Part shown: piece after piece, positions 1 through 64,000 of the stretch
How positions within the stretch are numbered: position 1 is the stretch's first letter
Layout: the number at the start of each line of letters is the position of its first letter
NCBI RefSeq assembly: GCF_003385955.1
Contig: NZ_QRDW01000001.1
Coordinates: 873,854 to 937,853, forward strand
DNA from: Aestuariispira insulae
GTDB lineage: Bacteria > Pseudomonadota > Alphaproteobacteria > UBA8366 > Aestuariispiraceae
Direction of reading: 5' to 3'
DNA: 64,000 nucleotides
The notes under the pieces: model-generated
Databases searched by the model: none
What the model saw: the letters and a program-made list of their open reading frames with translations, nothing else
Told to the model about the DNA's origin: nothing
Position numbers and translations under genes: made by a program

Positions 1-975
1 CAGATCCGCCTCCGCATTTTTCATCATCGCCACCATGGTATTATTCATATAGACGATATTGAGGTCAGGGTCGGCTAACATCACATTGGCCTGACAGTTA
101 TCCAACGCATTGCGGATGCGCATGTTTTCATTGGCCGAAAGGCGAATGCTTTCGACACCGCGGGCCATATCACCAATCTCATCTGATTGTTCCAGGCAAG
201 GGATGGCAACCCGTGTATCCCCACCGGAAAGCAAGCGGATCGCCTCTACAAAGCTATCGATCGGCTTGGAAATACCTTTAGTGACAATGATCGAGAATCC
301 AATACCAATTGCCAAAGCAATCACACCGAGAACCACCATAACTGTCAGGGCCGTCGATTCGTGTGCTTCAACCGAAAGGAGCGCATTTTCCGTAAAGTCT
401 CCAATCTTCACTAGCAGGGCGGTCAGTTCATTATTAAGCGCTAACTGCTCTTCTTCGATATCTGCTTCCAGACGCTCCGCTTCTGAGAACAGTCCTCTGG
501 AAATCAAATTGAAAACCTCGTCCACATGCTCTTCATATTTCTGATGATTGGCCTTAACCCCTTCCATCCGATTAAGGATATCTGTCAGTTCCGCTTTGGC
601 CTTATCACTGCCGGCCGACACCACCGCGTCATTCAGCATTCCTTGCAGTTCGATAATTTCCTGATCCGCCTTCGTGGACAGTTCAGAAAAACGTTTTTCT
701 GCATTTTCAAATTTTTCCCGGGCCTGACTGCTGCCTCCGCTAGCCATCCGCAGTGCCCGTTCATACTCGATGGCTTGTTCCAGTTGATGGGTTGTCAGCT
801 GCGTCAGCTTTTCCGTGATCGGAATATCTTTATGCGCGACCTCTTTCAGCTCATTCCCAATCTGGATCATAAAGACTGACGCTGCGATTGCCGTGATGAC
901 AAGCAGGGCGAGGTTCACGCCGGTAAGGACACCAAGCTTGGCGCCGATTTTAAGGTTATTTAAAGCACTTAGCAT
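1..975 (-). CDS. Methyl-accepting chemotaxis protein, N-terminal part (cut by window edge)
   Basis: The reading frame runs without a stop from the ATG at 973-975 to base 1, giving the first 325 residues. The protein begins MLSALNNLKIGAKLG, followed by a transmembrane segment, an alpha-helical periplasmic domain of about 160 residues (four-helix-bundle type), a second membrane segment (about residues 215-235), a HAMP linker, and then the start of a PAS domain with the motif NVMLADPDLNIVYMN. PAS domains placed after HAMP are common in alphaproteobacterial receptors and often sense redox or energy state. The cytoplasmic signalling hairpin lies outside the window. It is the last visible gene of the che operon, 39 bp after cheW, with a GGGGGA ribosome site before the ATG. 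The family call is firm; the ligand is unknown. Confidence 0.9.
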   Translation of the reverse strand, partial: MLSALNNLKIGAKLGVLTGVNLALLVITAIAASVFMIQIGNELKEVAHKDIPITEKLTQLTTHQLEQAIEYERALRMASGGSSQAREKFENAEKRFSELSTKADQEIIELQGMLNDAVVSAGSDKAKAELTDILNRMEGVKANHQKYEEHVDEVFNLISRGLFSEAERLEADIEEEQLALNNELTALLVKIGDFTENALLSVEAHESTALTVMVVLGVIALAIGIGFSIIVTKGISKPIDSFVEAIRLLSGGDTRVAIPCLEQSDEIGDMARGVESIRLSANENMRIRNALDNCQANVMLADPDLNIVYMNNTMVAMMKNAEADL

Positions 976-1014
976 AGGTTCGTCCCCCAGTTATCCTGGT
1001 CCTCTATTAAAATC

Positions 1015-1581
1015 TCAGTTGTCCGCGCTCTGGGCCGCGGCAAAGCCGTCATTCAATTCCTGGCTTCTAAACAGGCGCTCCACATCCAGCAGCGCCACCA
1101 TACGATCCTTCACATTGACCAACCCGGTTAGATACTGGTCATCAATACGCCGATCCATTTTCGGAACTGCCCGGATTTCAGACGATGTAATCGACAAAAT
1201 GTCGGACACCGTATCCACAAGGATGCCGATCATCCGGTCGCCGACCGCTACAATGATGATCACATGAAGCGGGGTAACCTCGGTAAAGCGGCCCGAGAAC
1301 CGGCATCGTAAATCGAAGATCGGTACAATCAGGCCACGTAGGTTCAAAACACCCCGCATATATTCCGGGGTGTTCGGCAGCTGCGTTGTGTCCGACCAGC
1401 CCTTGATTTCGCGAACGGCCATGATATCGACGCCATATTCCTCCTTGCCGATGGTGAAGGTCACAAACTGCGCCATTTCACCCGACAGATCCGTCGGTTC
1501 CAGCGCGCCTTCCCCCCCCTTGGCAATTCCTTGTTCCGGCTGCTGGGGTGCCAGCGCCGTATTGCTCGCTTCAGACATCAT
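1015..1581 (-). CDS. cheW: Chemotaxis coupling protein CheW
   Basis: A 188-residue CheW protein that links receptors to the kinase CheA at the membrane array. A non-conserved N-terminal stretch of about 35 residues precedes a single CheW domain (about 36-175), with the typical opening FTIGKEEYGVDIMAVREI and the block PNTPEYMRGVLNLRG. The start ATG overlaps the cheA stop codon by 4 nt (ATGA at 1578-1581), so translation is probably coupled to cheA. A second ATG follows immediately and could also be used. The next gene is an MCP, consistent with a receptor-coupler pair. Confidence 0.95.
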   Translation of the reverse strand: MMSEASNTALAPQQPEQGIAKGGEGALEPTDLSGEMAQFVTFTIGKEEYGVDIMAVREIKGWSDTTQLPNTPEYMRGVLNLRGLIVPIFDLRCRFSGRFTEVTPLHVIIIVAVGDRMIGILVDTVSDILSITSSEIRAVPKMDRRIDDQYLTGLVNVKDRMVALLDVERLFRSQELNDGFAAAQSADN

Positions 1582-3749
1582 ACCTGCTCCGTTGTCATCA
1601 CTGAGGCATCTTCAAGCTCTAGGGGCGGCAAATTCCGCGCCTCGGTCCCCATACTGTATAGCCCGTCCAAATCCAGGATCAGCGCCACACGCCCATTGCC
1701 CAGGATCGTCGCCGCAGAGACGCCGGCAACCGGGTCATAATTGGTTTCCAGGGATTTGATCACCACCTGCTGCTGGCCCAGCAATTCATCAACCATGATC
1801 CCCACATGCTGACCGCCTTCCACCTCGACCAAAACCACCAAGCCTTTACAGGGATCGGTGATATCGGTTTTCAGGCCAAAGACCCTGTGCAGATGGACAA
1901 TGGGAATATAATCGCCCCGCACCGACACCACTTGCGCGCCCGTGGAGAGATGTTTCAACGAATCCCGGGTCGGGCGGATGCTTTCCACAATCGAGGTCAG
2001 CGGAATGACGAATTTCTCGGTGCCCACCGCCGTGATCATGCCGTCAAGAACCGCCAGGGTCAGCGGCAGTGACATGGTGAAGCGCGATCCCTGCCCCGGC
2101 TGTGAGGTAACCGAAATCCTACCGCCCAAATTAGTGACATTACGCCGGACCACATCCATGCCGACCCCGCGACCAGACAGATCTGTAACCGCCTCGGCCG
2201 TCGAGAAACCGGGCATGAAGATCAATTCGTCAATCTGTTCCGGCGTCAGATTGGTATCCGCCTGGATGACACCGTTTTCAACGGCCTTGGCATAGACCCG
2301 GTCGCGGTTGATACCGCGCCCGTCATCCGCCACATCAATCAGAATGCGCCCGCTTCTATGTTCGGCGGAAAGATGGATTTTGGCCCGTTCCGGCTTATCG
2401 GTTTGTGCACGCTCAGAAGGGGTTTCAATGCCATGGTCCAGTGAATTGCGGATCATATGGGTCAGCGGATCGGCCAGCAGTTCGATGACGGTCTTGTCCA
2501 CTTCGGTATTCTCACCGCTGGTCACCAGATCCACCTTCTTGCCAAGCTTGGTGGAGACCTCGCGTACCAAACGGGGCATGCGGGCAAAAACGGATTTCAC
2601 CGGCTGCATCCGGATCGCCATGACACTTTCCTGCAGCTCTCTGGTATGCATGCCGAGATCTTCAAAACCGCGGGCCATGATCTGGCTGAATTCCGCCGGC
2701 AGGTCCGCGGATTGCTGGTGCAGCATGGCTTGGGTGATTACCAGCTCACCCACCATGTTCACCAGACGATCGACCCGTTCCAGATCCACCCGGATCGAAG
2801 AGATTTTAGCCGATGCGGTGGCGGCGCCCCCGGCGGGTGCCGCTGCAGCTGCAGTTGCCGGAGCCTGGGCCGGTTTCGCCTTTTCAGGGACGCCAGCGGG
2901 CTTGTCCGGGACAGCGGCCGGTGCCTGAGCAACGCTTTCATCGGACGCCTCATCAGAGACCGGGGCGTCACTGATTTCCTGTTCAACATCATCCGCTTTC
3001 AAAAGGGTGACGGTGATCTCGCAATCATCTTCGACAAACTCAAAGACCTCACGAATATCCGCCTCCCCCTTTTCGGTGGTCAGGACAAATCGCCAGGAAA
3101 GATAAATCTCATCCGGCTTCAATTTATCCAGGGTCGGCAGCTTGGAGAGATCGATCTCGGTCTCCAACTCACCCAGGCTGGATAATTCCCGGATCAGCAG
3201 CAACGGTTCATTGGCATATTGCAGAAGATGAACATCCGGCTTCAACAGCACTTCAAACTGTTTCAGCCCGCTTTCCGCACCGTCATCCCCCTCCGGTTCG
3301 TCATCACCGCCATGGTCTTCATCATCGCCATCTTCGGATGGGGTGACGCCGGAAAGCGCCTCCAGTTCAACCGCAATATCCGCCCAGGCTTCTTCTGGCA
3401 GGTCATGGCCCTCGCGGGCGGCATTGACCAGATTGTTCAAAACATCCGTGGCCGAGAGCATCAGGCTCACCACCTCGTCGGTGACGGCCACATGGCCTTC
3501 GCGCATCAGATCCAGAAGCGTTTCATAAATATGGGCAAAATTGACAAGCTGGGTAAAATTAAAGGCGCCGCCGCCGCCCTTAACGGAATGCACCGCGCGA
3601 AAGATCGCGTGCAGATCTTCCACATCCACATTGCCGATGCTTTGCTGAACGTTATTCAGGCGTGTTTCCGCGTCGGCCAAAAGCTCGACGCATTCTTCGA
3701 AATAGGTGATCTTGAATTGTTCAAGATCGAAATCACCCGCATCAGACAA
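1578..3749 (-). CDS. cheA: Chemotaxis sensor histidine kinase CheA
   Basis: A 723-residue CheA with the full domain order: P1 HPt (about 1-110, phosphoacceptor His54 in HSVKGGGG), an acidic linker, a P2-like region (about 165-255), an Ala/Pro-rich linker, P3 dimerisation helices (about 315-385), a P4 ATPase with the N-box IRNSLDHGIE and the G-box DDGRGIN, and a C-terminal CheW-like P5 domain. It autophosphorylates and passes phosphate to CheY. The start is TTG at 3747-3749, with AGGAGG 8 nt upstream; no ATG fits as well. It lies between cheY (122-bp gap) and cheW (4-nt overlap). The P1 glycine run is one residue longer than the common HSxKGGG form. Confidence 0.97.
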   Translation of the reverse strand: MSDAGDFDLEQFKITYFEECVELLADAETRLNNVQQSIGNVDVEDLHAIFRAVHSVKGGGGAFNFTQLVNFAHIYETLLDLMREGHVAVTDEVVSLMLSATDVLNNLVNAAREGHDLPEEAWADIAVELEALSGVTPSEDGDDEDHGGDDEPEGDDGAESGLKQFEVLLKPDVHLLQYANEPLLLIRELSSLGELETEIDLSKLPTLDKLKPDEIYLSWRFVLTTEKGEADIREVFEFVEDDCEITVTLLKADDVEQEISDAPVSDEASDESVAQAPAAVPDKPAGVPEKAKPAQAPATAAAAAPAGGAATASAKISSIRVDLERVDRLVNMVGELVITQAMLHQQSADLPAEFSQIMARGFEDLGMHTRELQESVMAIRMQPVKSVFARMPRLVREVSTKLGKKVDLVTSGENTEVDKTVIELLADPLTHMIRNSLDHGIETPSERAQTDKPERAKIHLSAEHRSGRILIDVADDGRGINRDRVYAKAVENGVIQADTNLTPEQIDELIFMPGFSTAEAVTDLSGRGVGMDVVRRNVTNLGGRISVTSQPGQGSRFTMSLPLTLAVLDGMITAVGTEKFVIPLTSIVESIRPTRDSLKHLSTGAQVVSVRGDYIPIVHLHRVFGLKTDITDPCKGLVVLVEVEGGQHVGIMVDELLGQQQVVIKSLETNYDPVAGVSAATILGNGRVALILDLDGLYSMGTEARNLPPLELEDASVMTTEQV

Positions 3750-3871
3750 AATAATGCCTCCTGCAACTGGATTTATTTCACGACCTACATTCCACCCATC
3801 CCAATTGAAGAATTTACTTTTGTGCCCTGTTCATTAATCATCCGGCCCCTGAATTCCGGACATCATCTCGG

Positions 3872-4237
3872 TCAGTGACAGACTTTGGCCACGACCTGTA
3901 GCAGTTTTTCCGGACTGAACGGTTTCACGATCCAGCCGGTCGCGCCGGCTTCCCGGCCTTCGTTCTTTTTCGCCCCGTCCGCTTCTGTGGTCAGCACCAG
4001 AATCGGTGTGGACCGATAGGACGGGTTGGACCGCAAATTCCGGATCAAGGTCAGGCCGTCCATATTCGGCATATTCACATCGGTGATGATCAGATCGACC
4101 GCACCGCCGCCCAGGACCGAAATTGCGTGCTGCCCGTCATGCGCCTCGATGACTTCGTGACCGGCATTTCTCAAGGTGAAGGAAACCATGTCCCGCATGG
4201 TTTTAGAGTCATCCACGGCAAGTACTCGCAAGCCCAT
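3872..4237 (-). CDS. cheY: Chemotaxis response regulator CheY
   Basis: A 121-residue stand-alone receiver domain. The acidic pair is VDDS (Asp9, Asp10), the phosphoacceptor is Asp53 in LIITDVNMPNMDG, the switch Thr lies in LVLTTEADG, and the conserved Lys is in VKPFSPEK. I chose the ATG at 4235-4237 because it overlaps the stop of the upstream STAS gene (TAATG) and has GGAG about 9 nt before it; an in-frame ATG 15 nt upstream lacks this spacing. There is no output domain, so it most likely acts at the flagellar motor or as a phosphate sink. It is the second gene of the che operon. Confidence 0.94.
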   Translation of the reverse strand: MGLRVLAVDDSKTMRDMVSFTLRNAGHEVIEAHDGQHAISVLGGGAVDLIITDVNMPNMDGLTLIRNLRSNPSYRSTPILVLTTEADGAKKNEGREAGATGWIVKPFSPEKLLQVVAKVCH

Positions 4238-4551
4238 TACTTCGCACTCCATTTTTCCAGCATTTCAGCAAGTCCAAGATCTTCAAGGCCCTTACGGACC
4301 GCTTCGGAAGGATTGGAGAGAGACAGTGTCATCCCTCCGGCTTCGAGGGTTTTCGCTGCAGACAGCATCACCTGCGCACAGCCTGTGGTCAGCCGTTCAA
4401 CATCTGAGCCATCAAGGTCAAGATTTAGTCCACGTTCGTGAGCGTTAGCGCAGGCGGTCCAGAATTTTTCCGCGGCGGCAAGGTCAAGGACAGCAGGCAG
4501 CGCAATACGCGCCAATTCACCATCCTGATGAAGCTCAAAACCCTCTTCCAA
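4237..4551 (-). CDS. STAS-domain protein, first gene of the chemotaxis operon
   Basis: A 104-residue protein made of one STAS domain, the fold of anti-sigma-factor antagonists. It begins MEEGFELHQDGELARIALP and has the block LDLDGSDVERLTTGCAQVML, where the position usually holding the phosphorylated Ser lies near LTTG. Small STAS proteins are often encoded at the head of alphaproteobacterial che operons; their role is poorly defined. The start is TTG at 4549-4551 with GGGAG about 6 nt upstream. The stop overlaps the cheY start by one base. A CtrA-type box lies 77 bp upstream of the start codon. Confidence 0.85.
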   Translation of the reverse strand: MEEGFELHQDGELARIALPAVLDLAAAEKFWTACANAHERGLNLDLDGSDVERLTTGCAQVMLSAAKTLEAGGMTLSLSNPSEAVRKGLEDLGLAEMLEKWSAK

Positions 4552-4768
4552 CTTAACTCCCCCCTATTTTTCGAAACACCCAAGCCGACCAACAGGGAAA
4601 TACTCGCTAAGTAAACAACGTGACCCGTTAACAAGAGGTTAAGTTCTTTTGGAAATAGTATTTCAGCCAATAGATTGAAATCTAATGGTTATAAAGACTT
4701 CTCCAATTAGTGGCATAACATTCAACCGACTCATGGCATACATGTTCAAACCAAACTCAATAGCATTC
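4552..4768. other. Intergenic region between mipZ and the che operon
   Basis: This 217-bp AT-rich gap holds no gene that I can support. It must contain the promoter of the STAS-cheY-cheA-cheW operon. It carries the CtrA-like box at 4628-4642 and an inverted repeat TAGATT-GA-AATCTA at 4671-4684 of unknown meaning. I see no clear terminator for mipZ. Confidence 0.7.
4628..4642 (-). promoter_or_regulatory. CtrA-type binding box before the che operon
   Basis: Read on the minus strand the site is TTAACCTCTTGTTAA followed by C, an exact match to TTAA-N7-TTAA, the recognition sequence of the alphaproteobacterial cell-cycle and motility regulator CtrA. It lies 77-91 bp upstream of the TTG start of the STAS gene, a suitable place for an activator site. 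The match is direct; binding is inferred. Confidence 0.65.
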
Positions 4769-5635
4769 TCAGGTAGATTGACTGCGTTCTTTTTCTAGTA
4801 TTTTCGAGTGCCCCATCTTGCGTTCGATCGATGGCAGCCAGAGGGCTTTCATCAGATCCCTGGCTTCCTGGCGGGCCGCCAGCTGTGACATGGTCAAGGG
4901 GGTTTCCAGCGCAGTTTCTTCCGCAAGGTCCAAAACCGTCAGGCCGTTCAAGAACAATTCTCGGAAAATGACCCGTTCGGTAATTCCTGGGACAATCCTG
5001 AACCCCATTTGGGCAGACAGATCCTCAAGATGCCGTGCCATATTCCGATTATTCTTCGATCGCAATGTCGGGATTCGGTTGCGCAGGATGATCCAGTCCA
5101 TACCCGATTTTAATTGCTGAAACCGTTTTTTCCGCTGAGCCATGACCAGGTTGGCATAACTGCTGGGGCGCGCTTCCCCGATGGAACCATTTTTGAGCCG
5201 CACCAGCAGATCCAGATCCAGGAAACTGTCATTCACGGGGGTGACCAGGGTGTCGGCCATGCCATGGCCCACCCGGGACAGGAGATTATCCGCGCCCGGG
5301 GTATCTATGACGATGAAATCAAATTGGCCACGCAACAGGTCAATTTGATCCCGCAGGCGTTTTTCCAACTCTTGCCGACGCTGTTTCCGATCATCCAGCG
5401 CCACCGGCTCCATTAGGATATGGGTCGGCATGGGCAACCAGACCCCATGCTTTTCCAACTCCCGACTCCGGTTTTCCAGATAATGGGTCAGGCTTTGCTG
5501 GCGGGCATCAAGATCAATACTGGCAACGCGGAAACCCAGCCGCAGAAGACCGACAATCAAATGCATCGCGGCCGTGGACTTTCCCGAACCGCCTTTTTGA
5601 TTGCCGAACAGGATGATATGCGCCTGCTTCCCCAA
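4769..5635 (-). CDS. mipZ: Division-plane positioning ATPase MipZ
   Basis: A ParA/MinD-family P-loop ATPase of 288 residues. The deviant Walker A motif is GNQKGGSGKST, followed by the switch region SIDLDARQQSLTHYLENR and FDFIVIDTPGAD (Walker B). MipZ forms gradients from the cell poles and inhibits FtsZ polymerisation, restricting division to midcell. The start is uncertain: TTG at 5633-5635 has GGGGGGCGAG just upstream and gives an N terminus like characterised MipZ proteins; another TTG at 5657-5659 would add eight residues. It lies between tex and the che operon, not next to parAB. The family assignment is strong from the motif set and the conserved C-terminal half. Confidence 0.9.
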   Translation of the reverse strand: MGKQAHIILFGNQKGGSGKSTAAMHLIVGLLRLGFRVASIDLDARQQSLTHYLENRSRELEKHGVWLPMPTHILMEPVALDDRKQRRQELEKRLRDQIDLLRGQFDFIVIDTPGADNLLSRVGHGMADTLVTPVNDSFLDLDLLVRLKNGSIGEARPSSYANLVMAQRKKRFQQLKSGMDWIILRNRIPTLRSKNNRNMARHLEDLSAQMGFRIVPGITERVIFRELFLNGLTVLDLAEETALETPLTMSQLAARQEARDLMKALWLPSIERKMGHSKILEKERSQST

Positions 5636-5713
5636 GGGATGCTCGCCCCCCGAAATCAATGGCTTCCGGGGGAGAGCATAGAGGGATTCGCCGAGCGCGC
5701 AAAACCCTGTTTA

Positions 5714-8110
5714 TCAGCCTTTCTTATTCTTCGCAGCGGCAAAGGCCGCCGCCAGGGCCCCGGCCCCTTGTGATCCACCGCCAAAACCGCCGCTGCCCCC
5801 CTTGTTGGAGGCACCGCCCGACCGGGGCGGCTTGCCGCCACGCCCCTTGCCGCCGGATTTCTGCCCCGGTTTCCCCTGGTTGGGGCGGTCCTGACCGGAA
5901 CGGGATTGCGCCCCGCCAGCCTGTTCCGCCTTATCTCCCATGCGCATGGAAAGACCGATCCTTTTACGGGCAACATCCACTTCCAATACCTTGACCTTGA
6001 CCACATCGCCCGGTTTCACCACCTCGCGCGGGTCCTTGACGAACCGGTCCGCCAATGCTGACACATGCACCAAACCGTCCTGATGCACGCCCACATCCAC
6101 AAAGGCACCGAAATTGGCCACATTGGTCACAACCCCTTCCAGGACCATATCCGGCTTAAGATCGGTGATTTTCTCAACGCCATCCTTAAAGGTGGCGGTC
6201 TTGAATTCCGGACGCGGGTCGCGACCGGGCTTTTCCAATTCGGCCAGAATGTCACGCACGGTCGGCTCACCAAAATGCTCATCGGTGAATTGGGCCGGTT
6301 TCAGGCCGCGAAGGACCTTCACATCGCCGATCAACTGTTCAATATTTTCGTTGGCCGCTGTCAGGATCCGCTGGACCACCGGATAGGCTTCCGGGTGAAC
6401 CGCCGATCGGTCCAATGGGTTGCTGCCGCCATTGACGCGCAGGAAGCCCGCGCATTGCTCGAACACTTTCGGCCCCAGGCGCGGCACGTTCTTCAAGGCC
6501 TCGCGATCCGGGAAGGCACCATTCTGGTCCCGATAGCTGACGATCGCCTCTGCCAGGCCGGGCCCTACCCCGGAAACCCGCGCCAGCAGGGGGGCGGAGG
6601 CCATATTGAGATCGACGCCGACTCCGTTCACACAATCTTCCACCACAGCATCGAGCGCCTTGCCCAGTTTGAAAGCTGAGATATCATGCTGATACTGGCC
6701 GACCCCGATGGATTTCGGGTCAATTTTGACCAGTTCCGCCAACGGGTCCTGCAAACGCCGCCCGATGGAAGCCGCCCCGCGCAGGGAGACATCCACATTC
6801 GGCAGCTCCTTTGAGGCATATTCCGAGGCCGAATAAACGGAAGCGCCCGCCTCTGAAACCATAATCTTGGTCAGCTTCAACTCTGGATGTTTCGCGATCA
6901 CTTCCGCCGCCAATTGATCGGTTTCGCGCGAGGCCGTGCCGTTGCCGATCGCGATCAGTTCCGCCTTGTGGCGCAGGGCCAGCGCCGCAATGGCCGCGAC
7001 CGATTGATCCCATTGGTTCTGCGGCTGATGCGGATAGATCGTATGTGTGTCCACCAATTTGCCCGTGGCATCCACCACCGCCACCTTGACCCCGGTTCGG
7101 AACCCCGGATCCAGCGCCAGGGTCGGGCGGCTTCCCGCCGGGGCCGCCAGCAGCAGATCACGCAGGTTTTCGGCAAAGACCTTGATCGCCTCATCTTCGG
7201 CATCTTCCCAAAGCCTGCGCATCAGCTCCATTTCGATGAACAAAGACAGTTTAACCCGCCATGCCCATCGCGCCGTATCCGCCAGCCATTTATCCGACGC
7301 GCGCCCTTCATCCCTGATGCCGAAATGATGGGCAACTTTCAATTCGCAAGGATGCGGCGTGGTGCGGTCTTCCGCATCGCCGACCACCAGACTTGCCTGC
7401 AGCACTTCTTCCTTGCGGCCACGGAAGATCGCCAGCGCCCGGTGGGATGGCACCTTTTTCAGCGGTTCGGAATAATCAAAATAGTCGGCGAATTTTGCGC
7501 CATCCTGTTCCTTGCCCTCGATAACCTTGGAAACCAGCCTGGCTTCTTCCCAGACATAGTCGCGCAAGGCCCCGACCAGGGCCGCATCCTCGGCAAAACG
7601 TTCCACCAGGATCTGGCGCGCACCATCCAGGGCCGCTTTGATATCCTCGACTCCCTTTTCCACATCCACGAATGCCGCTGCCTCTTTTTCCGGATCTTTC
7701 GTCGGATCACCAAACAGCATGTCGGCCAGCGGCTCCAAACCTGCCTCACGGGCAATCTGGGCTTTGGTTCGGCGTTTCGGTTTGTAAGGAAGATAGAGAT
7801 CCTCCAGTCGTGCCTTGGTATCCGCCGACATGATCTTAACCATCAGATCATCGGTCATCTTGCCCTGTTCATCGATGCTTTTGACAATGGCTTCGCGCCG
7901 TTCTTCCATCTCACGAAGATAGGTCAGGCGGGTCTCCAAGGTGCGCAACTGCGCGTCGTCCAGGCCGCCGGTCACTTCTTTACGATAGCGTGCGATAAAC
8001 GGTACCGTCGCGCCTCCGTCCAACAGTTCGATGGCCGATTTAATCTGGCTTTCCTGGGCATTGATTTCCGCAGCGATCTTTCCGGGGATGGCGGCAACGG
8101 TCATGGGCAT
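5714..8110 (-). CDS. tex: Tex family RNA-binding transcription accessory protein
   Basis: A 798-residue Tex protein, close to the family's usual length. In order it has the N-terminal Tex domain, a YqgF-like RNase H fold ([17 protein letters not shown]), helix-hairpin-helix modules (about 480-560, e.g. [18 protein letters not shown]) and an S1 RNA-binding domain near 655-725 ([21 protein letters not shown]). It ends in a Gly/Lys/Arg-rich low-complexity tail typical of RNA-binding extensions. Tex binds nucleic acid and affects transcription and stress tolerance. The start at 8110 has AAGAAAG upstream; a second ATG two codons later is possible. It is divergent from hrpB with a 132-bp gap. Confidence 0.96.
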
Positions 8111-8242
8111 GGGTACTTTCTTGTGATTGTCTTGCTTATCAATTGTCTCTAAATCCTAGCCGAAAAGTTGGACGTGATTCTCACGCCTCGGGCAAGCATT
8201 CCGGCTTGCTAAAAATGCCCGCTCACACCATCCTGCGCAACC

Positions 8243-10768
8243 ATGTTTGAACTGCCGATCGATCCTCTGCTGCCGGACATCACCAAGTCCCTGGAAAGCA
8301 ATGCCAACCTGGTTTTGCAAGCACCTCCCGGTGCCGGAAAGACCACCCGTGTCCCTCTGGCGCTGCTGGCGGCCTCCTGGCGGGGAAATGGCACTATCCT
8401 GATGTTGGAACCAAGACGCCTGGCGGCTCGCGCCGCCGCAATCCGCATGGCGCAAACGCTGGGTGAGCCGGTCGGCAAAACCGTTGGTTACCGCATCCAG
8501 CTGGATAACAAAGTCAGCACGGATACCCGGATCGAAGTGGTCACTGAAGGTATCCTGACCAGACGTTTGCAGCAGGACCCGGAACTGGACGGCGTCGCCG
8601 CGGTCATTTTTGACGAGTTTCACGAACGCAGCTTGCAGGCGGATCTGGGTCTGGCGTTATGTCTGGATGCCCAGGAAGGGTTGCGCGAGGATCTGCGCCT
8701 GATTGTCATGTCGGCAACGCTTGATGGCAAACCGGTGGCGGAACTGATGGGCAATGCCCCCATCCTGACCAGTGAAGGCCGGGCTTTTCCGGTCGAAACC
8801 CGGTATCTGGGCAAGCCCCCGGCCGCACGGTTCGGCGACAGTTTCACCCCGGCCATGACCGAGGCCATCAAACAGGCGCTGCGCGAAGAGACCGGCAGCA
8901 TTCTCTGTTTCCTGCCCGGCGAAGGCGAAATTCGCCGCCTTCAGGGCCGGCTGGAAAGTGCCTCGCTTGGCAATGATATCGTCATTGCCCCGCTGTTTGG
9001 CGCGCTGTCCCAAAAAGAACAGGACTTGGCGATCGCGCCATGCTCCACCGGCAAACGCAAAGTGGTGCTGGCAACCTCCATCGCCGAAACCAGCCTGACC
9101 ATCGAGGGTATCCGCATCGTCATTGATGGCGGCCTCTCACGCCAGCCCCGCTTCGATCCGCAAAGCGGCATGGGCAAGTTGGTGACAGAACCGGTGTCGC
9201 TTGCCGCCGCCTCCCAGCGTGCGGGCCGTGCGGGCCGCCTGGAACCCGGCATTTGTTATCGCCTCTGGAACAAAGCCGGTGAAGGCGCAATGCGAAAATT
9301 CACACCGCCGGAGATATTGGATGCGGATCTGGCCCCCCTGGCGCTGGATTTGGCTAATTGGGGTGTTCTGGATGCCAACAGCCTGAAATGGCTGACGCCA
9401 CCTCCAGAAGTTCCTATGCAACAGGGGCGCGCGCTGCTGCAATGGCTTGGCGCGCTGGATCACGAATTCAGGATCACCGCCCATGGGAAAGCCATAGCCA
9501 AAAAACCGATGCATCCGCGCTTTGCCCATATGATCGTGCGGGGCGATGAAATGGGCCTGGGCAGGCAGGCCTGCCAGGTCGCGGCCCTGCTGGGCGAACG
9601 GGACATTGTTTTGCGCGATGGCGCGCAGAGCGCTCCGGTCGATATGGCCCCCAGGCTGCAATCGCTGACACCGGCAGGGGGGCCGCTGAAGATCCACAAG
9701 GGCGCGCTCAGCCGGGTAAAAACCCTCTCCAAACAATGGGAAAAGCGCCTGGATTTAAAAATTCCGGAAACCGACCTGGACGATCAGGAGGCCCCCGGCG
9801 CGCTTATCGCGCTTGCCTATCCGGACCGGGTCGCGGAGCGGCGGCCGGGCAAACAGGCGCGCTATCGGATGAGCAACGGCAAGGGGGCCACCCTGCCCAT
9901 CGATGATTCGTTGCAGGATGCCCCCTTCCTGGCCATTGCCTCTGTAACCGGGGCTGGCCGTGACGCCCAGATCCGCTTGGCCGCCCGTCTGGAAGCCGAT
10001 CTGATTGAAAGATTGTTTTCTGACCAGTTGGAAACGGGAGAGACCGCTGCCTGGGACAGCCGGACCAAATCAGTGCAGGCCAGACTGCAGAAGAAGTTCC
10101 ATGCGGTTGTGCTGGCCGATGCTCCCGCCAAAACCATCCCGCCCGAGAAAATTACCGAAGGGCTGGTTCAGGGCATCCGGGAGACCGGCCTGCAGTGCCT
10201 GCCCTGGTCTGTTGAGGCCACGAGCCTGCGTGACAGGATCGCCTGCCTGCGGCTATTGGATGGAGAGTCATCATATTGGCCGGACCTTTCCGACGACATA
10301 CTGGCCGATACAATGGAAGACTGGCTTTTGCCCTATCTGGCGGGCAAAAGCAGGCTGGAACATTTACAGGATTTGGATCTGGTGCAGATCCTGAAATCGG
10401 GTCTGGACTGGGAAAAGCAGCAGGAGATGGACCGCCTCGCCCCCAGCCATTGGACCGTGCCGAGCGGCTCTTCTATCCGGCTCGATTACAGCAATCCGGA
10501 GGCCCCCGTTCTACCGGTCAAATTGCAGGAAATGTTTGGTGCCATCGAGACGCCGACCATTGCCGACGGTCGCCTGGCCCTTACCATTCATCTGCTATCG
10601 CCTGCCGGGCGGCCGCTGCAGGTCACACAGGACCTGCCCGCCTTCTGGGAAAACGGCTATAAACATGTGAAAGCTGAAATGAAGGGACGCTATCCGAAGC
10701 ATCCCTGGCCCGATAACCCCTTGACGGCAGAACCGTCCCGGCACACTAAGAAGCGCATGGGTCAATAA
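8243..10768 (+). CDS. hrpB: ATP-dependent helicase HrpB
   Basis: An 841-residue DExH-box helicase. Walker A is APPGAGKTTRVPL near residue 30, motif II is DEFHER rather than DEAH, motif III is SATLD, and motif VI lies in ASQRAGRAGRLEPG. These are followed by the helicase-associated region and the HrpB-specific C-terminal domain. Family members are predicted RNA helicases; the cellular substrate is not well known. The ATG at 8243 lacks a strong ribosome site. It is followed 12 bp later, on the same strand, by an ORF containing the antiporter gene. Confidence 0.95.
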   Translation: MFELPIDPLLPDITKSLESNANLVLQAPPGAGKTTRVPLALLAASWRGNGTILMLEPRRLAARAAAIRMAQTLGEPVGKTVGYRIQLDNKVSTDTRIEVVTEGILTRRLQQDPELDGVAAVIFDEFHERSLQADLGLALCLDAQEGLREDLRLIVMSATLDGKPVAELMGNAPILTSEGRAFPVETRYLGKPPAARFGDSFTPAMTEAIKQALREETGSILCFLPGEGEIRRLQGRLESASLGNDIVIAPLFGALSQKEQDLAIAPCSTGKRKVVLATSIAETSLTIEGIRIVIDGGLSRQPRFDPQSGMGKLVTEPVSLAAASQRAGRAGRLEPGICYRLWNKAGEGAMRKFTPPEILDADLAPLALDLANWGVLDANSLKWLTPPPEVPMQQGRALLQWLGALDHEFRITAHGKAIAKKPMHPRFAHMIVRGDEMGLGRQACQVAALLGERDIVLRDGAQSAPVDMAPRLQSLTPAGGPLKIHKGALSRVKTLSKQWEKRLDLKIPETDLDDQEAPGALIALAYPDRVAERRPGKQARYRMSNGKGATLPIDDSLQDAPFLAIASVTGAGRDAQIRLAARLEADLIERLFSDQLETGETAAWDSRTKSVQARLQKKFHAVVLADAPAKTIPPEKITEGLVQGIRETGLQCLPWSVEATSLRDRIACLRLLDGESSYWPDLSDDILADTMEDWLLPYLAGKSRLEHLQDLDLVQILKSGLDWEKQQEMDRLAPSHWTVPSGSSIRLDYSNPEAPVLPVKLQEMFGAIETPTIADGRLALTIHLLSPAGRPLQVTQDLPAFWENGYKHVKAEMKGRYPKHPWPDNPLTAEPSRHTKKRMGQ

Positions 10769-10797
10769 TCAACAATCATTTGGGTGGGGGAATTCCG

Positions 10798-12054
10798 TTG
10801 AGCATCCTCGATATCGCGTCCCTGTTGATCGTCCTGGCGGCGATTGCGGGTTTCATTAATCATCGTTTCATTCATCTGCCCCATACCATCGGCTTGGTGA
10901 TCATTGCCATGGTCTCGTCCCTTGGCGTGCTGGGGCTGAATTTTGCGGCGCCCGGCCTTGGGATCGGTGAAGCGGTCACCGGCCTGCTGGCGCAGATCGA
11001 TTTCAACGAAGCCCTGATGAAGGGCATGCTGAGTTTCCTTCTGTTTGCCGGGGCCATGCATGTGGATCTGGATAAGCTGGCGGATAAGAAATGGGCGGTC
11101 GGGCTGATGGCAACCATGGGGGTCATCACCTCCACCTTCCTGATCGGCACGGCCATGTGGTGGATTTTAAACGCACTCGGCCAGCCCATCCCCTATTTAT
11201 ATGCCCTGCTGCTTGGTTCCCTGATCAGCCCGACAGATCCGGTCGCGGTGCTCTCGATCCTGAAGACCGTTTCCATTCCAAAGTCACTGGAAATCAAGAT
11301 TGCCGGAGAATCTCTCTTCAATGACGGTGTCGGTGTGGTGGTCTTCCTGGTGATCCTGGCCCTGGCCACGGGCGCCGGCGGCCATGGCGGTGAGATGGGA
11401 CCGACAGAGGTTGCCAAACTGTTTGCCCTGGAAGCCTTCGGCGGCGCGGCATTGGGCCTGATTGCCGGTTATATCGCCTATCTGGCATTAAGCGCGCTCG
11501 ACGAATTTTCCCTGGAAGTGCTGATCACCCTGGCCCTGGTCATGGGATCCTATGCGCTGGCCTACCATCTCCATGTCAGCGGTCCGATCGCCGTCGTGGT
11601 CGCAGGCCTGCTGATCGGTAACAAGGGGATGAAAAACGCCATGAGCGAAAATACCCGCGATCATGTGGAGAAATTCTGGATCCTGCTGGACGAGATCTTT
11701 AATTCCGTGCTGTTCCTGTTGATCGGCATGGAGGTGTTGGTGGTCGGTTTCGGCACCGATCATATGCTGGCCGGCCTGATCGCCATTCCGGTGGTACTGG
11801 CCGCCCGCATGATCGCGGTTTCCATTCCCATCCGCGGGCTGGGCCTGATGGGGCGTCAATTCACCAAGGGGGCAGTGCCGGTCTTAACCTGGGGCGGTCT
11901 TCGGGGCGGCATTTCAGTCGCGCTGGCGCTCTCCCTCCCGGAAAGTGACTATAAGCCGGTGATCCTGACCATCACCTATATCGTTGTGGTTTTCTCAATC
12001 ATTGTGCAGGGGCTCAGTATCAAGCATGTGATCGCCCGTTTCGTGAAGGATTGA
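10798..12054 (+). CDS. Na+/H+ antiporter, CPA1 (NhaP-like) family
   Basis: A 418-residue polytopic membrane protein with about 12 hydrophobic segments. Family motifs visible are LGSLISPTDPVAVLSIL and IAGESLFNDGVGVVVF, which carry the conserved Asp residues of the ion path, and the late WGGLRGGISVALALSLP. It should exchange Na+ (or K+) for protons across the inner membrane. I chose the TTG at 10798-10800 because GGGTGGGGGAA sits just before it; an in-frame TTG at 10780 would put that ribosome site inside the gene. It starts 29 bp after hrpB and is followed by a hairpin terminator. Confidence 0.9.
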   Translation: MSILDIASLLIVLAAIAGFINHRFIHLPHTIGLVIIAMVSSLGVLGLNFAAPGLGIGEAVTGLLAQIDFNEALMKGMLSFLLFAGAMHVDLDKLADKKWAVGLMATMGVITSTFLIGTAMWWILNALGQPIPYLYALLLGSLISPTDPVAVLSILKTVSIPKSLEIKIAGESLFNDGVGVVVFLVILALATGAGGHGGEMGPTEVAKLFALEAFGGAALGLIAGYIAYLALSALDEFSLEVLITLALVMGSYALAYHLHVSGPIAVVVAGLLIGNKGMKNAMSENTRDHVEKFWILLDEIFNSVLFLLIGMEVLVVGFGTDHMLAGLIAIPVVLAARMIAVSIPIRGLGLMGRQFTKGAVPVLTWGGLRGGISVALALSLPESDYKPVILTITYIVVVFSIIVQGLSIKHVIARFVKD

Positions 12055-12370
12055 TTTCCCCTGAATGCGAGAACCGGACCTGTAAACCAGGTCCGGTCAT
12101 GCAATCTCTTTCGAGAGAGAGGGGAGTATAAGAGCGGGTTCCGGGAGGGGAGTAGAACCCGTTTACTAGGGTATCTTCCGCTATGAAAAGACCAGGCGTT
12201 TTTTCCCATCTTCAACAGAAATAATCATTCATCCCAAAGATCACTCGAAGCCTAACATTAGACTTTCACGATTTATCAAGATTTTCCCGCCATGATGCCT
12301 TCTTAGGGACGGTGACATGAGTGCTTGAGGAACGGACCAAAACCGGAAATCAAGTTTCAGGAGGGAAATA
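12055..12370. other. Intergenic region after the antiporter gene
   Basis: This 316-bp gap contains the hairpin terminator at 12073-12097 and, near its end, the AGGAGG ribosome site for the binding-protein gene (just before 12371). A short CTCT/AGAG inverted repeat lies near 12106-12120. I see no further gene or clear promoter. Confidence 0.6.
12073..12097 (+). terminator. Hairpin terminator after the Na+/H+ antiporter
   Basis: Perfect 10-bp stem ACCGGACCTG (12073-12082) / CAGGTCCGGT (12088-12097) with a 5-nt loop TAAAC, starting 18 bp after the stop codon. The following bases are only moderately T-rich, so termination strength is uncertain. Confidence 0.65.
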
Positions 12371-13561
12371 ATGGGAAAGCTCAGCACCCTTATTACCTTA
12401 GTAACATCATTCCTATTCATGTCCGGCGCAGTATCGGCGCAATCACCCGCGCCCATCCTTATCGGCCTGGATGCCGACATGAGTTCAGGCTCCGCTCAAT
12501 CCGGAGAAGCGATCCGGCGCGGCATCGTCCTGGCCATTGAAGACATCAATGCAACAGGCGGCGTCCTGGACAGGCCTGTCAAGCTTGTGGTGAGGGATCA
12601 TCGCGGCAATCCGGCACGCGGCAATGACAATCTGCTGGAACTGGCGGACATGCCGGACATGGTGGCAGTATTCAGTGGCATCCATACGCCTGTCGTGCTC
12701 AAAGAACTGAAGACCATTCACGAAAAGAAGCTTTTGTTCCTGGTGCCCTGGGCCGCAGGAACGCCCATCATCGACAATGACTATCAGCCGAATTTCGTCT
12801 TCCGCGTTTCCGTCAGGGATCAATATGCCGGGGCCTTCCTGGTCGATCATGCCATGTCGCGCGGGTTTAAAAAACTGGGCCTGCTGTTCGAACAGACCGG
12901 TTGGGGGCGCTCGAACGAGCGCGCCGTTTCAACCGCTCTGACGGACAAAAATACGGACTATGCCGGCATTGAATGGTTCAGTTGGGGAATAACGGACCTG
13001 AGCCCCCATATTGAAAGACTGCGTCAGAAAGGCGCCGACGCCATCCTGTTGGTCGCCAATCCGAAGGAAGGGGGGGTTGCCGTGCACAGCATGGCGGCAT
13101 TGGACCAGGAAAGTTCCCTGCCAATCATTTCCCATTGGGGCATCAGTGGCGGCAACTTTTTCCAGAACAATCAAGAGGCCTTGTCCAGGATCGATTTCCA
13201 ATTCCTGCAAACCTTTTCCTTCTTTGACCCACCGGATAATGAAATGGCGGATCGCCTTTGGCAGGCCTATCAAAACCATTTCCCGGAAACACGCACCATC
13301 GGCGATGTTCCCTCCCCGGTTGGCACCGCACACGCATATGACCTCATGAAATTGCTGGCTGTTGCTATCCGGCAGGCCGGAACCACGGATCGAGCAAGCA
13401 TCAGGGATGCCATGGAAAACTTGCCGGCCGTCGGCGGGGTAATGAAACATTATGATCCACCTTTCACCCCCGCAAAACACGATGCCCTTGGGCCGGACAG
13501 CTTTATCATGGCCCGATATGACGACAACGGCAGCATCATCCCCGCAGGTGTCAAGCCGTGA
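12371..13561 (+). CDS. Periplasmic substrate-binding protein (branched-chain amino acid / amide type)
   Basis: A 396-residue type-I periplasmic binding protein. An N-terminal signal peptide (basic start, hydrophobic core, cleavage near AVSAQS) is followed by the typical opening PILIGLDADMSSGSAQSGEAIRRGIVLA and the lobe features VAVFSGIHTPVVL and GFKKLGLLFEQTGWG. AGGAGG lies 7 nt upstream of the ATG. Related proteins usually feed ABC importers, but no permease or ATPase gene is nearby. Instead the stop codon overlaps the start of a hybrid histidine kinase by 4 nt (GTGA). The natural reading is that this protein presents a ligand to that kinase. The ligand is not predictable from sequence alone. 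Confidence 0.88.
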   Translation: MGKLSTLITLVTSFLFMSGAVSAQSPAPILIGLDADMSSGSAQSGEAIRRGIVLAIEDINATGGVLDRPVKLVVRDHRGNPARGNDNLLELADMPDMVAVFSGIHTPVVLKELKTIHEKKLLFLVPWAAGTPIIDNDYQPNFVFRVSVRDQYAGAFLVDHAMSRGFKKLGLLFEQTGWGRSNERAVSTALTDKNTDYAGIEWFSWGITDLSPHIERLRQKGADAILLVANPKEGGVAVHSMAALDQESSLPIISHWGISGGNFFQNNQEALSRIDFQFLQTFSFFDPPDNEMADRLWQAYQNHFPETRTIGDVPSPVGTAHAYDLMKLLAVAIRQAGTTDRASIRDAMENLPAVGGVMKHYDPPFTPAKHDALGPDSFIMARYDDNGSIIPAGVKP

Positions 13562-16500
13562 TCAGATTGCTCAAACATCTGTTTCTCCCGGATCGCGGTT
13601 CTCTTTTTTCGATCCTGCTGAAACGGACCATGCCGGTCTCACTGCTGGCGTTGGGTCTTGCCGGCTATATTATTTTGGAACGCGCCGACAATACCCGCCT
13701 GAAAAAAGTGGACGCAGAACTGGAGGAACTGGATGTTTTTGGCTCCGCCCTTTTGGAAACGAGGCTCAACAGCATCATCGACCAGGCACGGAACTTGTCA
13801 GAGAGTTCGTTAATCATCAACGGGCTGATCGACCATGAGGGCCGTGATTTCTACATGCCGCCGTTTTTCCGTTCGCTGAAAATCGCCTCACCGGCCGATG
13901 TAGAGGTCAGCCTCACCGATTACAAAGGGCGGATCCTCTATCAGAATAGCGGTCAGGCCGAACCGATGCTGCCGACAAATGAATGGCTGGAAACGGTAGT
14001 GGACGAAGGCACCCCGTATTTTGCAACCGACCCAAGCCAGCTTTTCATGGCGTTTCCGGTCCATTATGCCGGATTACCGGAAGGGGCACTGATCGCCCGT
14101 ATCGGGCATTCGCAAATGGAAAACCTGTTCCGGCTCAATCTGGCCGGTGCCGATTCCTATGTTTCAATCCCGGGTTCATTCTTGATGGCAGGGTCCGGCC
14201 GATATCAGCGCTGGAACAGCGACACACCACCAAGCCTGGATAGTAGCGCATTCTTCAGCCGCAGAACCGCCCTTTCCGAGCATTTCGACCTCGCGCTTAC
14301 CATCACTTTGCCCCGGGAGGCGGGGATTGCTGAATTGAAATGGGTTTATGATTTCCTGATTGCTGCCCTGGTAATTGCTGTGATCACCTCCATCGCCTCC
14401 ATCATCCTGTCGGCAACATTGGCGGGCAAGCAACTGGCACCACTGATCCGCTCAATCGAAAGCATCCAAAGCATGCAGGACACCCGGATCAGAATGCCCG
14501 CCACAGGTGCCGATGAAATCCGACAGGTCGGCAAACGGCTCAACCGCATGCTCGACAAGCTTCACAGAACATCAACCTCCCGGGATTATCTGGACAGTAT
14601 CTTTTCCGGCATATTGGACGGTATCATCACCATCGACCTGGACGGCACGATCGAAACCGTCAATCAAGCCTCGCTCCAGTTGTTCGGGTATGAAGAGGCG
14701 GAGTTGATTGGCAAGGATGTTTCGATCCTCTTGCCCAAAGACGAACGTTCCGCCCATAAAAAATATGTCCGGCAATCAGAATTATACGGAACCCGCATCA
14801 TCAGCCGCAGCCGTAATCTGAAAGGATTGCGCAAAGATCAAACCACTTTTGATCTGGAATTGATGGTCACGCCTTTAGGACAGGAAAAACCGCGAGGGTT
14901 TGTCGGGGTCTGCCGGGATATCACCGATCGTCTCAAAGCGGCCCAACGTCTGGCCGACAGTGAAGTGAGATACCGCAGCATTCTTGAGTCCGCATCGGAT
15001 GGATATCTCTATCTGGATCCGGCGCTGGGCATCATTGTCGATACCAATGATGCGCTTTTGCACATGTGTGGTTATCAAAAAGATGATGTTGTCGGACGGT
15101 CACCATCATTTTTGTTCACGCGCGACAGTCACTCGACCTTGGCAAATCACGGCGGTGAGAATATCAACGGTCAGCCCAAACCGATCGAGATTTCCCTAAA
15201 ATGCAAGGATGGGTCCATCCGGCATGTCCGGTATAACCTGAACAGCGCACAGGACAATCACGGAAAAATTCTTGCACAATTTGCCATTCTGACCGACCTC
15301 ACCCACGAAGTGCAGCTGCGCCAAACCCTCGAGCTGGCCCGGCAGGAAGCAGAGAATATCGCCCGCATGAAATCCGATTTCCTCGCCAATATGAGTCATG
15401 AAATCAGAACACCGATGAACGGCGTCATCGGGATGCTGGAACTGCTGGCAGACACGCGCCTGACCAAAACGCAAAAGAACTATATCGAAACCGCCCTGAA
15501 ATCCGCCGATATGCAGCTAAGCGTGATCAACGACATCCTGGATTATTCCAAGATTGAGGCCGGTAAGCTGTCTTTAGAAGAAACCGAATTCAACTTGCGC
15601 GAGCTATTTAAAGACGTCATCACCCTCCATCGCGCCAGTGCCGAGACCAAAGAGCTTGTCCTGACCTGCCAACTGCCGGAAGACCTGCCGGAACGCTACA
15701 TGGGGGATCCGACCCGATTGCGCCAGGTCGTGGTTAATCTGGTTGGCAACGCCATCAAATTCACCGATCAGGGGTCGGTCACCATCACTTGCCGGGAGAA
15801 ACAACATCGACCAGATCGATCCACGCTCGAGATCCGCGTCATTGATACCGGCATCGGCATTGAAGCAGAAAAGATCGACCAGCTCTTCCAGCCATTCAGC
15901 CAAGCTGACAGTTCGACCACACGCAAATTTGGCGGCACCGGGTTAGGCTTGATGATTTCAAAAAGCATCCTTGATGCGATGCAGGGAACCATCGGGGTCG
16001 AGAGCACTCTTGGCCAGGGAACAGAGTTTTGGCTGGAACTGCAACTGCCGCTCGCAACGGGCGAACAGACGCCTCCCCCTGTCAGCGTATCCGCTGTGAT
16101 GGACCAATCGGCAGGCCCGCTTCGTTTGGATGACTGCCGCATCCTGCTGGTCGAGGATACGCTGATCAATCAGAAGGTCGCCCATGGCATTTTGAAAACA
16201 TATGGTTGTTCAATAGACTTGGCCGAAGATGGCTTGCAAGCCGTCGACCAGTATAAAAATCAGGACTATGACCTGGTGCTAATGGATGTTCAAATGCCGA
16301 AGCTAGACGGTTTCGGGGCAACAAAACGCATTCGCCAATTTGAAAAAGAAGTCGGTAAAGCAAGGGTGCCGATCGTGGCACTGACCGCCCATGCCCTGAA
16401 AAGCGACCGGGAATTGTCCCTGCAAAACGACATGGACGATCATCTGGCCAAACCTTTTCGCAAAGAGGATCTGGAGCTTATCCTGCGGCAATGGCTGAAG

Positions 16501-16917
16501 AATGGCGTTTCCACTGACACCAGCCCCATTGAAGCCACCGACGAGGAAGGTCAGCCGGACGCCATCTCGCTCGATCTCTCTGTATTGCAGCAGCTACAGG
16601 TTAATCTCGATCACAATACGGCAATGTTGGGCGAAATTATCCTGGAGTTTGAGAAGATGCTGCCGGATCTGTGCACGAATATGTATGACGCGATCAAAAG
16701 CGACGATAAGGCCGGCCGCATCCGATCCGCGCACAGCCTGAAAGCCTGTGCCGCCTCGCTTGGTGCTATGGGCATATCAGAAACCGCGCGCCGGATAGAA
16801 CAGGCCGATGAAATTGCATCCCAACAGGATCTGATCGCCCAGGTCCAGGAGATTGAGACCGAGTTCCAGGCAATAAAACCCCGGTTGAATGAATTTCTGG
16901 AACAGCAATCCTCTTAG
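13558..16917 (+). CDS. Transmembrane hybrid histidine kinase with two PAS, receiver and HPt domains
   Basis: A 1119-residue inner-membrane phosphorelay kinase. In order: membrane segment (about 20-38), periplasmic domain of about 220 residues, second membrane segment (about 262-285), HAMP, two PAS domains (from about 345 and about 470), HisKA with His614 in NMSHEIRTPMNG, an ATPase domain with Asn731 in NLVGNAIKF, a receiver with Asp910 in LVLMDVQMPKLDG, and a C-terminal HPt with His1059 in SAHSLKACAASLG. All phosphotransfer residues are present, so a four-step relay to an external regulator is expected; no such regulator lies nearby. The GTG start overlaps the binding-protein stop (GTGA). The layout resembles TorS-type kinases that work with a periplasmic binding protein. 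Confidence 0.93.
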   Translation: MIRLLKHLFLPDRGSLFSILLKRTMPVSLLALGLAGYIILERADNTRLKKVDAELEELDVFGSALLETRLNSIIDQARNLSESSLIINGLIDHEGRDFYMPPFFRSLKIASPADVEVSLTDYKGRILYQNSGQAEPMLPTNEWLETVVDEGTPYFATDPSQLFMAFPVHYAGLPEGALIARIGHSQMENLFRLNLAGADSYVSIPGSFLMAGSGRYQRWNSDTPPSLDSSAFFSRRTALSEHFDLALTITLPREAGIAELKWVYDFLIAALVIAVITSIASIILSATLAGKQLAPLIRSIESIQSMQDTRIRMPATGADEIRQVGKRLNRMLDKLHRTSTSRDYLDSIFSGILDGIITIDLDGTIETVNQASLQLFGYEEAELIGKDVSILLPKDERSAHKKYVRQSELYGTRIISRSRNLKGLRKDQTTFDLELMVTPLGQEKPRGFVGVCRDITDRLKAAQRLADSEVRYRSILESASDGYLYLDPALGIIVDTNDALLHMCGYQKDDVVGRSPSFLFTRDSHSTLANHGGENINGQPKPIEISLKCKDGSIRHVRYNLNSAQDNHGKILAQFAILTDLTHEVQLRQTLELARQEAENIARMKSDFLANMSHEIRTPMNGVIGMLELLADTRLTKTQKNYIETALKSADMQLSVINDILDYSKIEAGKLSLEETEFNLRELFKDVITLHRASAETKELVLTCQLPEDLPERYMGDPTRLRQVVVNLVGNAIKFTDQGSVTITCREKQHRPDRSTLEIRVIDTGIGIEAEKIDQLFQPFSQADSSTTRKFGGTGLGLMISKSILDAMQGTIGVESTLGQGTEFWLELQLPLATGEQTPPPVSVSAVMDQSAGPLRLDDCRILLVEDTLINQKVAHGILKTYGCSIDLAEDGLQAVDQYKNQDYDLVLMDVQMPKLDGFGATKRIRQFEKEVGKARVPIVALTAHALKSDRELSLQNDMDDHLAKPFRKEDLELILRQWLKNGVSTDTSPIEATDEEGQPDAISLDLSVLQQLQVNLDHNTAMLGEIILEFEKMLPDLCTNMYDAIKSDDKAGRIRSAHSLKACAASLGAMGISETARRIEQADEIASQQDLIAQVQEIETEFQAIKPRLNEFLEQQSS

Positions 16918-16943
16918 CCATGACTGGCGGATGACACAAAAAA

Positions 16944-16968
16944 GGGCGGTGAATTTAATCCACCGCCC
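16944..16968 (-). terminator. Terminator of hppD (convergent with the hybrid kinase gene)
   Basis: Perfect 8-bp stem GGGCGGTG (16944-16951) / CACCGCCC (16961-16968) with a 9-nt loop. On the minus strand the stem is followed by TTTTTT (complement of 16938-16943), the canonical intrinsic terminator form, 26 bp after the hppD stop. It may also slow transcription from the plus-strand kinase gene. Confidence 0.85.
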
Positions 16969-16993
16969 CTTAATGCACTAGGCCTTGCTGGCC

Positions 16994-18091
16994 TTACTTT
17001 TCATCCAAAACCCCGCGGCGGATCTGGTCCAGCTCAATGGATTCGAAGAGCGCCTTGAAGTTGCCTTCCCCAAAACCCTCATTGCCCTTGCGCTGGATGA
17101 TTTCAAAGAAGATCGGCCCGATCACCGTGTCGGTGAAGATCTGCAGCAACAGGCCCTGGCCGTCGGTCGGCGCGCCATCCACCAGGATGCGGTTCTTGCG
17201 CAGGCGGTCCAGGTCCTCGCCATGGTTCGGGACACGGGTATCCACTTTCTCATAATAGGTGTCCGGTGTGTCCATGAAGGAGATATTGCCCTGACGCAGC
17301 TTTTCCACCGTTTCATAAATATCGTCGGTGCCAAGGGCGATATGCTGAACGCCTTCACCTTTATATTCATTCAGATATTCAACGATCTGACTCTTGTCGT
17401 CAGAGGATTCGTTGATGGGAATGCGGATTTTTCCGCAGGGGCTGGTCATCGCCTTGGATTTCAGGCCGGTCAATTTGCCCTCAATGTCGAAATAGCGGAT
17501 TTCTTTGAAATTGAAGAATTTCTCATAATATTCCGCCCATTCATCCATGTTGCCCTTGAAAACATTATGGGTGAGATGGTCGATATAGGTGAGGCCAGCC
17601 CCCTTCGGCTTGCTGTCAACGCCTTCGATCGCTTTGAAATCCACATCATAAATGCTGCTGTCGCCATAACGGTCGACCAGATAAACCGACGCCCCGCCGA
17701 TCCCTTCGATGGCCGGGATGTTCAGCTCCATCGGCCCCGCTCCGCTTTCAACCGGTTTCGCACCCAGTTCAACCGCGCGCTTCATGGCAAAGGTCGCATC
17801 CTTAACCCTAAAGGCGATCGCGCAGACGCAGGGGCCGTGATCCGCGGAGAACCGATCGGCATGGCTGTTAGGTTCATCATTGAGGATAAAATTGATATCG
17901 CCCTGGCGGTACAGCGTGACCTTCTTGCTGCGATGGCGGGCAACGGCGATGAAACCGAGGCTTTCAAACAAAGCCGCCAGTTTTTCCGGTTCCGGAGAAG
18001 AATATTCAACAAATTCAAACCCGTCGGTAGCCATCGGGTTTTCCCAGAGATCATTGCCGTCAAATTCGGTTTTCGTCGCCAGCGCGGTCAT
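16994..18091 (-). CDS. hppD: 4-hydroxyphenylpyruvate dioxygenase
   Basis: A 365-residue non-haem Fe(II) dioxygenase that converts 4-hydroxyphenylpyruvate to homogentisate in tyrosine catabolism. The metal ligands fit His172 (DHLTHNVF), His250 ([11 protein letters not shown]) and Glu330 ([12 protein letters not shown]), and the C terminus carries the family block [17 protein letters not shown] chose the ATG at 18089-18091, which has AGGAAG upstream; a longer frame to 18133 adds 14 non-conserved residues. It has its own terminator and is divergent from an Lrp/AsnC regulator, a frequent pairing for tyrosine degradation genes. Homogentisate dioxygenase is not in the window. Confidence 0.96.
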
Positions 18092-18208
18092 GGTCCTACT
18101 TCCTGTCATAGGGTTACAAGATTTTTCCACCAAACCCTTATCATTCGGTGTTTCCTGTATTCTAATGAAGTATCAGCGCATAATCCTTGCGAAGATGCCC
18201 CTCATGAA

Positions 18209-18230
18209 CAATAATCATGCATGATTATTG
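18209..18230. promoter_or_regulatory. Perfect 22-bp palindrome, probable Lrp-type operator
   Basis: The two halves CAATAATCATG (18209-18219) and CATGATTATTG (18220-18230) are exact reverse complements with no spacer. The site lies between hppD (start 18091) and the divergent Lrp-type gene (start 18259), 29 bp before the latter's ATG, as expected for an autoregulatory operator. An in-frame ATG at 18217 falls inside the palindrome, which argues against it being the regulator's start. Confidence 0.75.
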
Positions 18231-18258
18231 CAACATGACCGGACAAATTGAGAAATTC

Positions 18259-18747
18259 ATGTTCACAACCACATTGGAGCCGCAGGATCTCCGTCTTTTA
18301 AACGCCTTGCAGGAAAATGCGCGCGCCACCAATGTGGAGCTTTCGGAAGCGGTCAACCTATCGCCCTCGCAATGCTATCGGCGGCTCAAAAGACTTGAGG
18401 AAAAAGGCTATATCAAACGCTATGCCGCCCAGCTCAGCCGCCGGGCGGTCGGCCTGGATGTGATGGCCTTTGTCAGTGTTACTTTGGAAAAACATGGCGA
18501 AGATCCCGCGCGGGCCTTCAACAGCGCGGTCCAGCGCTTTCCAGAGATCCTGGAATGCTGGGCAGTATCAGGTGAATCTGATTATCTGTTGCGGGTGGTC
18601 TCCACGGACCTGCGCACTTTTTCAAATTTCCTGATGCGCGATCTTCTGGGCCTGCCGATGGTATCCGGGGTCAAATCAACCATCCTGCTGGAAGAGGAAA
18701 AAAGCACCACCGCCTATCCATTGGGGCATTTGGCGGGTAAGCGCTGA
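18259..18747 (+). CDS. Lrp/AsnC family transcriptional regulator
   Basis: A 162-residue regulator with an N-terminal winged helix-turn-helix (about 7-60, NLSPSQCYRRLKRLEEKGYI) and a C-terminal RAM ligand-binding domain (VMAFVSVTLEKH to SGVKSTILLEE). The family binds DNA as dimers or octamers and senses amino acids. It is divergent from hppD, so control of tyrosine catabolism in response to an aromatic amino acid is likely. The ATG at 18259 gives the usual short N terminus before the HTH; upstream ATGs at 18217 and 18235 are in frame but the first lies inside the palindromic operator. A small GCGGC-gtta-GCCGC hairpin follows at 18759-18772. Confidence 0.92.
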   Translation: MFTTTLEPQDLRLLNALQENARATNVELSEAVNLSPSQCYRRLKRLEEKGYIKRYAAQLSRRAVGLDVMAFVSVTLEKHGEDPARAFNSAVQRFPEILECWAVSGESDYLLRVVSTDLRTFSNFLMRDLLGLPMVSGVKSTILLEEEKSTTAYPLGHLAGKR

Positions 18748-18764
18748 GCGCATGGCAAGCGGCG

Positions 18765-19076
18765 TTAGCCGCCCTTGACATGGCTCCCGGTGCCATCACC
18801 AGCAGGCTTCCAGCGGCGCGACCGGTTAACCACCATTTTCCGGTCCACTGCCTCCATCAAATCAAAGCCCGATAATTCCGCATAGCGGAATAGCAGGATG
18901 AGAATATCCGCCGCTTCCAACGCGGCTTCTTCATCCTGCCCGGCTCTGGCCGCTTCCAGCAGTTCATCCATCTCCAATTCGGCCCGTTCCAGCAATCTGA
19001 CCGGATCGGCCGCCGGGCCGAATGTTTCCTCGCCCCAGGCGGCAAGGCTGGCCTGGTTTTCCATACGGTTGCTCAT
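18765..19076 (-). CDS. Small MazG-like nucleotide pyrophosphohydrolase-family protein
   Basis: A 103-residue all-alpha protein resembling the DUF550/MazG superfamily. The segment RLLERAELEMDELLEAARAGQDEEAALEAADILILLFR contains the ExxE and ExxD metal-binding pattern of that fold (E-x2-E ... E-AAD). Members hydrolyse nucleoside triphosphates or their damaged forms, but the substrate here is unknown. The start overlaps the stop of the CDF transporter gene by 4 nt, so the two are translationally coupled. It is convergent with the Lrp-type gene. Confidence 0.7.
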   Translation of the reverse strand: MSNRMENQASLAAWGEETFGPAADPVRLLERAELEMDELLEAARAGQDEEAALEAADILILLFRYAELSGFDLMEAVDRKMVVNRSRRWKPAGDGTGSHVKGG

Positions 19077-20014
19077 GCCCCTTGTCCCACCTCCACAGCC
19101 TGATGATGGGCAGCAATGGACTGAGCTTCGATGAAGACCCGGCGAATCTGGGGATGCTTTTCCTTGATTGCTGTCTCCATCCGGGAAACGGCTTCTTCCA
19201 CATCATCCGCTGTGGCATCACTGGAAAAATCCAGGCTCATGGTCATGAGGATATCTTCCGGCCCCAGATGCATGGATAGCGCCTCATTGACATCCGTCAC
19301 CTGCGGATGACTGAGCACCAATGTCCTAACGCTTTCCACCATCGACATATCAGCCGATTCACCAATCAAGAGGCCCTTGGTTTCAATCGCGAGGATAATC
19401 GCCGCCACAGTCAACACCACCCCGATCCCGATCGAAGCCATGCCATCCAGGACCGGCATATTCAAAACCTGGCCCAGGAAGATGCCCGTGAAAGCCACCA
19501 TCAGGCCGATCATGGCCGCGCTGTCTTCCAACAGAACCGCCATCACAGCAGGATCCTTCGTCTTGCGGATAGCTTCAAACATGCCCCGGTCACCACGTGC
19601 CCGGTTGAACTCCTTAAACGCCACCCACCAGGCAAAGCCTTCAATCACAAAAGCAACCGCAAGGACGATATAGTTGACGGTCGGATCATGAACAGCAACC
19701 GGATGCAGAACCTTTTCCACCCCTTCATAGAAGGAAACACCGGCCCCGACCGCAAAGATCAGAATCGCCACCACAAAGGACCAAAAATAAAGCTCCATGG
19801 AATAACCAAAGGGATGGCGTTTATCCGCGGGCCTTGCCGCCCGTCCCATACCATAGAGCAGCAAAGCCTGGTTGCCGGTATCCACCAGGGAATGGATTCC
19901 TTCCGAAAACATAGCGGCAGAGCCGGTAAAGGCTGACGCCACGAATTTTGCCACTGCGATCAGGAAATTTGCCGTAATCCCGGCAAGGATCACTTTTTTA
20001 GAACCGCTGGCCAC
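19073..20014 (-). CDS. Cation diffusion facilitator (CDF) family transporter
   Basis: A 313-residue inner-membrane transporter. Five or six hydrophobic segments occupy the first 210 residues, with the metal-site pattern SEGIHSLVDTGNQ (H-x3-D) in the second helix and SAAMIGLMVAFTG later. The C-terminal cytoplasmic domain of about 90 residues (VTDVNEALSMHLGPEDILMTM) is the CDF dimerisation domain. It should export Zn2+, Fe2+ or a similar divalent cation by proton antiport; specificity is not clear. The start is GTG at 20012-20014 with GGGGGAG upstream. It is followed by a MazG-like gene in 4-nt overlap. Confidence 0.9.
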   Translation of the reverse strand: MASGSKKVILAGITANFLIAVAKFVASAFTGSAAMFSEGIHSLVDTGNQALLLYGMGRAARPADKRHPFGYSMELYFWSFVVAILIFAVGAGVSFYEGVEKVLHPVAVHDPTVNYIVLAVAFVIEGFAWWVAFKEFNRARGDRGMFEAIRKTKDPAVMAVLLEDSAAMIGLMVAFTGIFLGQVLNMPVLDGMASIGIGVVLTVAAIILAIETKGLLIGESADMSMVESVRTLVLSHPQVTDVNEALSMHLGPEDILMTMSLDFSSDATADDVEEAVSRMETAIKEKHPQIRRVFIEAQSIAAHHQAVEVGQGA

Positions 20015-20036
20015 CCCTTACACTCCCCCATAATTT

Positions 20037-20067
20037 GTTCCGGCAGATGGTTTTCATCTGCCCGAAC
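20037..20067 (-). terminator. Hairpin after the hydroxyproline epimerase gene
   Basis: Perfect 8-bp stem GGCAGATG (20042-20049) / CATCTGCC (20055-20062), extended past one mismatch by GTTC (20037-20040) / GAAC (20064-20067). It lies 19 bp after the epimerase stop on the minus strand. The downstream T-tract is weak (AACAAATTATGG), so it could be a terminator or an RNA stabiliser ahead of the CDF gene. Confidence 0.55.
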
Positions 20068-20086
20068 GTTAGAGGGCAAAGACTGG

Positions 20087-21088
20087 TCAGACAACCTGGA
20101 ATCCGCGCGCATAGGGATCCCGGTCATCAATGAAGATGGTGTTATAGCCAGTAACCCGCGCCCAGCCGCGGATTGATGGGATAATCGCCGGCATGCCCGA
20201 CAGTTCGGTCACGGCCTCAACCCGGCCATGGAACTGGCTGCCTATGATGCTTTCATGGACAAAGTCATCACCTTCCTTCAACTTGCCCTTGGCCGCCAGT
20301 TGCGCCATACGGGCCGAGGTTCCAGTCCCGCAAGGAGAACGGTCGATGGCCTTGTCCCCATAGAAAACAGCATTGCGGGCGTGTGATCCCTCGGTTTTTG
20401 GCTCACCGGTCCATTGAATATGCGACAGGCCGCGGATGGTGGGATTTTCGGGGTGAACAAATTCATAGGCGTCATTCATCGCCGCGCGCAGTTTGAGGGA
20501 CATGCGGATCAGGTCTCCGGCGGCGAAATCATCCATGTCGCGGAAATTTTCCTGTGGTTCGACAATGCAATAAAAATTTCCGCCATAAGCCACATCAACC
20601 GACAGCCGTCCCAATTCCGGACAATCGATCTCCAGCCCTTCCGCATCCAGATATGACGCCACATTACGGATCCGCACCCATTCAACAAAACCGTCCTGCA
20701 TCTCATATTCGGCGACAACTTTGCCCGCCGGCGTATCCAGGTTCAAAACACCAGGTGTCCCCGGCTGCACCAGATCATTTTCCAGCGCGATCGTTACCGT
20801 GCCGATGGTGCCATGGCCACACATAGGCAAGCATCCGCTGGTTTCGATAAAGAGGATTCCGACATCACAATCTTCACGGGTTGGCGGATAGAGGATGGAG
20901 CCCGACATCATATCGTGGCCGCGGGGTTCGAACATCAACCCGGTCCGGATCCAGTCATATTCGCGCAGGAAATGCTGTCGGCGCTCGCTCATGCTGTCGC
21001 CTGTCAGGTCCGGCCCGCCCTCGCGCACCACCCGGACCGGGTTGCCGCATGTATGACCGTCAATGCAATCGAAACGATGGGAATTCAT
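20087..21088 (-). CDS. 4-hydroxyproline 2-epimerase (proline racemase family)
   Basis: A 333-residue proline-racemase-fold enzyme. Both catalytic cysteines are present: Cys90 in PMCGHGTIG and Cys253 in DRSPCGTGTSA. The two-Cys form supports racemase or epimerase activity; the dehydratases of this family usually have Thr at one position. The most likely reaction is trans-4-hydroxy-L-proline to cis-4-hydroxy-D-proline, the first step of hydroxyproline catabolism. The start ATG at 21086-21088 follows AGGAAAGAG. The MFS gene directly upstream on the same strand may import the substrate. The later pathway enzymes are not in the window. Confidence 0.88.
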   Translation of the reverse strand: MNSHRFDCIDGHTCGNPVRVVREGGPDLTGDSMSERRQHFLREYDWIRTGLMFEPRGHDMMSGSILYPPTREDCDVGILFIETSGCLPMCGHGTIGTVTIALENDLVQPGTPGVLNLDTPAGKVVAEYEMQDGFVEWVRIRNVASYLDAEGLEIDCPELGRLSVDVAYGGNFYCIVEPQENFRDMDDFAAGDLIRMSLKLRAAMNDAYEFVHPENPTIRGLSHIQWTGEPKTEGSHARNAVFYGDKAIDRSPCGTGTSARMAQLAAKGKLKEGDDFVHESIIGSQFHGRVEAVTELSGMPAIIPSIRGWARVTGYNTIFIDDRDPYARGFQVV

Positions 21089-21139
21089 TCTACTCTTTCC
21101 TTCACTGAAGAATAACAAATCACAAATGGTGCCAGATCG

Positions 21140-22345
21140 CTATCGGCGGCCATGGGCCAGTTTCAGGGATTCCGGCATAGCCCTCAGCCGCGCCATGGCC
21201 ACAACACCGATGACTGGCCCTATCACCAGGGGCATAAAGGCAAATGACCATCCCACCCAAGCCACCAGTGGCGGGATCATATGGATGGTGATGATGGTCA
21301 GCAAAAAACCGATACAGGTCTGGATGGTCACCATGGTTCCAGTCAAAGTGGGATCGGATAACTCAATGACGCTGGCTGAGAATTGTGCTGAATCCGCCAC
21401 AATGCTGATCCCCCAGACAAGGCAAAGTGACACCAAAAGCCAGGGGCTGGCACCAAACAGGAAGCCGGCGGCCAACGCACAGCTGCCGCTGATGGAGAGC
21501 GCCCCGATCGTCAGGGTTGTCCGGCCCATCCGATCCGCGAAATATCCCCCGTAAAGGCTGCCCAGCGCCCCGGCTGCGATGATTGCAAAGCTGGCAATGC
21601 GCGCCCAGAAAGCCGCCTCCGGTCCGCCGGGGTTGAGCGCAAAGCTTGCTTGAAGAAACACCCCGATCCAGGCCCACATGGCATAAAGCTCCCACATATG
21701 GCCGAAATACCCCAGATTGGCATAACGCAAAGGCCGGTTTTTCCAGGCATCAAACATGTGGGTCAGCTTGAAGGGCGGGGTGCGGCCCATATTCGGGCCC
21801 AAGGCAAAGGCAGCGATCAACAGGGCCCCGGTTCCAGCAGCGACGGAAGCGGCCGCAATAGTCAATCGCCAGTCAAGCCCGCCAAAGGCATCGATCATAT
21901 GCGGTGCCGCCGAACCGAAGGTCAAGGCCGCTACCAGGATGCCGACCAAAAGCCCCATATCCGCCTTGGCCCATGATGACGCCATCTTCATACCCACTGG
22001 ATAGATACCGGCCATGCAGATTCCGACCAGGAACCGCAATAAAGGTAACAGGATCGACGTCGGATCGACCATCAGGATCAGGCTGTTGGCCGCCGCCGCC
22101 ACGAAGGTCGAAACGGCAAAAAACCATTTCAAATTCAGCCGGTCCGCCAGCCCCAACATAGCGCTGAGTATGGTGCCCACTACGAAACCCACATTCACAC
22201 TGCTGCTGATCAGGGAGGCTTGCAGATCGGTCAGCGCAAATTCAGCTCGGAGGGCCGGAATGGTTGCCGACGAGGAAAACCATAGGGTCATTGCCAGAAC
22301 CTCGCACAGGACGAGTATGGAGATAGACCGCCATTTCAAGGACAT
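21140..22345 (-). CDS. Major facilitator superfamily transporter
   Basis: A 401-residue MFS permease with 12 predicted membrane segments, beginning SLKWRSISILVLCEVLAMTLWFSSSATIP. The loop LADRLNLKW resembles the MFS motif-A position. I chose the ATG at 22343-22345 (GGAG 8 nt upstream); a longer frame to 22399 adds 18 poorly conserved residues. It ends 51 bp before the hydroxyproline epimerase start on the same strand, which suggests uptake of hydroxyproline, proline betaine or a related amino acid, although the sequence itself does not fix the substrate. Confidence 0.85.
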   Translation of the reverse strand: MSLKWRSISILVLCEVLAMTLWFSSSATIPALRAEFALTDLQASLISSSVNVGFVVGTILSAMLGLADRLNLKWFFAVSTFVAAAANSLILMVDPTSILLPLLRFLVGICMAGIYPVGMKMASSWAKADMGLLVGILVAALTFGSAAPHMIDAFGGLDWRLTIAAASVAAGTGALLIAAFALGPNMGRTPPFKLTHMFDAWKNRPLRYANLGYFGHMWELYAMWAWIGVFLQASFALNPGGPEAAFWARIASFAIIAAGALGSLYGGYFADRMGRTTLTIGALSISGSCALAAGFLFGASPWLLVSLCLVWGISIVADSAQFSASVIELSDPTLTGTMVTIQTCIGFLLTIITIHMIPPLVAWVGWSFAFMPLVIGPVIGVVAMARLRAMPESLKLAHGRR

Positions 22346-22666
22346 GAACAAGACTCCATCAAGGCTCACGGGAGCATATATTTTAGACACATATGCCATG
22401 AGGGTGCACGAAGTCCGCCATTAAATCAGTCGCCAATTCACTCTGATGCAGATTTATCCGTTGTAAGGCCGCATCTTTGGCAACTTTCAGAAAATTTCTA
22501 CTAATATATCTACAATATACTAATTCGCAAAACAAGCTTGATGATGCAGGCAAACCTACTTCTTCATGACGCTTCCGGTTTGACACAGAAATGATTCGAC
22601 TCGTTTCCGGAAATATTGTACCTACTAGTATGTACATTTCCCCCTTCAATCATCAGAGATCCCATC
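22346..22666. other. Divergent intergenic region between the MFS and GST genes
   Basis: A 321-bp AT-rich promoter region. It contains an inverted repeat GCATAT/ATATGC close to the MFS start, a TTGACA hexamer at 22580-22585, and the TetR-like operator at 22617-22636. I see no gene in it. Confidence 0.6.
22617..22636. promoter_or_regulatory. Near-perfect 20-bp palindrome, probable TetR operator
   Basis: TGTACCTACTAGTATGTACA reads the same on both strands except for one base pair in each arm. It ends 30 bp before the GST start codon, overlapping the expected promoter. Length and symmetry fit TetR-family operators, and a TetR gene is the second gene of the same operon, so autoregulation is the simplest model. 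Confidence 0.7.
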
Positions 22667-23278
22667 ATGCAGCTGTTATGCTCCCCCTCCTCGCCCTATG
22701 TCCGAAAAGCCCGGATTGTCCGATTGGAAAAGAAACTCACCCCTGACATTTCCGAAACCATGGTTGTTGCCATGGAAAGCCCACCCCAACTGCTGGACGC
22801 CAACCCGCTTTCCAAAATTCCGGCGTTGGTTCGCCCCGGCCTTCCCCCTTTATTCGACAGCCCCGTCATTTGCGAATATCTGGACAGCCTCCCCTCACCG
22901 GTCCCGGCCCTGCTGGTGGAAAAGGGCGAAGCCCGCTGGCAGGCACTACGATTGCAGGCCATGGCCGACGGTGCCATAGACGCCTGTTTTAACATGGTCA
23001 CGGAACGCCGCCGGGATGAAGAAAAGCGATCCCCCCTTTGGCAGGACCGTTGGATGAATGCCGTGATGCGGTCCCTGGACCGGATGGAACAGGAATGCGG
23101 CACCTGGCAGACGGATCTTGATCTCGGCCAAATCGCAACCGGTTGCCTTCTGGGCTATCTCGGTTTCCGCTTTGAGAGCCTCGACTGGCGGGCAAACCGG
23201 CCTCATCTGGCGAAAAAGTTTGACGAATGGATGGCCAGACCTTCCTTTAGAGAAACTATCCCCTTTGACCCCACCTGA
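22667..23278 (+). CDS. Glutathione S-transferase family protein
   Basis: A 203-residue GST with an N-terminal thioredoxin-fold domain (about 1-78; SPSSPYVRKARI at the active site and NPLSKIPALV with the cis-Pro, then DSPVICEYLDS that binds the glutathione gamma-glutamyl part) and a C-terminal helical domain. Such proteins conjugate glutathione to electrophiles. The ATG at 22667 is preferred over an upstream frame because that extension crosses the palindromic operator. It is followed 16 bp later by a TetR regulator, suggesting an inducible detoxification pair. Confidence 0.9.
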   Translation: MQLLCSPSSPYVRKARIVRLEKKLTPDISETMVVAMESPPQLLDANPLSKIPALVRPGLPPLFDSPVICEYLDSLPSPVPALLVEKGEARWQALRLQAMADGAIDACFNMVTERRRDEEKRSPLWQDRWMNAVMRSLDRMEQECGTWQTDLDLGQIATGCLLGYLGFRFESLDWRANRPHLAKKFDEWMARPSFRETIPFDPT

Positions 23279-23294
23279 TCCTTGTGGAGCCAAT

Positions 23295-23858
23295 ATGTCG
23301 AAAAAAGAGGCCCTGATCGACGCCACCAAACAGCTGTTATGGGAAAAAGGCTATGAAGCCACCAGTCCCCGTGACATCCAGGCATTAAGCGCCACCGGTC
23401 AGGGCAGCTTTTATCATCATTTCGACGGCAAAAAGGATCTGGCCATTGCCGCGCTCGAAGAAATCAGCCGTGAAATGCTCGATATCATGCGCGACAATCT
23501 GGCGGCAAAGGGGCCGGCACAGCAACGCTTGGAATCCTATCTTTGCAAGCCGCGGGAAAGCCTGAAAGGCTGCCGGGTCGGGCGGCTTGCCAATGAAATC
23601 TCCATGCAAGACCCTCAACTTGGCCAGCCGATGCGTGCCTATTTCGAAGAACTGACTGAGCTACTGAAGCATGCAATCCGCGAAGCACAGGAAGATGGCA
23701 GCCTTCCGGCCCATCTCGATGCCGGGGACCTGGCCACGACCCTCCTGGCTGTGGTCCAAGGCGGCTTCGTTCTCTCCAGGGCACAAGACCGCACGGACAT
23801 TCATCAGTCCATCGCCCGCAGCATGATCAATCTGCTTTTCGGCGGAGAGGCCCGCTAA
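23295..23858 (+). CDS. TetR/AcrR family transcriptional regulator
   Basis: A 187-residue repressor. The N-terminal helix-turn-helix (about 5-50) has ALIDATKQLLWEKGYEAT and GQGSFYHHFDGKKDLA, and the rest is the helical ligand-binding domain. The ATG at 23295 has GGAG 6-7 nt upstream; the longer open frame overlaps the GST gene and is not conserved in type. It probably represses its own GST-tetR operon through the palindrome at 22617-22636 and is released by a reactive small molecule. It is convergent with the GntR gene, only 6 bp apart. Confidence 0.92.
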   Translation: MSKKEALIDATKQLLWEKGYEATSPRDIQALSATGQGSFYHHFDGKKDLAIAALEEISREMLDIMRDNLAAKGPAQQRLESYLCKPRESLKGCRVGRLANEISMQDPQLGQPMRAYFEELTELLKHAIREAQEDGSLPAHLDAGDLATTLLAVVQGGFVLSRAQDRTDIHQSIARSMINLLFGGEAR

Positions 23859-23864
23859 AGACCC

Positions 23865-24515
23865 TCAAATCACCTTGCGTGCCGCCGCTTCCAGATAATC
23901 CATGAGTTTATCTGAAGCATCCGCCGCCTTCTCCGGCTCACCATCGGCCACTGCCAACATGATCTGGGTGTGAAGATCAGCCGCGATGGAAAGCTCTGCC
24001 TCACCCTGGTGATAATACCAGAAACGTCGCGACAGGCTTTGCAACGGCTGGCAGGATTGCGAAGCAAAAGGATTTCGGGCTGCCTGCCCCAGGATCCGGT
24101 CAAACTCCTTGTCCTGGCGCATGAATTCGTCAATGTCCCCCTGATCTGCAGCGGTGCGGATTGCCTCGGCACAATCGCGCAGTTGCTCGCGCTCCTGCTT
24201 ATCTGCCCGTTTCGCAGCGGAAGCGGCAATCAAGCGTTCCAGAACGCGCCTTGTCTCCAGCACGATGAGATGCTCTGAGGCATGTACCTCACTGACAATC
24301 ATCGCCCGGCGCGGCTGAATTGTGACCAAACGTTCCGCCGCCAGTTTCTGCAACGCCTCGCGCATGGGAGTGCGCCCGATTTCCAACGCACTGCATAAAT
24401 CCGGCTCGTTCAGGATACTGCCCGGCCGCAGGCGCAGGGTGATGATTAATTCTTCCAATTCCCGGTAGGCCCGGTCTGCAAGTTTTTCCCGCTGTGCACC
24501 GATCTGAATACTCAT
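23865..24515 (-). CDS. GntR family transcriptional regulator (FCD subfamily)
   Basis: A 216-residue regulator with an N-terminal winged helix (ADRAYRELEELIITLRLRPG and LEIGRTPMREALQKLAAERLV) and a C-terminal all-helical FCD effector domain (about 85-210). FCD members usually sense carboxylic acids and control catabolic genes. It follows the XRE-cupin regulator by 60 bp on the same strand, so the two may share a transcript. No catabolic operon lies directly beside it, so its target is unclear. Confidence 0.9.
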   Translation of the reverse strand: MSIQIGAQREKLADRAYRELEELIITLRLRPGSILNEPDLCSALEIGRTPMREALQKLAAERLVTIQPRRAMIVSEVHASEHLIVLETRRVLERLIAASAAKRADKQEREQLRDCAEAIRTAADQGDIDEFMRQDKEFDRILGQAARNPFASQSCQPLQSLSRRFWYYHQGEAELSIAADLHTQIMLAVADGEPEKAADASDKLMDYLEAAARKVI

Positions 24516-24575
24516 CGTGTCTCGTCTTTGCCCTGGTGAATTCGTTTATTATGCCCGATTCCCGCAATCTGGAAA

Positions 24576-25151
24576 TCAGGTAATCGGCCGCCCCAGGACA
24601 ACCACCATCGTCGCCCTTGCGGGTGTGGATCCCGGATTACTGACCACATGCCGTTCATCCGCCGGATAACGCAGCGTCTCACCTTTTGAGATGCGCTCAC
24701 TGCTCTCACCTGTTGCAACCTCCAGCTCCCCTTCCAGAACCGTCAGATTTTCCAGGGTTCCCGGATCGTGTGGATCGGAAACCAGACGCCCGCCCGGATC
24801 CACTTCTATATCATACCATTGCAGCCAGTTGACCGTTGTGATCGGTCCTAGGATGCGGAGGTTGCAGCGCCCGTCATCACTGCGGATCACTGGTGTGGAA
24901 TGTTCAGTCAACTTGTCGAAAATCCTGGGATCGGTGTCTTCCCGCACGATCTCTTCCACCGTGATATGCAGCGCTTTGCAGATTCGGTAAATCGTCGACA
25001 GAGTCGGGTTATTCTGGTCCCGCTCGATCTGGGAAAGCACGGATTTCGATACACCCGATTTTGCCGCAAGATCGTCCAGGCTCATCTTATAGGCCTGGCG
25101 TAGACGCAAGACCTTGCGCCCGATTTTCGGCATTTCTCCGCCATCAACCAT
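24576..25151 (-). CDS. XRE family regulator with cupin domain
   Basis: A 191-residue protein with an N-terminal XRE helix-turn-helix (about 8-65, LRQAYKMSLDDLAAKSGVSKSVLSQIERDQNNPT) and a C-terminal cupin barrel (about 115-185, LENLTVLEGELEVATGE and YPADERHVVSNPG). This architecture is common in regulators of amino acid, polyamine and sulfur metabolism that bind a small effector in the cupin. It is divergent from metZ with a 164-bp gap that carries an inverted-repeat operator in the metZ promoter, so it is the best candidate for the metZ regulator. The ATG at 25149-25151 is used; another lies six codons later. Confidence 0.9.
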   Translation of the reverse strand: MVDGGEMPKIGRKVLRLRQAYKMSLDDLAAKSGVSKSVLSQIERDQNNPTLSTIYRICKALHITVEEIVREDTDPRIFDKLTEHSTPVIRSDDGRCNLRILGPITTVNWLQWYDIEVDPGGRLVSDPHDPGTLENLTVLEGELEVATGESSERISKGETLRYPADERHVVSNPGSTPARATMVVVLGRPIT

Positions 25152-25239
25152 GTTAAACTATCCCAATCATCAAGGTCTGACACCATTTTCCGCTCTTTAT
25201 GGCACAGGTTGGACAATTCTTGCAACGGAACATTTTTGA

Positions 25240-25268
25240 TTGACAGAACATTTGTTCGTTTTATTGTA
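25240..25268 (+). promoter_or_regulatory. metZ promoter with operator-like inverted repeat in the spacer
   Basis: A consensus -35 TTGACA (25240-25245) is followed after 17 bp by ATTGTA (25263-25268), a reasonable -10. The spacer contains GAACATTTGTTC (25246-25257), an inverted repeat with 5-bp arms. A second copy of the half sequence GAACATTT lies at 25228-25235, 18 bp upstream. A repressor on this site would block RNA polymerase. The metZ start is 47 bp downstream. Confidence 0.65.
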
Positions 25269-25315
25269 CGAGACAGTTATTTCATGGGGAAAAGTCCCGG
25301 CTGAGGATTCAGGTT

Positions 25316-26503
25316 ATGAGTAAAGATTTCGCCGATTGGCATCCGGAAACAGCATTGATCCAGGGCGGCCTGGAACGGTCACAGCACATGGAAACCGCAG
25401 AGGCGATTTATATGACCTCCGGTTATGTCTATTCCTCTGCCGAGGAAGCCGAGCATGCTTTCAAGACCGACGGCGCGCGCTATGTCTACAGCCGCTATGC
25501 CAACCCGACCGTAACCACCCTGCAAGAGCGCCTGCGCCTTCTGGAAGGGGCGGAAGCCTGTGTCACCACATCCAGCGGCATGTCGGCTGTTTATAATGCG
25601 CTGATCGCCCTGTTGAAAGCCGGGGACCGGGTGGTCGCCTCCAAGGCGCTGTTCGGGTCCTGCCAATATATCATCAATGAAATCCTGCCGCGCTATGGAG
25701 TTGAATCCGAATTTGTCGACGGTACCGACCTCGCCCAGTGGGAAGCGGCCCTATCCAAACCGACCCAGGCGGTGTTTTTGGAAACCCCTTCAAACCCGAC
25801 CCTGGAAATCATCGACTTGCCGGCTGTGGCCGAACTTGCCCACAAGGCCGGCGCGACCGTAGTGGTCGACAATGTCTTTGCTACACCGGGCAACCAAAAG
25901 CCGCTGGAACTGGGCGCGGATGTGGTGATTTATTCCGCGACCAAACATATTGACGGCCAGGGCCGCTGTATGGGCGGGGCAATCTTGGGCACCCAGGAAT
26001 ATTGCAAGGAGAAGGTCACCCCCTTCATCCGCCATACCGGTCCGTCGTTGAGCCCGTTCAATGCCTGGATCCTGTTAAAGGGGCTCGAGACCCTGCCGCT
26101 CCGGATCGAACGCCAATGTGAGACGGCCTTGAAAATCGCCAAGTATTTCGAGGGCAATGACGCTTTTGAAAAGGTGCTTTACCCCCATTTAGAAAGTCAT
26201 CCGCAGGTGGAACTTGCCCGCAAGCAGATGCGCCTGGGCGGCTCTATGGTCACTTTTGATCTGAAGGGCGGCAAGGACAAAGCGTTCAAATTCCTAAACG
26301 CGCTCAAAGTCGCAACCATCTCCAATAATCTAGGGGATTCAAAAACCCTGGCCACCCATCCCGCCACCACCACGCACCAGCGCCTGAGTGACGAGGAGCG
26401 CGCTGAAATGGGGATCACGGACGGCATGCTGCGCCTGTCGGTCGGGCTGGAGAATGCCGACGATCTGATCCGGGACTTGGATCAGGCCATCGCAACCCTT
26501 TGA
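25316..26503 (+). CDS. metZ: O-succinylhomoserine sulfhydrylase
   Basis: A 395-residue PLP enzyme of the Cys/Met metabolism family. The PLP lysine is Lys210 in SATKHIDGQGRCMGG, and the family blocks YSRYANPTVTTLQERLRLLEGAEAC and DNVFATPGNQKPLELGADVV are present. MetZ uses sulfide and O-succinylhomoserine to make homocysteine for methionine synthesis. The close relatives CTH-gamma-synthase and MegL are possible, but the GQGRCMGG context and length fit MetZ. The ATG at 25316 follows GAGG. A rhodanese-domain gene follows after 34 bp on the same strand. Confidence 0.92.
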   Translation: MSKDFADWHPETALIQGGLERSQHMETAEAIYMTSGYVYSSAEEAEHAFKTDGARYVYSRYANPTVTTLQERLRLLEGAEACVTTSSGMSAVYNALIALLKAGDRVVASKALFGSCQYIINEILPRYGVESEFVDGTDLAQWEAALSKPTQAVFLETPSNPTLEIIDLPAVAELAHKAGATVVVDNVFATPGNQKPLELGADVVIYSATKHIDGQGRCMGGAILGTQEYCKEKVTPFIRHTGPSLSPFNAWILLKGLETLPLRIERQCETALKIAKYFEGNDAFEKVLYPHLESHPQVELARKQMRLGGSMVTFDLKGGKDKAFKFLNALKVATISNNLGDSKTLATHPATTTHQRLSDEERAEMGITDGMLRLSVGLENADDLIRDLDQAIATL

Positions 26504-26537
26504 AAACAGAAAATAACTGAGTTGGGAAATCTGGGTG

Positions 26538-26867
26538 ATGAGTGACGTAATTGTAAATGGCATCAATGTTGATGAGGCAAAGTCCCTGCTCGACAACGGG
26601 GAAGCCGTCCTGATTGATGTCCGCGAGAGCAATGAGTGGGATAGCATGAATATTCCGGGGGCCACTCTGGTACCGCTTTCCGCTTTCGACCCGGCCCTCA
26701 TCCCCCATGATCCGGCCAAAGTCGGTATCTTCCATTGCCGTAGCGGTCGACGGACCGCCGACAATTTCGGGCTGTTCCAACAGGGCCGATTCAAACAAAT
26801 CGTCCATATGGAAGGGGGCATCCTGGATTGGCAGGCAAAAGGTTACCCGACCCAGAGCGGCAGCTAA
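26538..26867 (+). CDS. Rhodanese-like domain protein
   Basis: A 109-residue single rhodanese domain. The family signature is LIDVRESNEWDSMNIPGA and the active-site loop HCRSGRRT with Cys67, the residue that carries a persulfide. Such proteins move sulfane sulfur between donors and acceptors. It lies 34 bp after metZ and likely shares its transcript, which fits a role in sulfur handling. A GTG just upstream of the ATG is an alternative start. It is convergent with the PAS protein, 15 bp apart. Confidence 0.9.
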   Translation: MSDVIVNGINVDEAKSLLDNGEAVLIDVRESNEWDSMNIPGATLVPLSAFDPALIPHDPAKVGIFHCRSGRRTADNFGLFQQGRFKQIVHMEGGILDWQAKGYPTQSGS

Positions 26868-26882
26868 GCACCAACAGCCTGG

Positions 26883-27368
26883 TCAATTATCCAGCTTGAC
26901 CATCAATCCCAGAATATGGGTAACAACGCCATCCTTGCCGGCCATCGGGCAGTCGATGGATTCAAAGCGCATCCAATCCTTACCCAGATGCGCCATAGAT
27001 CCGCCACAGGTCCAGGGCACCCGGCTCGATATCACTTCCCCCAGATAATCTGCGAGGATCTGTGCCTCCTCATCCGAATCTTCAAGGCTGAAAATGCGAC
27101 CGGACTGGCTTGCCCCGGTTAATGAGACAACGGCTTCACCATTGAGGCGGTATTGATATTTACCTGGCTCAAGAATTTTGTAGAGAAACAGGTTGGGTGC
27201 CAGGGAGCGGTGTTCAACAATGTCAAAAGCATCCATCGCCGGCATCATTGGGTGGAATTCCAGCCACCAGTCATACAGGCTTTTTATCTGGCTAGAGACA
27301 AAACTGGCAGGTCCGGTAACCGGACGCCTGTAAAGATCAACAAATTCTGGGCTGATGGTACTGTTCAT
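26883..27368 (-). CDS. Small PAS-domain protein of unknown function
   Basis: A 161-residue soluble protein resembling the alphaproteobacterial stand-alone PAS family (PAS_5 / DUF1457-like). The visible core is LYDWWLEFHPMMPAMDAFDIVEH, then LFLYKILEPGKYQYRLNGEAVVSLTG, and a final strand HILGLMVKL. There is no output domain, signal peptide or membrane segment. Such proteins are scattered next to regulatory or motility genes; the function is unknown. It lies 101 bp downstream of the maf gene on the same strand but is probably separate from that operon. Confidence 0.7.
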   Translation of the reverse strand: MNSTISPEFVDLYRRPVTGPASFVSSQIKSLYDWWLEFHPMMPAMDAFDIVEHRSLAPNLFLYKILEPGKYQYRLNGEAVVSLTGASQSGRIFSLEDSDEEAQILADYLGEVISSRVPWTCGGSMAHLGKDWMRFESIDCPMAGKDGVVTHILGLMVKLDN

Positions 27369-27469
27369 GAATTGAGGGTGGAGATCCGGCTGAATAACAA
27401 CATTACGAAAGAAGAATAGACATTGTTGTCTCCGGCTGCATCACCAATTTTGGGCCGGCGATGTTTTTC

Positions 27470-29455
27470 TCACTTCAACGCCTTTTCCAGCAATGCGGTT
27501 AATTCATCCTCCATTCGCGCGATCACATCAATGAAACAGTCGCAAAAGATCTCCAGGAAATGTGTTTTCTGGTTTGCCCCATCCAGACGCCTCAATAGAA
27601 AATGCCCCGTTTGTACAATCATGATCACAGTGCCATTGGCCACAACCCGGGCCGCCGCATCTGTGCCGTGAGCCAGTTCTTCCTGACCCTGTTGCAGAAG
27701 GGGCCGGATCTCATCATACATCTCACGGAAAACCACATCCGCATCGGCATTCGCCCGCGCCTTATGACGCGCTAGTATGGTTTTTAAGGTCGCGAAAATC
27801 TCACGCAGGCGAGCACCAAATTCGTCGATACGCTCATCAGAAACTATGGCGCCCGGTTCATAGGCCGGCATTTCATCCAGGATCGCTTTTTTCAACACAT
27901 CCTTTTCCACCAGACCCGCCGTAATATTCACCGCTTTTGGGTCCACCGGCTGCGTGCCCAAAATCCGGACCCCATCCGAACAGTTATAGACTTTCAGATG
28001 ATTTGAACTTGTAAACAGTTTTTCAAAAAACATCCGGGCCAGGATCATGATCCGACTGGTGTAAACCCGATCCCGCCGATTGCCGGCAACCGGTATATTC
28101 TGCGGATCGGCCAAGGCCACTTCCTGCATGGTCTGGCCGGTGGCTTCCAGCATCCTGTTTTTCGAATATTCGTAAATCGAATCCTTGGAATGATGGGTCT
28201 CCGGATTAGGACCGCCAAGGTCAATGCCATAGAGCAGAAATTCGGTGATCCCAAAGGAAATACCAGCCCTGCAAGCAAGGTTAGTCACCGTTGGCCCGCT
28301 TAGGGGCACCATATCCGCCATCTCCACAAACAGCTTGGTCGGACAGAGCGAATCCCTGAAATAGAAAATGGTTTCCTTGAATAGTCCCGGGATGCGCGGA
28401 TCGACTGTTGTTGGCGCAATCAGGATGGTATTTTTCAAACCCACCTCTTCCTCAATCGCCTCAAGCACATCCACATTCATCGCGACATTTTCGAACTGGG
28501 TGTGAAAATCCGGTTCAATCCCATTCCGTTTCATGATCGTGATGGCGGTTCCGCCGGATATGACGATCGTCTTGTCTGCGTTACGCTGAATGCTGTCGAT
28601 GGATTGATCAATGGAGGGACCACTGCCGACAATCAGTGCCGGTATGGTCTTCGGACTGACGGCTGACGGCCCCATCAACCGGAAATGATGGCGTTTCAGA
28701 TTGGCCACCGTGTTGGCAAACATCAGGCATTCATCTTCAAAAAAGCCCATGGATGCCGCCAAGGTGGTCAGGTTCACCCGGAAATGATCCCCCGCCTGGT
28801 CGATCAGATCATCCCCGTCCCGTTCCCGGAAGATGTAGCTGCCGTCGACAAGGGTATGATCAACACCGCGCAATGCCTGAAGCGCCCAATTGGCCGCTGC
28901 CTCCGGATCTTCCTCCAGAATAATGCGGACGGTCCCGCCGCGCGCTTCCAGTTTTTGAAACAGTCCGTCAAATGGCAGGATATTCAGACAGGCCCATAAA
29001 CGATCCGGATCCGTTTCCACCAAGACCAGATTGCGCACGTCCAACCGGTCGAGCAGCAGCAAAGCGGCAATCCCACTCCCGGCACCGAAACTGACGAGAT
29101 ACCCAGCATCCGAAGACGGTTCGGCAGATAGCTCCCAGCCATCCAGGGCACCGTAGAGCGCCTTGCGAAAATCGCTGTGCACGGTTCCCGGATCCTGCCG
29201 GGCCGATGGCCGATCCAGCATGTATCGTTCCGGTGATTGGAGATATTCATCCACCTGGACCGCCGCAGAAGTCAGCGCGTCGGGTTGATAGAACGGCACA
29301 CCCGCCCGCACCAGATTCAAAGTACCGGCTTCTGCCTCCCCCACAAGTGAGAAATCCGTCGGCCGAAAATTCCGGAAACGTGCCGCCAACCGCCGGCCAT
29401 CCGCTTCTTTTTCCTTGATCACATCCAGATTGGAATCATACAGCGACCGGTTCAT
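27470..29455 (-). CDS. Motility-associated factor (Maf) glycosyltransferase, DUF115 family
   Basis: A 661-residue protein of the Maf/DUF115 family. The central Rossmann-like region is recognisable: IPALIVGSGPSIDQSIDSIQRN, ADKTIVISGGTAITIMKRNGIEPDFHTQFE and GISFGITEFLLYGIDLG. An earlier segment (VSFGAGSGIAALLLLDRL) resembles the N-terminal Maf domain. Maf proteins transfer nonulosonic acids (pseudaminic, legionaminic or related sugars) from CMP to Ser/Thr of flagellin in the cytoplasm. I chose the third in-frame ATG (29453-29455), which has GGAG 6 nt upstream. It is the last gene of the eight-gene nonulosonate operon, 15 bp after hisH. Flagellin itself is not in the window. Confidence 0.88.
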   Translation of the reverse strand: MNRSLYDSNLDVIKEKEADGRRLAARFRNFRPTDFSLVGEAEAGTLNLVRAGVPFYQPDALTSAAVQVDEYLQSPERYMLDRPSARQDPGTVHSDFRKALYGALDGWELSAEPSSDAGYLVSFGAGSGIAALLLLDRLDVRNLVLVETDPDRLWACLNILPFDGLFQKLEARGGTVRIILEEDPEAAANWALQALRGVDHTLVDGSYIFRERDGDDLIDQAGDHFRVNLTTLAASMGFFEDECLMFANTVANLKRHHFRLMGPSAVSPKTIPALIVGSGPSIDQSIDSIQRNADKTIVISGGTAITIMKRNGIEPDFHTQFENVAMNVDVLEAIEEEVGLKNTILIAPTTVDPRIPGLFKETIFYFRDSLCPTKLFVEMADMVPLSGPTVTNLACRAGISFGITEFLLYGIDLGGPNPETHHSKDSIYEYSKNRMLEATGQTMQEVALADPQNIPVAGNRRDRVYTSRIMILARMFFEKLFTSSNHLKVYNCSDGVRILGTQPVDPKAVNITAGLVEKDVLKKAILDEMPAYEPGAIVSDERIDEFGARLREIFATLKTILARHKARANADADVVFREMYDEIRPLLQQGQEELAHGTDAAARVVANGTVIMIVQTGHFLLRRLDGANQKTHFLEIFCDCFIDVIARMEDELTALLEKALK

Positions 29456-29470
29456 TGACATCTCCAAACC

Positions 29471-30115
29471 CTACCAACCAAGGAACCGTTCCAACAGGTC
29501 CAGCCCCGCTTCCGCGCTTTTTTCCGGATGGAATTGTGTGCCGACCACATTGTCTTTCGCCACGGCCGCGCAGATCGCCTGCCCTCCATAACGTGTTTCC
29601 GCCAGGCGATCATCACTGTTGGCAGGCCGGGCCGCATAAGAATGAACAAAATACACCTGAGAACCACCCCGCAGCCCGCCATCCAATAGGGTCTTGTCCC
29701 AACGGCCCGCAATCGGCTCCCCCAGGGCGTTCCATCCAATATGCGGCACTTTCAGGCGCCCGCCATCGCCATCCAGGGTAGGAATGGGCTCCACCATGCC
29801 GTCGATCAGGCCCAGCCCCGCATGTTTGCCAAATTCATGCCCTTCGGTCATCAGAATCTGCATGCCGACACAGATCCCAAGGAAGGGATTGCCCCGCGCT
29901 GCAACCTCCTTCAGCGGGTCCAGCAAATCCAAGCCACGCAAAAGCGCCATACAATGAGCAAAAGCGCCAACCCCCGGCAGGACCAGACGATCCGCATGAC
30001 GCACCTGTTCCGGCGTCTGTGCCAGTGTCACCTCGCCCGCACAACATTCCAATGCCCGCCGCACACTGAGCAGGTTGCCGGAACCGTAATCAACAATCGT
30101 GACCCTCCGGTTCAT
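29471..30115 (-). CDS. hisH: HisH-type glutamine amidotransferase subunit (sugar amidation paralogue)
   Basis: A 214-residue class-I glutamine amidotransferase. The catalytic triad is intact: Cys82 (LGICVGMQIL) and His196/Glu198 (GTQFHPEKS). In histidine synthesis HisH supplies ammonia to HisF, but here it sits with an N-acetyl-sugar amidotransferase inside a nonulosonate operon, the same arrangement as WbpG-HisH2-HisF2 and PseA-linked genes. The expected role is to make ammonia from glutamine for an amidino group on a sugar. Start overlaps hisF stop by 4 nt. No other histidine gene is nearby. Confidence 0.88.
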   Translation of the reverse strand: MNRRVTIVDYGSGNLLSVRRALECCAGEVTLAQTPEQVRHADRLVLPGVGAFAHCMALLRGLDLLDPLKEVAARGNPFLGICVGMQILMTEGHEFGKHAGLGLIDGMVEPIPTLDGDGGRLKVPHIGWNALGEPIAGRWDKTLLDGGLRGGSQVYFVHSYAARPANSDDRLAETRYGGQAICAAVAKDNVVGTQFHPEKSAEAGLDLLERFLGW

Positions 30116-30873
30116 GGCTCGATCTCCCGCACCCGCAATCCCGCCTGCTTCAGTTCGGCTTTCATTTCCACCAAACCAATCCGCTCATAATGGAGAATAT
30201 CCGCCATGGAAACCGCATCTGGAACGGCCTGTTCCACCAATTTTGTCAGATCCGATACAGATCCCATTCCACCGCTTGCAATGACCGGCAGATCCACAGC
30301 CTGCGTCACCGCCGCGACCAGCTCGATATCATATCCTTTGCGGGTTCCTTCCTGATCGACGGAGGTGATCAGCAATTCACCAGCCCCGAACTCCGCCCCT
30401 TGGCGGACCCAATCAATCACATCCCGTCCGCTATGCTCACGCCCATTGTCATAATAGGCCTCCCATCCGCCGCTGGGCTTGCGTTTGGCTTCGACACTCA
30501 AAACCATGCATTGCGCGCCGAAAGTTTCCGCCATTTCCCGGACCAGTTCCGGACGTTTCAAAGCTGCCGTATTGATAGCGACCTTATCCGCGCCCGCACG
30601 CAGCAAGGTTTTAGCATCCTCTACCGAGCGAACACCGCCGCCCACCGTCATAGGGATAAAAACATCCCGGCTCGCTTTCTCCACGATATTTGCCAGGTTG
30701 TTTCGGTCATAAAGGCTGGCGACAATATCCATGTAGAGCAGTTCATCGGCACCGGCCTTATAGTATTTGACCGCATATTCCTGTGGATCGCCGATCACGC
30801 GCAGACCTTCCAGCCGAACGCCCTTGATCAGGTTCGGCGCTTTCACATCCAGGCGGGGAATGATCCTCAACAT
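30112..30873 (-). CDS. hisF: HisF-type ammonia-channel subunit (sugar amidation paralogue)
   Basis: A 253-residue beta/alpha barrel related to HisF. It starts MLRIIPRLDVKAPNLIKGV, the form seen in polysaccharide-cluster paralogues, whereas biosynthetic HisF usually has CLDVxxGRVVKG. Asp9 matches catalytic Asp11 of Thermotoga HisF, but the residue matching Asp130 is Glu128 (SVEAKR in place of AIDAKR). This suggests the barrel no longer makes imidazole glycerol phosphate and serves as an ammonia conduit for the neighbouring amidotransferase. I chose the ATG at 30871-30873; a longer frame overlaps the upstream gene. The gap to that gene is 10 bp. Confidence 0.88.
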   Translation of the reverse strand: MLRIIPRLDVKAPNLIKGVRLEGLRVIGDPQEYAVKYYKAGADELLYMDIVASLYDRNNLANIVEKASRDVFIPMTVGGGVRSVEDAKTLLRAGADKVAINTAALKRPELVREMAETFGAQCMVLSVEAKRKPSGGWEAYYDNGREHSGRDVIDWVRQGAEFGAGELLITSVDQEGTRKGYDIELVAAVTQAVDLPVIASGGMGSVSDLTKLVEQAVPDAVSMADILHYERIGLVEMKAELKQAGLRVREIEP

Positions 30874-30883
30874 ACCGCTTATC

Positions 30884-32218
30884 CTAGAGGTCATCGAACA
30901 CGGTCCGGCGCAGTTTCCACACACCATCTTCATGTTTCCAGATATGCGGGGACCGGAACCGGTCTGTCAGGGCATCGAAATAGGACCGGTCCATGATCGG
31001 CTGCTCGAACAGTTTTGAGGCTTTGGGAAATTCTGCTTCCGGCAGGCTCAGATACTGGAAAATCTCTTCGGCGAAGCGCTCGGGAAATTCCCCGTCGAAC
31101 TTACGGACCAGCATCTGTCCCTCTTCCCGGGTAATGTCGCCGGAACGAACTTCCTGAGCCGCGTCATAGGTGGCCCGGCCGATGCCGAATTTGATATAGG
31201 TGCAGTAATAATGGAAATCATCAATCCTGTCGTCGATGGAGTTATATTTTGAATAGGTGCCCGGCGTGCGTTCCGGAGACGCTTCAAACCCGCCATGTTC
31301 GGCGGCAAAATAATAACAACTCTGCGGATGCCATTTCAGATAGTAGCCAAGATAATGAACGGTGGTCCCGACCTCGGCCAGGCCCTTGGGGTCCGCCGGT
31401 AGATAAGGATCAACATCACTTCGGACCATATCAAAATCGGCCAACAGTTCCGGCACGGAAACACCCCCCAGATACATTTCGCTCAAATCATCGGCGGCAA
31501 AATAATCCGTTGATCGGGTCGCCCCCTTCATATCGCCCTTGGGATTTCCATATTCCGCTTCATTTTCACCATAAAAAACCAACGGGATCTTATGTAGGAC
31601 TGACATTTTCGGTGCCAGATTCTTCTGGCCCAGAATAAAGGCCTGGAAGGGATGGAATAAATTTTCCACTGCCAGACGGGTCAACAATCGATGGGCTCGC
31701 CCGTTCGGGGTCATCAGATAATTGTCGAACCCGCTATGGATCCAACGCTCGAAATTTCGCCAACCCCATTCGGTATAAACATGCGGCGCCCAAGTCACGG
31801 TGAGCGGATGCATGCCGTATTTATATTTCAACATGTAGGAGGCATAAAAGCTGTCCTTGCCGCCCGAGCCAGGCACCACGCAATCGTATGAACCGTTGCG
31901 GCTGCGATATTTGTCACAAAGCGCGACCAATTCACGCTCGCGCGCCTCCCAGTCAATCTCCGCCTTCTTCTGTTCCGCAACATGACAGGCGTCACAGACA
32001 CCGGCCTCATCCAGATGAATGGTGCCTTTCTTACTGTCGGCTTTATGTTTGAATTCAACGGCGGAATTGGGCCGCTGATTGGAAATCACGCATTTGCTGC
32101 AATAGGTAATATCCTGCGGCAGGCCATAATAACATTCAGGGTTATTGACCGCGCCGGAATAGGCCGACAAATCCGGCTGAAAACGACCCATATCCGGATA
32201 TTTAAAGGGGCTCTTCAT
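30884..32218 (-). CDS. N-acetyl sugar amidotransferase (PseA/WbpG-like)
   Basis: A 444-residue ATP-dependent amidotransferase. The N-terminal half has two Cys pairs suited to zinc binding (Cys40/Cys43 in CSKCV, Cys75/Cys78 in CDACH) and the PP-loop GSGGKDSF at about 117-124, which binds ATP and adenylates the substrate carbonyl. The family replaces an N-acetyl oxygen with ammonia to give an acetamidino group, as in pseudaminic or legionaminic acid derivatives and ManNAc3NAmA. The ammonia should come from the hisH/hisF products encoded directly downstream. It follows the CMP-sugar synthetase gene by 3 bp. Confidence 0.9.
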   Translation of the reverse strand: MKSPFKYPDMGRFQPDLSAYSGAVNNPECYYGLPQDITYCSKCVISNQRPNSAVEFKHKADSKKGTIHLDEAGVCDACHVAEQKKAEIDWEARERELVALCDKYRSRNGSYDCVVPGSGGKDSFYASYMLKYKYGMHPLTVTWAPHVYTEWGWRNFERWIHSGFDNYLMTPNGRAHRLLTRLAVENLFHPFQAFILGQKNLAPKMSVLHKIPLVFYGENEAEYGNPKGDMKGATRSTDYFAADDLSEMYLGGVSVPELLADFDMVRSDVDPYLPADPKGLAEVGTTVHYLGYYLKWHPQSCYYFAAEHGGFEASPERTPGTYSKYNSIDDRIDDFHYYCTYIKFGIGRATYDAAQEVRSGDITREEGQMLVRKFDGEFPERFAEEIFQYLSLPEAEFPKASKLFEQPIMDRSYFDALTDRFRSPHIWKHEDGVWKLRRTVFDDL

Positions 32219-32221
32219 AGA

Positions 32222-32956
32222 TCAGTCTTCCTTTGTCACATCAACCACGCCGGTTTCCAGTCCCATCCGTCTTGCCATCAGAAAAGAGACAATCTCCAGA
32301 TCCAGGGGATTGTCGATGTCCAATGACCGGTCATCAGGCATTTCAAACAGTTTTGTATCCTCGTAAAACACTTTGGGTTCCGGGAAAAAGCTCTCCCGTT
32401 TCCAAACGTAAATCGAAGCATTCATATCAAAGCAACGAGGCGCATCCTGTCTGCGGGTCACCGCTTGTTCCAACGGTTTCGACAGGTGGACAAAATCATC
32501 CGATCCCCGTTCCACCAGATTGAAATAAGGCGACCGGCGACTGACAGCACCAGTAATCACATTGGAACAGCCACCGTCCTCCAGCAGGGCCACCGCACCG
32601 GTGATATCCTTGCGCAGTCGCAGGGGGGAGGTGACATCCATATCCACCATGATATCAAAAGCCATGCCGGTTTTCTGTTCCGCGGCCTCGACACAATGTT
32701 TTACCACCGGCAATTTGGCGGAGTTATCGGTGGCCAACGCATCCGGACGGCGGATCAGCAACTCAACACCATATTCCTCTGCAGCCTGCAGGATGGCCGC
32801 AGAATCACTGCTGACGGCAATGGCATCAAACATGGCGCTTTCCTGCGCCTGGACAATGGTGTGGGCAATCAGCGGCCGCCCCAGAACCGGCGCCAGATTT
32901 TTAACCGGCACCCCCTTGGAACCGCCGCGCGCACAAATCGTACAAATCCGCTTCAT
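32222..32956 (-). CDS. neuA: CMP-nonulosonic acid cytidylyltransferase (NeuA/LegF/PseF type)
   Basis: A 244-residue acylneuraminate cytidylyltransferase. The nucleotide-binding motif is ARGGSKGVPVKN at about 9-20, and other family blocks are VSSDSAAILQAAEEYG and VDMDVTSPLRLRKDI. It activates a nonulosonic acid with CTP to form the CMP-sugar used by the Maf transferase. Sequence alone does not tell whether the sugar is sialic, legionaminic or pseudaminic acid; the presence of a NeuC-type epimerase argues against pseudaminic acid. Its start overlaps the stop of the oxidoreductase gene by 4 nt. Confidence 0.92.
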   Translation of the reverse strand: MKRICTICARGGSKGVPVKNLAPVLGRPLIAHTIVQAQESAMFDAIAVSSDSAAILQAAEEYGVELLIRRPDALATDNSAKLPVVKHCVEAAEQKTGMAFDIMVDMDVTSPLRLRKDITGAVALLEDGGCSNVITGAVSRRSPYFNLVERGSDDFVHLSKPLEQAVTRRQDAPRCFDMNASIYVWKRESFFPEPKVFYEDTKLFEMPDDRSLDIDNPLDLEIVSFLMARRMGLETGVVDVTKED

Positions 32957-33885
32957 ACCGCGCCCTCCCTCTGGACCCAGGTTCCCGTCCGATCGGCCCG
33001 CTCCACATCCCGGATCATTGCCATCACCGCCATGCCGGTCGACAAATCACATAGCCTGTTGTGACCGGGACCGCCCATGAAGGCTTCCAGTTGGTCTTTG
33101 TAACTTTGCAGATCCTCACGGTGAATATGTTCTAATTCACCATTCACACAAAGACGGCCTGCGATCAGGTCCGCTTCTAACGTTGTATGGGTTCCGTTGA
33201 CCAGAATGCTCCGGCGCGCCGGTCGGTCAAAATAATTCATCCGGATGGACAGTTGCGGACAATTGCTCATTGAGGCCATGATCGTCCAGCTGTCGTCACT
33301 GGTGATCTCAAACCCGCCAAGCCGACCGCCGAGTGCCGTCAGGCTGTTCCAGGGACCGCATAACAGCATGGCCAGATCCAGTTCGTGGCTGAGATCCCGT
33401 AACACGCCACCACCGGCAGCGGACGATGCGGAATAGGTTTCCTTCACATCTCTTGAGCGCCGCCAATCCGGCAGATATTGTCCCACTTCGATCCGCACGG
33501 AAACCAAAGGTTCTTCCAATTCAGCCAGCCGCGCCTGCAGATGCCGGATCACCGGATCAAATCGCAGATTATATCCGACAAAGATCTCCGATCCGATGGA
33601 TAGATCAGCTCCATCCGACCAATCCCGAAAAAGCGGTTTTTCCATCAGGACAGGTCCGTGAAAACCCGCCTCCCAAAGCTCTTGCAAATGTTCCAGATGC
33701 GCCGCGGTTTCGCTGGCAACCACGGTGTAGCCGGGTCGCCTGTCCAAGACTGCGTCTCTGATCACGGCATAATCACCGGCACCCGGCCGCCGGCTGACCG
33801 TGATCACATCATGTCCTTGCGTTTTCAATATTTCCGCGTGGCGCATCCCCGCACTGCCCAGGCCAATTACCAGCACCCGGCCCAT
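32953..33885 (-). CDS. Gfo/Idh/MocA family oxidoreductase in the nonulosonate operon
   Basis: A 310-residue NAD(P)-dependent sugar dehydrogenase-fold protein. The N-terminal Rossmann motif is VLVIGLGSAGMRHAEIL, and the EKP signature appears as LMEKPLF near residue 92. The C-terminal alpha/beta domain is present in full. Family members oxidise or reduce sugar hydroxyls. It is placed between neuB and neuA with overlaps of one base (TGATG) and 4 nt, so it probably edits the nonulosonic acid or its precursor. The exact substrate cannot be read from the sequence. Confidence 0.85.
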   Translation of the reverse strand: MGRVLVIGLGSAGMRHAEILKTQGHDVITVSRRPGAGDYAVIRDAVLDRRPGYTVVASETAAHLEHLQELWEAGFHGPVLMEKPLFRDWSDGADLSIGSEIFVGYNLRFDPVIRHLQARLAELEEPLVSVRIEVGQYLPDWRRSRDVKETYSASSAAGGGVLRDLSHELDLAMLLCGPWNSLTALGGRLGGFEITSDDSWTIMASMSNCPQLSIRMNYFDRPARRSILVNGTHTTLEADLIAGRLCVNGELEHIHREDLQSYKDQLEAFMGGPGHNRLCDLSTGMAVMAMIRDVERADRTGTWVQREGAV

Positions 33886-34979
33886 CAGATATTTTCCTCG
33901 ATCATCTGGTCAGGCAGATACAATTTTGTCGCCTTGCGCCCCAGGATGTGCCAATAGAGCGCGGGCGAAAGGCCGCCCGACGGCCGTTTAACCGTCAGAT
34001 TTTCCTCAGTAAAGACATCCCCCGGTTTGATGGAAGTGGCGGCAACCAGGCTTCGCCTTGCCGCTGTGACATTTTCCAACTCGCCTACGGATGGCTTCTT
34101 TTCACCTGTCCCCATCGCCCGCACCATAGCGTGCAGCCGCTCGACGAAATCCGTCAGCTCCACCGGTTCCAGTGAAGCCGAGTGATCCGGCCCCGCGGCC
34201 CCTTTGTCCAAGGTGAAATGTTTTTCGATGACACGAGCCCCAAGGGCAACGGCCGCGACCGCCGCATCCGCACCAAGGGTATGATCGGAATAACCGACCG
34301 GAAGGCCGAATTGGTCACGCAATGTTTCAAGGGCTCGAAGATTCACCTCCGCCATGGGGGTCGGATAGGCGGTGGTACAATGCAGCAGGGTGACTTTTTC
34401 AAACAGGATCTGCTGCGCATCGGCGGTTGCGCGAAGGGCCTTGAAATCCGTCGCCGCCGCCGGAATCTCAGACGTCAAATATCCATGGGCCAGAACACCC
34501 AGTGCCAGCGCCACCTCATCCGGCATCCCCATGCCTGTGGACAGGATAACCTCACGGCCCGTGCGAGCCGCCGCGTGAAGAAGCGGGGCGTTGGTCAAAT
34601 CACCGGAGCCGATCTTTATAAAAGGCGGATCCAACTCTCGATCCAAAAAGGCAAGATTGCCAAGATCAAACGGTGTTGCCGTAAATGCGATACCGAGGCT
34701 ATCGCAATAGGCTTTGACCTCCAGCACTTCATCCCGGGTCAGACTAAGCGCACGCAACATCTCCTGCTGACCGTGACCATAGGTGCCTTTTTCTGCGCCG
34801 TAGGCCTGCTGATACGGAGCCAACGGTGCCTGGGCACTGGTCAACTGACCAGGATCAAAAAGCTGGAACTTGATATAATCAGCCTTAGCAGTCAGAGCGG
34901 TATCCACCAGTGCTAACGCTTTTTTCACATCACCATCGTGATTGACGCCTGCTTCCGCGATTATCCGAAGCTCACTCAT
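33885..34979 (-). CDS. neuB: Nonulosonic acid synthase (NeuB/LegI type)
   Basis: A 364-residue enzyme that condenses phosphoenolpyruvate with an N-acetyl-mannosamine-type six-carbon sugar to give a nine-carbon acid. It begins with the family motif IIAEAGVNHDGDVKKALALVD; other features are KIGSGDLTN, STGMG, GYSDHT and the block ARVIEKHFTLDK. The C-terminal antifreeze-like SAF domain (about 285-345) is present. I chose the ATG at 34977-34979, preceded by AAGGG, giving an 8-nt overlap with neuC. Whether the product is sialic or legionaminic acid is not certain. Confidence 0.93.
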   Translation of the reverse strand: MSELRIIAEAGVNHDGDVKKALALVDTALTAKADYIKFQLFDPGQLTSAQAPLAPYQQAYGAEKGTYGHGQQEMLRALSLTRDEVLEVKAYCDSLGIAFTATPFDLGNLAFLDRELDPPFIKIGSGDLTNAPLLHAAARTGREVILSTGMGMPDEVALALGVLAHGYLTSEIPAAATDFKALRATADAQQILFEKVTLLHCTTAYPTPMAEVNLRALETLRDQFGLPVGYSDHTLGADAAVAAVALGARVIEKHFTLDKGAAGPDHSASLEPVELTDFVERLHAMVRAMGTGEKKPSVGELENVTAARRSLVAATSIKPGDVFTEENLTVKRPSGGLSPALYWHILGRKATKLYLPDQMIEENI

Positions 34980-36159
34980 CAAGCGGCCCTTCATAGAATT
35001 GTTTCGCCATCAAGGCGGTGAAATCTTCCACTTGTGTCAGCCTATCGACGAAACGGACCGATGAACAGCCGTCACCATAGGGATTTTTCACGTCTGAGAA
35101 ATCAGCCTGAAACCCCTTTTCCATCGCAGCTACAACCTCTTCCGCCAAACTGCCGCAGTCGATCACGGATGCGGCCTTCAACCGGCCATCCTGCCGGGAA
35201 CCGATATTCACGGTTGCGATGCCGAAACTTGGCACCTCATAAAGTCCGCTGGAAGAATTGCCCACAACCATATCCACCTGGTTCAGAAGGTTGAGATAGA
35301 GGTCAGTACCCAGATTGGCGCGAAACGCGGCATTCGGTCTCTCATCCGCATAGTGCGAAAACCGCCCTGAAATCGCCTGGCCGCCCGTATCCGCATTACT
35401 GCCGGTCAGGACGATAGAGAGATCCTGACCAAAATGATCCAGGGCTTCGAGAAGATTTTGCGCCTGCCCCAGAGGGTCCCCCTGCTCCAGGGTGGCGGGA
35501 TGCAGGGTCACCATCAGATTTTTCTTTCCCGGCGCAAGTCCAATGGCCTGGAACACTTCATCACGGGGCTTAAAAGCCATATGGCGGATCTGGTCCAGGC
35601 CGGGGCTGCCGATCATATGAATGCGGTCCGGCTGTTCGCCCATGCGCATCAGCCGATCCGCCGCCTCGTCGTTGCTCGGAAAATGGAGGTGGGAAAGCTT
35701 GGTGATTGCATGGCGCATGGCATCATCGATCGCGCCCAATGTCAGATCGCCGCCACAAAGATGTGCAATAGGAAAGCCACACATGCTGGCTGCCGTGGCG
35801 GCGGCAAAAATCTCAAACCGATCGCCGAGCACAACCACCAGATCCGGATCCAGCTGAGGCAGGGCTTGTGAAAAACCGGCTATCCCCAGAGCCATCGCCT
35901 GGCAGATATCCGTTGGGCTATCCTTGCCCGGTATCAGCATTTCAATGCGAGCATCCACAGGAAATCCATCCTGCTCAATGATTTTCCAGGTCTCATCATG
36001 CGCATCTGAAAGATGCATGCCGGTCACGGCGACTTGTAGATGGAAGGCAGGGTGATCCTGCAATAGACGCATCGGCCAATGAAGCAGGCCATAATCGGCC
36101 CTGCTGCCGGTCACCACAAGAATGCGGCGCGGTCCTACGACTCGTTCAGACATTGTCAT
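34972..36159 (-). CDS. neuC: UDP-sugar 2-epimerase, hydrolysing (NeuC/LegG type)
   Basis: A 395-residue epimerase of the UDP-GlcNAc 2-epimerase family. It starts ILVVTGSRADYGLLHWPMRLL and contains DLVVVLGDRFEIFAAATAA and HLCGGDLTLGAIDDAMRHAITKL, typical of the hydrolysing NeuC/LegG branch that releases ManNAc or its 2,4-diacetamido analogue from UDP. It is the first gene of the nonulosonate operon and is divergent from mraZ. Two in-frame ATGs (36157-36159 and 36151-36153) are possible; neither has a strong ribosome site. Confidence 0.92.
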   Translation of the reverse strand: MTMSERVVGPRRILVVTGSRADYGLLHWPMRLLQDHPAFHLQVAVTGMHLSDAHDETWKIIEQDGFPVDARIEMLIPGKDSPTDICQAMALGIAGFSQALPQLDPDLVVVLGDRFEIFAAATAASMCGFPIAHLCGGDLTLGAIDDAMRHAITKLSHLHFPSNDEAADRLMRMGEQPDRIHMIGSPGLDQIRHMAFKPRDEVFQAIGLAPGKKNLMVTLHPATLEQGDPLGQAQNLLEALDHFGQDLSIVLTGSNADTGGQAISGRFSHYADERPNAAFRANLGTDLYLNLLNQVDMVVGNSSSGLYEVPSFGIATVNIGSRQDGRLKAASVIDCGSLAEEVVAAMEKGFQADFSDVKNPYGDGCSSVRFVDRLTQVEDFTALMAKQFYEGPLDE

Positions 36160-36264
36160 ATCCGGGCATTCTGGCCATGTGCTTTCAATCCCTTCTGGAT
36201 GGAGATCATATTAACCCGTTGTAAAGGCAAAGCAAAGCGCGTGCCGTTTATTAATTCACCATAA

Positions 36265-36318
36265 TCCCACGATTTCCCGCAATTCACCTCAAGCCAACCT
36301 GTTTCCCATAATTTCCCA
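36265..36318 (-). promoter_or_regulatory. Two tandem pairs of MraZ-like boxes on the neuC side
   Basis: TCCCA/TCCCG at 36265-36269 and 36275-36279, and TCCCA/TCCCA at 36304-36308 and 36314-36318. Each pair has a 5-nt spacer, hence a 10-bp period, the pattern described for MraZ (TGGGN direct repeats when read on the minus strand). They lie 106-159 bp upstream of neuC. Confidence 0.55.
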
Positions 36319-36548
36319 TTCCAGAAGATTTTTCAGTTTCTGAAAATGACGATCTTCAACTTATCTTTTACTTGAACAAAATGTGAACAAAATAAATATC
36401 CATAAAATCATTATCCAATAACAACTGGTTAGAAAAGCCATGTTTTTAGCCAGCCCCACCGTCTTTACTCAAATTACTGCCCAAGACTACTTGAACAGCA
36501 GTAAATCCATACTCACGTTACTGTCGTTCCCATTGACCGACCTAGCTT

Positions 36549-36573
36549 TCCCATGATATCCCATAATAACCCA
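36549..36573 (-). promoter_or_regulatory. Triple MraZ-like box upstream of mraZ
   Basis: TCCCA (36549-36553), TCCCA (36559-36563) and ACCCA (36569-36573), each separated by exactly 5 nt. Read on the minus strand this is three TGGGN repeats at 10-bp period, matching the known operator of MraZ, which represses its own dcw promoter. The repeats overlap the best -10 candidates, 109 bp upstream of the mraZ start codon. Confidence 0.7.
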
Positions 36574-36681
36574 GTAGTGTATTTGTGGGGTGAAGTGCAT
36601 CTGCCTTCATCCGGCTCCACTGGGACAGAGGTTCGGCATACCGCCGGGCATGACAGTTAAACCGGGGAAGAAATAGTCGCG

Positions 36682-37140
36682 ATGGCCTTGTTTACAGGGA
36701 CATTTGAAAACAAAGTGGACCAGAAGGGGCGCGTTTCCCTTCCGGCCGATTACCGCGACCTGCTTTCCGATAACGGCAACCGCAGCTTCTATATTTTCCC
36801 TTCTCCCAATGCGGACTGTCTGGAAGCCTGCGATGAAACCTTCATGCAGCGTGTCGCCGACAGCATCGAAGAACAGGCCGCCATGTTCTCTGAAGAGGAG
36901 CAGGGGCTCAGCTACATCATCTCGAACGCCAGGCGCGTTTCCTATGACAGCACTGGCCGTTTCGTCCTGCCGGCTGAATTTGCCGACTATGCCGGTATCA
37001 GCAACCTGGCAGTCTTTGTCGGCATGGCAGCCCGTTTCCAGATCTGGCAGCCCGATGCCCATAAAGCCAGCCTGCCCGACCGACGCAATCAGGCGCGCGG
37101 CCTGACATTGAAATTGAAACGGCCGGGAGCGGATCAATGA
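36682..37140 (+). CDS. mraZ: Transcriptional regulator MraZ
   Basis: A 152-residue protein with two SpoVT/AbrB-like repeats, beginning LFTGTFENKVDQKGRVSLPADYR and with the second repeat YDSTGRFVLPAEFADYAG. MraZ forms ring oligomers that bind tandem TGGGN boxes and repress the dcw cluster. GGGGAAG precedes the ATG. Its stop overlaps the rsmH start (ATGA). Candidate binding sites lie upstream in tandem. Confidence 0.97.
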   Translation: MALFTGTFENKVDQKGRVSLPADYRDLLSDNGNRSFYIFPSPNADCLEACDETFMQRVADSIEEQAAMFSEEEQGLSYIISNARRVSYDSTGRFVLPAEFADYAGISNLAVFVGMAARFQIWQPDAHKASLPDRRNQARGLTLKLKRPGADQ

Positions 37141-38102
37141 GTGACACCCAGATCCACAAACCGGTGATGTTACGTGAGGTCCTGGAAACCCTTGCCCCCA
37201 CAGCAGGCGAGCGATATCTCGACGGCACTTTCGGTGCCGGTGGTTATTCCCGCGCCATTCTGGAGTGCGCAGATTGCCAATTAATGGCAATCGACCGCGA
37301 TCCCGAAGCGCTCGCGCGGGCAAAACCGTTCCATGATGATTTTGCCAGCCGCTTTTCCATCCACGAAGGCTGCTTTGGCGACATGGCCGATATTGTCGAT
37401 GACACCGGTGTCGGAAAACTGGATGGCATCGTGCTCGATATCGGTGTCTCCTCACCGCAGCTGGATGATGCCGATCGCGGATTTTCATTCCGGGAAGACG
37501 GTCCGCTGGACATGCGCATGAGCCGGGATGGCCTTAGCGCCGCCGATATCGTGAACAGTTGGAGCGAAGACGAGCTGACCCGGATCATCAAGGAATTCGG
37601 CGAAGAGCGTTTTGCCCGCAAAGTGGCGCGCGCGATCGTCCATGACAGGGAAGAAACCCCTTTCGCCACGACCCTGCAACTGGCTGGCCTGATCCGCCGC
37701 CTGGTACCGAAATCAAAGGACGGCATTGATCCGGCTACCCGCACATTCCAGGGCTTGCGGATTGCCGTCAATGACGAATTGGGTGAGCTGGACCGCGCGC
37801 TACAGGCCGCTGAAAACCTCTTGAAACCGGGTGGACGGCTGGTTGTGGTCTCTTTCCACAGCCTTGAAGACCGCCGGGTAAAAAACTTCCTGAAAGACCG
37901 CTCCAGCCGGGGCAGCGGGGTTTCCCGCTATGCGCCGATCACAGCAGATGAAGGAAAGCCCCCCTCATTCAAGCTGATCAACCGTAAGCCGATGAAGGCC
38001 GCCGAAGACGAGCTGAAGGAAAATCCCCGCGCGCGCTCCGCGCTGCTGCGGGCGGCTGTTCGCACAGACGCCCCCTCCAAAAACCCGGAGGGGACAGCAT
38101 GA
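37137..38102 (+). CDS. rsmH: 16S rRNA m4C1402 methyltransferase RsmH (MraW)
   Basis: A 321-residue SAM-dependent methyltransferase that modifies C1402 of 16S rRNA. It starts HKPVMLREVLETLAP and has the SAM loop DGTFGAGGYSRAIL (canonical DGTxGxGGHS, with Tyr in place of His), then DRDPEAL, and the motifs DIGVSSPQLDDADRGFSF and VVVSFHSLEDRRVK. It lies between mraZ and ftsL with 4-nt ATGA overlaps on both sides. Confidence 0.97.
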   Translation: MSDTQIHKPVMLREVLETLAPTAGERYLDGTFGAGGYSRAILECADCQLMAIDRDPEALARAKPFHDDFASRFSIHEGCFGDMADIVDDTGVGKLDGIVLDIGVSSPQLDDADRGFSFREDGPLDMRMSRDGLSAADIVNSWSEDELTRIIKEFGEERFARKVARAIVHDREETPFATTLQLAGLIRRLVPKSKDGIDPATRTFQGLRIAVNDELGELDRALQAAENLLKPGGRLVVVSFHSLEDRRVKNFLKDRSSRGSGVSRYAPITADEGKPPSFKLINRKPMKAAEDELKENPRARSALLRAAVRTDAPSKNPEGTA

Positions 38103-38479
38103 AGATCATCGCTTTTGCCATTTGGAGCCTGGCTGCTGCCACCGCCGGATACGCGCTATTTTATGTCAGCTATCAGGTGGAGGCGCTGGAACAGGAACTG
38201 GCGATACTGAACCGCCAGATCCTCAAGGAACAGGAATCCCTGCATGTGTTGGAAGCGGAATGGAGCTACCTTACCCGCCCGGACCGTTTGCAGAAACTGA
38301 CCCATGAATTACTGCCGGAACTGACTCCGGTCACGGCGGAACAGTTTACATCCCTGGATGCCCTGCCCTACCGGACCAATACCAAGGAAAGCCCGCGCAC
38401 CCGGGACGGCATGCCGATCCCGCCCATCGCCACGCCGGAACAAAAATCCCGCCGGGCCTCATATAAGGGGGGACAATGA
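38099..38479 (+). CDS. ftsL: Cell division protein FtsL
   Basis: A 126-residue bitopic protein. The N-terminal membrane segment (about 3-25) is followed by a coiled-coil region with leucine heptads (VEALEQELAILNRQILKEQESLHVLEAEW) and the typical YLTRPDRLQKL. FtsL forms the FtsQLB complex that activates septal wall synthesis. Identity rests on size, topology and position between rsmH and ftsI, since the family is poorly conserved. Both junctions are 4-nt overlaps. Confidence 0.88.
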   Translation: MKIIAFAIWSLAAATAGYALFYVSYQVEALEQELAILNRQILKEQESLHVLEAEWSYLTRPDRLQKLTHELLPELTPVTAEQFTSLDALPYRTNTKESPRTRDGMPIPPIATPEQKSRRASYKGGQ

Positions 38480-40236
38480 TGCGACGACTTTTGCAATCCA
38501 TGGAAAACGCACGCTCCCGTCGGCAGGAACCGGTTGAATTCCGCACCCCCGCAGAACATGCGCTGCATGAAGAGGGCCTGTTCAAACAGGCCATCGAGAC
38601 CGGCCGGACCCGCGTCCTGATCACCGGGGCTGTGATGGCACTTGCCTTTGCGGTCGTCGGGATTCGCCTGATTGACGTGACCGCCTTCAACAATCCAAGT
38701 GAACCACGCGTGACCCACGCGGTGAGTGCCAGTACGGTCAAGAAGGAACGGGCCGATATTGTTGATCGCAACGGCACGCTTGTGGCGACCGCCTTGAAAA
38801 CGGTTGGCCTGTCGGCGGATCCAAAAAAAATCATGGATATTCAGGAAGCGGCCAGCAAACTGGCCGCTGTTCTGCCGGATCTTTCCGCCGCCGATATCGC
38901 ACGCAAGCTTTCTTCGGACAGCCGCTTTGTCTGGCTGCACCGGAAACTGACACCTTATCAGCAATGGGAAGTGAACCGGCTTGGCATTCCGGGACTGGAT
39001 TTCCGCACTCAGGAAACCCGTGTATACCCCCAGGGCAACCTAATGTCCCATGTGCTCGGCTTCACCAGCATTGACAATAATGGCCTTGCCGGCATTGAGA
39101 AAAAACTCGATCAGACCCTACGCAGCAGTACCCAGCCGTTAAAGCTCAGCGTTGATGTCCGCCTGCAGCATATCATGCGCCAGGAATTGCAGGCAGCGGT
39201 CACAGAGTTTGACGCCATCGGCGCGACCGGCATCATCATGGATGTTAATAACGGCGAAATCCTGTCCATGGTCTCGTTGCCGGATTTTGATCCAAACGAC
39301 GCTGGTAAAGCGACAGATGATTCGCGCTTCAACCGCGCGACCTTGGGTGTTTACGAGCTCGGATCGACCTTCAAAATCTTTAATACGGCAGTCGCTTTGG
39401 ACACCGGTACCGCCAAATTGTCTAGCCAGTTTGATGCAACCAAACCATTGCGTGTGGGACGCTTTGCAATTCGGGACTATCATGCCAAAAATCGCTGGCT
39501 TTCGGTCTCCGAGATCTTTATCTACTCCTCCAACATCGGTTCTGCGCGGATAGCGAACGAACTTGGCACAGCCAGCCAACGGGAGTTTCTCGCAAAACTG
39601 GGTTTCCTCACGCCTTCTTCGATCGAACTGCCGGAAGTCGGGCAACCGCTGTATCCGAAGGTTTGGCGGCCGGTCAACACCATGACCATTTCCTATGGCC
39701 ATGGTCTGGCGGTGAGTCCTATTCAACTGGTCAGCGGTGTTTCTGCAATGGTTAACGGCGGCACTTTTTACCAGCCCACGCTGGTGCGATCCGATACAGA
39801 CAGAAATGGCGAACGGATCATTTCTGAAAGCACTTCGAATGCCATACGGAAACTGATGCGTCTGAACAATATCGAAGGATCCGGCAAGGCATCCAATGCC
39901 AAGGGCTATCTGGTGGGGGGCAAGACAGGTACCGCAGAGAAAGTTGGCGCACGCGGCACCTATCGCAAAAAAGATCTTATTTCATCCTATGTCGCCGCCT
40001 TCCCAATGAACGCGCCGCGCTATGTGGTGTATGTCAATCTCGACGAACCGCGCGGGACAAAGAAAACCTTTGGTTATGCCACCGGCGGCTGGGTTGCCGC
40101 CCCGGCTGTCTCGCAAGTGATTAAGCAAATGGCCCCGATGCTCGGCATTCCGCCCCAGGATCCGGAATCGCCTGAAATTCGTCAGGCCCTTGCCATCAAA
40201 TTGCCCAATCAGGGCAAAACACTGGCCTCCTTCTAA
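38476..40236 (+). CDS. ftsI: Septal peptidoglycan transpeptidase FtsI (PBP3)
   Basis: A 586-residue class B penicillin-binding protein. A membrane anchor (about 46-66) is followed by the dimerisation domain and the transpeptidase domain. Active-site motifs are Ser297 in GSTFK, SSN at 351-353, and KTGT from Lys483. It cross-links septal peptidoglycan with FtsW as partner glycosyltransferase. The ATG overlaps the ftsL stop by 4 nt; a second ATG follows at once. A 26-bp gap separates it from murE. Confidence 0.97.
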   Translation: MMRRLLQSMENARSRRQEPVEFRTPAEHALHEEGLFKQAIETGRTRVLITGAVMALAFAVVGIRLIDVTAFNNPSEPRVTHAVSASTVKKERADIVDRNGTLVATALKTVGLSADPKKIMDIQEAASKLAAVLPDLSAADIARKLSSDSRFVWLHRKLTPYQQWEVNRLGIPGLDFRTQETRVYPQGNLMSHVLGFTSIDNNGLAGIEKKLDQTLRSSTQPLKLSVDVRLQHIMRQELQAAVTEFDAIGATGIIMDVNNGEILSMVSLPDFDPNDAGKATDDSRFNRATLGVYELGSTFKIFNTAVALDTGTAKLSSQFDATKPLRVGRFAIRDYHAKNRWLSVSEIFIYSSNIGSARIANELGTASQREFLAKLGFLTPSSIELPEVGQPLYPKVWRPVNTMTISYGHGLAVSPIQLVSGVSAMVNGGTFYQPTLVRSDTDRNGERIISESTSNAIRKLMRLNNIEGSGKASNAKGYLVGGKTGTAEKVGARGTYRKKDLISSYVAAFPMNAPRYVVYVNLDEPRGTKKTFGYATGGWVAAPAVSQVIKQMAPMLGIPPQDPESPEIRQALAIKLPNQGKTLASF

Positions 40237-40262
40237 GAGGCCCGGAAAGACAGAAAAGAGAA

Positions 40263-41702
40263 ATGAACGCGCAAAAGATCATAAATAATGTCCCCCTGAC
40301 CGGGCTGACCGCAGACAGCCGCCAGGTACAGCCTGGCTATCTGTTTGCTGCGATCCCGGGCACTGTGGCGGATGGCGCGCGTTTCATCCCTGACGCAATC
40401 AAGGCCGGCGCACGGGCTGTTTTGGCGCCGCCCAGTGTTACACAAGAAGATGTCGGCCCCGATGTCGCTTTGTTCCATGATTCGAACCCACGCCGCAGGC
40501 TCGCCTTGCTGGCGGCTGAATTTTACGCGCCTCAGCCTGAAACCATGGTTGCTGTCACCGGAACCAACGGCAAAACATCTGTCGCCGACTTCACCCGCCA
40601 GCTCTGGCAAGCCATGAAGATCAATGCCGCCAGCATCGGCACACTTGGCATCCGCTATGCGGGATCCGACGGTGGGTCGGGCCTGACCACACCGGATCCG
40701 GTCGATCTGCACCGTGAATTGGGGGCGATGAAAGCCAAGGGCATCGATCATGTAGCCATGGAGGCTTCCAGCCACGGGCTGGATATGTACCGGTTGGATG
40801 GCGCGAAATTCGCCGCTGCCGCCTTCACCAACCTGACCCAGGACCACCTGGATTATCATGGGTCCATGGAAATTTACCGGGCCGCCAAGCTACGCCTGTT
40901 TGAAGAATTGCTGGCCAGCGGCGGCACCGCCGTGGTCAACAGCGCCGCCGCCGAGTTTGACCAGATCAGCAATATTGCCGCCGAACGCAAGCAACGCGTG
41001 ATTGCCTACGGCCTGACCAACGGCCAGATCCGTTGCATCAAAATGGACCACCGCACCGATGGGTTCGACCTGGAACTGGATGTGATGGGTGAACGTTTCA
41101 CAGTGGATTTCCCAATCCCCGGCACCTTCCAGGTGGAAAATGCGCTCTGTTCGCTGGGCCTGTTGATCGGCTGTGGGGAAAACCCGAAACATGCGGTCAG
41201 TCATCTAAGCCAGCTTTCCGGCGTGCGTGGCCGGATGGAACGGGTCGGCCGACTGAAAAATGGCGCCTCCATTTACGTGGATTACGCCCATACGCCGGAT
41301 GCGCTGGCGACAGTTTTGAAGGCGCTGCGCCCCCATGTCGGCAATCGTCTGCATGCGGTTTTTGGCTGCGGCGGCGACCGCGACCGTGGCAAACGCCCCC
41401 TGATGGGGGCCGTCGCAGCCGAATTGGCCGACATGCAGATCCTGACCGACGACAACCCGCGTACAGAAGATCCTGCCGCGATCCGGGCCGATGTGATGCC
41501 GGCCTGCCCCGATGCCCTGAATATCGGTGACCGCGCCCAGGCGATTCATCAGGCTATCGCCGGGTTGGAACCGGGCGATGTGCTGGTCATTGCCGGGAAG
41601 GGCCACGAGCAGGGCCAAACCGTTGGAGACAAAATACTGCCCTTTGACGATGCCGACGTGGCACGTGCCGCCATCGCTGATTTGCAAGGAGGTGGCGGAT
41701 GA
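40263..41702 (+). CDS. murE: UDP-MurNAc-L-Ala-D-Glu:meso-diaminopimelate ligase MurE
   Basis: A 479-residue Mur ligase. It opens with LTADSRQVQPGYLFAAIPG, and the ATP loop is TGTNGKT (99-105). The motif DNPR (397-400) marks the meso-diaminopimelate-adding type, so the organism has DAP-type peptidoglycan. The C-terminal block VLVIAGKGHEQGQ is present. The ribosome site is AAGAGAA. The stop overlaps the murF start by 4 nt. Confidence 0.97.
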   Translation: MNAQKIINNVPLTGLTADSRQVQPGYLFAAIPGTVADGARFIPDAIKAGARAVLAPPSVTQEDVGPDVALFHDSNPRRRLALLAAEFYAPQPETMVAVTGTNGKTSVADFTRQLWQAMKINAASIGTLGIRYAGSDGGSGLTTPDPVDLHRELGAMKAKGIDHVAMEASSHGLDMYRLDGAKFAAAAFTNLTQDHLDYHGSMEIYRAAKLRLFEELLASGGTAVVNSAAAEFDQISNIAAERKQRVIAYGLTNGQIRCIKMDHRTDGFDLELDVMGERFTVDFPIPGTFQVENALCSLGLLIGCGENPKHAVSHLSQLSGVRGRMERVGRLKNGASIYVDYAHTPDALATVLKALRPHVGNRLHAVFGCGGDRDRGKRPLMGAVAAELADMQILTDDNPRTEDPAAIRADVMPACPDALNIGDRAQAIHQAIAGLEPGDVLVIAGKGHEQGQTVGDKILPFDDADVARAAIADLQGGGG

Positions 41703-43147
41703 CGAGCCTCTGGACCGCGAAAAAGGCAGAAAAGGCAACGAATGGCAAAAGCACCGCCCGCTGGAAAGCTGGCGGTGTCAGCATTGACAGCCGGTCGATT
41801 ACCAAAGGCGATCTGTTCGTTGCCATCGTCGGCCCCAACCATGACGGCCATGACTATCTGAAAGCCGCCGCCAAGGCTGGTGCGGCCGCGGCCATGGTGG
41901 ATAAGGCGCATGCGAAAAAGCTGAAAAAAGCGCCCCTGCCCCTGCTGGTGGTCAAGGATACCCTGAAAGGCCTCGTAGATCTGGCCGCTGCCGCACGCAA
42001 ACGGACAAAGGCGCGAGTCATTGCCGTGACCGGCAGTGTCGGAAAGACCGGCACCAAGGAAAGCCTGGCCAAGGCCCTGTCGTCCTTTGGACGCACCCAT
42101 GCGACCCTCGGCAATCTGAATAATGATATCGGCTTGCCGCTGACCATGGCGCGCATGCCGAAGGATACCGAATTCGCGGTCCTGGAAATGGGGATGAACC
42201 ATCCGGGAGAGATCGCTCCCTTAAGCGAACTGGCGCGTCCGCATATCGCCGTCATCACCACGGTTCAGGCGGTTCATCTCGAGTTTTTTGACAGCGTGCA
42301 TGACATTGCCGATGCCAAGGCAGAGATCTTCCAGGGGTTGGGCAAAAAAGGAACGGTCCTGCTGCCGCGTGATCACCCGCTCTTTCATTATCTCCGCTCA
42401 CAGGCGCTTTGTGATGGCGTGTCGGAAAAAAGCATCCTCGGTTTCGGCGCACATTGGGAGGCGGATATCCGGCTGGCTGATTTCGAAGCCAACACGGAAA
42501 AAAGCCATGTCGAGGCGGTTATCGGCTCGGACAGCTACAAATATGACCTCGCCATGCCCGGCCGTCATTGGGCGGTCAACAGCCTGATCGTGCTGGGTGT
42601 GGCCGAACGGTTCGGGCTTTCCGTCCAGCAGGCCGCCGATGCGTTGATCGAATTGAAGCCGAGCAAAGGCCGGGGCGCCCGCGCGCAAGTGACGTTGCCA
42701 AAAGGGGGCAGTTTCACCCTGATCGACGAAAGCTACAATGCCAGCCCGGCCGCCATGAAAGCGGCCTTCAAGGTGCTGGGCGAAAGTCATACCGGCGACG
42801 GTGGTCGCCGTATCGCGATCCTGGGCGACATGCTGGAACTGGGCGAAGCGGCCGCCGAATTGCATGCAGGCCTCGCACGCGACCTGGCTGCAGACAAGAT
42901 TGATCGGGTCTATACGGTCGGCCCGGTCATGGCCCATTTGCGTGACGCCCTGCCCAAAACCAGGCGTGCCGCCTATGCGGAACGCAGCACAGAGATCATC
43001 AATACCGTTCTCCGCGCGATCCGTCATGGCGATGTCGTCATGATCAAAGGATCGCTTGGCACAAACATGGCCCCGATCGTCCAGGCGCTGCTCGCGCTGA
43101 ACGAGACCGGCAAGAATAAGAAGAAGGACACAGCCGATGCTGTATAA
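41699..43147 (+). CDS. murF: UDP-MurNAc-tripeptide:D-Ala-D-Ala ligase MurF
   Basis: A 482-residue Mur ligase with the N-terminal block [24 protein letters not shown] loop [11 protein letters not shown] and the substrate region [16 protein letters not shown]. The motif [14 protein letters not shown] is typical of MurF. It adds the D-Ala-D-Ala dipeptide to complete the pentapeptide precursor. An insertion-like Lys/Ala-rich stretch lies near residues 60-90. It overlaps mraY by 11 nt. Confidence 0.97.
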
Positions 43148-44222
43148 CCTGCTCACCCCGCTTGTTGATGATTATGGTTTCCTGAACCTGTTCCGGTATC
43201 TGACCTTTCGCACCGGCGGTTCCGTGATGACTGCGCTGGTCATCAGCTTCATCCTGGGCCCGAAAGTGATCAATTGGTTGAAAGCCAAGCAATGCGGTGC
43301 CTCGAACGTGCGTGAGGATGTTCCCGAAGGTCATCTGGTGAAGGCCGGGACCCCGACCATGGGCGGATTCCTGATCCTGTTGGCTGTCAGCATCTCCACC
43401 CTGCTCTGGGCGGATTTGCGTAATGGTTATGTCTGGATTGTCCTGCTGGTCACCATGGGTTTTGGCACCATCGGCTTTGTCGACGACTATCTGAAGCTCA
43501 CCAAGAAAAATTCCAAAGGCCTGCCCGGCAAGATGAAGCTGATCTCCCAGATCGCCATCGGCGGGACAGCCGCCATCTGGTACAGCCAGATCACCCAGGA
43601 TCCCATGGCAACCGGTCTGGCGCTGCCTTTCTTCAAGGATCTGCTGGTCAATTTGGGCTGGTTCTTCGTGCCTTTCGCCATTTTTGTCATGGTCGGTGCC
43701 TCCAATTCGGTCAACCTGACAGACGGGCTGGACGGCCTGGCCATCGTGCCGGTGATGATCGCCGCCACCTGTTTTGCATTGATTTCCTATCTGGTGGGCA
43801 ACAGCATCTATTCTGGATATCTGCAGCTCCACTATGTTCCGGGCGCTGGTGAACTCACGGTTTTCTGCGGGGCGCTTGTTGGTGCGGGCCTGGGCTTCCT
43901 GTGGTTCAATGCGCCACCGGCCATGGTGTTCATGGGCGATACCGGATCGCTGTCCATGGGCGGTGCGCTGGGTGCCATTTCCATCGTCACCAAACATGAG
44001 ATCGTGCTGGCGATCATCGGCGGGCTGTTTGTGTTGGAAACGGTTTCCGTGATTGTTCAGGTGGTTTCGTTCAAGACCACCGGCAAACGGGTTTTTGCCA
44101 TGGCACCGCTGCACCATCATTTTGAAAAGAAAGGCTGGAAAGAGCCGACCATCGTCATCCGTTTCTGGATCATCGCCACCATCCTGGCCCTAATCGGGCT
44201 GGCCACCTTGAAGCTGAGGTAA
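43137..44222 (+). CDS. mraY: Phospho-MurNAc-pentapeptide transferase MraY
   Basis: A 361-residue polytopic membrane enzyme (about 10 segments) that transfers phospho-MurNAc-pentapeptide to undecaprenyl phosphate, giving lipid I. Diagnostic motifs are GTPTMGG (as [10 protein letters not shown]), [19 protein letters not shown] with the paired Asp residues, [10 protein letters not shown], and [11 protein letters not shown] near the C terminus. The ATG lies inside the murF end, preceded by a purine-rich stretch that should serve as ribosome site. Confidence 0.98.
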
Positions 44223-44228
44223 GCGATT

Positions 44229-45638
44229 ATGCAGGCCGCCCGGACATATAAAGATAAGAAAATCGCCGTGATGGGCCTGGGACGCGCAGGCCTTGGAGCC
44301 GTGCATGCTTTGTTGAAAGATGGCGCAGAGGTTCTGGCCTGGGACGACAATGAGCATTCCAGGGACCGCGCGCAAACCTTGGGGGCCACTGTCACCCCTC
44401 TGGCTCAGGCTGGTGCCTTTGACGATGTAGAAGCACTGGTTCTGAGCCCCGGCATCCCCCATACCCATCCCGCGCCCCACCCGGTGGCCGCCGCTGCCAA
44501 AGCAGCCGGCGTGCCGATCATTGGTGAGGTCGCTCTGCTGGCAGGCTATGCACCGAAAGCAAACTATATCGGCATTACCGGCACCAACGGGAAATCCACC
44601 ACCACCGCCCTCATCGGCCATATCCTGCATCGGGCAGGAAAAAATGCTGAAGTCGGCGGCAACCTGGGCGTTCCCGCGACCGACCTGAAACGCCTAGACG
44701 CCGATGGTGCTTACGTGATCGAAATGTCTTCCTATCAGTTGGAATTATCCCCGATCCATTTCAAAATCGCTGTTCTGCTGAACATCACGCCCGATCATCT
44801 GCCCCGCCATGGCGGCATGGACGGTTATGTTGCGGCCAAGGCCCGCATTTTCGACGGCCAGGGTCCCGGCGATATCGCTGTAATCAGTGTTGATGACGAC
44901 CGTTGCGCCGGTGTGGCGGAGGCCCTGACCCTGGGACAGCGCCGTGTGGTGCCGATTTCCTGCCATCATACCGTCGCAGGCGGGGTCTATGTGGACGGCG
45001 AAAAACTGATTGATGATTTGGACGGTGATACCAAACATGTGCTGGACCTATCCACCGTCACGACCATGCCCGGCAGCCATAACTGGCAAAATATGGCGGC
45101 GGCCTATGCGGTGGCGCGCCTGTATGGCGTCTCCGCGCGTCAGGCGACTGATGCCATTCTCGATTTCCCGGGCCTGCCGCACCGCCAGCAGATGATCGCC
45201 ATCCTGGACCGGGTCGCCTATGTCAATGACAGCAAGGCCACCAATGCCGAGGCCGCCGCCAAGGCTCTTTCCTGTTATCCCGCAATCTATTGGATTGCCG
45301 GTGGCCAGGAAAAGGACGGCGGCTATGACATTCTGACCCCGCACCTCAAGAATGTGCGTCATGCCTTTCTGATCGGTGAAGGGGCGAAAAATATGGGTGC
45401 AAGCCTGTCGCCCCATATCACCGTCAGCCAGTGCGGTACCCTGGATACCGCCTTGAACGCCGCCCATGAAATGGCGCGTGAAAATGGCGAACGCGGCGCG
45501 GTTGTCCTGCTCTCGCCCGCCTGTGCCTCCTTTGATCAGTTTGCCAGTTTTGAAGACCGAGGCGCGTTTTTCTGTGATCTGGTACGCAAACTGCCCTGCC
45601 AGAACCGGCAAATGCTCGTTGAAGGGATCGGATCATGA
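44229..45638 (+). CDS. murD: UDP-MurNAc-L-alanine:D-glutamate ligase MurD
   Basis: A 469-residue Mur ligase. The N-terminal Rossmann-like start KIAVMGLGRAGLGAVHAL is followed by LVLSPGIPHTHP, the ATP loop GTNGKSTTTALIGH, and the C-terminal blocks NDSKATNAEAAAKAL and LLSPACASFDQFASFEDRG. It adds D-Glu to the UDP-MurNAc-L-Ala precursor. It starts 6 bp after mraY and overlaps ftsW by 4 nt. Confidence 0.97.
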   Translation: MQAARTYKDKKIAVMGLGRAGLGAVHALLKDGAEVLAWDDNEHSRDRAQTLGATVTPLAQAGAFDDVEALVLSPGIPHTHPAPHPVAAAAKAAGVPIIGEVALLAGYAPKANYIGITGTNGKSTTTALIGHILHRAGKNAEVGGNLGVPATDLKRLDADGAYVIEMSSYQLELSPIHFKIAVLLNITPDHLPRHGGMDGYVAAKARIFDGQGPGDIAVISVDDDRCAGVAEALTLGQRRVVPISCHHTVAGGVYVDGEKLIDDLDGDTKHVLDLSTVTTMPGSHNWQNMAAAYAVARLYGVSARQATDAILDFPGLPHRQQMIAILDRVAYVNDSKATNAEAAAKALSCYPAIYWIAGGQEKDGGYDILTPHLKNVRHAFLIGEGAKNMGASLSPHITVSQCGTLDTALNAAHEMARENGERGAVVLLSPACASFDQFASFEDRGAFFCDLVRKLPCQNRQMLVEGIGS

Positions 45639-46753
45639 TCAATATCGCGCGCAATGACACATCGATCCTGGGCCGCTGGTGGTGGGAGGTCGATCGCTGG
45701 ACATTGATGGCCATCGTGACCCTGGCCGGCTTCGGCGTCATGCTCACGCTGTTCGCCAGCCCCAGCGTTGCGGAACGGATCGGTGCGGACCCGCTCTTAT
45801 TCGTGCGTAAACAAGCGACATTGATTGTACCGGCCCTGGTGATCATGGTCTCTGTCTCCTTGCTGAATCTGAGGAATATCCGCCGGCTTGCCATCGGTCT
45901 GTTGGGCATCACCGTGCTTTTGCTGTTGGCCACTTTGGCCTTTGGTGCGGAGATCAAGGGGGCCACCCGTTGGATCTCGGTCGGCGGGGTTACCATCCAG
46001 CCTTCTGAATTAGCCAAACCGGCCTTTGCCGTTGTTGCGGCCACGTTTTTCAGTGCCAGCCGCCTGGGAGAGGATATTCCCGGCTACACCATGGCGGGCG
46101 GCCTTTACATGGTCTTGCTCACCCTGTTGTTGTTACAGCCCGATGTTGGCCAGGCCTTCGTGCTTTCCGCCATCTGGTTCACCCAGTTTTTCCTGGCCGG
46201 GCTGCCAATGGTGCTGGTGATCGTTCTGGCCATCATCAGTGTTCTAGGCCTGATCAGTGCCTATTTTGTCTTCCCTCATGTGCAAAGCCGCATCGACCGG
46301 TTCCTGGATCCGGCGTCCGGCGATAACTATCAGGTCGAACAGGCCATGGAAGCCTTTCAAAATGGCGGCATCATGGGAACGGGCCCCGGCGAGGGCGTTG
46401 TCAAAAACAGCCTTCCTGATGGCCATGCGGATTTCATCCTGGCAGTGGCCGGCGAAGAATTCGGCCTGCTTTTCTGCCTGTTGATTGTCGGCATCTATGC
46501 CTTTGTTGTCTTACGCGGCTTTGCCCGGGTTCTTAACCGCAATGATCTGTTCGTTGTCCTGGCCGCGACAGGCCTTTTGGTGCAATTCGGATTACAGGCC
46601 CTGGTCAATATGGCATCAACCCTAAACCTTATCCCGACCAAGGGCATGACCCTGCCGTTTCTTTCTTATGGCGGTTCCTCCCTGATCGCGTTGGCGCTTG
46701 GCATGGGGATGTTGTTGGCCATCACCCGCACCAGACCGGGAGGCCAACGATGA
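45635..46753 (+). CDS. ftsW: Septal peptidoglycan polymerase FtsW (SEDS family)
   Basis: A 372-residue integral membrane protein of the SEDS family with about 10 segments. Visible motifs are GAEIKGATRWISVGGVTIQPSELAKP, LLQPDVGQAFVL and, near the C terminus, IPTKGMTLPFLSYGGSS. It polymerises glycan strands at the septum together with FtsI. It sits between murD and murG with 4-nt overlaps on both sides. Gene position separates it from the paralogue RodA. Confidence 0.96.
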   Translation: MINIARNDTSILGRWWWEVDRWTLMAIVTLAGFGVMLTLFASPSVAERIGADPLLFVRKQATLIVPALVIMVSVSLLNLRNIRRLAIGLLGITVLLLLATLAFGAEIKGATRWISVGGVTIQPSELAKPAFAVVAATFFSASRLGEDIPGYTMAGGLYMVLLTLLLLQPDVGQAFVLSAIWFTQFFLAGLPMVLVIVLAIISVLGLISAYFVFPHVQSRIDRFLDPASGDNYQVEQAMEAFQNGGIMGTGPGEGVVKNSLPDGHADFILAVAGEEFGLLFCLLIVGIYAFVVLRGFARVLNRNDLFVVLAATGLLVQFGLQALVNMASTLNLIPTKGMTLPFLSYGGSSLIALALGMGMLLAITRTRPGGQR

Positions 46754-47895
46754 GCAAATTAATCGCACTGGCGACCGGCGGCACCGGCGGGCATGTTTTC
46801 CCGGCCCAGGCCCTCGCGGAAGAGATGCAGGGCCGTGGCCACAGACTGATCCTGATCACCGATACCAGGGGCGGTGCCTATCAGGGACCGTTAGGCAACC
46901 TGGAAACCCATATTATCAGTGCCGCCGGCGTCTCCGGCCGTGGCAAGCTTGGCATTGTGAAATCCATTGCCAAACTGGGTATCGGTTTCTTCCAGGCCCG
47001 CAAGCTCCTAAAGCAGTTGCGCCCCGATGCTGTCGTCGGCTTTGGCGGTTACCCGTCCGTTCCGACCATGTATGCGGCAACATTGCTGGGCCAGCGGACG
47101 GTCATTCACGAACAGAACGCCGTTTTGGGGCGGGCCAACCGACTGCTGGCACCGCGAGTGGATCGGATCGCGACCTCTTTCGAATATACCTCCGCCTTGC
47201 GCGGGGCCGATCAGTCCAAAACCATCTGGACCGGCAATCCGATCCGGCCGGAGATTGCCGGCATTGAAAAAACACCCTATCTGCGCCCTGAACAGGATCA
47301 GCCGATTCATATCCTGGTCACCGGCGGCAGCCAGGGTGCAGCCATTTTTGGTGAAACCATTCCTCTGGCGGTTGGCAGCCTGCCGCCGGAGCTGAGGAGC
47401 CGTATCCGGATCACGCAGCAGGTTCGCCAGGAACAGTTGGATGAGGTCACTCAGCGCTACCGCGATCTTGGGATCCAGGCCGACCTGAAATCCTTCCTGG
47501 ATGATATGCCGGATCAGTTAGCCAAAAGCCATCTTGTGATTTGCCGGGCCGGTGCCTCCACCATGGCCGAGTTAACCACAGCAGGGCGCCCTGCAATCCT
47601 GGTCCCCTACCCCTATGCGGTTGATGACCATCAAGCGGCCAATGCCGCACGGCTGTGCGATGCGGCCGGTGCCTGGATGATCCCGCAGGCGGATCTGACC
47701 GTCGAAACCCTTTCCAACCGATTGAACCAGCTGTTGGGCACGCCCCATACCCTGGCCAATGCCGCCCAGGCCGCCAAGCGCCTGGCCATGCCCGATGCCA
47801 CACGGCAGTTGGCAGATCTGGTGGAAAGCCTATTGAAGAGCAACGGCCATGGCCCCGACAGCCATGACAGTAACAAAGTGAAAGAAGCCGCATGA
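46750..47895 (+). CDS. murG: Lipid II synthase MurG
   Basis: A 381-residue GT28-family glycosyltransferase that adds GlcNAc to lipid I at the inner face of the membrane. The N-terminal glycine loop is [19 protein letters not shown], the second loop is [10 protein letters not shown], and the donor-site region includes [33 protein letters not shown]. The final 20 residues are not conserved. It overlaps ftsW and murC by 4 nt each. Confidence 0.97.
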
Positions 47896-49313
47896 TGCAG
47901 ATGCCCCTTACCATTGGACGTATTCATTTTGTTGGGATCGGCGGCATTGGCATGTCCGGGATCGCAGAGGTTCTGCATACGCTCGGCCATAAGGTCAGCG
48001 GTTCCGACATGAGTGACAATGCCAATGTGAAACGTCTGCGCGGACTGGGCATCGAGGTGATCGTCGGCCATGAGGCTGCCAATGTGGAAGGGGCGGCCGT
48101 TGTCGTGGTGTCCACCGCCATCCGCCAGGATAATCCGGAGTTGGTTGCCGCCCGGGAAAGCCTGATCCCGGTCGTGCGCCGCGCTGAAATGCTCGCTGAG
48201 TTGATGCGCTTGAAATGGTCGGTCGCCGTAGGCGGCACCCATGGCAAAACCACCACCACTTCACTGATCGCCCAGATGTTTGAAACCGCAGAAATGGATC
48301 CGACCGTGATCAATGGCGGCATCATCAATACCTATGGCACAAATGCGCGTCTTGGCCAGGGTGACTGGATGGTGGTGGAGGCCGATGAATCAGATGGTTC
48401 CTTCATCAAACTGCCGGCCACGATTACGGTTGTGACCAATATTGATCCAGAGCATCTGGATTTCTATGGCTCCTTCGACACCTTGCGCCAGGCCTTCCAG
48501 ACCTATGTCCAGAATATTCCCTTCTACGGGTTTGCCGCTTTGTGCATCGACCATCCGGAGGTCCAGGCCTTGATTGGCAAAATATCCGACCGACGCCTGA
48601 TTTCTTATGGTTTCAGCCCGCAGGCGGATGTTCGCGCCACCAATCTGCAATCTGATCCCTCCGGTGTAACATTCGATGTGACCGCTTCTGTTCGCGGCGA
48701 AGCGCCCCGCGAGTTCAAGGGCCTGCATCTGCCGATGCATGGTGACCATAATGTTCAAAACAGCCTGGCCGCGATCGTGGTAGCCATCGAAATGGGCCTG
48801 AGTGATGAGCAAATTGCCAAAGGCCTGGCCAGCTTCGGCGGGGTTAAACGCCGCTTCACCAAAACCGGAGAAGTGAACGGGGTCACCATCATCGATGATT
48901 ATGGCCATCACCCGGTTGAGATCACCGCCGTTTTGAAGGCGGCCCGCGCTGCCACCCGGCGCAATGTGGTCGCCGTGGTCCAGCCGCACCGCTATACCCG
49001 GCTAATGAGTCTGTTCGAAGAGTTTTGCGCCTGCTTCAATGACGCGGATTCCGTGATTGTCGCAAATGTCTATGAAGCCGGTGAAAAGCCGATCGAGGGG
49101 ATCAACCGGGATACTTTGGTTCAGGGGTTGAAAACCCGTGGGCACCGGAATGCCTTTGCGCTTCAGTCCGAAGACGACCTGCCGGAAATGATCCGCGACA
49201 TGACGGAAGAAGGCGACCTTGTGGTCTTTCTGGGTGCCGGCACCATCACCAATTGGGCCCATGCCCTGCCCCAGCAGCTGGAAGAGCTCGCCAAGGGAGG
49301 AGACGCATCCTGA
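47892..49313 (+). CDS. murC: UDP-MurNAc:L-alanine ligase MurC
   Basis: A 473-residue Mur ligase, first of the peptide-adding enzymes. It has [17 protein letters not shown] at the N terminus, the ATP loop [22 protein letters not shown], and YGHHPVEI in the C-terminal half. The 4-nt overlap with murG and the TGATG junction with murB suggest coupled translation. The first of three closely spaced in-frame ATGs is used here. Confidence 0.97.
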
Positions 49314-50239
49314 TGGCCGCCCTAAAACAGAATGACAATGCCCGCCTGATTGAACGCCTACCGAAGGTGCGCGGCCGCTATGCGGAAGCAGCGCCCCTTT
49401 CCAAGGTCACCTGGTTCCGTGTCGGTGGACCGGCAGATATTCTGTTTAAGCCTGCCGATCTTGAGGATTTGCAGAATTTTTTGCGCAACAGGCCCACTGA
49501 CATCCCCGTCACCGTCATTGGCGTCGGCTCGAACCTACTGGTACGTGACGGCGGCGTGCGCGGCGTGGTGATCAAGATGGGTGGCGATTTCGCCCGGATC
49601 ACCGTGGATGGTGATGTGGTAACCGCCGGTGCGGCGGCCCTCGATCTCAATGTCGCCAAGACCGCAGCCAAGGAAGGCCGCGCAGGCCTGGAATTTCTGA
49701 GCGGCATTCCGGGCACGATCGGCGGTGCACTTCGTATGAATGCAGGTGCCTATGGCGCCGAAACCAAGGATGTACTGGAAACCGCCTTTGCCCTGGACCC
49801 GTCCGGGGAAATGCATGAACTGAGTGCCGCTGACATGGGCTTTTCCTATCGCAAAAGCAGCATTCCCGCCGACTGGATCTTTGTGAAAGCCAGTTTCCGC
49901 ACCCAGCACGGTGACAAGGACCAGATCCTGACCCGAATGGAAGAAATCCAGAAAAGCCGTTCGGAAAGCCAGCCGATCCGCAGCCAGACCGGCGGCTCAA
50001 CCTTCAAGAATCCGGAAGGTCATAAATCCTGGCAGCTGATTGATGATGCCGGTTGCCGGGGACTGATGGTGGGCGGTGCACAAATGTCGGAGATGCATTG
50101 CAATTTCATGATCAATACCGGTAACGCCACCGCCGCCGATCTGGAAGGATTGGGTGAAGAGGTCCGCACCCGCGTCAAAGCCAAAAGCGGTGTTGAGTTG
50201 CAGTGGGAAATCAAACGGATCGGGGAGGCCAGCCAATGA
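49313..50239 (+). CDS. murB: UDP-N-acetylenolpyruvoylglucosamine reductase MurB
   Basis: A 308-residue FAD enzyme that reduces UDP-enolpyruvyl-GlcNAc to UDP-MurNAc with NADPH. It has the FAD-domain start [16 protein letters not shown], the loop [14 protein letters not shown], and the block GFSYRKSS, with GSTFKNPEG near the C terminus. The ATG at 49313 overlaps the murC stop by one base (TGATG) and follows GGGAGGAG; the longer frame from 49253 runs inside murC. Confidence 0.97.
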
Positions 50240-51138
50240 CCAAACATGTTGCTGTCATCCTGGGCGGCTGGTCCGAGGAACGTGAGGTTTCCCTGGTATC
50301 CGGCGAGGCCTGCGCCAAGGGCTTGGAGGAAAAAGGCTATGAGGTCACCAGGATCGACCTAACCCGTGATCTGAAGGAAACGCTGGAAGCGCTCGACCCG
50401 AAGCCGGATGTGGTCTTCAACGCCCTGCACGGCCGTTACGGTGAAGATGGCACGATTCAGGCGGTCTTGGATTTGCTGCAGATCCCCTATACCCATTCCG
50501 GCCTGCTGGCTTCCGCCGTGGCCATGGATAAACCCATGGCACTGCGTCTGTTCCGTGCGGCCGGCATCCCTACGGCCGAGGGCATGATCGTTAAGCCCGA
50601 GGATCTGGGTCGCGGCGATCCCATGCCTCGCCCCTATGTGGTCAAACCGGCGCGCGAAGGCTCTTCGGTCGGTGTCTATATCGTGCAGGAAGGTGATAAC
50701 GGCCCCGATTACAGCAGTTGGACCCTGGGTGACGCCCTTGTAGAAGAGTTCATTCCCGGCCTGGAATTGACCACCGCGGTCATGGGTGACAAGGCGCTGG
50801 CAGTGACAGAGCTGCGTCCGCTTGAGGGTTTCTACAGCTATGAGGCCAAATATACCGACGGCAAGACAACCCATCTCTGCCCGGCGCCGATCCCGGACGA
50901 TGTGGCGAAACGCTGTCAGGACTATGCGTTGCGCGCGCACCGGATCCTGGGATGTCGCGGTGTCAGCCGGGCCGACTTCCGCTATGACGCGGCAAAGGAC
51001 CGCCTGATCATCCTGGAAGTGAACACCCAGCCGGGCATGACGCCTTTGTCATTGGTCCCTGAACAGGCGGCCTACAAGGGGATTTCCTTCCCGGATCTGA
51101 TGAAATGGATGGTGGAGAATGCCCAATGCGATGGCTGA
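50236..51138 (+). CDS. ddl: D-alanine:D-alanine ligase
   Basis: A 300-residue ATP-grasp enzyme producing D-Ala-D-Ala for MurF. The family motifs are [49 protein letters not shown] and [21 protein letters not shown], the last holding metal ligands. The ATG overlaps the murB stop by 4 nt and has GGGGAGG upstream. It overlaps ftsQ by 13 nt. Confidence 0.97.
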
Positions 51139-52037
51139 CCGATAAATTCTCACGCACCAAATCCAAGGCGTCTGCGAAAAAAGGTGGCCCCCGGAAAACT
51201 GCCGCAGGGGCCGCGAAAGGCCGCAAGCAGGTCCGCCGCCGGAATCAGCCAAAATGGCGCAAGCCTCTGATGATCGGCGCATCCATGAGCCTTCTGTTCG
51301 GCCTGACTGTCGGCGGATCAGCCTGGCTCTGGACCAGCGGTATCATTTCGGAAACCTGGAATGACACAATGGACGGCCTGCATGAGGCCAGTATCGATTC
51401 CGGCCTGTTCATTCGCGAGGTCTATGTGGTCAATCGGCAGCGCACCAGCCGCAAGGCCATCTTGCGCGCGCTCAATGTCCAGATTGGCGATTCCATCCTG
51501 GATTTTGACCCCGAAACCGCCCGGCGGGATATCGAGGCGCTGGGCTGGGTCCGAACGGCTACCGTTGAACGCCGCATGCCGGACAGAATTGTCGTCCAGG
51601 TGGAAGAACGAAAACCAGCGGCCATCTGGCAAAAGCATGATCAGTATTTCCTGGTGGATCTGGAAGGGGCCCTGATCAGCCAGCGAGATGTGAAACTGTT
51701 CCCGGACCTGAAGGTCATTACCGGTGACGATGCCCCGAAACATACCGCCCAACTGTTGCAGGTGCTCGCACAGGCCCCGCAGCTGGAAAAGCAAGTGGTT
51801 GGTGCGGTGTGGGTCGGTAACCGCCGCTGGAACATCCAGCTTGAAAATGATGTTTCCGTCAGGCTCCCGGAACAAGACCCCCATGCCGCTTGGAAACGGC
51901 TATCGGTCCTGATCAAGGAACATGAATTGTTAAACCGTGAAATCCGCGCCATCGACATGCGCCAACCGGATCGGCTTGTGATCCGGATGACCGATGTCGG
52001 GGCACAAAGACTAATGGCACCAGAAGAGGATACTTAA
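51126..52037 (+). CDS. ftsQ: Cell division protein FtsQ
   Basis: A 303-residue bitopic protein. A basic cytoplasmic tail (Lys/Arg-rich, about 1-42) precedes one membrane segment (about 43-65), a POTRA domain (VYVVNRQRTSRKAILRALNVQIGDSILDFD onward) and the FtsQ domain. It recruits FtsL/FtsB to the divisome. The ATG at 51126 follows GGTGGAG and overlaps the ddl end. Its stop codon is 4 bp upstream of the hairpin that encloses the ftsA start, which may couple the two genes. Confidence 0.94.
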   Translation: MRWLTDKFSRTKSKASAKKGGPRKTAAGAAKGRKQVRRRNQPKWRKPLMIGASMSLLFGLTVGGSAWLWTSGIISETWNDTMDGLHEASIDSGLFIREVYVVNRQRTSRKAILRALNVQIGDSILDFDPETARRDIEALGWVRTATVERRMPDRIVVQVEERKPAAIWQKHDQYFLVDLEGALISQRDVKLFPDLKVITGDDAPKHTAQLLQVLAQAPQLEKQVVGAVWVGNRRWNIQLENDVSVRLPEQDPHAAWKRLSVLIKEHELLNREIRAIDMRQPDRLVIRMTDVGAQRLMAPEEDT

Positions 52038-52041
52038 TTTC

Positions 52042-52077
52042 CCGGCATTGCGCGAAGGGCAGGATGCGCAATGCCGG
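52042..52077 (+). promoter_or_regulatory. RNA hairpin burying the ftsA start codon
   Basis: Perfect 12-bp inverted repeat: CCGGCATTGCGC (52042-52053) and GCGCAATGCCGG (52066-52077). The 12-nt loop GAAGGGCAGGAT holds the ribosome binding site, and the 3' arm contains the ftsA ATG (52071-52073). The stem begins 4 nt after the ftsQ stop. There is no T-tract, so it is unlikely to be a terminator. Confidence 0.75.
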
Positions 52078-53336
52078 TTAAGTGGGAAAACAAAAGAGTG
52101 GCAACACAAAGAAGCATAGCAGCACTAGATATCGGCAGTTCCAAGATCTGCTGTTTCATTGGTGAGGTATCGGGCGGCGGCCAGCTCCGCGTGACCGGTA
52201 TGAGCCACCAGGCCAGTGCGGGCGTCAAAAACGGTGTGATCGTCGACATGGAATCTGCCTACCAGTCGATCCTCGCCGCCGTGCATTCGGCCGAACAGAT
52301 GGCCGGCACCACCATCAATGCGGTGACCGTCAGCCTGGCGGGCGGTCAGCCGGTCAGCCAGATCATCCGGCGGGAACTGACCATCGGCGGCGGTGCAATC
52401 CGCGAGGCCGATGTCCGCCGCATGCTCAATGACGGACGCCAGGCGGCCGACTTGCGCGACCGTACCCTTCTGCATGCGATTCCCCTTGGGTTTGACGTGG
52501 ATGATGCCACCGGCATCGACCATCCGACAGGCATGCATGCCCAAAAATTGGTGATGCGCATGCATCTGGTGACCGGCAATGCCGCCAGTGTCCAGAATAT
52601 CAGCTATTGCGTGAACCGGTGCCATCTGGCGGTCCAGAATGTGGTCGCGGCCCCCTATGCCGCGGGCTTAGCCAGCCTGGTCGAGGACGAACGGGACCTG
52701 GGCTCCATCGTGGTCGATATGGGCGGCGGGACCACCTCCATCGCAGTCTTTTACGAAGGCGACCTGATCTATACCGACTCTATTCCCGTGGGCGGCCAGC
52801 ATGTGACCTCGGATATCGCGCGTGGGCTGTCCACGTCACTGGCCGAGGCGGAGAAACTTAAAACCCGTCACGGGTCCGCCCTGCCCGCCAGCTCAGACGA
52901 CCGCGAGATGCTGGAAGTACCACAGGTCGGTGAGGAAGAGGATGCCCCCAACATCATTCCCAAAAGCTACCTGGTTTCCATCATTGCACCGCGCATAGAA
53001 GAAACACTGGAAATGGTCGGCGACCGGCTTGATGCATCAGGCATCGCAGGCGTCGCGGGCCAGCGTGTGGTTTTGACCGGGGGCGCCTGTCAATTGACCG
53101 GCGTACGCGAGCTGGCGACCCAGATGCTCGATAAACAAATCCGGATCGGCCGTCCGCTGGGCGTGACCGGCTTGGCGGAAGCAACGGGAGGCGCGGCCTT
53201 TGCCGCCGCTGCGGGCCTGTTGCATTACGCGGTCGACGACCGCGGGGAAGCAAGAACAATGGAGGCCGCAGCCGCCGCAAAAACCGGTGGTGGCCTGCTT
53301 TCCAGAGTCGGAGGTTGGTTCCGTGAAACCTTCTGA
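52071..53336 (+). CDS. ftsA: Cell division protein FtsA
   Basis: A 421-residue actin-fold ATPase that anchors FtsZ to the membrane. It has the phosphate-1 motif ALDIGSSKICCFIG, the SHS2-type 1C domain (about 85-165), phosphate-2 VVDMGGGTTSIAVF, and the adenosine motif VVLTGGACQLTGV. The C terminus ends GGGLLSRVGGWFRETF, an amphipathic membrane-targeting helix. The start ATG lies within a perfect 12-bp hairpin stem; GTG at 52098 is a weaker alternative without a good ribosome site. Confidence 0.97.
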   Translation: MPVKWENKRVATQRSIAALDIGSSKICCFIGEVSGGGQLRVTGMSHQASAGVKNGVIVDMESAYQSILAAVHSAEQMAGTTINAVTVSLAGGQPVSQIIRRELTIGGGAIREADVRRMLNDGRQAADLRDRTLLHAIPLGFDVDDATGIDHPTGMHAQKLVMRMHLVTGNAASVQNISYCVNRCHLAVQNVVAAPYAAGLASLVEDERDLGSIVVDMGGGTTSIAVFYEGDLIYTDSIPVGGQHVTSDIARGLSTSLAEAEKLKTRHGSALPASSDDREMLEVPQVGEEEDAPNIIPKSYLVSIIAPRIEETLEMVGDRLDASGIAGVAGQRVVLTGGACQLTGVRELATQMLDKQIRIGRPLGVTGLAEATGGAAFAAAAGLLHYAVDDRGEARTMEAAAAAKTGGGLLSRVGGWFRETF

Positions 53337-53360
53337 TATGGCTCTGATTAGGAATTCTTC

Positions 53361-53439
53361 TTCGGGTTGTATTGACCCGAAAAGAATCGTCGTTCTAGAA
53401 ACGGCGCTGCACCGGCAAAAGTTCATGGACATCCGGTGC
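53361..53439 (+). promoter_or_regulatory. Two hairpins in the ftsA-ftsZ leader
   Basis: The 142-bp gap before ftsZ contains TTCGGGT (53361-53367) / ACCCGAA (53375-53381), which can be extended imperfectly by flanking AAGAA/TTCTT sequence, and GCACCGG (53409-53415) / CCGGTGC (53433-53439) with a 17-nt loop. Neither is followed by a T-tract. This is the only long gap inside the dcw cluster, so it may hold a separate ftsZ promoter or control structure. The ribosome site GGAGGCG precedes ftsZ. Confidence 0.5.
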
Positions 53440-53478
53440 GAATATGGCAATGATAACTTGGGATTAATGGAGGCGTAG

Positions 53479-55152
53479 ATGGCTTTGAATCTGAGCACGC
53501 CCCAGGCCATCACCGAACTGAAACCACGCATTGTGGTTGTCGGTGTTGGCGGGGCCGGTGGCAACGCAGTAGACAACATGATCCATTCCAATCTGGAAGG
53601 GGTCGAATTTTTCGTGGCCAACACGGATGCACAGGCACTGGAACATAGCAGTGCCGAGCGCAAGATCCAGTTGGGCACCAACATCACCCAGGGGCTGGGT
53701 GCCGGTGCACGTCCGGAAATCGGGCGCGCCGCGGCTGAAGAAGCCCTGGAAGAGGTCATGGCCCAGTTGGACGGTGCCAACATGGTCTTCATTACCGCCG
53801 GCATGGGCGGCGGCACCGGCACCGGTGCGGCCCCTGTGATTGCAGAAGCCGCCCGCAAGGCCGGCATCCTGACGGTCGGTGTTATTACGAAACCGTTCCA
53901 TTTTGAGGGATCCCAGCGCATGCGCCTGGCGGAAGCCGGGATTGAGGAGCTGCAACAGTTCGTCGACACGCTGATCATTATCCCAAACCAGAATCTGTTC
54001 CGGGTGGCCAATGAAAAAACCACTTTTGCAGATGCCTTCAAAATGGCGGATGACGTTCTCCATTCCGGTGTGCGCGGCGTGACCGACCTGATGATCATGC
54101 CGGGTCTCATCAACCTGGACTTTGCCGATATCCGTACCGTTATGGGCGAGATGGGCAAAGCCATGATGGGTACCGGCGAAGCGGAAGGCGAAACCCGCGC
54201 CATCACCGCCGCGGAAGCCGCCATCGCCAACCCGCTGCTGGAAGATGTCACCATGAAGGGCGCCCGTGGCGTCCTGATCAACATCACCGGTGGCGCGGAT
54301 ATGACCCTCTTTGAAGTGGACGAAGCGGCCAACCGCATCCGTGAAGAAGTGGATCAGAATGCCAACATCATCTTCGGTTCCACTTTCGATGAGAATCTGA
54401 ACGGTTCCATGCGGGTTTCCGTTGTGGCCACAGGCATTGAAGCTGAAGTCGGCGTTATGCCGCGCCCGGCCGCCGTTGGCTTCAACCAACCAAAATCCTC
54501 TCCCGTCGTGCAGGCTGCCGTGGAAGCCGCAACCCGCCGGCATGAGGAGGAATCCGCTGCCGAGGTTGCCCTTGACGTGGAAACATCCCTGGAAACCGAT
54601 CAACCGGCCGACGCCGCCCCCCTGGATACAGCGGCTGAATTGAACGAGGAAGCAGCGCAAGACTTCCCGGTGGAAGAAATCGTGGCAGAGGACACCGCCG
54701 CGCCGGTCGAAACAGTGGAAAACACCCTGTTCGACCTCGGCGAACCGACCCCTGCTCCCGAGGCCGCTCCAACCGCGGAAGATACGCGTCCTGCTCCGCG
54801 ACCGGCACCGGTTGCAACCCGGGATGCCTTCATTCCGCCGAGCCCGGTTCAGGCTGCCGAAACCCGTGAATTTGACGGGGAGCAACCCGACCCTTTCGCC
54901 GAAGCTGACTACGCCAATGCCGGTCGTGATCAGGCGCAGCAGAAAGCTCCGAAGCGGTCCAACCTGTTTCGTCGCATGACCGGCCTTGTCAGCGGTCGCG
55001 AGAATATGGGTGGCAAGCCCGAAACAGTCTCCCAGTTCCGCGAGGAGCCGGGCCTGAGCGCGATCCCGCAACCGGAAGAAAAGCCGGCACAAAGCAGTGC
55101 CGATGAAGAAATGTTGGAAATCCCGGCATTCCTTCGCAGACAAGCCAACTAG
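53479..55152 (+). CDS. ftsZ: Cell division GTPase FtsZ
   Basis: A 557-residue tubulin homologue that forms the Z ring. The GTPase domain (about 15-320) has [11 protein letters not shown], the signature GGGTGTG at 110-116, and the synergy loop [20 protein letters not shown]. It is followed by an acidic, Ala/Pro/Glu-rich disordered linker of about 220 residues and the conserved C-terminal peptide [11 protein letters not shown] that binds FtsA and other partners. The length is longer than E. coli FtsZ (383) because of the linker, as in other alphaproteobacteria. GGAGGCG precedes the ATG and a strong terminator follows. Confidence 0.99.
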
Positions 55153-55465
55153 GCCCGTCTGAAAGATATCATTGCCAGAGAAACGCAGCCCGCTTTTGCG
55201 GCGGGCTGCGCTTTCTTTTAACTAATTGTAATTTAAAAGAAATTTTTAATGTTTCAATTTGTTACAGCATGCAACATTCCGTAACACTAATTGATTTGAG
55301 AGATTTACCAGCGCTTGCTAGACAAATAGGTATGAAAGAAGGGTTCGTATCCTTCTCATAGAAATGAACAAAGTATCCGGTGGTCTTGTTTTAATAGAGT
55401 GCTTTCCGAGATACCGATAGAAATCATGGCGTAGCGGCTGACTGAAGCTGCAAGGTAGGAAAAGA
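55153..55465. other. Intergenic region between ftsZ and lpxC
   Basis: A 313-bp gap that starts with the ftsZ terminator (55184-55210) and then becomes AT-rich. A possible lpxC promoter is TTGAGA (55296-55301) with TAGACA (55319-55324) after 17 bp. A 6-bp stem AGAAGG/CCTTCT (55337-55342, 55351-55356) lies in the leader. AGGTAGGAAAAG precedes lpxC. No gene is seen. Confidence 0.6.
55184..55210 (+). terminator. Intrinsic terminator of the dcw cluster after ftsZ
   Basis: Perfect 10-bp stem CGCAGCCCGC (55184-55193) / GCGGGCTGCG (55201-55210), 7-nt loop, followed by CTTTCTTTTA. It lies 31 bp after the ftsZ stop. Confidence 0.92.
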
Positions 55466-56437
55466 ATGCTCGACAGCATTAGTGGCAGTGGACAGTTTTC
55501 GGAAGCGATGCAGGCAGATGACGCATTGCCGGTCCTGAACCAGCGCACGCTCAAGAACACCATTCATTGCAACGGCGTCGGCCTGCATAGCGGCAAGAAT
55601 GTCTCGCTGGCCTTGATACCCGCCGCACCGAACAGCGGCATCACCTTCCACCGGACAGACGTCGAAGGCGACAAGGGTATCATCTCCGCCCGCTTTGACA
55701 ATGTAACGGATACACGTCTGTGCACCAAAATTTCCAACGAACATGATGTCTCCGTTGGCACGATCGAACATTTGATGGCGGCCCTGGCCGGTTGCGGCAT
55801 CGACAATCTGGTGATTGAGCTGAACGGACCTGAAGTCCCGGTCATGGATGGCAGTTCCGAACCGTTTGTCTTCCTGATCGAATGCGCCGGTATTGAGGAC
55901 CAGAACGCGCCGCGCATGGCCGTTGCCGTTAAGCGTGAAGTCAGCGTCGATGTGAATGGCGCGACCGCGACTTTGAGCCCGGCCATTGATTTTACCATCG
56001 CCATGTCAATTGATTTTGACAGCAAAGTGATTGGCCGCCAGGAATTGTTCCTGGAAGTTTCGTCCGACAATTTCAGGCACGAAATCAGCCGCGCACGCAC
56101 CTTCGGCTTCATGCATGAAGTCGAGGCTTTGCAGAAAATGGGCCTGGCCCAGGGCGCAAGCTTGGATAATGCTGTTGGCATTTCCGGCGACAAAGTTCTC
56201 AACGACGAGGGCCTGCGCTACGATGACGAGGCTGTTCGTCATAAAGTTCTGGATTGCATCGGAGACCTGGCATTGGCCGGTGCCCCGCTGGCAGGGCATT
56301 ATCGTGGCTGCCGCGCAGGCCATGCCATCAACAACGCACTGCTGCGCGAGCTGTTCTCCAACGATGAAAACTGGGAATTGGTGGAAGTCGCCAAATTGCA
56401 GAAAATGCCGGAATTCGGCATCGCCGCCAGCGCCTGA
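55466..56437 (+). CDS. lpxC: UDP-3-O-acyl-N-acetylglucosamine deacetylase LpxC
   Basis: A 323-residue zinc deacetylase that commits UDP-acyl-GlcNAc to lipid A synthesis. It has the opening RTLKNTIHCNGVGLHSGK, the first zinc-ligand region TIEHLMAALAGCGIDN, the pair HKVLDCIGDLALAG that holds His and Asp ligands, and GHYRGCRAGHAINN with the catalytic His. It shows the organism makes lipopolysaccharide. The ATG follows AGGTAGGAAAAG. Placement after ftsZ is usual; it has its own upstream region and terminator. Confidence 0.98.
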   Translation: MLDSISGSGQFSEAMQADDALPVLNQRTLKNTIHCNGVGLHSGKNVSLALIPAAPNSGITFHRTDVEGDKGIISARFDNVTDTRLCTKISNEHDVSVGTIEHLMAALAGCGIDNLVIELNGPEVPVMDGSSEPFVFLIECAGIEDQNAPRMAVAVKREVSVDVNGATATLSPAIDFTIAMSIDFDSKVIGRQELFLEVSSDNFRHEISRARTFGFMHEVEALQKMGLAQGASLDNAVGISGDKVLNDEGLRYDDEAVRHKVLDCIGDLALAGAPLAGHYRGCRAGHAINNALLRELFSNDENWELVEVAKLQKMPEFGIAASA

Positions 56438-56459
56438 TATTGATCTTCTTGGGTTTAAG

Positions 56460-56486
56460 AAGTCCGCTTTTGGCGGACTTTTTTAT
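56460..56486 (+). terminator. Intrinsic terminator after lpxC
   Basis: Perfect 8-bp stem AAGTCCGC (56460-56467) / GCGGACTT (56473-56480) with loop TTTTG, followed by a T-run to 56484 and ATT. It lies 22 bp after the lpxC stop. Confidence 0.9.
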
Positions 56487-56599
56487 TGCCATTTGCCCCT
56501 CTACTGCCGGAAAGCATGATCTGCCCCTCTTTGCCCCTTGGTTCCCTCCCTTTTTGGGTGCTATAACCTGTCCCCAGATTGGTAATAGTCGGAGTCCCA

Positions 56600-57433
56600 A
56601 TGTCTGTATCAACTGATGCCCTGCGGCGTTCCTTTCGGGGAATCATCTTGGCCGCCGCAGCCATGACGCTTCTTGCTGCCTGCTCGTCCAATGATGAGCC
56701 GGCGCCATATGTCGAGCGTCCCGTTGAAGAGCTCTATAACGAAGCCATGGATCTCTTCGAACAAAAGGAATATTCAGAAGCCGCCACGGCATTCGACGAG
56801 GTTGACCGGCAGCACCCTTATTCCATCTGGGCAACAAAAGCCCAGTTGATGACGGCATATGTGCATTATCTGTCAGACAAATATGACGAGGCCATCATCG
56901 CGCTCGATCGATTTATCGAGCTGCATCCCGGGAACCCCGATACGCCTTATGCCTATTATTTGCGTGCGATTGCCTATTATGAGCAGATCACAGATGTCCA
57001 GCGGGACCAAAAAATCACCCGCTTGGCGCTGAATGCTCTCCAGGATGTAGCCCAACGCTATCCCGACACCACCTATGCCCGCGATGCGCTTTTAAAGATC
57101 GACCTGGCGCGCGACCATCTGGCCGGTAAAGAGATGGCCATTGGCCGGTTCTATTTGAAACGTGGCGAGCATCTGGCGGCCATCAACCGATTCCGCACCG
57201 TGATCCAGAATTATCAGACGACCACCCACGTGCCGGAAGCCCTGCATCGACTGGTGGAATCCTATCTTTCCCTCGGCATTTCGGATGAGGCGCAGATGGC
57301 GGCCGCTGTATTAGGGCATAATTTCCCGGCCAGCCAGTGGTATGCGGATTCCTATCAGCTGTTGGAAGGAAAAGATTTGGCGCCTGAGGAGAATCAGGGT
57401 TGGCTAAGTCAGATGTGGGACTGGGTATTCTAA
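56600..57433 (+). CDS. bamD: Outer membrane assembly lipoprotein BamD
   Basis: A 277-residue lipoprotein. The lipobox LLAAC places the lipidated Cys at position 28. The mature part contains TPR-like repeats (EELYNEAMDLFEQKEYSEAATAFDEVDRQHPYS, then ALDRFIELHPGNPDTPYAYYLRAIAYYEQI), the hallmark of BamD/ComL. It forms the essential core of the BAM complex with BamA, inserting outer membrane proteins. I chose the ATG at 56600 (GGAG upstream); a TTG seven codons earlier is in frame but would spoil the signal peptide start. Confidence 0.96.
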   Translation: MSVSTDALRRSFRGIILAAAAMTLLAACSSNDEPAPYVERPVEELYNEAMDLFEQKEYSEAATAFDEVDRQHPYSIWATKAQLMTAYVHYLSDKYDEAIIALDRFIELHPGNPDTPYAYYLRAIAYYEQITDVQRDQKITRLALNALQDVAQRYPDTTYARDALLKIDLARDHLAGKEMAIGRFYLKRGEHLAAINRFRTVIQNYQTTTHVPEALHRLVESYLSLGISDEAQMAAAVLGHNFPASQWYADSYQLLEGKDLAPEENQGWLSQMWDWVF

Positions 57434-57452
57434 CAGGCGTTCTGGAACTTTC

Positions 57453-59123
57453 ATGCTGACGGATCTGTCCATTCGCGATGTTGTATTGATTGACCGGCTG
57501 GATCTTGATCTCACGCCGGGCCTATCAGTGCTGACGGGTGAGACAGGTGCCGGTAAATCCATCCTGCTGGATGCACTAGGCCTCGCCCTTGGCGCCCGTG
57601 CAGAGGCCCGTCTTGTCCGCCATGGCTGCGACCAGGCGGTTGTCATTGCAAGCTTCGAGATTGCCGATGACCACCCCGCCCATGAGATGCTGCATGAACA
57701 GGGGCTTGAGAGCGATAGCCACCTGATCCTGCGCCGCTTGCTCAGTGCCGACGGCCGAAGCCGCGCCTTTATCAATGATCAACCCGTCGGCGTCACCCTG
57801 CTGCGCCAGTTGGGCGAAACCTTGGTCGAGATTCAAGGCCAGTTCGACCAGCATGGCCTGCTCAACCCCGCCACCCATATCGATGTGCTCGATTCCTATG
57901 CCCAACTGATGCGGGAACGAAAGGCCTGCGGCAATGCTTTCCAGGCCTGGCAAAATGCGGAAACAGCGCTGAAAGATGCGATCCGGGCCGCGGATCAGGC
58001 CAAGGAAGATGAAGAATATTTACGCCACAGCCTGGACGAGCTGGAGAAATTCGGCCCGGATGATAATGAGGAAGACACTCTTTCCGCTGAGCGCAGCCTC
58101 CTGCAAAATGCCGAAAAACTGACCGAAGCCATCAGCACTGCCTTTGACAAGCTGAACGGTGCCAGAGGGGCAGATGACTGCCTGCGCCAGGCGCAAAAAG
58201 CGTTGGAGCGCCTGATCGACAAGGCTGAAGGGCATCTTGACGGGGCCTTGGGGGCACTCGACCGGGCTTCGGTTGAGATCCAGGAGGCCATCTCCCAGTT
58301 GAACAGCGCCGCCAGCGAAGTCAGTGCGAACGATCAGCATCTGGAACATGTGGAAGAACGACTGTTTGCCTTGCGGGATCTCGCGCGCAAACATAACGTC
58401 CATCCCGATGCGCTGCCCGCCCTGATCGAGAAATTCCGTCAGGATATCGCGCTGATCAATGACAGCGAAGAAGCGCTTTTACGCCTTCAGCAGGAGGCAA
58501 AAGCCGCTCGGGAAAACTACATCGCCAAGGCCGAGGCCCTCTCGAAAAAACGCCAAACTGCTGCCAAGCGCCTGAACCAGGCGGTCAATACGGAACTGCC
58601 ACCGCTCAAGATGGACAAGGCCACCTTCATCACCACCGTCCAGCCACTGGAAGACGGCCATTGGAATGCCAATGGCATGGATCAGGTCGCTTTTCAGGTC
58701 ATGACCAACCCCGGCGCACCGGCCGGCCCGCTTTCCAAGATTGCATCGGGCGGCGAGTTAAGCCGTTTCCTGCTGGCCTTGAAAGTATCGCTGGCGGAAA
58801 TCGGATCGGTTCCGACCCTGGTCTTTGATGAAATCGACAGCGGCGTTGGCGGAGCAACCGCCGCCGCCATCGGGGACCGGCTGGGCCGCCTTGCCGGCAA
58901 TGTACAGCTGCTGGTGATCACCCATTCCCCGCAGGTCGCCGCCGCCGGGCGCGATCATTGGAATGTGGCGAAATCCATGAATGGTAAATCCATGGTAACA
59001 TCGGTCAACCGGCTGATGGGGCAGGAACGCCGCGAGGAAGTCGCACGCATGCTGTCCGGCTCGGAGATCACAGAAGAAGCCAGAGCCGCCGCAGATCGTC
59101 TCTTAGGGCCGGTCCCGGCCTGA
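57453..59123 (+). CDS. recN: DNA repair protein RecN
   Basis: A 556-residue SMC-like ATPase used in double-strand break repair. Walker A is GETGAGKS (29-36) near the N terminus, the middle is a long coiled coil (about 150-370), and the C-terminal head has the ABC signature KIASGGELSRFLLALK and Walker B TLVFDEIDSGVGG. It lies 19 bp after bamD and 39 bp before ligA on the same strand. Confidence 0.97.
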   Translation: MLTDLSIRDVVLIDRLDLDLTPGLSVLTGETGAGKSILLDALGLALGARAEARLVRHGCDQAVVIASFEIADDHPAHEMLHEQGLESDSHLILRRLLSADGRSRAFINDQPVGVTLLRQLGETLVEIQGQFDQHGLLNPATHIDVLDSYAQLMRERKACGNAFQAWQNAETALKDAIRAADQAKEDEEYLRHSLDELEKFGPDDNEEDTLSAERSLLQNAEKLTEAISTAFDKLNGARGADDCLRQAQKALERLIDKAEGHLDGALGALDRASVEIQEAISQLNSAASEVSANDQHLEHVEERLFALRDLARKHNVHPDALPALIEKFRQDIALINDSEEALLRLQQEAKAARENYIAKAEALSKKRQTAAKRLNQAVNTELPPLKMDKATFITTVQPLEDGHWNANGMDQVAFQVMTNPGAPAGPLSKIASGGELSRFLLALKVSLAEIGSVPTLVFDEIDSGVGGATAAAIGDRLGRLAGNVQLLVITHSPQVAAAGRDHWNVAKSMNGKSMVTSVNRLMGQERREEVARMLSGSEITEEARAAADRLLGPVPA

Positions 59124-62613
<3,490 letters not shown>

Positions 62614-62629
62614 TCCGCTGGATGCTCGC

Positions 62630-63535
62630 TTAAAAACCGTAGATGGATTTGGCCATCCGGTAGGTGTTCACATAACAGGCGACCGATTGTTCTATCGGGT
62701 CGGCATAACCACCGCCAATCGCTATGCAAACCGGCACGTCTGCTTCCCGGCAAGCCAGCAAAACCATTTGGTCACGGGCCACCAACCCTTCCTCGGTCAA
62801 GGCGAGCCGCCCGAGCCGGTCTTGCGCCAAAGCATCCACCCCGGCCTGGTATAAGACCAGATCCGGTGAAAAACGCATCACACGCGGTAGGTTTTCCTCC
62901 AATATCTGGAGATAGGCATCATCCGCCATGCCATCTTCGAGCGGGATATCAATATCGGAATGCTGTTTGCGGAATGGGAAGTTTTTCTCACCATGCATGG
63001 AAAAAACAAGGGTGCCCGGATTACCTTTCAGGATCGCCGCCGTGCCATCGCCCTGATGTACATCCAGATCGATGACGGCCACCTTGGACACCCCCGGCTG
63101 CTGCAAGGCCCAAAGGGCCGCGACCGCCTGGTCGTTAAAGATGCAATAGCCCGAACCAAAATCCCGATGGGCATGATGGGTGCCGCCAGCCAACTGCCCG
63201 GAAAGGCCGGTTTCAAGCGCGCAGGCGGCCGAGGCCACGGCCCCGCCCATGGTGGCCCGGACACGCCGCACCAGCCCCTCGCTCCAGGGAACACCGATAC
63301 GCCGCATGGCCACTTCATCCAAAGTCCCCTGCTCAAAGGCATCCACATAATCTTGGTCATGGGCGCGCAGAATATCAACCGGATCGGCTTGCGGCGCCGG
63401 CAGCAGTTGTTCCGGGCGCACGATACCGGCCGCCAGCAGACCTTCGTATAACAGGCGGTATTTCCCACCTGGGAAACGGTGTCCCGGCGGCAGGGGGATC
63501 GGATGATTATCGTTATGGAAAAACCGGATCCCCAT
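62630..63535 (-). CDS. Histone-deacetylase-family hydrolase
   Basis: A 301-residue arginase/deacetylase-fold enzyme of the bacterial HDAC-like group (acetoin-utilisation AcuC, acetylpolyamine amidohydrolase). The active-site pair is His120-His121 (GTHHAHRDFGSGYCIFND), and zinc ligands fit Asp158 and His160 (DLDVHQGDGT) with Asp234 (YQAGVDALAQDRLG). It should remove acyl groups from a Lys or polyamine nitrogen; the substrate is unclear. I chose the ATG at 63533-63535 after GGGGGCGG; the longer frame overlaps the upstream peptidase gene. It is convergent with the subtilase, 16 bp apart. Confidence 0.9.
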   Translation of the reverse strand: MGIRFFHNDNHPIPLPPGHRFPGGKYRLLYEGLLAAGIVRPEQLLPAPQADPVDILRAHDQDYVDAFEQGTLDEVAMRRIGVPWSEGLVRRVRATMGGAVASAACALETGLSGQLAGGTHHAHRDFGSGYCIFNDQAVAALWALQQPGVSKVAVIDLDVHQGDGTAAILKGNPGTLVFSMHGEKNFPFRKQHSDIDIPLEDGMADDAYLQILEENLPRVMRFSPDLVLYQAGVDALAQDRLGRLALTEEGLVARDQMVLLACREADVPVCIAIGGGYADPIEQSVACYVNTYRMAKSIYGF

Positions 63536-63549
63536 GAGCCGCCCCCGGA

Positions 63550-64000
63550 TCAGATTGCCGCTGTGGCCTTTTCCAACCACGCCAGCTCATCGCCATCTAC
63601 CAACGGACCGATCTCTTTCAGAACCTTGGCGTGATAGGCATTCAGCCAGTCGCGCTCAGCTTCGCTCAACAGATCCACCTTGATCAGGGAAGGTTCAATG
63701 GGGGCCAGGGTGATGGTTTCAAAACCGAAGACCTTTTTCCCTTCCGGCAGGCCGCCATCCAACTCTGTGACAATCACCAGGTTTTCAATCCGGATGCCAT
63801 AATCCCCGTCTTTATAATATCCAGGTTCGTTGGACAGGATCATGCCCGGACGCAACGGCACCGGATTTCCTGCGGACGCGATGCGTTGCGGACCTTCATG
63901 GACATTCAGATAGCTGCCAACCCCATGGCCGGTGCCATGGTCATAATCCAGGCCCAGCGACCAGAGCGGCGCGCGTGCCAGGGTATCCAGCCGTTGGCCC
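63550..64000 (-). CDS. Xaa-Pro aminopeptidase (M24B), C-terminal part cut by window edge
   Basis: The open frame enters from beyond base 64000 and stops at 63550, leaving about 150 C-terminal residues. The metal-ligand pattern of the M24 family is clear: GLDYDHGTGHGVGSYLNVHEGPQ, then LRPGMILSNEPGYYKDGDYGIRIENLVIV with the Glu ligands. The rest is the C-terminal extension typical of the larger (about 600-residue) Xaa-Pro aminopeptidases. It cleaves N-terminal residues before proline. The HDAC-like gene follows on the same strand after 14 bp. Confidence 0.9.
   Translation of the reverse strand, partial: GQRLDTLARAPLWSLGLDYDHGTGHGVGSYLNVHEGPQRIASAGNPVPLRPGMILSNEPGYYKDGDYGIRIENLVIVTELDGGLPEGKKVFGFETITLAPIEPSLIKVDLLSEAERDWLNAYHAKVLKEIGPLVDGDELAWLEKATAAI

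Follow-up and report, generated by a model that had tools for sequence, protein, structure and literature searches.

An operon of eight genes in the stretch of DNA analysed here (the window, 64,000 nucleotides long) very probably supplies the second half of a pathway to CMP-legionaminic acid, plus the genes for an amidination step and for a glycosyltransferase that acts on flagellin, and CMP-Leg5Am7Ac stands as its most likely product. A sequence-only reading of the same DNA had suggested an unusual, perhaps undescribed, sugar. Most likely, however, the sugar is a known one, Leg5Am7Ac: the combination of NeuC with the oxidoreductase PtmF is normal in legionaminic acid clusters, the amidotransferase trio recurs elsewhere, and the five genes missing from the operon are found on another contig (C10) of the same genome, the window itself lying on C1. 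The novelty was misread because the operon had been considered apart from its genome.

The operon and its gene families

What can be read directly from the DNA is the content, order, homology and conserved motifs of the genes in the operon, along with the fact that the remaining pathway genes exist in the genome. All eight genes named by the sequence-only reading were confirmed in their order, strand and coordinates, and Pfam and NCBIfam models back each of the family assignments (Table 1). The tight spacing that it had described, with overlaps or gaps of at most 15 bp, holds as well. The successive spacings are -23, -1, -4, +3, -50, -4 and +3 bp. The -50 results if HisF is taken to start at the earliest ATG of its ORF; the ATG at ~30873 fits the starts of homologues better and leaves a 10-bp gap. 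Similarly, the Maf ORF starts with TTG, and a start at one of the in-frame ATGs 6-12 bp further on would leave a gap of 9-15 bp. The run is not a product of chance, since its genes are tightly packed, on the same strand and functionally related, and their order recurs in distant genomes. It is flanked by unrelated housekeeping genes: upstream, on the opposite strand, come mraZ and the dcw cluster, and downstream come ORFs of the metZ, rhodanese and PAS types, all as named from reading their translations. A scan for sigma-70 promoters returned 7 sites, against 6.8 expected from shuffled sequence.

Table 1. Features of the operon and of the gap upstream of it. The eight ORFs run from 36159 down to 27470 in the order listed (ORF list).
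Feature	Coordinates	Strand	Assignment and supporting matches
neuC/legG	34972..36159	-	hydrolysing NDP-sugar 2-epimerase; NeuC_NnaA TIGR03568, 416.7 bits, above cut-off
neuB/legI	33885..34994	-	nonulosonate (legionaminate) synthase; PF03102 and SAF domain
ptmF	32953..33885	-	Gfo/Idh/MocA N and C3 domains; assigned to the GDP-sugar segment of legionaminate synthesis
neuA/legF	32222..32956	-	CMP-nonulosonate cytidylyltransferase; PF02348 (CTP_transf_3); PseF-like, below cut-off
NASAT (WbuX/PtmG type)	30884..32218	-	ATP-dependent N-acetyl sugar amidotransferase; TIGR03573, 374 bits (cut-off 203)
wbuZ (hisF-like)	30112..30933	-	amidotransferase partner; TIGR03572, 280.8 bits (cut-off 299.7); true start probably ATG ~30873
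hisH-like glutaminase	29471..30115	-	ammonia supplier; TIGR01855, 196.6 bits (cut-off 105.4)
maf	27470..29467	-	putative flagellin nonulosonyl (legionaminyl) transferase; PF20157, 92.6 bits; PF01973, 95.2 bits
triple TGGGN repeat	36549..36573	-	MraZ-box-like, upstream of mraZ
two TGGGA(N5)TGGGA-like pairs	36265..36318	-	~105 and ~145 bp upstream of neuC; candidate extra MraZ sites

The family matches of NeuC, NeuB and NeuA bear out the proposed synthesis of a CMP-nonulosonate. In a PDB search the best solved relatives of NeuC were 5zlr/5xvs (263.5 bits), named in their entries as GDP/UDP-N,N'-diacetylbacillosamine 2-epimerase (hydrolysing), and solved CMP-Neu5Ac synthetases match NeuA. The NeuB_NnaB model TIGR03569 gives NeuB 389.6 bits, slightly under its cut-off of 399.65, as compared with 220.4 bits as PseI. 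On this ground, and given an operon without a gene of the PseG, PseH, PseB or PseC type, pseudaminic acid was rejected as the product. The N-terminal domain PF20157 of Maf and its MptE-like domain PF01973 both score above cut-off.

Nitrogen modification of the sugar had also been claimed and is accepted here as the formation of an amidine, in view of the NASAT trio and its conserved motifs. Over 425 aa, NASAT shares 70% identity with PDB 8WEX, the L. pneumophila NASAT (LpNASAT), presumably the product of ORF 28 of the LPS locus. It has a PP-loop SGGKDS at 118 and the cysteine pairs CSKC at 40 and CDAC at 75; a PP-loop SGGxDS and a zinc tetracysteine are features of the NASAT structure (PMC10607449). 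A tree built from 35 members of the family places it with LpNASAT in a group of 16 (support 100/98), and the two other WbuX proteins of the genome, on C15 and C2, lie far outside this group on long branches, with 26-28% identity to the window NASAT. Membership of the clade alone is no proof of substrate, because two plasmid relatives within it belong to clusters without NeuC in the annotated stretch. For L. pneumophila, the conversion of CMP-Leg5Ac7Ac to CMP-Leg5Am7Ac is the assigned one (PMC3766260).

Of the two partner proteins, the HisH-like one keeps the catalytic motifs GICVG and HPE. The HisF-like one is, by sequence comparison, WbuZ and distinct from the histidine-pathway HisF; that the pair are the genome's histidine genes was rejected, as a separate HisF is encoded on C3 with a HisA-like gene directly adjoining. 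Opposite the D in the IDAK/LDAK motif of histidine-pathway HisF, this WbuZ has E, as have most of the trio WbuZ proteins aligned, and this change could mark the loss of the cyclase function.

The oxidoreductase and the precursor genes on a second contig

The Gfo/Idh/MocA protein was scanned against ~85,000 species genomes, the best 80 loci were kept, and each of their ORFs was given the label of whichever of the eight window proteins and five C10 proteins it matched best. A Gfo homologue was recovered in 78 of these best 80 loci, among which neuA was found in 74, ptmA in 73, neuB in 68, neuC in 63, and legB or legC in 55. Where the Gfo match was strong (>150 bits; 33 of the best 80), neuA and ptmA were present throughout (33/33), neuB with neuC in 30/33, and ptmE, as well as legB or legC, in 29/33. 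The legionaminic acid operons that hold the best relatives have the make-up LegB-LegC-NeuC-NeuB-LegH-PtmE-PtmF-NeuA-PtmA, and the portion of the published Plesiomonas shigelloides cluster considered here has LegF adjoining PtmF ("oxidoreductase"), followed by PtmE, LegH, LegI, LegG, LegC and LegB (PMC4481668). Because its relatives lie in legionaminic acid operons, and because the P. shigelloides cluster includes PtmF, the window gene is, on synteny, PtmF, a normal part of the legionaminate GDP-sugar segment and not the sign of an extra modification. Its function is taken from synteny because a PDB search with the protein returned weak, generic dehydrogenases only; a literature search found no statement of the exact reaction of PtmF.

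Within 10 kb of C10 lie a LegC-type aminotransferase (327.9 bits), a LegH-type acetyltransferase (NeuD/LegH, 147.4 bits), a PtmE-like protein made up of a CBS domain and a nucleotidyltransferase, a PtmA-like SDR (123 bits) and LegB (415.7 bits, with 137.8 for the next-best match in the genome). The LegB and LegC encoded here are the genome's best family matches by a wide margin, and LegB, LegC and LegH all score below the NCBIfam curated cut-offs, so that their exact reactions are not certified by the family models. These five genes are unlinked to the eight-gene operon, and in relatives from the same family, order and class (L134, L135, L175 and L176) C10-type LegC, LegH and PtmE are clustered with NeuB, NeuC and the trio. 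Present in the genome, then, are the precursor genes LegB, LegC and LegH of the CMP-legionaminic acid pathway (on C10), the LegG, LegI and LegF types (genes 1, 2 and 4 of the operon) and, for the GDP-sugar segment, PtmF, assigned in the window by homology and synteny, and the PtmE-like and PtmA-like genes on C10; the segment in C. jejuni also takes in GlmU-like and PgmL genes. The NeuB loci on C15 and C2 were rejected as the source of the missing genes, their aminotransferases and dehydratases scoring far lower as LegC and LegB than those of C10.

On plasmid NZ_CP042825.1 of Rhizobium sp. WL3, LegB, LegC, NeuC, NeuB, LegH, PtmE, PtmF, NeuA, PtmA, NASAT, WbuZ and HisH are contiguous, and ABC transporter genes then follow. 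The window operon has this order minus LegB, LegC, LegH, PtmE and PtmA and with maf added as the last gene; the seven proteins in common are 43-71% identical (51% for NeuC, 50% for NeuB and 63% for NeuA). Of the eight genes, NeuC, NeuB, PtmF, NeuA, NASAT, WbuZ and HisH recur there in the same relative order; maf was not seen in the stretch of the WL3 plasmid examined. The addition of the amidination trio to a legionaminate cluster recurs in several genomes, and the window operon may have been derived from such a cluster by the loss or relocation of five genes.

Proposed pathway, acceptor and competing readings

In the proposed pathway, LegB, LegC, LegH, PtmE and PtmA from C10, together with PtmF of the operon, would make an NDP-linked (probably GDP-linked) 2,4-diacetamido-2,4,6-trideoxyglucose. 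NeuC/LegG would hydrolyse and epimerise this NDP-sugar, NeuB/LegI would condense the product with PEP, which supplies three carbons, to form Leg5Ac7Ac, and NeuA/LegF would activate the latter with CTP. The product expected of a legionaminate pathway is a D-glycero-D-galacto 5,7-diamino-3,5,7,9-tetradeoxy-nonulosonate. Ammonia from the HisH-like glutaminase would pass via the HisF-like partner to NASAT, which would turn one N-acetyl into an acetamidino group, giving most likely CMP-Leg5Am7Ac, and Maf would finally transfer Leg5Am7Ac to a flagellin. We infer here the identity of the sugar, the placing of the amidine at position 5 and not 7, and flagellin as the acceptor of the operon's Maf.

It is very improbable that the operon functions on its own, with NeuC acting on UDP-GlcNAc, NeuB forming Neu5Ac and the trio producing an undescribed acetamidino-neuraminic acid. 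The models TIGR03568 and TIGR03569 are indeed named for a UDP-GlcNAc epimerase and a Neu5Ac synthase, and the five upstream leg genes are absent from the operon. However, the operon has retained ptmF, a gene of the segment that makes the legionaminate precursor, the full upstream gene set is present in the genome, and the relatives with the same gene order carry LegB and LegC, so that the names NeuC and NeuB do not discriminate. A legionaminate stereoisomer (8-epi, for example) or a 7-acetamidino form in place of Leg5Am7Ac is quite unlikely as well, with no additional epimerase gene either within the operon or next to the genes on C10 and with a NASAT 70% identical to the enzyme of L. pneumophila, a 5-acetamidino maker. 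In favour of such an isomer, stereochemistry and amidine position are not fixed by sequence, and isomers of this kind do exist, such as the 8-epi-acinetaminic acid of A. baumannii (PMC5595891).

As regards the acceptor of Leg5Am7Ac, flagellin is the likely one; for the operon's own Maf the support is linkage, and the claimed transfer to flagellin is adopted in this sense, as implied by a putative transferase gene linked to the pathway genes. Leg5Am7Ac is found on the FlaA of C. jejuni 11168 and C. coli VC167 (PMC3958885), and in C. jejuni a putative legionaminyl transferase is known, Maf4 (PMC9298399). A surface polysaccharide as the main acceptor, with Maf serving another or an additional donor, seems unlikely, though there is a case for it: most NASAT-legionaminate clusters elsewhere come without maf, L. 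pneumophila puts the sugar in its O-antigen, and the presence of six Maf genes makes the assignment of a donor by linkage alone weak. Against this, maf is the last gene of a tightly spaced operon, no polysaccharide glycosyltransferase lies beside maf, or elsewhere beside the operon, within the 64-kb window, and the polysaccharide locus on C15 owns a NeuB, a cytidylyltransferase and a WbuX.

The six Maf-type genes of the genome, defined by PF01973, are on C4 (two), C7, C2 and C1 (two), and its six flagellin-domain genes are spread over several contigs, none of them adjoining the operon. For four of the Maf genes, no recognised nonulosonate gene lies within the surrounding 20 kb. On C2 (C2:462500-482000, 3764-14316), flagellin genes, a TPR protein, Maf, a NeuB/PseI-like synthase, an AsnB-type amidotransferase, WbuX and a GNAT protein lie in a row, with a PseC-like aminotransferase, an SpsF-like cytidylyltransferase and another Gfo/Idh protein on the opposite strand. 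By gene content this is a second flagellin-glycosylation locus; its sugar is not evident and could be a more unusual one than the sugar of the window operon. On C15 (C15:46500-66000), NeuB, a PseF-like cytidylyltransferase, WbuX, WbuZ, a LegC-like aminotransferase, FnlA and others form what is probably a third nonulosonate locus, devoted to a surface polysaccharide. These two NeuB-WbuX loci are further nonulosonate loci that could share precursors with the operon.

The 0.5-kb gap between neuC and mraZ (36160-36681) carries MraZ-box-like repeats. A strict form of the pair pattern occurs only twice in the 64 kb, both times in this gap, and the gap also holds 4 of the 6 near matches to TGGGA(N5)TGGGA, a pattern that was spotted post hoc; two of the four make up the triple near mraZ and two lie upstream of neuC. 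The triple, which fits an MraZ box, is found again in relatives, ahead of mraZ and about as far from it, and the relatives examined have no pairs at the place corresponding to those near neuC. A literature search on MraZ boxes found little. It is a doubtful idea that the operon could be under the control of MraZ, at the head of the divergent dcw cluster, which would tie flagellin glycosylation to the division programme.

Overall, the analysis leads to a concrete prediction, that a flagellar sugar of an alphaproteobacterium is acetamidino-legionaminic acid, and a pathway split over two loci was still recognisable by its conserved gene order. In genome scans, NeuC, NeuB and NeuA together with a Gfo/Idh protein would point to legionaminic acid, and neither to sialic acid nor to a new sugar; missing genes would be worth seeking elsewhere in the genome.

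Comparison with known systems

The LPS locus of L. pneumophila has NeuC, NeuB and NeuA in common with the window, the NASAT proteins of the two fall in one clade, and there, too, a dehydratase gene lies outside the main locus (PMC3766260); its product is an O-antigen homopolymer, whereas here maf is attached. The leg/ptm system of Campylobacter has the same set of LegB, C, H, G, I and F with PtmA, E and F, Leg5Am7Ac on flagellin and up to seven Maf genes, but its genes are near flagellin genes, in contrast to the two contigs, away from flagellin, over which they are distributed here. The flagellin of P. shigelloides is modified with legionaminic acid, and LegF again adjoins PtmF in the company of PtmE, LegH, LegI, LegG, LegC, LegB and PtmA, although the part of the gene table examined does not contain the amidination trio (PMC4481668). 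WbpG of P. aeruginosa (with HisH2 and HisF2) and WbuX of E. coli O145 amidinate an N-acetyl sugar by the same chemistry (PMC10607449); the likeness is by description, and they act on other LPS sugars, a ManNAc3N derivative and FucNAc. What is unusual in the present case is the split cluster, the attached maf and the MraZ-box-like repeats upstream of neuC, while the mechanism itself is ordinary.
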